The notes under the pieces are model-generated. The model ran no database searches and had not been told where the DNA came from. It saw only the letters and a program-made list of their open reading frames with translations. This document shows positions 1 to 34,352 of a stretch of 34,352 nucleotides of DNA, in pieces. The DNA is from Thermoplasmatota archaeon. GTDB taxonomy: Archaea > Thermoplasmatota > Penumbrarchaeia > Penumbrarchaeales > Penumbrarchaeaceae. The stretch is taken from assembly GCA_016928095.1 (NCBI GenBank), contig JAFGLL010000096.1, forward strand, positions 1 to 34,352, in the 5' to 3' direction. Positions within the stretch are counted from its first letter, which is position 1. The number at the start of each line of letters is the position of its first letter. A program made the position numbers and the translations under genes.

Positions 1-50
1 ATAAAAGTTGTTTTCTCCTGTGTCCAGTAATTTCCTGAAAGAGATTTTCT

Positions 51-176
51 TCTGTCCCATTATCGTTGTTTTCCGATTTCAGAAAATACAATGATATGAT
101 TTTTCTTCCGTCCCGAAAACGTTGGCATTCTGTCCCGTATCGGTTGGTGGAATTCTGTCCCGAAAACGTTGTTTTC
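51..176. repeat. Degenerate short-period repeat array, unit approx. TCTGTCCCGAAAACGTTGTTTTC
   Basis: TCTGTCCC/TCCGTCCC cores at 51, 107, 129 and 154, followed by variants of (G)AAAACGTTG; steps of 56, 22 and 25 nt. Confidence 0.55.
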
Positions 177-202
177 AAATATGTCAAAGGTAAAAATTAA
201 CC

Positions 203-240
203 TCCCTAAGGGGGAGCCTGTTCGGCTCTGTGATAAGGAG
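203..240. repeat. Partial copy of the intergenic structured element (3' arm only)
   Basis: GGGGGAGCCTGTTCGGCTCTGTGATAAGGAG resembles CGGGGAGCCTGCTCGGCCCTGTGATCGGAG at 4407-4436. Confidence 0.6.
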
Positions 241-405
241 GTTCATGTAATTATTCAGGATAAGGCTCTTCACCATGATGATGATCGTTTTTCATTTTCA
301 TCTCATTATCTGCATACTCGTTAGTTATATGACCTAACGATAGTGAGGCAAGGTGCGAAACGACGATGAGTTGACAAGCAACTCGATAAAAAATCAACCA
401 TGATC

Positions 406-675
406 CTATTTTTGTTTGTATACGTTATCATGATGATCAAAATCAACAAATGTTACTGTCTTTGATTCCTCATCTATACTGAATGTAAGGACAAAATTTG
501 TATCTATATGAACACGTTTCAAATGTTGTAGCGGTTTCTTTAAATTTTTATATCGATTAGGTTCTTGAACAATTTCGGATATCTTTTTAAAAATAATATC
601 ATATTTCCGTTTATCCTTCCGGGCCATTTTATCAAGGATCTTATCAAGTTCTGGCTTGATATCGATGTAATACAT
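406..675 (-). CDS. RelE/ParE-superfamily toxin
   Basis: 89 aa; small basic protein with RelE-like pattern (LDKMARKDKRKYDIIFKKI...LKKPLQHLKRVHID..FVLTFSIDEESKTVTFVDFDHHDNVYK); immediately follows a small antitoxin-like ORF. Confidence 0.8.
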   Translation of the reverse strand: MYYIDIKPELDKILDKMARKDKRKYDIIFKKISEIVQEPNRYKNLKKPLQHLKRVHIDTNFVLTFSIDEESKTVTFVDFDHHDNVYKQK

Positions 676-912
676 TTATTCATACCTCTTTCGAAGATCA
701 TCGAGACTTCCAACCTTAATATTCTTTTGTTTCTCGATCCGTTCGATCTTTTCGACATAAGAGGGTTTTAACTCCGGTTCAAGAATATCTTCTTCGTATT
801 TTACAGCCATTACTTCGATAGCCTCAGATTTATTCCGCAACCCGTACTGGGCCTTGATGATATTAAGGACCCTGTTGGTGTGCTCGTTTATTGTCACAAA
901 GGCTTGAACCAT
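676..912 (-). CDS. Antitoxin of the RelE-like pair (archaeal DUF2683-like)
   Basis: 78 aa; MVQAFVTINEHTNRVLNIIKAQYGLRNKSEAIEVMAVKYEEDILEPELKPSYVEKIERIE; stop abuts the toxin start (TAAATG). Confidence 0.75.
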   Translation of the reverse strand: MVQAFVTINEHTNRVLNIIKAQYGLRNKSEAIEVMAVKYEEDILEPELKPSYVEKIERIEKQKNIKVGSLDDLRKRYE

Positions 913-1110
913 AGGAACACCTTAGATATTAACATGGAATATATCTTATATAAATATGTCGTTAACATTTGCTGGAGTAATACAGCTCAGGATAATATAG
1001 ATACGTACTAAAGGGTTGCTCGTCATTTTCACTTAACCTCGATCATGCGAAACAATACTATCTTTTCCCTGAGTTCACATGGGGAAATCTCTCTGAGATC
1101 CTTACTTTTT

Positions 1111-1226
1111 TTCGCCGAGCAGGCCGGAAGGGTGAGTGGTGGAGGCCAGCGCAGGCGAAAGTGGGTGGGAGAAAGAGAAGAACCGTGAAACGAATTTTAC
1201 TTCGTTTCCGGTTCCGAACTCTTTCC
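1111..1226. repeat. Intergenic structured element, copy 1 (lacks the 3' closing arm)
   Basis: TTCGCC...GGCGAA arms at 1111-1159 and a GAACCGTGAAACGAA/TTCGTTTCCGGTTC hairpin at 1180-1214; closely similar to 4284-4395. Confidence 0.8.
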
Positions 1227-1238
1227 AAAATAAGAACA

Positions 1239-2219
1239 TTATTTCTCGATGATATCGATCATCTTCGCACTTATTCTATTTACTCCATGCAGCATGATCC
1301 CGGTGAAGATCAGGAAGGATCCGATTATCCCGAGGAATGTCACTATGAACATCGTTCCGATCGGAAGCAGTCCGGTATTCCACTCGTAATTCAACTGGGT
1401 GTACAATATCACAAAGGGTATCAGGAATATCATGAAACCGCCGAGATACAAAAAGAACCTCAGCGGATGCCTCTCCCTCACCATCCTCATCGTATTCCCG
1501 ATAACTCTGAACCCGTGTCCCAGCGGCGCCTCGGAGCTTCCCTTCAGTCCTTCGTATTTTACGACGATCGGGACCTCCACTATCTTCAGGTGAGCATCAT
1601 TCGCATCGAAGAGGACCTCCATTGAAGCGTCCATCCTGTCCGTCGTTATCCTTATCTCTTTGAGAGCCTTTTTCGAGTAAGCCCTGTACCCGCTCTGAGA
1701 ATCGGATATGGACATGTTCGTCCCGAGGTTGAACGTCTGCGTTATCGCCTGTATCCCCACCATCCTGTACCTGGGGATCTCCTTCATCGCATCCTTTGAC
1801 TTGAACCTGGAACCGATGACTATGTCCGCTTTCCTTTTCTTCACGGGCTCTATCAGCGACGGGATGTGGTCCGGGTCGTGCTGCCCGTCGGAATCTATCA
1901 CAACAAGACAGTCGGCGTTCTCGCTCTGGCCTATCTTGAAACAGCTCCTCAGAGCGCCTCCGTATCCCTGGTTCTCCGCATGACGCACCACTTTAGCCCC
2001 GGCTTTAATGGCCATCTCGGAGGTCCTGTCGCCGGAGCAGTCATCGACAACGAACACGTTCCGGCAGTACCTCCTGCATTTGAGGACCGTGGAAGCGACG
2101 TAGTTCTCCTCGTTGAACGCGGGCATGCAGACAACGACCTTGAAGTCGTCTTCGTCGCTGCTATACAGTATGATATCATCCTTGAACGACGTATCCCTGT
2201 CCGGACTCATCATGATCAC
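1239..2219 (-). CDS. GT2 family glycosyltransferase (DPM1/dolichyl-phosphate mannosyltransferase-like) with two C-terminal TM helices
   Basis: VVVCMPAFNEENYVASTV, VVDDCSGDRT, VVIDSDGQHDP (DxD region), GSRF, SDSQSGYRAYSKKAL; two hydrophobic C-terminal segments. Confidence 0.9.
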   Translation of the reverse strand: MIMMSPDRDTSFKDDIILYSSDEDDFKVVVCMPAFNEENYVASTVLKCRRYCRNVFVVDDCSGDRTSEMAIKAGAKVVRHAENQGYGGALRSCFKIGQSENADCLVVIDSDGQHDPDHIPSLIEPVKKRKADIVIGSRFKSKDAMKEIPRYRMVGIQAITQTFNLGTNMSISDSQSGYRAYSKKALKEIRITTDRMDASMEVLFDANDAHLKIVEVPIVVKYEGLKGSSEAPLGHGFRVIGNTMRMVRERHPLRFFLYLGGFMIFLIPFVILYTQLNYEWNTGLLPIGTMFIVTFLGIIGSFLIFTGIMLHGVNRISAKMIDIIEK

Positions 2220-3124
2220 TTCTTTTCAGGAGGGGTGGACCTTTCCCATGTCTTCAATGCCCTCACTCTTTCCACCATGATCTTCATTGCGTTCAGCATC
2301 ACACCGGCTACCATAAGGAATCCCGATATCATCACCAGAAGGACGGTTATGAACGCTGTGGGATAGTAGAGATTCTGGTGAATATAGAAATAATTGATAG
2401 TGTAGAAACCGTTTGCCATCGCCACCAGGAATATGATCATTCCCGACCCGCCGTAGAACTTTAGCGGATTATTGTTCACCATTTTCCACAATCTTATCAG
2501 AGGCCTGTTCCTTATCCTTTTTTCCTCCTTCCTCATCCTTGCAACGGTCTCCATGGACCCAATGAACCTCTCGGAAACGATCCCGCGGGATTTGGCCATC
2601 TCGAGGAAAATATCCCTGACATCCTCCTCCCTCCGGGCAAGCATGTCGACGCTTTCCCGATCCAGAGCAATGCAACCGACGGTTTCATTACCTTTTCCCG
2701 GACGCACGTATTCAACCTGGAATTCCTCACCTTTTGCAAGTGCCTCCTCAGCGAGCATCACTGCATCCTCTGCGGTGTTCTCTCCGAGAAGGTCCAGAAT
2801 GATCGTGATCCTTGAACCCGTCCTCTGTGCTTCCAGGACCGCCCTCTTGAATATCACCGACCTGCCGTGTCTTGTGTTATACCTGACCACTTGAGCGCCG
2901 GCCATGTTGGATATAATGCTGGTGTCATCCGTGGATCCGTTATCGAAGACCGTTACGGAAACCCTTGCAGGACCTATATCGTTCTGCACCTTGAAGATGG
3001 TGGATGCTATCGTGACCTCGTTGTTCCATGCAAGGACCAGAACATTGATCTCTTTCTTTTTATCTTCCACTTTTCTTCCACCGTTTAATAATATTCTATG
3101 ATGATGGGTTATCCGGATATCCAC
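2216..3124 (-). CDS. GT2-fold protein with degenerate active site, two C-terminal TM helices
   Basis: INVLVLAWNNEVTIASTI and VFDNGSTDDTS retained; DxD region reads ILDLLGENTAEDA; overlaps the next GT2 gene by 4 nt; similar TM C-terminus. Confidence 0.75.
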   Translation of the reverse strand: MDIRITHHHRILLNGGRKVEDKKKEINVLVLAWNNEVTIASTIFKVQNDIGPARVSVTVFDNGSTDDTSIISNMAGAQVVRYNTRHGRSVIFKRAVLEAQRTGSRITIILDLLGENTAEDAVMLAEEALAKGEEFQVEYVRPGKGNETVGCIALDRESVDMLARREEDVRDIFLEMAKSRGIVSERFIGSMETVARMRKEEKRIRNRPLIRLWKMVNNNPLKFYGGSGMIIFLVAMANGFYTINYFYIHQNLYYPTAFITVLLVMISGFLMVAGVMLNAMKIMVERVRALKTWERSTPPEKK

Positions 3125-3128
3125 GGGA

Positions 3129-3407
3129 TCAACTGGAAAGCGATATCGGGAATTCCATCATCTTCAGCGAATCGGGGTCATCGAACGTCTGGACATTTCT
3201 TTCCCTGTCGAATATGGCGATGTCGAGGGCTTTCCTGTTGTAGCACCTGAAAGGTGTCTTAGGGTCGGAGATGCATTTCGGTTCGATGAAGAATTTTCCG
3301 TATTGTGCGGTTTTGAACAAAACGTTCATCTTTTTCTTTATTCTGGACCCTCCGAACCGGTTCCCGAGCGGTACATCGCAATCATTCTTTTTCTTGTACT
3401 TCTCCAT
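3129..3407 (-). pseudogene. GT2 glycosyltransferase remnant (central fragment)
   Basis: 92 aa; GNRFGGSRIKKKMN...ISDPKTPFRCYNRKALDIAI aligns by eye with GSRFKSKD...ISDSQSGYRAYSKKALKEIR of the intact GT2; N-terminal Rossmann half missing. Confidence 0.6.
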
Positions 3408-3478
3408 CTCATCGAATAATTATTAGTTATTCGCCCCGAGCGACGCGAGGATGAGCATCTTCGATACGAACGTTGGGT

Positions 3479-3901
3479 TCAGTGGTTTCTATTTACAATA
3501 TCATAGAGCTCCTTTGTTGAAAACCTCTTTAATTTTGTCTGCTTATCGAAATCCCTATCTTCACTCCAAATCCCATCTGTGTTAACCGCTAAACCAAGAG
3601 CTAGAAAGGGCGAATCATTAATATAGATTTTTTCCATTATTGATTCGGCAAGTTCAAGATGATCTCTGAACACATTCATGGGTATCAATTCAATTCTCTC
3701 TAGAAGGGATAGCAGTATTACATCGAATTCTCTGTCTGTCAACTTAGTTTTTTCTATCAGGTATTGTCGATGCCTATCTATCTCTGTGAGAATGTGATCA
3801 GGAGCGATGAAATCGAATTCCTCATCGAAGATCATCTTCCTCGTTAATGAATCCTTTATCAGTCCGGCCATGATCCTGTTGGAATCAATGACCAGTTTCA
3901 T
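3479..3901 (-). CDS. PIN-domain protein, VapC-like toxin
   Basis: 140 aa; N-terminal MKLVIDSNRIMAGL, ILTEIDRH, NDSPFLALGLAVNTDGIWSEDRDF: PIN acidic residue pattern; overlaps a small upstream ORF by 4 nt. Confidence 0.82.
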   Translation of the reverse strand: MKLVIDSNRIMAGLIKDSLTRKMIFDEEFDFIAPDHILTEIDRHRQYLIEKTKLTDREFDVILLSLLERIELIPMNVFRDHLELAESIMEKIYINDSPFLALGLAVNTDGIWSEDRDFDKQTKLKRFSTKELYDIVNRNH

Positions 3902-4131
3902 GTGGATTGCTTCCTCTTATAATGTTTGTAGATACCTTCTTTGACCTTTTCATCAAGAGCCATAACCTCTTCTTCTGTCAGTTCACTCTCTTGGGTCAAT
4001 GTGTCGAGTAATGCCAACTTTTTAGCATAATCCGAGATTGCACGTCTTGCGATCTCACTCCATCTGATCTCACCGTGCTGTTTCATGATCATGTGGATGT
4101 CAGCCGGGACTGATAAGGTAATATTGGGCAT
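3898..4131 (-). CDS. RHH-type antitoxin (VapB-like)
   Basis: 77 aa; MPNITLSVPADIHMIMKQHGEIRWSEIARRAISDYAKK ribbon-helix-helix pattern; 4-nt overlap with PIN gene. Confidence 0.82.
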   Translation of the reverse strand: MPNITLSVPADIHMIMKQHGEIRWSEIARRAISDYAKKLALLDTLTQESELTEEEVMALDEKVKEGIYKHYKRKQST

Positions 4132-4148
4132 ATGATTACCACACGGGT

Positions 4149-4166
4149 ATATGTGATTTCACATAT
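4149..4166. promoter_or_regulatory. Putative autoregulatory operator of the PIN/RHH toxin-antitoxin operon
   Basis: Perfect inverted repeat ATATGTGA-TT-TCACATAT just upstream of the antitoxin start; an extra TATGTGA half-site near 4213-4219. Confidence 0.6.
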
Positions 4167-4283
4167 TTATTGATTATCGTAATCGCTGAACCCGATTTAG
4201 GATAACTTCAATTATGTGAAATCCAATTATTAAAAATAAAGGATCATCCACAAAGAACATCAAAATATGATATTATTTTATTT

Positions 4284-4436
4284 TTCGCCGAGCAGGCCGG
4301 AAGGGTGAGCGGTGGAGGCCGGCGCAGGCGAATTGGGTGGGAAAAGAGAACCGTGAAGCGAATTTCCCTTTCGTTTCCGGTTCCTAACTCTTTCCGGATC
4401 CCTCCCGGGGAGCCTGCTCGGCCCTGTGATCGGAGA
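4284..4436. repeat. Intergenic structured element, copy 2 (full length)
   Basis: Closely similar to copy 1 over about 112 bp, plus an 11-bp perfect terminal inverted repeat GCCGAGCAGGC (4287-4297) / GCCTGCTCGGC (4412-4422). Confidence 0.8.
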
Positions 4437-4439
4437 ACG

Positions 4440-5378
4440 TTAAGAAGTACATGTATCCAATGAATCAATTATCTTCAACTGACCTTCAAGAAGAGGTTCC
4501 AATCCCGTGATGATCCGATCCTTTATCGATAGAACGTTCACTTCTGATAACATGGATATGTGGTTCTGCAATTTCATCCTGTTAACACCGGACCTGTATA
4601 TCCTTCTATGATAATGAGATATGTTCTCTATACCCATTTTGAGAAGCGTTCTTGCCTCCGATGAAGGTTGATAGTAAGAAAAAGCAATGGAAAGATAGGG
4701 TTTCAGACCGGAGAGATGAAGTAATTTCATCAGATCAACATATCCGGTCCTAAGCATATCACCGATCAACTTCACTGATACCAGACCGGGATCTGAATTA
4801 AGATAATCCTTAAGCTTTTCGGTCGGGTAGAATTTCCCATTTTCCTTTATGAGAAAATTCCCCCGGACCATGAATTTGATATAGTTCTTCACCTGCTCCC
4901 TGTTCTGCCTGACCTTCTCCAGTTCCTTCCGATCAAGGCTGTCATTGAACCTGAAATAATTTGATATCTCCATCAGAGGGGTCATCGTATTTGCAACATT
5001 GGGGATCCTGGCAATGGATTCATAAGTGTTCCTTATCAGTTCCCTTTCAAGTATCTGATTGGTCTTGTAATCCTTCCGAACCAGTGATTCGACGAATTCT
5101 TCGTATGATCTCATGGAATAGTTGTAGACACCCGTATCGTTCAACTCGAACCTTATCTCCTCTAAGTCTGGTAATTTCTTGATCGTGTGATAGAAATCCT
5201 TCGAATCCGATATCTCGATCGGTATCTTCAAACCTACCTTGAATATGAAGGTGTTCCTGTCTTTGTCCTCCTCGGAACATGAGATATAGGTTCCGGGACC
5301 GAATTCCCTTTGGGCAAGAATCGGAGCCAAACGGTTCATCTGCTCCACATTAGCCACAAAGCTCGGAACATTTATCAT
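4440..5378 (-). CDS. Uncharacterised protein, possible winged-helix-like segment
   Basis: Listed ORF starts at 5429; the ATG at 5378-5376 makes an ATGA overlap with the upstream gene and is preferred; QVKNYIKFMVRGNFLIKENGKFYPTEKLKDYL is wing-like. Confidence 0.6.
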   Translation of the reverse strand: MINVPSFVANVEQMNRLAPILAQREFGPGTYISCSEEDKDRNTFIFKVGLKIPIEISDSKDFYHTIKKLPDLEEIRFELNDTGVYNYSMRSYEEFVESLVRKDYKTNQILERELIRNTYESIARIPNVANTMTPLMEISNYFRFNDSLDRKELEKVRQNREQVKNYIKFMVRGNFLIKENGKFYPTEKLKDYLNSDPGLVSVKLIGDMLRTGYVDLMKLLHLSGLKPYLSIAFSYYQPSSEARTLLKMGIENISHYHRRIYRSGVNRMKLQNHISMLSEVNVLSIKDRIITGLEPLLEGQLKIIDSLDTCTS

Positions 5379-6046
5379 CTCAACCAGGCCTCCAGAGGCA
5401 TGTCCTTTTTCCTGAACCAGGAAATCCACCTGGGATAGTTGATTTCACTATCCCAGAAGGACATGAGTTGATCGCCATTAATAAATTTTGGGATATCAAG
5501 CCCTTTAGATGATCTTTTATAAAAATTACCAGCTGGATCGAAAAATTGAATGATGTCTTCTTCACGATCATAATCCAGTATGGTTATCACATGGGTCATG
5601 TCAGGATCACTCCAACTCTTCAGACCGAAGTGACCGAACCATCCGTTATCCACGGAAATGATTGGAAAGGAACAATCTGGGTTTCTGATGATCCGTAACA
5701 TCATTTCAAGATCCACGATCATATCTTTAGGAGTTATATCCAGGGGGAACGTAGAAGACGAGTTGATCTTTTCTTCAATAATAATTCCCTGGCCTTCGAT
5801 CTTTTGATTTATAATCCTTTTATAGTTCTTTAAAGGGAATGTCCCGTAAGGACCTTTACCATATAGACTGCTTGAAATATCCTTTATACTGAGAGGTGTA
5901 TCCTTATTGGTGATCTTTTTCATTTCTCTATTCCAGAACTCGTTGAGAATATTCCAGATAGAAGTTGGCCAGCATGTATCTGGTCTTTGCTGATACTTGA
6001 AAGACACCCCGATCTCTTCATAATTGGAATAAACACCTTTGATCAT
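5375..6046 (-). CDS. C39-like / papain-fold cysteine protease family protein
   Basis: 223 aa; DTCWPTSIWNILNEF (Cys region), DMTHVITILDYDREEDIIQFFDPAG (His/Asp region). Confidence 0.6.
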   Translation of the reverse strand: MIKGVYSNYEEIGVSFKYQQRPDTCWPTSIWNILNEFWNREMKKITNKDTPLSIKDISSSLYGKGPYGTFPLKNYKRIINQKIEGQGIIIEEKINSSSTFPLDITPKDMIVDLEMMLRIIRNPDCSFPIISVDNGWFGHFGLKSWSDPDMTHVITILDYDREEDIIQFFDPAGNFYKRSSKGLDIPKFINGDQLMSFWDSEINYPRWISWFRKKDMPLEAWLR

Positions 6047-6114
6047 GAATTAATCCCTTCGTGATCGATCAGATCCTTCTTTTAATTATTTCTCGAGGAG
6101 AGAGTCTACTAAAT

Positions 6115-6249
6115 CTAATACACAGTATCAATGTCTAAAGATGGGAATCCTTCATTCACACCGAATGAATCAAGGTATTCCTCGAAAAGTAAATCTGCAA
6201 GATATGAACCATCCTGTCCGGTTATACCAGTGATCAATGCTGTTTTCTC
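6115..6249 (-). pseudogene. Truncated gmd (GDP-mannose 4,6-dehydratase) N-terminal remnant
   Basis: Minus-strand translation ...[44 protein letters not shown]; matches [23 protein letters not shown] of the intact gmd at 8739. Confidence 0.75.
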
Positions 6250-6290
6250 AATTGTTCAACCCGTTCATTTCATACAGTCCGGATAATGAA

Positions 6291-6489
6291 TTTCATGCAA
6301 AAGACGTCACATTTCCATTCATCTGGATCTGCTCTCGCATACTTCCATCCATTATCCGTTAACCATTGCAAACAACGTCATACGAATTCATGCAAACAAT
6401 GTCATATTTCCATTGCAACCTCCGTTATATTATATTTAAACCGCGTGCAAAGGACGTTTGATGGATTTCACGCAAAAGAAGTCAGATCC
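6291..6489. repeat. Degenerate short-period repeat array, unit approx. TTCATGCAAACAACGTCATATTTCCAT
   Basis: GCAAA-type cores at 6297, 6368, 6392, 6415 (weak), 6447 and 6472; adjacent steps of 23-32 nt. Confidence 0.55.
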
Positions 6490-6610
6490 AAATCCTTTCG
6501 GGAGACCTCTTCGAAGGATAAGAACGGAATTCCGCTTTCATATGCAAGTGATCTTCGCTTCCCATTTCCCCTCTTCACACATCCATCCGCAAATACCTGA
6601 AAATAGATGT

Positions 6611-7720
6611 TCAGCTCATGATATCGTTCACGATCTCCTTGATTCCTTTCTCACAAAACCCGGCCAACTCTCTGATCCTGGACATGTCACCTGCCTGCAA
6701 CCTGATATCCCTGTCCCTGAAAAAATCGCTTCTCAGGTTGAAACGATATTCCGCGTCATCCGAGATGAATTTGAAGGTCGATCCTTTCAAGTAGTTCAGG
6801 TTGTTCTTCACCAGAAAATCGTCTATGATGTAATGTTCAGAACGATCTCCCAGGATGTCGCTTTTCGAGATCTCCATCGGATCATCCATTCTGATCCTGT
6901 TTCCCTTTATCCTGTTGATCCTCACACCGAAGTGGTCGAAACAATGAAGCAGGAATGACAGGATGGACATGCTCCTTCCGGACCCGATATTGTAAACCTT
7001 TCCGGGAATTCCTTTCTCCCCCAGCGCAATGTAGTATCTCACGATATCATCCACATGCGACCAATCCCGAAAATTGAAAATGTTCCCGACATCCATGTCC
7101 GAATTGGACAGAACACAACCTTTCACATGATCGGCTATCCTGGAAGTTACAAAATCGGGACCCCTTCCGGGGCCTTCGACGTTGTAGCTCCTTGCACAGA
7201 CACCATCGATACCGGGATATCCGAGAACAAGGTACTCACCCATCACCTTGGATGTGGCATAAGGGCTCATGGGCCTCAGCGGATCCCCTTCCCTCGAGGG
7301 GATCTCCGGTAACCTTGAAGGTTCTGTGATATGACCGAGGTCCACTCTCATCTCCTCGAACTGATCAAGGGAGACAAGAGGCTCCCCATATTCCTCCGAA
7401 GATCCGGAGAAAACGACCCTTGTCCCCTCTTCGAGCGGACCAAGAAGGTTCAGTGTTCCGTTCACGTTCACATCATATGTGAGGCGTGGTTCCCTGAAAC
7501 TCAACCCAACGGATGATATCGCAGCAAAATGATACACCAGATCGGGCGATATCTCTTTCAGGACCCCCTTGAGCCAGTCCCTGTCAAGGATACTACCCCT
7601 GATATCGACACATTGACCTTCCCTGAGCCCCAGACCAAGAACATCGTGTTTGGAGGAACTCAGGGTCCGATGGAGTCTGCTTCCTATGAAACCATCCGCT
7701 CCGGTGATCAGGATCCTCAT
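6611..7720 (-). CDS. NAD-dependent epimerase/dehydratase (SDR), GDP-sugar type
   Basis: [16 protein letters not shown] Rossmann motif, YxxxK ([11 protein letters not shown]); start moved from 7783 to 7720, giving an ATGA overlap with gmd. Confidence 0.85.
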
Positions 7721-8739
7721 TGTTCCAGCTCCGCTTTCATCATCTTCCGAACAAGTGTCCGAAAATCGGTCTTGGGTTCCCATCCAAGCTCTTTTTTGGC
7801 CTTGGAGGGGTCACCCCTCAGATGGTCGACCTCGGACGGTCTGAAGTACTTCGGATCTATTTTTACGAGAACATTTCCATTGGGATCGATACCCACCTCT
7901 TTCAAACCCTCTCCCTCCCATGTTATCTCGATACCCGCCTCCCTGAACGCTATCTCCACGAACTCCCTTACGGAATGTGTTTCATTTGTCGAGATAACAT
8001 AATCATCCGCTTCATCTTGCTGGAGCATGAGCCACATCGCTTCCACGTAATCGGGGGCATAACCCCAGTCCCTTTTTGCATTTATGTTACCCAGAGACAA
8101 TATTTTCATCTTTCCATCCAATATGTCCTTGATGGATAGGGTTATTTTCCTTGTTACGAAATTCTCACCTCTCCTTGGCGATTCATGATTGAACAGGATG
8201 CCGTTGGAGTTGAACATCCCGTATGCTTCCCGGTAGTTCTTCGCGATCCAGAACGAATAAAGTTTTGCCACTCCATAGGGACTTCTGGGATGAAAGGGAG
8301 TGTTTTCCGTTTGCGGGATCTCCTTCACCTCACCGTACAGCTCGCTGGTACACGCATTGTATATCCTTGTCCGCTCCACAAGTCCCAGCAGACGTACCGC
8401 TTCCAGTATCCTCAATGTACCCAACCCATCGGTATTGGCCGTGTACTCGGGGACATCGAATGATATCTGCACATGGGATTGGGCCGCAAGATGGTATATC
8501 TCATCCGGCTCGATCGTCTTTATTATTCTGATCAGGTTCGATGAATCTGTCATATCGCCATAATGCAGGATGAAATCCTCATTGCTCCTGAGATGGTCTA
8601 TCCTCTTCCTGTTGAAACTGGATGACCTCCTCACGAGACCATGCACCCGGTATCCCTTTTCAAGAAGTAATTCTGATAGATAGGACCCATCCTGACCGGT
8701 GACGCCTGTTATCAATGCGGTTCTGTTCATGTTCAGCAC
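7717..8739 (-). CDS. gmd: GDP-mannose 4,6-dehydratase
   Basis: [81 protein letters not shown]. Confidence 0.93.
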
Positions 8740-9556
8740 TCCGGATCATCATCTTTTATTTTACTTAATAAGTACATAGCAACATCTGGGAACGATGCCC
8801 CTTCCATCACAGGATATGGCCCTCAGTTCAGAAACACCGCTGATGGACTGTGAATATCATGAAACCCGGACATTGGTCTATTCTGCTCTATTTCCCAAAA
8901 ACATCTATCCTTCTTATTTAAACATTCATCTGACCGATATGAAAAGGAAAGGGGATCTTGATCATATCCATTAAAAAAGGGTATATTTAAAGGGCTGTTC
9001 AATTCCATTCATGATACTGCCCATGCACGAACGTAATCATGCGGAGAATTCGAATATGACCCCGGGGCGGGTGGGTGGGATTGGAAAATATGAAGATCTT
9101 GCCATATCAGCTTCCGACCTTCATCTCCCGCGCGATCTCCCGACCCAGAGCGAATTCCTCCTTCTCTGGGCGACCGTGGTGGCGAACCTGGGTCCAGGTG
9201 GATGGTGCGGGTCCGAGAACAATGTACATGACCAGGACTGGGTACGATGCCCCTCCCTTCATAGACCGTCAGTATCTCCGTTAAGCAGCACCGCTCATTA
9301 TAATGATCCTCACGTGATCGATCCCTTATCCGGAGTGTATGGCGGTCCACTCTGATAATTGTTATTCCCGGTCGATATTCGATCAATCATTCGAGGGCAG
9401 AGGAGTTCCAATAACAGAGGATTTTGCTTGATTGTCCAATGACATATGGAATGAACTCCTGAATGGAAATATTGGACCCGATCATGGAACTACCATTTCG
9501 CAGGTATGATACATGATACAGTATGAACTCAGTCGTTCCATTGCCCATGTCAACCA

Positions 9557-9757
9557 TCAGGTCAGATGACCGCTGGAACTTATCGATGCTTCGATCAGCG
9601 TCCTGCTCTGATCGATCAGGTCCGAGATGGCCTCGTCCCTGGTCTTCCCGGTCCCGGTGGTCCCCAATTCGGGGCAGGAGATGATGATCAGATCCCCTCT
9701 CGTTTCGGTTCGCGTGCTGAGATCGAGAATGACCCGCATCGATATGTAACAGTCCAT
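9557..9757 (-). CDS. HicB-like antitoxin-fold protein
   Basis: LIIISCPELGTTGTGKTRDEAISDLIDQSRTLIEA matches HicB-type pattern; no HicA partner seen nearby. Confidence 0.55.
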   Translation of the reverse strand: MDCYISMRVILDLSTRTETRGDLIIISCPELGTTGTGKTRDEAISDLIDQSRTLIEASISSSGHLT

Positions 9758-9835
9758 TTGAAGTAAATAAAACCTATCAATAGAATATCGTTCATGGAAA
9801 TTGGTCCATCCGCGGTTCGACCATTGACAGCTGGG

Positions 9836-10174
9836 TCAAACCCTGCCGAAATCGTCCTGGTACCTTATGATATCGTCCTCTCCCAGATAGTCCCCTAGCT
9901 GGACCTCGATCATCCTTAGCACTGTCCCGCCCGGGTTCGCCACCCGGTGTTTCTGACCGACCCCTATCTCCACGACGTCACCCCTGAAAAACCGTTTCTC
10001 GTGACCGTCCAGGGTGACATCCGCTTCCCCGTGAACGATCACCCACCTCTCGGACCTGCGGGCGTGTGATTGATAGCTCAGCCTCTTTCCGGGCAAGACC
10101 TCGATGACCTTCACCTTGCAGTCGTCGCCTTCATCAACAACAGTGAAAACGCCCCATGGCCTGTCTTCCGTCAT
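9836..10174 (-). CDS. Cupin, mannose-6-phosphate isomerase type II-like
   Basis: RPWGVFTVVDEGDDCKVKVIEVLPGKRLSYQSHARRSERWVIVHGEADVTLDG...GQKHRVANPG. Confidence 0.88.
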   Translation of the reverse strand: MTEDRPWGVFTVVDEGDDCKVKVIEVLPGKRLSYQSHARRSERWVIVHGEADVTLDGHEKRFFRGDVVEIGVGQKHRVANPGGTVLRMIEVQLGDYLGEDDIIRYQDDFGRV

Positions 10175-10270
10175 CTATATCCGACCGCCAGATGCATATG
10201 CTTCTATTTTAGTTATTCCGGTCCCTGTACGGACAGATCGTCGTCGGTCCTTGACGATATTCGAACCATA

Positions 10271-10287
10271 AGAGGACAAAATCCTCT
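10271..10287. promoter_or_regulatory. Inverted repeat upstream of the metK promoter
   Basis: AGAGGA-CAAAA-TCCTCT; followed by TATA-like AAAATAAAT at about 10297-10305, about 28 nt before the ATG. Confidence 0.4.
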
Positions 10288-10328
10288 AAAAACCGAAAAA
10301 TAAATCTATACCCCACCCATCATAGGGC

Positions 10329-11501
10329 ATGCCAAGGAAGAAGCAGTACAGGTTCACGTCGGAGTCGGTCACTGAGGGGCACCCGGATAAAATGGCCGAC
10401 CAGATATCGGATGCTGTTCTGGATTCCCTGCTCTCGCAGGACCCCCTGTCGAGGGTCGCCTGCGAGACGCTGCTGACAACCGGGATGGCCCTGGTGGCAG
10501 GAGAGATAACGACCAAGGGCTATGTTGATGTCCCTGGCGTTGTCAAGGAGACGGTGAAGGGGATCGGATACGATAGTTCCAGCCTCGGGTTCGACCACAG
10601 ATCCTGCGCGGTCCTGACATACATCCACAACCAGTCCCCCGATATCGCGAAGGGGGTCGACCGCGACAACGCACACAGGTTGGAGCAGGGGGCCGGGGAC
10701 CAGGGTCTCATGTTCGGATACGCCAACGATGAAACGCCCGAGCTCATGCCAATGCCGATCGCTCTCGCTCACCGGGTCACCATGAAACTGGCGGAGGTCA
10801 GGAAGAAGAAGGTCCTGAAATATCTCGGGCCCGACGGGAAATCGCAGATCACGGTGGACTATATCGATGACATTCCATCAAAGGTCTCCGCGGTGGTGGT
10901 GGCCTCCCAGCATCGTGAAGGTATAGATCACGACACCATCAAGCAGGACCTCATCAAGAAGGTCGTCATGGAAGCGATACCGAAAGATATGCTGTCCTCC
11001 GAGACAATGTTCCATGTCAACGAGACGGGAGCGTTCGTGTTCGGAGGCCCCGCCGCGGATACCGGTCTCACCGGACGAAAGATAATCGTGGACACCTACG
11101 GAGGGGTGGGCTCCCACGGAGGAGGTGCGTTCTCCGGGAAGGACCCGTCCAAGGTGGACCGTTCCGGTTCATACTATGCGAGGTACATCGCGAAGAACCT
11201 GGTCAAGGCAGGCCTTGCAAGGAAGGTGGAGGTCCAGATCGCTTATGCCATCGGGGTTGCCGAGCCGGTCTCGGTGATGGTCGATGCCTACGGGACGAAC
11301 GCTGTACCGGAAGAGGACATCGAAGGCCTCGTCCTGAAGAACTTCGACATGAGGCCAGCAGCCATCATTGATCAGCTTGACCTTCTCAGGCCCATCTACA
11401 GGAAGACGGCTGCCTACGGGCACTTCGGAAGGGAGCTGCCCGAGTTCACCTGGGAGAGAACGGACATGGCATCCCAGCTCCGGGATGAGGCAGGGTTGTG
11501 A
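10329..11501 (+). CDS. metK: S-adenosylmethionine synthetase, bacterial/eukaryal-type
   Basis: [76 protein letters not shown]. Confidence 0.96.
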
Positions 11502-11505
11502 CCAT

Positions 11506-12786
11506 ATGACCTACTGGGAGTTCAATGACCTGCCCGAAGGGGATTACAACGATCTTCTCCGGAGGGGAAAGGACCGCCTGCAGTGGGCACGGACCCACAT
11601 GCCGGTCCTGAACGTGCTCGGGAAGGAGATCTCCGACCGCGGGGCCCTATCCACCATGAAGATCTCAATGGCGCTCCATACCGAAGCGAAAACGGGTATA
11701 CTGGCGCAGACGTTGGCCCGATGCGGGGCAGAAGTCCGCCTCGCTTCCTGCAACCCTCTTTCCACGGACGATCCCGTCGCCCTTGCTCTTCAGCACGAGG
11801 ATGTGTCCCCCGGAAAATTGGAGGTCAGGGCGAGATACGGAGGATCGAACGAGAGGTACTACGAGGCCCTGAACTGGGCACTCGACATCGGTCCCCATAT
11901 CGTCATAGACGACGGAGGGGACCTCGTCAAGCTCCTCCATACCGACAGGAAGGAACTCATCGAAAACGTACTGGGAGGCTGCGAGGAGACGACAACAGGG
12001 ATCATAAGGTTGAGGGCACTCCAGAACGAGGGTAAGCTCAGGTTCCCCGTGATGGATGTCAACGACTGCGACATGAAGCATCTCTTCGATAACCGCTACG
12101 GTACGGGACAGTCGACCATCGACGGCGTATTGAACGCGACGAACCTCACCATAGCGGGGATGCGGGTCGTGGTGGCTGGATACGGATGGTGCGGAAAGGG
12201 TGTCGCAATGAGGCTCAAGGGAATGGGAGCAAACGTAACCGTGTCCGAAGTGGACCCGGTGAAGGGGGTGGAAGCGGCAATGGACGGATTCCGCGTCCTG
12301 CCGCTGGAAAAGGCAGCGAATGAGGCGAACATGGTGATCACCGTAACCGGCTGCAGGAATGTTGTCTCCGCCGATATCATCGACCTGCTTCCTGACGGCT
12401 GCGTGCTGGCGAACTCCGGCCACTTCGATAACGAGATAGATGTCGCCCACCTCCGCTCCTTCCCATCGTTCAGGGCCAGGGAGCATGTTACCGGGTACAG
12501 GATGGGTGACAGGACACTGTACCTCCTGTCGGAAGGACGGCTCGTTAACCTCGCCTCGGGTCAGGGCCACCCTGTAGAGATAATGGACATGTCATTCGCG
12601 ATCCAGGCCGCAGGTGCCGAATATATATCCGCCAACGGGAAGGGCCTCCCTCCCGAGGTGATCCCCTTCCCTCCGGAGCTTGATAAGAAGATCGCCCGCC
12701 TCAAGCTTTTTAACATGGGATACTCTGTCTCGGAGCTGTCGGAGGAACAGAGGATATACCTATCCAGCTGGCAGGAAGGGACCTGA
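11506..12786 (+). CDS. ahcY: Adenosylhomocysteinase
   Basis: MPVLNVLGKEI, ALHTEAKTGILAQTL, VAGYGWCGKGVAMR, NSGHFDNEID; start at 11506, 4 nt after the metK stop, instead of the long track ORF start at 11368. Confidence 0.95.
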   Translation: MTYWEFNDLPEGDYNDLLRRGKDRLQWARTHMPVLNVLGKEISDRGALSTMKISMALHTEAKTGILAQTLARCGAEVRLASCNPLSTDDPVALALQHEDVSPGKLEVRARYGGSNERYYEALNWALDIGPHIVIDDGGDLVKLLHTDRKELIENVLGGCEETTTGIIRLRALQNEGKLRFPVMDVNDCDMKHLFDNRYGTGQSTIDGVLNATNLTIAGMRVVVAGYGWCGKGVAMRLKGMGANVTVSEVDPVKGVEAAMDGFRVLPLEKAANEANMVITVTGCRNVVSADIIDLLPDGCVLANSGHFDNEIDVAHLRSFPSFRAREHVTGYRMGDRTLYLLSEGRLVNLASGQGHPVEIMDMSFAIQAAGAEYISANGKGLPPEVIPFPPELDKKIARLKLFNMGYSVSELSEEQRIYLSSWQEGT

Positions 12787-12854
12787 TCCCATAGGCCGCT
12801 ATACAACCCCTCAACGGGATAATTATTTCTAGGGTGGACAACTAATCCCCCTGG

Positions 12855-13871
12855 ATGCTTTGCTTAAAATGCGGCCAGCGGGAGCAGTTCGCAGACAATC
12901 TCTGCGAGGAATGTTTCCGAGCGAGCGTTCAACCCATCTCTCTGCCTCCGGTGATACACGGGAATGTGTGCAGGACATGCTTCAGGCTGCAGAAGGGCAG
13001 GTCATGGCTGGAGATCGAAGCATCGATCGAGGATGCAGCCGTCCACCTTGCAAAGCTTAATATCGGGATATCCGGCGATGCCCAGAACCCCAGGGTCGAG
13101 CTCTCGGTCGACCTTCAGGACAGTTCCGTTTTCAGGATCTCGGGAAAGGCCAGCTCTGTCTTCAAGGGAGTGATCGTGGAACAGACCCTGTCAACGGAGG
13201 TCAGGTTCCATCTTCAGTCCTGCCCGTTCTGTTCCAGGCAGAGAGGTAACTATTTCGAGGCGGTGATACAGCTTCGGGGCCTCGACACCCTGACGGAGAG
13301 ACAGATCGATGAGCTCCTGCAGAGGATCAGGGACGAGGTCTACTCGACCTCTCTGAAGGACCCCAGGACCTTCATAAGCAACGAGGTGAAGGTCAGGGGG
13401 GGACACGACCTTTACATGGGAGAGAACTCACACGCCCGTCAACTGGCCCAGAAACTGCATGACGAGTATGGCGGGGAGTTCAAGTGGTCATCGTCCCTCT
13501 ACGGTAACAAGGACGGACGGGACATCTACAGGCATACCTATCTCGTGAGGCTCCCCGGATTCGTGGTCGGTGATTATCTGGTAAAAGAGAGCAATGCATA
13601 TCTCGTCACCAAGGTCTTCAAGAGGGTCCAGCTGAAGGAGCTCTCCACAAGGAGAGATATCACGGTCGATCTCCAGGATGCAATGTCCATGAGGATCTTC
13701 AAAGCCGAGCATGTCGAGGTGGAGCTGGTGGTCATCATGCAGACCGATAAGGAGGTGCAGTTGCTCCATCCCACGACAATGAGACCGGTGGACCTGCTGA
13801 AACCGGAACCTGTAACGTTCGGGGAGAAGGCCAGATGCGTTTATATTGAAGACGAGCTGTATCTTGTCTAG
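12855..13871 (+). CDS. NMD3-family protein (archaeal homolog of 60S ribosomal export protein)
   Basis: N-terminal CLKCGQREQFADNLCEECF, later CRTCFRLQKGRSW and CPFCSRQRGNYFEAVIQLRG typical of NMD3. Confidence 0.92.
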   Translation: MLCLKCGQREQFADNLCEECFRASVQPISLPPVIHGNVCRTCFRLQKGRSWLEIEASIEDAAVHLAKLNIGISGDAQNPRVELSVDLQDSSVFRISGKASSVFKGVIVEQTLSTEVRFHLQSCPFCSRQRGNYFEAVIQLRGLDTLTERQIDELLQRIRDEVYSTSLKDPRTFISNEVKVRGGHDLYMGENSHARQLAQKLHDEYGGEFKWSSSLYGNKDGRDIYRHTYLVRLPGFVVGDYLVKESNAYLVTKVFKRVQLKELSTRRDITVDLQDAMSMRIFKAEHVEVELVVIMQTDKEVQLLHPTTMRPVDLLKPEPVTFGEKARCVYIEDELYLV

Positions 13872-14716
13872 GTCATCGTTACCCTGAAGAACGTCATTTT
13901 CACGGAAAGTGAATCAACGTTGTATATTGTGATCGTGAAGGTCCCGGTGTTCGCGTCATAAACCGTTACATAGTCCCCGGGCGAGCTGAGCGATTCTTCG
14001 GACAACATATCATCGATCGTCTTCTGCCATACCTCTTCCTGTTCCGTATGGATCACAATGGTGATCGTCTGATCTTCAAGGGCGTAGTCCGATGATTCTT
14101 CAACAAGCAGTGAAGAGGAGATCATGTAGCTCCCGGCCCCACTGAAACCCACATCTGTCCCTTGTATGTTCTGAAGAAGGACATAGACCCTGAGGTTCTC
14201 CGATACCTCACCCTTATCCAACATGTCCACCATTATGTTGGGTGGCCCCTTCAGGACAGATGAGTCTCCCTGGTCCCTTATGATCGCCCCACCTTCAAGC
14301 AGTATGTCCTGGTCCTCGACGTAAAGGTTGTCGGAGCGATAGAGTATCGTACCCCTGCTCTGACCGTAAGTGAATCCCCCACCGGAAACGGACATCTGAC
14401 CCATCTCCTCCTCGATGGAGAGAGAGCCTGTCATCCTCCCGAACCCGAATACCGGCCCTCCTCTGGAACCAAGGGTCATCTTGGTCGTCATCGATGTACC
14501 AGGGTCGCCCCCCACCGATAATGTGTCAAGACCTGATTTTAGGTCCATGAAGGAATCCATCACATTGTTCAGGGTCTGAGCCTCGATATCCTTGCCCCAA
14601 GCTGGCATGTAGGTGGAAAATACCATACCCATGAATGATATTATGATGGCCGTTATCATTATCATGGATACGACATTGGTCACACCATCCGTTCTCTCTA
14701 CCCCTACCGACCTCAT
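13868..14716 (-). CDS. Pilin-like protein (single N-terminal TM, archaeal type IV pilin-like)
   Basis: DGVTNVVSMIMITAIIISFMGMVFSTYMPAW hydrophobic N-terminus followed by beta-rich ectodomain; 4-nt overlap with the upstream gene. Confidence 0.6.
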   Translation of the reverse strand: MRSVGVERTDGVTNVVSMIMITAIIISFMGMVFSTYMPAWGKDIEAQTLNNVMDSFMDLKSGLDTLSVGGDPGTSMTTKMTLGSRGGPVFGFGRMTGSLSIEEEMGQMSVSGGGFTYGQSRGTILYRSDNLYVEDQDILLEGGAIIRDQGDSSVLKGPPNIMVDMLDKGEVSENLRVYVLLQNIQGTDVGFSGAGSYMISSSLLVEESSDYALEDQTITIVIHTEQEEVWQKTIDDMLSEESLSSPGDYVTVYDANTGTFTITIYNVDSLSVKMTFFRVTMT

Positions 14717-15573
14717 TTGTCCACCTCCATATCACCAATACGTGCAAATAAGCTTTCGATACCTGGAAGTTCGATGGTCAGGTACTGGCCCGGGTCACCC
14801 CAATCAGCAGGCGTCACAAAATCGAAATCCGAACCTTCCACCAATCCCTTCTCCGTGAGATAACCTTTAAGATAGTTGTACCAGGCGACCTCACCGATCC
14901 CGTTGACCTTTATGACAAGTTGCTCTGTGGGACCTATGTTCCGTTCAATATCGGAATAACCAGCCATCCTGATCTTCAACGGAACGGTTTCTATCCCCGA
15001 AATCTTCCATTGTTCACCTGCCATCCCGTAGAGGAACAGCTGCATGTTGTACCTGGAACCGGACTCCGAAACAGTGATATCCGGGTAGGAAGACATGACG
15101 TCGGTGCCAAGTTGCTCACGGACCACTCCGCCAGCAGTGAAATGATATTTCTGATCATGGAAGTAGTAATTGTTGGATTCAAAGGTAATGGCCCCGTTGA
15201 TGGAATTGAGGATATAATCCGTTGTACCCCTCACGATCAGGTCCATATGAAAGGTCGTAGGGTCAGGTGAATGTGTCAGGATACCTGAGGACCTTGCCAC
15301 GGTCAGGTATGGATTTCCGGGTGTGCCCATGGTCACCCGGTTCAGTATCATCGTGTTGGTATCCCTTGTGGTTATCAATGAGTTCATGGATGTCCTTATC
15401 CTCAGCATGGAATCCTCAACGTCGGTGACATGCTCCATATCATCCTCCCTTCCGATCCTGTCCCCGTACTGGATAAGATAATTGGAACCCACGGATAGCA
15501 GGATGGATATCATCAATACGGATGTCACCATGATGGCGTCTCCCCTATCGTTCAGACCCTTGAAGACCTTCAT
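14713..15573 (-). CDS. Pilin-like protein (single N-terminal TM)
   Basis: NDRGDAIMVTSVLMISILLSVGSNYLIQYGDRI; similar to its downstream neighbour in layout (DVEDSMLRIRTSMNSL / NNVMDSFMDLKSGLDTL). Confidence 0.6.
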   Translation of the reverse strand: MKVFKGLNDRGDAIMVTSVLMISILLSVGSNYLIQYGDRIGREDDMEHVTDVEDSMLRIRTSMNSLITTRDTNTMILNRVTMGTPGNPYLTVARSSGILTHSPDPTTFHMDLIVRGTTDYILNSINGAITFESNNYYFHDQKYHFTAGGVVREQLGTDVMSSYPDITVSESGSRYNMQLFLYGMAGEQWKISGIETVPLKIRMAGYSDIERNIGPTEQLVIKVNGIGEVAWYNYLKGYLTEKGLVEGSDFDFVTPADWGDPGQYLTIELPGIESLFARIGDMEVDK

Positions 15574-18500
15574 CGATCTGGCCCCCTGACCGTATTCCCT
15601 CTTCTGCTTCCCATGAGAATCAGTAGCAATGATGCAGCGGATATCAGCAGTAACAATGGCATCAGGTCCACCGTCCCATTCCGATATGAGGTTACCGATA
15701 CTAAAATATCTTCATCCTCTTGAGATCCCTCCACGGATCCCTGGTTCCCATCGGTCGATGGTCGAGAGAGATCGGCAGCACTGGCCATATCCCACTCGCA
15801 CGACCATGAACCTGATCTTGTTGATTCAAGGGATTCCCCGTACACCTTAACATCATCTATATACATACCCTTGAAATCAGCCTCCTCACAGTGTATCCCA
15901 TCTATATTGGTCACGATCCTGAAGCGGATCACGATCACGTTCCCGGTGTAACCGTTCAGGTTCATCGTCAAATGTGTTATTGATGATGCGGGGACCCAGT
16001 TACGGTCACCCTCATTTTCCATGATGCCCGTGAAGGATCGGTCGTCCTCCATATTATCCGATAAATCTCCCTCGGTCCCGCTCACCTTCCATGCAGCCCT
16101 GACACCGAAGTTCAGAGGTGACCAGGATTGACCATTGTCACGGGAGATCTCCACTCTGAACCCGTCGGGAGGTCTTCCGTCCTGAATTTGGATGTTGAAA
16201 CGGGTATAGAACTCCATATAGACATACTTCGCATTGGTCAGATCTATAGGTCTCGTATACAGCGAGTTGTCGATCCCGTCATGGAAGTCGTCGCTCAAGG
16301 TAACCCCGCCCGCAAACCAGGCATTGGTCCCGCTGTGCGTCGTTCCAGCCGAAATAGACCCTTGCACCAACCTCCATGTGTCAAGCGAGCCAGCGGTCAC
16401 CGGCACCTCATCGGCCCGGGACACAACGACCTTGACATCATCGAGCCACCACCCATCTCCCGTTCCTCCTCCATATTGGATGTAAAAGAACCTTATCTTG
16501 ACCTGGTCCCGCAAACCTTCAGGGACGTTCTTCAGGATATCGAATTGAGCGACCTCCCATGAAAAGGACCCTTTCGCGCTCCTTCCATTGTAGGCCCAGG
16601 TGATGGAGTTGCCAAACGAATCCTTCCTCTCATATCCGGGATAAAGGCTTCCCGTATAGAAACCATTGAGCGGGGTGATGTACTTCCAGTCCCAATCGTT
16701 GGTAGGATCCCCATCCAGGTTCGTGTCCACCAGCGGGTCCCTGTACCCAACCATGACATAACCCCCGTTTGCACCGTCCACCATGTTGTATTTGTGCCAG
16801 AATGAGAGGACCGAGGTCCCGGCACTTGAAATGTCGAACTCGGGGGTGACGGTCCATTTATTCTCATTCGGGACCTCCTCCTGGCGGGTGGGCTCCGATC
16901 CCCTTGTCTGTTCCTGGGGTTTTGCCAATAGCTTCCCGATCTCTTCGAATATCAACTTCAGCTGATCGGCGGTGGGCGCGTAGAAATACTGGGCGTCTGA
17001 GGTGGTCGCGATCCTCCACAGATTGTATTCCAGTGTGCCTGATTCGAGGCAGCGGGTTCCGGTGCAGACCGCGTTCGTATAATCGAGCTTGTGATCGCCG
17101 TAACCGCTGAGGGGATTCGTTTTTATCTCCGGAAGGTAAGGAGGTTCGTGATGCTCCAGACCCAGACCGATCGTATAGATGGGTATGTCGGAATTTAAAA
17201 GGCCGTACCTGTACCGGTCAACGGAACCCGTTGAAAGAGCATACATCCAGTAAGTGCTCGTCGAGGGGGAAGCCCAATTCAGGGTGTATTTCCCCACATG
17301 GTCCTTATAATACTGCTCTCCGCTTGCCATATCTCCCCAGGGCGCCCAGTAGGTAGAACCTGCCTCGACCTTTGCATCAGCGGTAAGGATCGAAAGACCT
17401 GCTTTGTCCGAAGCCTGCAGGTCCATGCCGTCGGAGAGAACGATCACGACCGGGTCGAGTTCCGGATAGTAAGTGGACCAGTAAAGCGTATCCTTGTAAG
17501 CTTCGCCGATGCAGTCCCAGAGAATTGTGGTTCCCGCATTGTTGTTCATGGTCTCGATCTCGGCCCTGACCTTTTCACGGCCGGACGACCCGCCGAAGTC
17601 ATCACCGATCCTCACGGGATCCCTTGTTACCTTTGTCTGGATCCCTCCCTCCGATGTCCCTCTGTCCGTGGGTCCCGAAAATCTCCTCTCAGCATTCCCC
17701 TGGAAATCCCAGATGGAAACGACGACAGAATCATTGGAAAGCTCGTTCAGCAGAACAAGAGCAGCGTCCTTTGCCATGTCCAGCCAGGTCTTGTCCGCAT
17801 CCTCCGATGAACTCCTCTCTCTCATAGAAGCCGAATCGTCGATCACGAAACTTATCAGGACATCCGCATTTCCCTTAACCTCCCCGGTGGTTTCCTCAAG
17901 CTGGTAGGAATAAGGTGCACTCTTGTAGGTATCGCTGACCGTTTTGAGCCCGTGGCTCATTTCTGTATCCCAGGAACTGAGAACATTGGTTTGAGGATCA
18001 TCGTCCATGGGATCGAAAAAATCCAGAGGATTCTCTCCGTTGATCATGGCCACCAGTGAATCGTGTTCGAAGTTCTCATATCCTCCGCCCTCCATGTCAT
18101 CCCAGAAGAAGTAAACCTCGATGGTCCTGGTAACCACATTATTCCATACATCGAAGAACTCGTCGCAGGCATCGAACCAGTCTATCACAACCTTGATCGT
18201 CCTGGTCCCTGCATACTGTGGCTCCCATATCGCTTCGATGGTCATCTGCCTCATCGGGTCAACGAATATGTACCTGGAACTGAAGAGCGTCCCACCGTCC
18301 AGGAACCTCACTGTACCCCATCCTGACTCGCCACCTATGTTCGCCAGCTTCAATGTCACCAGATATGTATTTCCGATCGACGGATGGTCGTGGTCTATCT
18401 CAAGAAGCATGTTGCGGGATACCAATTCCGGTGCCTCGATGGGTGTATCGAACCACTTCAGTGAGAGGAAAACCACCTCCTCCAATGGGTATTCAAGGTC

Positions 18501-21500
18501 CGGCGTTCCAAGATCCGGATCACTGGGTGATCCTGCAAGCTCATCCATGTTCCATGAATGGAAAATGGTCCTAAAGTAATCGCCCACAACTTCATCATGA
18601 TCATAATGGTGCCAGTGCTGCGATGAGGCAATGGGACCCGCACTGGCATCGTCCGTTCTGAATGCGCTTTTAACGGTAGAATCATCAGGAGAATAGGTAG
18701 TTATTGGCTGGAAGATGAACTCTCCATCACCGGCCAAATCCGATGAACCCAGTTCCAGACCCATGTAGACCTCGGGCCCGAAGACACCCGTTCTCTCTCC
18801 CCATAATGAATTTCTCTCCAATTGTTCCGGAGAGGCCGATAACGGTTCCACCCCGAGATAATCTCTCAGGAACCCGTGATTCGATGTTGTCAGATCCGGA
18901 TCCGAGATCAAGTGGTCCCCTGCCCCCGAGACATCCTCAAGCAGATACCTTCCGGTGAGCATCAGGTTCTCGTTATGATCGCTTCCCAGGAATAACGCCT
19001 CTTCGTAAATACCGTTCAGGTATTTTGCAAGGTTCAGAATGTCCGGATCGGTCAGTGTTTCCATATCATGGTCAGCCAGACTACCGGAATCACCGGTGAC
19101 CCATATAACCGAATTGTATCTCTTCAGCTCTTCTACGGTCGGACCGGACCCGAACACCCAAGCGCTGGTATCGTAATAGTTCTCTGTCGTGATCACATAA
19201 TGATCGAAACCCATGAGTTGAAGTGATCTGACAATTGCCTGCGACGGTTCTCCCGATGGATAGGGTATGGCCACATCGTCACCCTCCTCCCCGGCCAGTA
19301 CCTGATCCTCCACCCTGAAATTATCTATAGAGCCATCATCATCCACCACCAGAATGTTGTTCTGTGCAATGAATGACGCAAGAGTGGTCGTGGAATAGGA
19401 GATGTCGTTGTTGTCCTCGTTTATCTCATCGACCAGATCGTAAGGGTCCACCATTACCTCGAAATTGTAAAGACCGGACCCAAGGGCAAGCCACAACTTG
19501 TATCTGGTCTCCTCGCCACCCGAACCCCTGACGGAAGATATATCCACCGGATTGTCATCATCGGTCTTATCGCTCTTCCCTTCTGGCCATTCCTCCGAAG
19601 GTCTCGGGTCCGGTATATTGGGGGTTACCAGGAGCTTCTTCCCGTTCGGACCTATGACAGAGAATATCAAGGTAGTGGATTCTTCCTGATATCCATTGTT
19701 CCTGATGGTCACTTCGATCTCTATGGTGTCCAGGTACTTTGGGACGATCTCCTCGTTGTCGATCGGGTCTCTGTGCCAGTTACCATCTTCATCCTGTGAA
19801 AGGAGCAGGAGTTCCATCTTCGTCACCGCAAGATCCCTTCCCGTCTGTATCTCCCAATCCATCCATTTCATGACCCTGGCGATAATGTCTATCTTCTGGT
19901 TGAGATATCTTGTCTGGGTGATGTCCCAGGCCATGACCACGGCCCGGTACTGCGGTTCTGTCTTGATATCATCGACCTCTGACCAGGCCCGTATCGTATT
20001 CACATATCCGGTTCCTATCTCATCTTGGTATGACAATACACCCAGGGGACGGTCAAAATATGGCGACATGTCCTTTTCAATGACATCGATCCTCGGGTAA
20101 AAGAGTGTGGACAGACCATTTCCTTCCGCCAACTCATTGAGAAGTATATTGTAGGTCCCCTCCTCGACCTCCGTTATCCCGCCCGGGAGACCATCAATTC
20201 CTATCACCCGGTTCGACTCTGCCAACGGAAGGTCCACACCCGGTATTATCCTCTTGATACCAAGGTAATTGTGAACGAAATTCGACGCATCCGTGAATTC
20301 GCTCTTCCCCTCCCAGAAGGGATCCGGTTCATTCGCAACCTTTTCGATACCGTCATATTGGAAATACTGTATCAGACTGTCTATCGGGTTTGCCCCCACC
20401 AGCAGGAAATAGCCGTTGCTGTCCATGTACTTCATTATCTCCTGTATATTGCCACCGTATGACCCCTCCGGAGTGTTGGAGAGTGCATCCTTTCTGTAAC
20501 CAGTCACCCAGATGACGATGTCGAAATCCTCCATTGCCGGGGTGGGAACATTGCTCCGATCATATGTGTAGGCTGGTGCATCCCTGTCACCGTATTGATC
20601 GCTGACCTGCTGGGCGATAACTGTCGAATCGACGTTTATCCCCGCACCTATCAGAGATTCCATTACACTGCTCGTCATATCCTTCGAGGCGGTCTTTTCA
20701 CCATCGTTATCGACAAGGAGAACACGGGGGAAGACCTGAATCATACCAAGACCGATGTTATCATTTCCGTCCATTACATCCCCCTCGGAGGGCAGGATCC
20801 CGACAGGCTCATCATAACCGTCGAAGGCATTGACAACTGCATATACGGTCTGGGTCCCGCCGGGAAGGTCCGATCTTGCCACAAGGTCCAGATCGATGAA
20901 CAAGTAGGCACCTGGAAGTATCTCCAGGTTGGGGATGATGCAGGTCGGGAATACCCGGTCATCCTGCAGAAGAGTATCATCGTGGTCCATCCTCCATGCC
21001 TCGTCCAACCCTTGATCATCCATCCTCCAGTCATAGACCTGGACACCCTTTTCCTCTCCAATGTCGATGGTCCTCTGGGCCGGAGCGTAGAGTGATACCA
21101 CAAGATGGACGCCCATATCCTTGGTTATCATCTCGGATCCGGAGTTCTGGACCACGATCGTGACAGTTACCCTGTCACCTCTTTTTGGATTGTAATCGGA
21201 AAAATAGACATCGTATATGCCCGGGTCCGGACCGGGTACCTGTTCGGGGTTAATATCCTTATCAACCCGGTATTTTCGTGTGACGATATTATTCCTGTAA
21301 TCCCTCTCACCACCTTCGAACGGGAGCACCATGACCTTCAATTCATGGTCGCCCAGTGTCCTAGGGGTCTGTTTTGCCTCGTCCAAGGTGAGTACGATCT
21401 CCAGTGTGTGGTCTTCACCAAGGATCTGGTATCCATCGTCGTCATCCTCGATCGCCACTCCCATTTCATCCCTGTGGGTGTAAGAGAGGCCAGTTATCTT

Positions 21501-22157
21501 GAGCACATCCAGATCATCACGGATCTGAGTGTTGGATATCGTTGTATCGCTATCAGGTACTATCCATGGAACTGACATGGCATCACCGATGTTCTTGACC
21601 TCCAGGGTGATGATGCATTTCCCATAGTCCAGGATATATCCCGTCACACTTATACCCGGCCGATGAATGGATAACCGTGTCACTGCAAGGTCCGGGGTCC
21701 CATCCGGGATCATCGATTTTGTGAGCTCGTTATTCAGCACGACCGTTCTCACACCGTCCTGCTTGACCGTGGTTACGATGATCGTGAGTTGAAGACCTGA
21801 CCCGTAAAGAGGAAGATCTATCGAATCACCATTGTCCCATGAATCGTCCGTCCTGCCATTGGCAGGATCATAATATTTATAGGACCAGGAAGTGGTCCCG
21901 TCGTTTATTGTTATCTCCGTCTCCGCTCCGGTCAACGTGTCCCCGCCCCGGTGTGTGATCGTGAGGATCTCACCTCTCAGTGATGCAAAAAGATCAACGT
22001 AGAGGCCTTCCTCCATATCCTGTATCTGTGAGGTCCATAATGCCATACCACCGACCATCATCAAGGAGATACCAAGAAGAAGGATGGTGCCTACCACTTC
22101 CGATACTCCATGGAGGGTCCTTTTTCCGTCATCTCTTCCACCTAAGAATTTTTTCAA
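15570..22157 (-). CDS. Giant pilin-like surface protein with CARDB-like repeats, VWA domain and C-terminal TM
   Basis: 2195 aa; N-term HGVSEVVGTILLLGISLMMVGGMALW; VFVWA MIDAS FVIDDSASM at about 17823-17840; C-term LLLLISAASLLLILMGSRRGN. Confidence 0.85.
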   Translation of the reverse strand: MKKFLGGRDDGKRTLHGVSEVVGTILLLGISLMMVGGMALWTSQIQDMEEGLYVDLFASLRGEILTITHRGGDTLTGAETEITINDGTTSWSYKYYDPANGRTDDSWDNGDSIDLPLYGSGLQLTIIVTTVKQDGVRTVVLNNELTKSMIPDGTPDLAVTRLSIHRPGISVTGYILDYGKCIITLEVKNIGDAMSVPWIVPDSDTTISNTQIRDDLDVLKITGLSYTHRDEMGVAIEDDDDGYQILGEDHTLEIVLTLDEAKQTPRTLGDHELKVMVLPFEGGERDYRNNIVTRKYRVDKDINPEQVPGPDPGIYDVYFSDYNPKRGDRVTVTIVVQNSGSEMITKDMGVHLVVSLYAPAQRTIDIGEEKGVQVYDWRMDDQGLDEAWRMDHDDTLLQDDRVFPTCIIPNLEILPGAYLFIDLDLVARSDLPGGTQTVYAVVNAFDGYDEPVGILPSEGDVMDGNDNIGLGMIQVFPRVLLVDNDGEKTASKDMTSSVMESLIGAGINVDSTVIAQQVSDQYGDRDAPAYTYDRSNVPTPAMEDFDIVIWVTGYRKDALSNTPEGSYGGNIQEIMKYMDSNGYFLLVGANPIDSLIQYFQYDGIEKVANEPDPFWEGKSEFTDASNFVHNYLGIKRIIPGVDLPLAESNRVIGIDGLPGGITEVEEGTYNILLNELAEGNGLSTLFYPRIDVIEKDMSPYFDRPLGVLSYQDEIGTGYVNTIRAWSEVDDIKTEPQYRAVVMAWDITQTRYLNQKIDIIARVMKWMDWEIQTGRDLAVTKMELLLLSQDEDGNWHRDPIDNEEIVPKYLDTIEIEVTIRNNGYQEESTTLIFSVIGPNGKKLLVTPNIPDPRPSEEWPEGKSDKTDDDNPVDISSVRGSGGEETRYKLWLALGSGLYNFEVMVDPYDLVDEINEDNNDISYSTTTLASFIAQNNILVVDDDGSIDNFRVEDQVLAGEEGDDVAIPYPSGEPSQAIVRSLQLMGFDHYVITTENYYDTSAWVFGSGPTVEELKRYNSVIWVTGDSGSLADHDMETLTDPDILNLAKYLNGIYEEALFLGSDHNENLMLTGRYLLEDVSGAGDHLISDPDLTTSNHGFLRDYLGVEPLSASPEQLERNSLWGERTGVFGPEVYMGLELGSSDLAGDGEFIFQPITTYSPDDSTVKSAFRTDDASAGPIASSQHWHHYDHDEVVGDYFRTIFHSWNMDELAGSPSDPDLGTPDLEYPLEEVVFLSLKWFDTPIEAPELVSRNMLLEIDHDHPSIGNTYLVTLKLANIGGESGWGTVRFLDGGTLFSSRYIFVDPMRQMTIEAIWEPQYAGTRTIKVVIDWFDACDEFFDVWNNVVTRTIEVYFFWDDMEGGGYENFEHDSLVAMINGENPLDFFDPMDDDPQTNVLSSWDTEMSHGLKTVSDTYKSAPYSYQLEETTGEVKGNADVLISFVIDDSASMRERSSSEDADKTWLDMAKDAALVLLNELSNDSVVVSIWDFQGNAERRFSGPTDRGTSEGGIQTKVTRDPVRIGDDFGGSSGREKVRAEIETMNNNAGTTILWDCIGEAYKDTLYWSTYYPELDPVVIVLSDGMDLQASDKAGLSILTADAKVEAGSTYWAPWGDMASGEQYYKDHVGKYTLNWASPSTSTYWMYALSTGSVDRYRYGLLNSDIPIYTIGLGLEHHEPPYLPEIKTNPLSGYGDHKLDYTNAVCTGTRCLESGTLEYNLWRIATTSDAQYFYAPTADQLKLIFEEIGKLLAKPQEQTRGSEPTRQEEVPNENKWTVTPEFDISSAGTSVLSFWHKYNMVDGANGGYVMVGYRDPLVDTNLDGDPTNDWDWKYITPLNGFYTGSLYPGYERKDSFGNSITWAYNGRSAKGSFSWEVAQFDILKNVPEGLRDQVKIRFFYIQYGGGTGDGWWLDDVKVVVSRADEVPVTAGSLDTWRLVQGSISAGTTHSGTNAWFAGGVTLSDDFHDGIDNSLYTRPIDLTNAKYVYMEFYTRFNIQIQDGRPPDGFRVEISRDNGQSWSPLNFGVRAAWKVSGTEGDLSDNMEDDRSFTGIMENEGDRNWVPASSITHLTMNLNGYTGNVIVIRFRIVTNIDGIHCEEADFKGMYIDDVKVYGESLESTRSGSWSCEWDMASAADLSRPSTDGNQGSVEGSQEDEDILVSVTSYRNGTVDLMPLLLLISAASLLLILMGSRRGNTVRGPDR

Positions 22158-22170
22158 GTGAGCACCCCCT

Positions 22171-25100
22171 TCAAGGTATCCCCCTTCTTCGTGATACGGC
22201 CAAAAAAGCCATAGGGGCAGCGATCAACAGAGATGACAATATCCAGGGAATTGCGTCATTTCTTCCTTCTACGTCCGTTCTGCATTCGGGCGCATCCAGG
22301 TCATCCCCGGTCAGGATATCGTCCGTTCCGCTCGTATATGGCTTTCCATCGTTTTTTGGATCGACAAATTCCCGGAACATATCCGGAACTGCAGGATCCC
22401 CCTCTTCCTGGATGTCCCCGGAGGTATCGACATCCGTTCCGCCCCTTGTGGAAGATAAGGAGGTCCCGCATATGAACACATCATCGATGTAAATCCCCAT
22501 ATCCTTGGTATTGTCAGCATAGTGCGTCAGGTCAGTGTTGGTGACCAATCTGAACCTGATGTTGATCACGTTACCTATGAAAGCAGCAAGGTCGGTGTTC
22601 AATCGGGTCAATGTACTTGAATGGACCCAGTTCTTACCTTTGCCTTCGAGGTCCAGACCAGTATAGGACTTGCTATCGATGATCCCATCCTCGTTATCAT
22701 CTCCCGTACCGGAAACCCCCCAGGCAGCCCTGACACCCAGGTTCAAGGGGACCCATGTCTGTTTGTTATCCGTTGAGACCTCCACCCTGAAACCATCCGG
22801 AGGTCTCCCTGATCCAGTATCGATATTGAACCGGAACCTGGCCTCGAGTATGGCCGTTCTTGCATTTGTGAGGTCGATCTGCCGCGTATAGAGCGAGTTG
22901 TCAACACCTGACATGAGGTCCCCTCCGACATTGACATCACCCACCCACCATGCATGGGTACCGCTGTATGTGGTACCTGTAATGATTGAGCCCACCTGCA
23001 GTCTCCATCCGTCCGTGGAAGAGCCCTTGTTCGTGTTCTCATCATCAGTGGATATCTTGATGGACATGTCGTCGATCATCCATCCATAACCTGTTCCGCC
23101 GTCGAGATATTTGTAGAGGAAGCGCACCCTGATCTCATTGCCGGTATAACCGTCAAGGTTGACCGAGACATGGTCCCACCCCAGGGTACCACCTCCGGAC
23201 ATGCCGTTGTAACACCATCTCATGTCCCCGCCGAGCCCATCCTTTAGACCGACAGTACCCCAAGCGTCCACAAGAAAGTTACCCGTATAAGGCTGGTCGG
23301 GCTGAATGTATTCCCAGACCCATTGTATTCCATTGTAGGTCCCGACCTGGATCACTCCTCCGTTTGCTCCGACCTTCATGTTGTATTTATTCTTGAATGT
23401 CATCCAGGCCGAATCTGCATAGGTGAGATCTATCGTATTGGTCTCCATCCATTTGTCGCCGGGGATCTCATTTCCGTCGGTCCATGGGCCGGCAGCCCTT
23501 GTCGGTTCCTCCCCCCTTGTGGACGCCTCTGCTTCGGCCTCTACATGTAGGAATATGTCTCGGAATATCGTGTCCAAAGAGCTCGAATCTGGAGCGTAAT
23601 GATACTGGGCCCCGGATGTCTCGGCGATCTGCCAGAGATCGTACTCGCTGGTGAACGGGTAATAGAGTCCTATACCTGGTGATTCCGGGTCTTCCTCGTG
23701 TGGGTCGATCCCCAGACCCACGGTGAATACCGGGATGGGTGCATGGATCAAACCGGTCCTTGTATGATCATTCAGGTCCAGCCATGCTCCTGTCAATGGA
23801 ACGGAATCCCCGCCCACTCTCCATATATCATGCCCGGAATTAGTATCCTGATCTACGTAGGTAGTGTCACTATCTCCCCATTTTGATCCTGTATCAACAC
23901 CCCATGTGTGATCCAAATATGTTGTCCCCGGCTCCGATCCCGGGCAATAATCATCACTTCCATCCTCTCTTCCATTGGATCCAATATCATCTCCGGCCGT
24001 CAAGGTAATTGCAGCGATGTAGACCTCTCCGGCCCTCTTGTTCTCTTCCGCATAACTGATGGTCGCACCTATGGAGTCCCATAGAGGGGTAAAACCGGTA
24101 GCGGTCAAACTATCTATAAGGTCCATTGTAGATGCCCGGTTCGGATCGGTCATATACGTGAATGTCTGCCTTACCATTGGATCCGGGTTCGATGAGTCTG
24201 TATTGAAAGTGAAGATTGCGAGCCTGTCGTCCGGTGCAAGGAGGTCAACTATGTTCTTCGCGGCTATCTTCATGTCAGCAATGGGATTACCTGACATGGA
24301 CACGGAGGTATCAAGCATCATTACAAGATCGATATCCTTCCTGGTCGTTCCTGCAAGGTTCGGTTCATACATATAGAAGGAATTCGGAGAACTGTAGAAC
24401 TCTCCCTGGACCACCGTGTTCTCGACTTCCGTGTTCACATGGAACCCGTTCATTGAACTCCATTCGTCCTCTATATTCGTATAGGTGGGTTCTGCCATGT
24501 AATCAAGTGTTCCCTCCCCGTTTATCATCTGTATAGTGGAATCGTGGTCCCAGTTGCCATCACCAGATTCCATATCATCCCAGAAGAAATATACCTCGAT
24601 GACCATCGACGGAACGTTGTTGAGAACATCGAACACCTCAAGGGCATCGTTGTATTTGTCTATCCAGATCGTGATGGTCCGCTCTCCAGCATAAAGGGGT
24701 TTCCAGATAGCCTCGATGGTGGTCGTGGTATCCGGGTTCAGATAGATGTTCTCGGACTGGAACAGGGTATTCCCATCCGTGAACCTGACGGTCCCTCCTC
24801 CGGACGCGCCACCGATGTTCGCCACCCTTGTATGGATAACGTATGAATTCCCTATGACGGGGGTCAAGATGTTACTTTCGACTTCCGTACTCTCTCGTTC
24901 CAACCCTATATCGCATGACCTTCCCACCAGTTCAGGCTCGTCCTCGGGTGTTTCGAACCAGTGAAGCGGAAGATATAGCAATTCCATCAACGGGGTTTCG
25001 TCCGATGTCCAGGAGGACCGGGTGAGCTCCCATGAATGAAGGACCACACGGAAGTTCTTATCGTCAAGGACATCGTCAGGTGTGATGTCGGTATCATCGT

Positions 25101-28100
25101 ATGCATACTGGATGGATGCAAGCACACCGTCGGCCGAAGGTCCAGCATAAAGACCCTCGACAGACCTTGCATAAGGGTCCGGCGTTGCAGGTGCATAGAT
25201 CGTGAGGGAAGACACATTGAAAGATGTAACAAACTCGGGAAAATCTATCCCAAAAAAAACCTTGTCGATGGGGGTTCCATCCTTTGGGCCTTCCAGAGAA
25301 TCTGCCATGACAGTCTCTCCGGCAACAGCCTTTATTCCAAAATAATTTTGAATGATATCGAAAAGGCCCATTGTCGTCCCGTCCGAAAAAATGATCTCAT
25401 CTTCCGAGGCTGTAAGGTCGGTCATGAAGTTATTTCCGATCACCATCAGGTTCTCGTGATGGTCTTCCGGAAGGTACTTTGCCTCTGGATAATTGCCATC
25501 GAGGTACTTCTTGATGGCCTCCAAATCCTTATCGGTGAAGGTCTCCCGGGATATGTCATCATCAAGACCCGAACCTCCGGTTATCCATATCACTGAATTG
25601 TACCTCTTCAGGTCAAAGATGGTAAGGCCGCTGTCATAACCCCAAACATCATCAATGAACGTGTTCGTAACCTCATGTTCATAGTAATCCTCTATCTCGA
25701 CCATTTCCAACGATACCAGCGTTTCAATGACGGCCAATGATGGCTCTCCTCCGATCATGGAATAACTTATTAAACGTTTGTCCTTAATGCTTTTTTCCAT
25801 ACCTGAAGGAAAATTATCATCGGACATATCGTCATCCACCACGAGGATGTTGTTCTTGGTTATGAACGATGTTATCGTCGATGTTGAATAGGATATATCG
25901 TTGTTATCCTCGCTGATCTCGGTTATGAGCGTGTAAGGATCCACCACTACCCTGAAGGTATAGGTTCCGACACCAACTGCAAGCCAAAGTTTGTAAATTT
26001 TGATCTCGGTGCCTCCGCCGGATAGTCCGTTGATGTCATAAGGATTATCATCCTCATCCTGCTCAATATCTGCTTCGGGGTAACCATCCGGATAGGGTAT
26101 GTCGGGTGTGATCGGGACCTCCATCCCGTCCGGTCCGGTGACATAAAAAACCACCGAGGAGCTTTCCATGTTGGGCCCGTTGTTCCTTATATATGCTTCG
26201 ATGAGGATCGTGTCCAGATATTTTGGTGGATTATCCTCATCTACAGGGTGCATCCAGCCGGATCCCTCCTCCCTGAGGACGTATAGGTTCATCCTTGTAA
26301 CTGCAAGATCGCGACCCACTTCCACCTCCCAGTCGAACCATTTCAGAACATTGGAGAAGAGGTCGATCTTCTCGTTAAGATATTTTATCTGAGTGACGTC
26401 CCAGGCCATGACAACGGATTTATACGAGGCTCCCAGCCTAACCGGGTCAGGAGTGCTGAAGGCCCGGACCGAGTTGAACATCGCGGTCTCCTTACCGGAT
26501 TCCTCCTGGTTGGTCAGGATCCCTATGGGTATCTCGAATATATCCTCAACGATCGTATCCCTTGGGGTGAAAAGGTCCATATCGGTGTTGTCCTCGGATG
26601 GATCGAGGAGGACGATATCGAAATCCCTGGGCAGCACACCATCCTGATGGTAGTTTATCAACGTCAACGAGGGGTCTTCTGGTCCGCTGGGGGGTATGTT
26701 CAACTTGTTCTTGTAGATGATGACGGAACTCCCGCTCTCCCTTTCGGAGGTTATCTCGATATCATATAAATGATCATATGAGAAGATCGATAGGGGGATC
26801 GTTACAAATGTTCCGGACGACCATTCTTCCCCTGAGGTCTCGGTCAGACCGGAATACGTGTCGCTGAATACGATCACTCCTCCCTGGTCGCTGATCACTA
26901 TCGAGGTCGTATCGCCGTCAAGAGGGTCTCCTTCCTCGTGCGAGATCATCAGGATATTTTGCGTGGTATCTATCCTGGCCATCAGATCCACGTAAATGTC
27001 CATGCTGTAGAACCTGGGTATCTCTTCGGAGGATGACACCTTGACATCCGTCCAAACCTTATGGATCCCAAGATATTTGTACAGAAGATCACTGGCATCC
27101 ATGCTCTGTGGATCGTTAGAAGTGATCAGCTGATTGGTTGTATACAGGCCTTCCTCCATCTGAAAATATTTCATGAGCCCGTCGAAGGGATCGGTCCCAA
27201 CGATCATCAGGTATCTGTTGGAATCCAGGTATTTGATCAGCTCCTGAACGTTCCCCCCTATGCCAGTCTCCGGATCATTGGGGGAGTTCGTCAATGGGTC
27301 CTTTTTATAACCGGTCACCCAGATCACGATATCATAATCCTCCATGGCAGGTGCGGCTATCTCTTCCTGATTGTAGCTGAATGCCGGAGCGTCGCGCGGG
27401 TCTCCCTCGTCAAAAACCTGCTGTGTGGTGTAGGTCTTGTCCACGGTAACACCTGCACCGATCAGCGATTCAAGGACAGCAGAGGTCATGTCCCCGTAGG
27501 ATTCTGTCAATGCCTCGTCATCATCGACCAGCAGGATCCTGGGAAGCACCTGTAGCTCTCTCAGGCCGATATTATCTCTCGGAACATCTCCGCTTGGCTT
27601 CTCACTTGTGATCGAATAGTGGTCTATCGCCTGTTCATCGCCCATTTCGTTGTAAGCATCGACAACGGCATAGACCCGCTGCTTTCCGCCGGGAACATCG
27701 ACCCTTGCTTCCAACGAAAAATAATAGAAAAGATAGGCTCCGGGAAGGAGTTCAAGATCCGTCCTGACGCATGTCGGGAACATCTCATCATTGCTCAGGG
27801 GCCCGGCGGATTGACTTACCTCGCTTCTCCATTTACCAGAGTAACCCTCCTTGTCCATTCTCCAATCATATACCTCGTTGTTGGCGTAGGAGATCGCAAC
27901 ATCTTCCCCCTCATGATACATTTTGGGTTCAAACGTTGTAACGATCATGGTCACCCCCATATCTTGAGTGATAGGTTCATCCCCGGAATTCTGGACGATC
28001 ACCGTAACTGTGATCTCTTCACCGCTGTTGGGAGCTTCGTCTGAGAAATAGATATCGTATATGCCCGGGTCCGGTCCGTGTATGATCACCGGCGTGAGCT

Positions 28101-29019
28101 CTTTGTCAACCCTGAACTTCCTTCCGATGTAATTGTTCCTGTAATTCAGTTCTCCTTCGAAAACGGGGATGACCTTGACGTTCAAAGTGTGGATCCCGAG
28201 AGATCGGGGTTCATCTTCAGATACATCCCATTTGAACTCGAAAACCATGTATTCACCGTTCTTGAGCTCTCCGTAGTCACCATAGTCCTCATCATGAGGT
28301 TGTTTGGAAGAACTATAATGTGTGTACTTTACATCCGTGAACTCAAGTGGATCATCGGAGTCGAATATCCTGAGATTGGATATTCGGTTGCCGGATTCTT
28401 CCGCGAAGTGTACGGTTTCCATGTCGGATCCGTAATTATCTACCTGGATGGAGATATAGAAAGGACCGTCCTCGAATATGGTGTCACCAGCCGTTGTTCC
28501 ATCGCTCTTAAGGATCTGTATCCGGGTCACTGCAAGGTCAGGAAGATCTCCTGTTACGAAAGATTTGGTCAGCTCATTGCTCAGGAGAACAATGGAGGTT
28601 CCTCCTTCCAACACGGATGTGACCGTTACCTTGAAAAGGTTCGGTATGTCAGGTCCGGAGATGTCTATCCTGACCTCTTCACCCGGACCCCATCCATTAT
28701 CACCCGACAGATCGTAATAGCTGCTTTTTATCTTGGGTCCAATGGAGGGGGCGCTGACGATGATCTGCGAGTTCATACCATCAAGGATGTCGCCACCCTT
28801 ATGAACGATCACCAGGTCATTCCCTTGAACGGTGGCCCAGAGGTCAACGTACAGGGCGTCCTCTCCCTCGTCGATATTGGCTGTCCACAGTGCAATACTT
28901 CCAGCAAGCATCACTGATATGCCTAGTAAAAGGATCGTCCCTATGGCCTCGGAAACACCAAGGATACGTTTAAAAGATGGATCACCAGGGCCTTTCTTAA
29001 TATGAGCAGAGCTCCGCAT
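22171..29019 (-). CDS. Giant pilin-like surface protein with CARDB-like repeats, VWA domain and C-terminal TM (paralog)
   Basis: 2282 aa; N-term LGVSEAIGTILLLGISVMLAGSIALW; MIDAS MMLDTSVSM encoded at 24295-24312; C-term ILSSLLIAAPMAFLAVSRRRG. Confidence 0.85.
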   Translation of the reverse strand: MRSSAHIKKGPGDPSFKRILGVSEAIGTILLLGISVMLAGSIALWTANIDEGEDALYVDLWATVQGNDLVIVHKGGDILDGMNSQIIVSAPSIGPKIKSSYYDLSGDNGWGPGEEVRIDISGPDIPNLFKVTVTSVLEGGTSIVLLSNELTKSFVTGDLPDLAVTRIQILKSDGTTAGDTIFEDGPFYISIQVDNYGSDMETVHFAEESGNRISNLRIFDSDDPLEFTDVKYTHYSSSKQPHDEDYGDYGELKNGEYMVFEFKWDVSEDEPRSLGIHTLNVKVIPVFEGELNYRNNYIGRKFRVDKELTPVIIHGPDPGIYDIYFSDEAPNSGEEITVTVIVQNSGDEPITQDMGVTMIVTTFEPKMYHEGEDVAISYANNEVYDWRMDKEGYSGKWRSEVSQSAGPLSNDEMFPTCVRTDLELLPGAYLFYYFSLEARVDVPGGKQRVYAVVDAYNEMGDEQAIDHYSITSEKPSGDVPRDNIGLRELQVLPRILLVDDDEALTESYGDMTSAVLESLIGAGVTVDKTYTTQQVFDEGDPRDAPAFSYNQEEIAAPAMEDYDIVIWVTGYKKDPLTNSPNDPETGIGGNVQELIKYLDSNRYLMIVGTDPFDGLMKYFQMEEGLYTTNQLITSNDPQSMDASDLLYKYLGIHKVWTDVKVSSSEEIPRFYSMDIYVDLMARIDTTQNILMISHEEGDPLDGDTTSIVISDQGGVIVFSDTYSGLTETSGEEWSSGTFVTIPLSIFSYDHLYDIEITSERESGSSVIIYKNKLNIPPSGPEDPSLTLINYHQDGVLPRDFDIVLLDPSEDNTDMDLFTPRDTIVEDIFEIPIGILTNQEESGKETAMFNSVRAFSTPDPVRLGASYKSVVMAWDVTQIKYLNEKIDLFSNVLKWFDWEVEVGRDLAVTRMNLYVLREEGSGWMHPVDEDNPPKYLDTILIEAYIRNNGPNMESSSVVFYVTGPDGMEVPITPDIPYPDGYPEADIEQDEDDNPYDINGLSGGGTEIKIYKLWLAVGVGTYTFRVVVDPYTLITEISEDNNDISYSTSTITSFITKNNILVVDDDMSDDNFPSGMEKSIKDKRLISYSMIGGEPSLAVIETLVSLEMVEIEDYYEHEVTNTFIDDVWGYDSGLTIFDLKRYNSVIWITGGSGLDDDISRETFTDKDLEAIKKYLDGNYPEAKYLPEDHHENLMVIGNNFMTDLTASEDEIIFSDGTTMGLFDIIQNYFGIKAVAGETVMADSLEGPKDGTPIDKVFFGIDFPEFVTSFNVSSLTIYAPATPDPYARSVEGLYAGPSADGVLASIQYAYDDTDITPDDVLDDKNFRVVLHSWELTRSSWTSDETPLMELLYLPLHWFETPEDEPELVGRSCDIGLERESTEVESNILTPVIGNSYVIHTRVANIGGASGGGTVRFTDGNTLFQSENIYLNPDTTTTIEAIWKPLYAGERTITIWIDKYNDALEVFDVLNNVPSMVIEVYFFWDDMESGDGNWDHDSTIQMINGEGTLDYMAEPTYTNIEDEWSSMNGFHVNTEVENTVVQGEFYSSPNSFYMYEPNLAGTTRKDIDLVMMLDTSVSMSGNPIADMKIAAKNIVDLLAPDDRLAIFTFNTDSSNPDPMVRQTFTYMTDPNRASTMDLIDSLTATGFTPLWDSIGATISYAEENKRAGEVYIAAITLTAGDDIGSNGREDGSDDYCPGSEPGTTYLDHTWGVDTGSKWGDSDTTYVDQDTNSGHDIWRVGGDSVPLTGAWLDLNDHTRTGLIHAPIPVFTVGLGIDPHEEDPESPGIGLYYPFTSEYDLWQIAETSGAQYHYAPDSSSLDTIFRDIFLHVEAEAEASTRGEEPTRAAGPWTDGNEIPGDKWMETNTIDLTYADSAWMTFKNKYNMKVGANGGVIQVGTYNGIQWVWEYIQPDQPYTGNFLVDAWGTVGLKDGLGGDMRWCYNGMSGGGTLGWDHVSVNLDGYTGNEIRVRFLYKYLDGGTGYGWMIDDMSIKISTDDENTNKGSSTDGWRLQVGSIITGTTYSGTHAWWVGDVNVGGDLMSGVDNSLYTRQIDLTNARTAILEARFRFNIDTGSGRPPDGFRVEVSTDNKQTWVPLNLGVRAAWGVSGTGDDNEDGIIDSKSYTGLDLEGKGKNWVHSSTLTRLNTDLAAFIGNVINIRFRLVTNTDLTHYADNTKDMGIYIDDVFICGTSLSSTRGGTDVDTSGDIQEEGDPAVPDMFREFVDPKNDGKPYTSGTDDILTGDDLDAPECRTDVEGRNDAIPWILSSLLIAAPMAFLAVSRRRGIP

Positions 29020-29056
29020 AACTATATCTCCCTTGGACTTTGAGCCTGGAAAATGC

Positions 29057-29084
29057 TATATAACCCCTTCCGGGTAATAACCCG
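29057..29084 (-). promoter_or_regulatory. Putative promoter of the giant-protein operon with adjacent palindrome
   Basis: TATATAA (29057-29063, TTATATA on minus strand) about 38 nt upstream of the ATG; CGGGT-AATA-ACCCG inverted repeat at 29071-29084. Confidence 0.5.
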
Positions 29085-29129
29085 AATATTACCATTTACC
29101 GTGTTATCAAGACACCAAGGAGTACGATC

Positions 29130-31208
29130 TCAATTCCAATCTTCTGCCTCATCGTTCAGGTCCATTGAGAACTCCATATCCCCCATGTAGGCATCGTAAT
29201 CGGCCCTGAAGACCGGGTCCAGAAGGACCTCCTTTGCCTTGTTGACACGGACCATCTCCTCCGCTGCCTCATGAGGATCTATCTCCTTGTGATGCGCCAC
29301 CCTGTCCGGGTGGAAATAGGCTGCGAGCTGCCTGTACTTCTTCTTGACCTCGGCGTCCGTAGCAGTGGGTTCCAGGCCCAGGACCTCGTAGAGGTTGTAA
29401 TCAAAATCGAACTTGCCATCGTCGTAATCTATCCTGGCGTCGTTCTCGGATGCACTGTGCTTGGCGGCGACATCCTCGTACAGCTCCCTTATCTTCCTGG
29501 CCATCTCCTCCGCCTGGGATGCGGACATGGTCTGGTCCTCGTTTATCACGAAATCGTCAGCCCTTCTCAGTTTCTTGGAAAGCATTATGATAACGAAAAC
29601 CAAAATAACGATGATCATTGCCACCAGCAACGGAATGGCGATGGTCAGGAAGGTGGTGCTCGTAACAAGGTCGATGAACTTATTGTCATTCTCGTTGACC
29701 GGAACGTCACGTACCGTGAAGCTGAATGTCACCTCGTCCTCCTCGTCACCGTCCGATACCGACATCCTGACCGAATGCACTCCACTGGTCAGGGTGAACA
29801 GCGTCTTGTTGAACAACTCACTGGTGGAATATGGTTGGATGTCATCGTCGATATACCATTCGAAGTCCATCTTTGAAAGGGGATCGTCGGGGTCGACCAC
29901 CCAATCGGTCCCGGATATCAGAATGCTCTGGTTCTTGAAGAACTCCCTTCCGTCCACTATGGTCGGGACAAAGGCCCGGGGGCCCTGGTTGATATCCACC
30001 GGGAACACGCGTGAGATGTTCTCGTTCCCGAGTACGTCGGAGGCCCTGAACTGAAGGGATGTGTTCCCCTTTCCTTCTACACCGACCGCGGTGCCTCGGA
30101 CAACTATCACCCTGTCGTCCCCCACATCCATGACATCGAGCCAATCGTTCCAAGTACCGTTCTTGAAAACCCTGTACATCACGGAGGAACTGTCAACGAA
30201 GAGCTTGTTCTTGGGTCTCTCAGTGACCGTTATCTCCCATTCGAACTCCTCATCGGTCTCCTTGGTGGCTGGATATCTCAAGGTTATGTCGGGAGAAAGG
30301 CCGTCTATCCCTATACTGAACTCCCATTGGGTCACCTTGACCTTCCAGTCCTCGGGCATCCCGGGTATGTCCATCATCAGGTGGATGCTGTCATCAGCAA
30401 GATCAGGTACCTGCAGGTCGGAGGCGAACCCTCTCTCATCCAGGGTCATATTCCATGTGGACATGCCATCGGTAAGTATCACATCGATACCCGGAAGCAG
30501 GGGTGAATAGACCGAAAGGTATTCGGTCAGATGCCAGTAACGGAACTTTATTCCACTAACCGATATGGTCGAGTTCGACCGGACCTGATCACCCTCCTCA
30601 ACCTGCTCCCCTTTCCCGTTCTCAACGATGATGCCGTAAGGCTCAAGTGTCCCGTGTACGATGATCTTGAGCTCGGAAACGGCGTCCACATCCTGCGTGG
30701 TGGAGTTCATGGATAGCGTGGGAAGCAGGGTGAACTGTCTATCATAGCTCCAATCCATGTGGAAGAAGGCCTTGAAGAAGAAGGTTGTGTTGACGTCATC
30801 GTAGGAAAAACCCACTCCGCTGATGTCCATCTGTCCGACCAGAAACTCCTGGGTGATCCCTGTCGTTACCATGTCCCAATGGAACAAGGTCTGAGATGAG
30901 GCACCTACCTTTATCCTTACCCCGAGGGAATCCAGGGAAGTGGAGTTGACATCATGGAAGATGAAGGATATGTTGTAATCCCTGTGCCCGGCCAGACAAA
31001 TATTGTTATCTGAACCTACACCATCGACAATTCCTGAATAGAGGACGGGAGAGCGGGTGGAGGAAGCCTCTCCCTGTATTGGTGCCTGGACAAGGAGACA
31101 TAGAGATAGAATGGACAGTATGATGTATCTATAGATGGATCTCGTCATGGGATTCCCTGCTATCATAGATGGGGGGCGCTCGCCAACACCTTGCATCCTT
31201 GCGTTCAC
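29130..31208 (-). CDS. Membrane protein: signal peptide, Ig/cadherin-like ectodomain, TM, cytosolic J-domain
   Basis: IYRYIILSILSLCLLVQAPIQGEA signal-like; FLTIAIPLLVAMIIVILVFVIIMLSKKLRR TM; YEVLGLEPTATDAEVKKKYRQLAAYFHPDRV...VNKAKEVLLDPVFRADYDAYM J-domain with HPD. True start may be MTRSIY at 31148. Confidence 0.85.
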   Translation of the reverse strand: MNARMQGVGERPPSMIAGNPMTRSIYRYIILSILSLCLLVQAPIQGEASSTRSPVLYSGIVDGVGSDNNICLAGHRDYNISFIFHDVNSTSLDSLGVRIKVGASSQTLFHWDMVTTGITQEFLVGQMDISGVGFSYDDVNTTFFFKAFFHMDWSYDRQFTLLPTLSMNSTTQDVDAVSELKIIVHGTLEPYGIIVENGKGEQVEEGDQVRSNSTISVSGIKFRYWHLTEYLSVYSPLLPGIDVILTDGMSTWNMTLDERGFASDLQVPDLADDSIHLMMDIPGMPEDWKVKVTQWEFSIGIDGLSPDITLRYPATKETDEEFEWEITVTERPKNKLFVDSSSVMYRVFKNGTWNDWLDVMDVGDDRVIVVRGTAVGVEGKGNTSLQFRASDVLGNENISRVFPVDINQGPRAFVPTIVDGREFFKNQSILISGTDWVVDPDDPLSKMDFEWYIDDDIQPYSTSELFNKTLFTLTSGVHSVRMSVSDGDEEDEVTFSFTVRDVPVNENDNKFIDLVTSTTFLTIAIPLLVAMIIVILVFVIIMLSKKLRRADDFVINEDQTMSASQAEEMARKIRELYEDVAAKHSASENDARIDYDDGKFDFDYNLYEVLGLEPTATDAEVKKKYRQLAAYFHPDRVAHHKEIDPHEAAEEMVRVNKAKEVLLDPVFRADYDAYMGDMEFSMDLNDEAEDWN

Positions 31209-31392
31209 TTGCGTCGGGAACTCCTGATTAGCTTAATAAGTTTATGTAATCTGCGGTTGCAGGGAACAAGACCCCGTGAACCGTCGTTGACCGGTAAATG
31301 ATGCGAACAAAACGTATTAATCAAAGTCTATCATATAGGTTTCGACCCAGGTCTGAACAACAGGCAGGTTTCCCCGAGACGGTGTATTATCC

Positions 31393-32871
31393 ATGGACGA
31401 TGTGATAGAGACGAAGACCATATTCACTTGCCCGCATTGTTCTGGCAAGTTCAAGGTCGTTATGATGGGTAAACCAAAAGCTTACAAGTGTCCCACATGC
31501 AAGGGAACGGTCACGGTGTTCACCGACAGAACGGTCCAACCTGGCGATCTCACGGTATCAAAGGAGGTCCATGGTCCCAGGCTGGCCCATCAAACCCCTG
31601 AAAGTACATCCAAGTTACCTTTCAGCGAGATGCCTGTCGATGACACTTCCCAACAGAACGAGGAGGAGCGTAGGCTCTTCTCGGAGATAATGGAACAGGT
31701 CAAGGAGATCAGGGCGAAACAGGTCATGGCCGGAATGGAAGGGACCAGGGAGGATGTTCAGAGCCTTAAAGAGGAGATAGTGCAGCTGAGGAACAGGATC
31801 TCAACTCTCCAGGAGGAACTCAGGAAAGCACGGTTCCAGTCTTCAAAGGATGTAGCATCGGCCCCGAACGAGAACCTCGAAAACCTGATCTCACAGCTGA
31901 AGACAAGGATACTATCCCAGGCTGACATCATATCGAACCTCCAGAAAGAAAAAGAGAAATTGGAACTTGATTGGGCGGAGATGGCATCCACAAGGAACAA
32001 GGACGAGGAGATCTCGCAAATGGAAGATCTTCGGACCATGCTGGAGCAAAGGGAGGTAGAGATCAACGAGAGGGAACTTGTCCTTGACACCCGTGAAGCC
32101 GCCCTGAATGAACAGGAAAAGAATAACGAGAAGGACCGGGAAGCAGGAGGGGAGTTCAAGAGAGAGCTTGATATGTACCAGGTCAAGCTGGAGGAGAGAG
32201 CTGTCGCCCTTTCCAACGAGAAAGAGGACCTGGAAAGGATAAAGCTGGAATATGCACACGTCCATGACCTGGCAGAGGATCTGAAGACCAAGGAAAGGGA
32301 ACTGGACGAAAGGGAGGAGAGCCTGCACGATATGGAAAAGGACCTGATGGTAGCCCATGGAAACCAGAAGCAGACAGAGATGATGTTGGGAGCGATCAAG
32401 GAAAAGGAAAAGGTCCTCACCATCAGAGAAAAGGGGCTTGACGAGAGGGAAGAGGCACTTGTAAGGTCCAATCATGATCTCAACGAGCTGAAAAGGTCGC
32501 TAGCGGCTAAACAGGTGGAAATGGACCTCAGGGAGAAGGGACTTCGTCCGGTAGAAGGGGACCTGCAGAAAAGGGAAGAGGAGCTTCGGTCCGCTTCCCT
32601 GAAATGGAAGAACTTCGCAAGGCAGCTGAAGGACTACAAGGAGGAGCTCGCAAGAGCCTCCGAGGAACTGGGTTCAAGGGAAAAGGACCTATTGGAACGG
32701 GAAGATAAGGTAAGCTTTGCCTGGGAGAGATTGAAAACGCTAAAGGATATGATGGCACAGAGGATGAAAGCCGATGGCGATAAGGATATGGGGGGGCCTT
32801 CTCTAAAAGAAGGCAGGAAAAGGGGTGGAGATCAAGCTGCCGGTCAAGTGGGATCGGGGGAACCTGTTTGA
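31393..32871 (+). CDS. Zinc-ribbon coiled-coil protein
   Basis: FTCPHCSGKFKVVMMGKPKAYKCPTCKGTVTVF at the N-terminus; long heptad-rich E/K/R/L region afterwards. Confidence 0.8.
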   Translation: MDDVIETKTIFTCPHCSGKFKVVMMGKPKAYKCPTCKGTVTVFTDRTVQPGDLTVSKEVHGPRLAHQTPESTSKLPFSEMPVDDTSQQNEEERRLFSEIMEQVKEIRAKQVMAGMEGTREDVQSLKEEIVQLRNRISTLQEELRKARFQSSKDVASAPNENLENLISQLKTRILSQADIISNLQKEKEKLELDWAEMASTRNKDEEISQMEDLRTMLEQREVEINERELVLDTREAALNEQEKNNEKDREAGGEFKRELDMYQVKLEERAVALSNEKEDLERIKLEYAHVHDLAEDLKTKERELDEREESLHDMEKDLMVAHGNQKQTEMMLGAIKEKEKVLTIREKGLDEREEALVRSNHDLNELKRSLAAKQVEMDLREKGLRPVEGDLQKREEELRSASLKWKNFARQLKDYKEELARASEELGSREKDLLEREDKVSFAWERLKTLKDMMAQRMKADGDKDMGGPSLKEGRKRGGDQAAGQVGSGEPV

Positions 32872-32891
32872 AATGACAGGGAGGGATCCAG

Positions 32892-34352
32892 ATGTCGGAA
32901 GGTTTAACACCAGAAGGTAATGGGACGGATATAAGAACGGACGGGACCGGGGCAACGGGCAACTGGGGTGCGGGAAATGCACCTCCGGGGAACGATGTTG
33001 CGGATGATAGGATCATGAAGATGCAGGCAAAGCTTAGAGAGAAACTTGCAGCTCTGAAGGATCGGGAGGAGGAGCTCGATAGAAGGGATGATACGGTCTC
33101 CGAATTGGAACAGCGTCTATCCGAGGAGAAAGAGCAGCTCCAGAACTACCGATCAGAGCTGGAATCATACGGTAAGCAGCTGGAGGAAAGAGCGACAGCG
33201 TTCCGGGAGAATGAGAGGGCTACCCTGGCGGAGAACAGTGAGGGACAGGACAAGGAGGGAACACTTCAGGATACAGAATTCATAACCAGTCTCCAGGAGG
33301 AGAACTCTTCTCTGAAAGCCCGGTTGGCCGAGCTGGAGGCGAATGCATCCTCCGGAGAGGGAGAGGGAACGGTCAAGGGGGAAGGTCCAGAGGGAGAGAT
33401 ACGAACCTCCCCTGCCGAGCTTGAAAGGATGAGAAATGAGCTCGAGGGATACAGAGCCTCACTGGAGCGATACAGGGATCAGCTTGCCGCAAGCGGTGAG
33501 GAATTGACCCGGAAGGAGCAGGAGCTCAACTCCAGAGAGGAGGAGAAGGAAAGCAAGGACAGATCGACCATCGAGAGGATGCAGGGCATCATTCTCAAAC
33601 TCCAGGAGGAGAACTCCAGGCTGAAGAAGGATAGGGAAGAGATGGACCAGAAGGACTCCGCGGAACAGAACAGGAAGCTCGAGGAGATAGAGGAGAAGAA
33701 GAGAAAGCTCGAGGAGTTCCACCATCAGCTCGAGGTCTATAGAAAACAGCTTGACGACCACAAGAAGCAGATAGATGAGAGAATGAAAGCGGAGGACCAG
33801 GAGAAGGAGCAGGAGATGACCGATCTGAAAAAGGAGAACATGGAACTGATTGACAGGATATCCTCTCTTGAGAATAAATTCCCGACCGAGGAAAAGGAGA
33901 ACAATGAGGCGCAGGACCGGGAGAGAGAACTGCAGGAGGAGAAGGCAGGGCTCGCCAGGCAGAAGGAGCAGCTGGAGACCTACCGCTCCCAACTGGAGGA
34001 TTACCGCTCGCAGCTGGAACAGCAGAGGGCACAGATCGAGGAAAGGGCGAAGGTGGAGGACAACAATACAGATGATAAAATAGAGAAGCTCCAGGGGGTC
34101 ATCCTGAAGGTCCAGGAGGAGAACGCGTCCCTCAAAAAGCAACTGAAGCAGATCGAACAGAAAGGAACCCTGGATGGTATCGACCAGGAACAGCGGATCA
34201 AGACGGAAATGACCGAAATAGAGGAGGAGAAGGCAGGGCTCGCCAGGCAGAAGGAGAAACTGGAGACCTACCGCTCCCAACTGGAGGATTACCGCTCGCA
34301 GCTGGAGCAGCAGAGGACTCAGATCGAGGAAAGGGCGAAGGTGGAGGACAAC
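32892..34352 (+). CDS. Coiled-coil protein, open at the window end (absent from the ORF track)
   Basis: ATG at 32892, 487 codons read through without a stop to 34352: MSEGLTPEGNGTDIRTDGTGATG...MKMQAKLREKLAALKDREEELDRRDD...; starts 20 nt after the preceding stop. Confidence 0.85.
   Translation, partial: MSEGLTPEGNGTDIRTDGTGATGNWGAGNAPPGNDVADDRIMKMQAKLREKLAALKDREEELDRRDDTVSELEQRLSEEKEQLQNYRSELESYGKQLEERATAFRENERATLAENSEGQDKEGTLQDTEFITSLQEENSSLKARLAELEANASSGEGEGTVKGEGPEGEIRTSPAELERMRNELEGYRASLERYRDQLAASGEELTRKEQELNSREEEKESKDRSTIERMQGIILKLQEENSRLKKDREEMDQKDSAEQNRKLEEIEEKKRKLEEFHHQLEVYRKQLDDHKKQIDERMKAEDQEKEQEMTDLKKENMELIDRISSLENKFPTEEKENNEAQDRERELQEEKAGLARQKEQLETYRSQLEDYRSQLEQQRAQIEERAKVEDNNTDDKIEKLQGVILKVQEENASLKKQLKQIEQKGTLDGIDQEQRIKTEMTEIEEEKAGLARQKEKLETYRSQLEDYRSQLEQQRTQIEERAKVEDN
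33936..34352 (+). repeat. Two near-identical 129-bp in-frame repeats, period 288 bp
   Basis: 33936-34064 and 34224-34352, EEKAGLARQKE..LETYRSQLEDYRSQLEQQR.QIEERAKVEDN; about 5 mismatches counted by eye. Confidence 0.9.

Follow-up and report, generated by a model that had tools for sequence, protein, structure and literature searches.

The minus-strand operon described here encodes two giant proteins that are probably modular pilins, carried on the tip of an Epd/Tad-like archaeal pilus. They start as pilins, they carry a swappable adhesion module, and in relatives their genes are linked to pilus motor genes; they are therefore probably oversized adhesive pilus-tip proteins. The window, meaning the whole 34,352-nt stretch of Thermoplasmatota DNA that was analysed, has open reading frames that confirm the layout of four minus-strand genes spaced 13, -4 and -4 nt apart given in a first-pass annotation. 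A fifth co-directional gene, missed there, lies 110 nt upstream of the giants on the same strand. The operon probably has five genes, with P0005 first:

29130 to 31208, minus strand: membrane-anchored J-domain protein (P0005), DnaJ PF00226 at 58.9 bits on residues 605-672
22171 to 29019, minus strand: putative giant modular pilin 1 (P0001), 2282 aa, ATG start; Pfam Pilin_N, CARDB, VWA, MAM-like
15570 to 22157, minus strand: putative giant modular pilin 2 (P0002), 2195 aa, TTG start; Pfam Pilin_N, CARDB, VWA_2
14713 to 15573, minus strand: small pilin-like protein A (P0003), 286 aa, RGDA at residue 10, homologous to P0004, position conserved in relatives
13868 to 14716, minus strand: small pilin-like protein B (P0004), 282 aa, DUF7289 (PF23960) at 60.6 bits (cut-off 27)

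The N-termini of the giants are GVSEAIGTILLLG and GVSEVVGTILLLG. Both score above the PF07790 (Pilin_N) cut-off of 25.2 bits, in agreement with the archaeal pilin-type start originally read in each:

28567 to 29019, minus strand: pilin module of giant 1 (residues ~1-151), PF07790 at 38.7 bits, profile and fold match to 8fj5
21717 to 22157, minus strand: pilin module of giant 2, PF07790 at 28.9 bits

The sequence profile of the giant pilin module matches the Haloferax volcanii pilus subunit 8fj5 (E 4.5e-11), Natrinema PilA2 8gi2 (E 1.1e-5), and 9myg (E 5e-5). A giant N-terminal model of moderate overall confidence (pLDDT 75, pTM 0.42) matches the 8fj5 fold with a probability of 1.00 and a TM(target) of 0.56. 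Profile and predicted fold indicate that the first ~150 residues comprise a complete PilA-type pilin with a beta head, beyond a mere signal. Among 40 giants examined, all 40 have a basic leader ahead of a [GA]/VSE-type site. The strict class III motif [KR][GA].. is absent from the window's giants (LG/VS, HG/VS) and from P0004, and is found in P0003 and in 10 of the 40 homologous giants. Profiles of the giant N-terminus match 75 of 247 Thermoplasmatota genomes, although some of these matches are not giants.

The two downstream proteins, P0003 and P0004, are pilin-like proteins of the DUF7289 type. P0003 reaches only 12 bits against DUF7289, which is under the cut-off, yet it is homologous to P0004. 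The AF2 model of P0004 (pLDDT 88.6, pTM 0.81) has a helix at residues 10-69 followed by an all-beta head; a Foldseek search of this model against solved structures gave nothing below E 1e-3. In P0004, this helix of about 60 residues with its beta head bears out the pilin-like N-terminal helix proposed for the pair. Large giants and small pilins co-occur in 25 of 25 genomes (Fisher p 1.8e-10, with kinship not corrected for).

The giants, the small pilins, TadA, and TadB/C occupy a single co-directional cluster in two relatives (L123/G013 and L141/G032), and relatives of the small proteins adjoin TadA/TadB/TadC-like motor genes in ten further genera. Across most of the phylum, the motor genes are not beside the giant gene. 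The organism's own TadA, on contig C76, is 54% identical to the cluster-linked TadA of G013 and is followed by two T2SSF matches. A TadA-like ATPase whose neighbours are two platform genes, each with a single T2SSF domain, marks the Epd/Tad clade (PMC6668835); this arrangement is seen on contig C1 of G013 and on C76. Among solved structures, the ATPase comes nearest to 2oap, a chain named Type II secretion system protein. The own genome also contains an A24 prepilin-peptidase candidate with GGADAK and weak PF01478/PF06847 matches, which the PF01478 search missed and a relative's sequence recovered, and two ordinary Pilin_N pilins in trans (contig C96). The genome thus has pilus machinery in the form of the C76 motor locus and a peptidase candidate, and relatives keep the gene order. 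None of the three outcomes that the first-pass annotation set against its own proposal (no peptidase site, no machinery, no conserved order) materialised, and the partnership of the giants with two pilin-like proteins and their tie to pilus machinery are supported.

The motor family is common to secretion systems. The giants and small pilins could then be pseudopilins, forming a short piston that expels secreted proteins. Candidates for such cargo are peptidases of one clade, in which several MAGs have M14 carboxypeptidase-clostripain genes immediately after their giant pairs. This is very improbable, as the window's operon has no adjoining protease gene of that kind, the protease protein has a signal-like N-terminal segment and a C-terminal TM of its own, and the giants differ at their far end in binding-type modules. 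That far end comprises the following parts:

24361 to 24588, minus strand: first piece of the split MAM-like domain of giant 1, mean pairwise identity 43% across 11 giants
23485 to 24360, minus strand: VWA module within the MAM-like domain of giant 1, DTSVS, LTAGDD replacing LTDG, PF00092 at 27.9 bits on the insert
22438 to 23484, minus strand: remainder of the split MAM-like domain and second MAM-like domain of giant 1, 47% mean pairwise identity, InhA-like_MAM at 22.5 bits (under the 26.9 cut-off)
16881 to 17888, minus strand: VWA module of giant 2, DDSAS ... TILWD ... LSDG, PF13519 at 28.8 bits on the insert

The remainder of the split domain, together with the second MAM-like domain, is the most conserved giant part among the 11 giants compared. 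VWA scores below threshold on the full giant chains, whereas the inserts scanned alone exceed it. With these scans and the DxSxS motif, which giant 1 has as DTSVS and giant 2 as DDSAS, the VWA domain with a MIDAS motif reported for both giants stands, and CARDB, which had also been suggested, has a Pfam match in both. The metal site of giant 1 may be altered or degraded because the usual L[TS]DG reads LTAGDD. A search of solved structures with the VWA insert of giant 2 gave ankyrin-type chance matches only.

The insert site is fixed inside the split MAM-like domain, while the insert ranges from 17 to 1117 aa across giants and contains VWA, LamG, PA14, Big_5 or MAM modules by Pfam. The giants are thus a constant scaffold that carries an exchangeable module at a fixed site. 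The idea of a VWA adhesin fused to a pilin is correct in that Pilin_N and VWA share one chain, but VWA is one among several cargo modules. The hypervariable cargo, held at a site that does not change, and the repeated tandem duplications recall interchangeable tips, for which bacterial Kil tips are a further precedent (PMC12075869). The giants might accordingly serve contact with other cells, in predation or symbiosis, instead of surface attachment. This reading is highly unlikely, and Pfam found no lytic or toxin-like enzymatic module in the inserts.

Both giants have, at the C-terminus, a second hydrophobic segment and a basic tail, as had been noted:

22189 to 22248, minus strand: C-terminal hydrophobic segment and basic tail of giant 1, seen in the sequence; among relatives, in the window's family only
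15609 to 15665, minus strand: C-terminal hydrophobic segment and basic tail of giant 2, seen in the sequence

It is not general, however: the C-terminal TM is missing from most giant relatives and is confined among them to the window's family, where it may be a membrane tether that hinders release of the giants into the filament. Archaeosortase PF09721 has no match in three window-family genomes, and archaeosortase processing of the segment was rejected on that ground; matches occur in G013, G018, G029, and G042. The tail is therefore not obviously a sorting signal. Together with the very large size of the giants and the S-layer-like proteins with a C-terminal TM that Makarova et al. (PMC4858521) place in T4P loci, this fits membrane-tethered surface-coat or adhesin proteins that never enter a filament. 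The pilin helix would then serve only as an N-terminal anchor, the C-terminal TM would be another anchor, and the small proteins would be accessory coat proteins. Such a coat is rather unlikely, given an N-terminus that comprises a whole pilin with a beta head, the lack of the C-terminal TM in most relatives, and the TadA/B/C linkage.

Adhesive pilus-tip proteins of this kind had been compared with bacterial PilY1/PilC. PilY1 is not a pilin, and no PilC beta-propeller has a Pfam match in the giants; homology to PilY1/PilC is rejected on the absence of this C-terminal domain. Better analogues are found among bacterial modular pilins: PilB of Streptococcus sanguinis, and CpaL of Caulobacter together with CpaJ/CpaK. 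S. sanguinis PilB (VWA) and PilC (lectin) are known bacterial modular pilins; mature PilB has 454 residues, and the most extreme pilin of that bacterial survey has 860 (PMC8179133). Like them, the giants have an N-terminal pilin module with a grafted VWA or lectin on one chain, a DxSxS MIDAS motif, and minor pilin partners. Unlike these IPR012902-type proteins, the giants are of the archaeal PF07790 type, are mostly 1500-2650 aa long, and hold their cargo inside a MAM-like domain beyond a long stalk. Caulobacter combines a VWA pilin with two small minor pilins and a TadA/B/C motor (PMC12607857), but CpaL is far smaller and bacterial, and the likeness is in organisation only. No Pfam or NCBIfam match to the Tad minor pilin families (TadG/CpaL) was found in the window's proteins.

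The small-pilin and motor core resembles the euryarchaeal Clade 2 T4P described in 2016, which has a motor ATPase with two tadC-like genes and minor pilins of arCOG02911 that are all-beta, 250-550 aa, and duplication-prone, like the small proteins here (PMC4858521); DUF7289 may correspond to arCOG02911. This core thus does not fit the label of an undescribed system, whereas no description was found for the giant family, and giant VWA pilins set the present system apart from Clade 2 T4P as the main text of that paper describes it. Very large proteins, proposed as tip adhesins, also occur in methanococcal T4P loci in the same account, but DUF2341, the domain of those candidates, was not found by Pfam in the window's giants. 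A distinctly unlikely extension is that the archaeal giants, with the two small pilins, correspond by descent to the bacterial Tad VWA minor-pilin complexes (TadE/F/G, CpaJ/K/L). Along with the motor, the tip would have passed from an archaeal pilus to bacteria, and in Thermoplasmatota it would have turned into a very long stalk carrying exchangeable cargo.

In the favoured reading, the products of the operon would be pilus subunits in an archaeal type IV system that has a TadA-like ATPase and a pair of single-domain platform proteins. Each giant consists of the PilA-type pilin module, a stalk of beta domains and two repeat domains, the split MAM-like domain with its cargo, and the last MAM-like domain. 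The A24 peptidase would cleave off the short basic leader, and the giant helix would dock onto the small minor pilins of DUF7289 type, initiating or capping the filament. The motor encoded on C76 would extend the filament out of the small Pilin_N pilins of C96, and the VWA-bearing end, on its long stalk, would bind a surface, cell or matrix. P0005 is a membrane protein with a cytosolic J-domain preceded by a hydrophobic stretch, and it may keep Hsp70 at the membrane during export of the very long chains. A J-domain protein adjoins giants in three other genera (L106/L035, L108/L036, L042), one of them from another family; profile matches in L081 and L142 lack a terminal J-domain and were not counted.

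In a tree of giants, for which branch support is not given, pairs originated through duplication several times within lineages, and therefore giant 1 and giant 2 do not go back to one ancient split. One pair is conserved across several genera in a single clade. A complete 1,486,778-bp genome in the set, which is probably that of Aciduliprofundum boonei, encodes a 2166-aa giant, and thus a cultured host may exist.

With the giants, modular pilins, described from a bacterial survey, would be known from archaea too, and in a form over twice as long as the most extreme pilin of that survey. They raise the question of how a pilin of more than 200 kDa is exported, and the linked J-domain protein gives a lead on this. 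If descent from an archaeal pilus were true, the transferred tip would be adhesive or mechanosensing. The system offers a testable answer to how Thermoplasmatota pili recognise surfaces or partners.

The four-gene cluster described in the first-pass annotation is confirmed in the sequence in its coordinates, strand, and spacing, and a fifth gene lies upstream on the same strand:

29130-31208, minus strand: P0005, 110 nt upstream of the giants; extracellular region, hydrophobic segment, and cytosolic J-domain
22171-29019, minus strand: P0001, giant 1, 2282 aa
15570-22157, minus strand: P0002, giant 2, 2195 aa
14713-15573, minus strand: P0003, small pilin-like protein, a divergent homologue of P0004
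13868-14716, minus strand: P0004, small pilin-like protein, DUF7289 (Pfam)

The J-domain of P0005 has the HPD motif. A gene of this type adjoins the giants in relatives (L106/L035, L108/L036, and L042, the last from another family), and in several genera it probably opens the operon. Its product could recruit Hsp70 for giant export. Zinc-ribbon coiled-coil proteins are divergently transcribed at 31393-34352, and are kept beside the operon in genomes G006 and G004. The operon's far side has SAM synthetase, adenosylhomocysteinase-like, and NMD3 genes (10329-13871), neighbours kept in several family members. A surface-sugar cluster near the operon (1239-8739) comprises Glycosyltransferase family 2, GDP-mannose 4,6-dehydratase, and epimerase genes.

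Pilin_N and CARDB each exceed the Pfam cut-off in both giants. As judged from sequence profiles and a predicted model, the giant N-terminus is a pilin, beyond a mere signal. A profile built from the N-termini of 36 giants hits the Haloferax volcanii pilus subunit 8fj5 (E 4.5e-11, residues 7-129 of 145), and also the pilus subunits 8gi2 and 9myg. Residues 1-480, modelled with AF2 at mean pLDDT 75, show a helix at 20-47 followed by beta strands, with block pLDDT 84-95 across 61 to 150, and this model matches 8fj5 along that chain's full length (probability 1.00, TM 0.56 by target). In 40/40 giants examined, a basic leader whose last residue is G or A precedes a VSE-like start; the strict [KR][GA] motif occurs in 10/40 and is absent from the window's two.

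A conserved repeat domain without a Pfam name (VDDD ... W-TG) occurs twice in the stalk. When 11 giants are aligned, the MAM-like parts are the best conserved, with mean pairwise identities of 43 and 47%; the insert between the first part of a MAM-like domain and its remainder is far more variable, at 25%. The insert spans 17 to 1117 aa in 35 giants, and its usual first module is VWA, with the DxSxS motif in nearly all VWA inserts. The VWA domain noted in the first pass exceeds the Pfam cut-off when the insert is scanned alone, but not on the whole chain. After VWA, some inserts add LamG and PA14 (L108), Big_5 repeats (L111, L112, L121, L124), or MAM (L130); the domain scan gave no Pfam hit in two inserts. 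A C-terminal TM segment occurs in the giants of the window, L106, and L108; most others end no more than 2 aa from the last MAM domain.

The P0004 model (pLDDT 88.6) has a 60-residue N-terminal helix and an all-beta head, a predicted outline that is pilin-like; a structure search found no solved relative. A small-pilin homologue directly adjoins TadA-like and TadB/C-like genes in 12 genomes of ten genera (G042, G068, G080, G229, G239, G165, G237, G195, G235, G243, G023, G014). In G014 it is preceded by a 1453-aa ORF that matches a pilin profile. PMC4858521 describes arCOG02911 as the predicted minor pilin in the Clade 2 pili of euryarchaea (250-550 aa, all-beta, duplication-prone), with which the small proteins beside TadA/TadBC agree. 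The DUF7289-type proteins and arCOG02911 may form one family.

In genome G013 (L041/L123), one strand encodes, in this order, giant, giant, small, small, T2SSE ATPase, T2SSF, and T2SSF. A single cluster of G032 (L141) combines giant and small-pilin genes with two TadA and two TadBC. There, insertion-sequence-like ORFs (L141:13202-14532) separate a giant from the second small pilin, and the giant C-terminus appears disturbed near them. The window's own genome has its motor on contig C76, where the ATPase, followed by two T2SSF matches, is 54% identical to the giant-linked ATPase of G013; its three other family members show 50, 36, and 28%. Two separate platform genes with a single T2SSF each are a trait of Epd/Tad machinery (PMC6668835), which this arrangement resembles. 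The same genome has an A24-type peptidase candidate with GGADAK (C116; Pfam hits weak and sub-threshold) and two ordinary Pilin_N pilins (C96). A separate archaellum-type locus (FlaH/FlaI/FlaJ-like; L070, L078, and the genome's own contig C21) occurs in it and in relatives. One clade has a KaiC-family ATPase gene upstream of its giant pairs (L111:469-1182, L113, L124); PMC4858521 reports a link between KaiC-like proteins and T4P regulation.

A scan of 85,462 species, with its reach limited to two peptide patterns, yielded 40 loci. Every one lies in a MAG whose label is Thermoplasmatota, a group within that phylum, or unresolved Euryarchaeota/archaeon. The giant N-terminal profile matches in 75/247 Thermoplasmatota genomes, many weaker matches being shorter pilins. 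All 25 genomes counted as holding long, well-covered giants have a small pilin, a count that ignores kinship. Tandem giant pairs have several separate origins. Genome G042, a single contig of 1,486,778 bp, encodes a 2166-aa giant with Pilin_N, CARDB, and VWA beyond cut-off. In the clade with the KaiC-family gene, an M14 carboxypeptidase comes after the giant pairs; it is fused to a clostripain domain and has a C-terminal TM (L113:17314-20355, L121:13402-16398, and similar). The window's genome has a second VWA giant (L053:3906-10517, contig C59) of 2203 aa, whose N-terminus is of secretory type and whose repeats are Big_7, Big_3_3, and thrombospondin-type; other family members have similar VWA matches.

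Domain searches place the giants in neither the PilY1 nor the TadG family. In the open-access papers searched, no previous account of giant modular pilins from Thermoplasmatota was found. The giants have analogues in PilB (PMC8179133), CpaL (PMC12607857), and Kil tips (PMC12075869), and by analogy may work like those systems; the most extreme modular pilin of a bacterial survey has 860 residues (PMC8179133). Their processing, tip position, and ligand are presumed. The parts agree, by the same analogy, with a modular pilin shown by a type IV pilus: the giants would be presented on the pilus, and the small proteins would serve as minor-pilin helpers.
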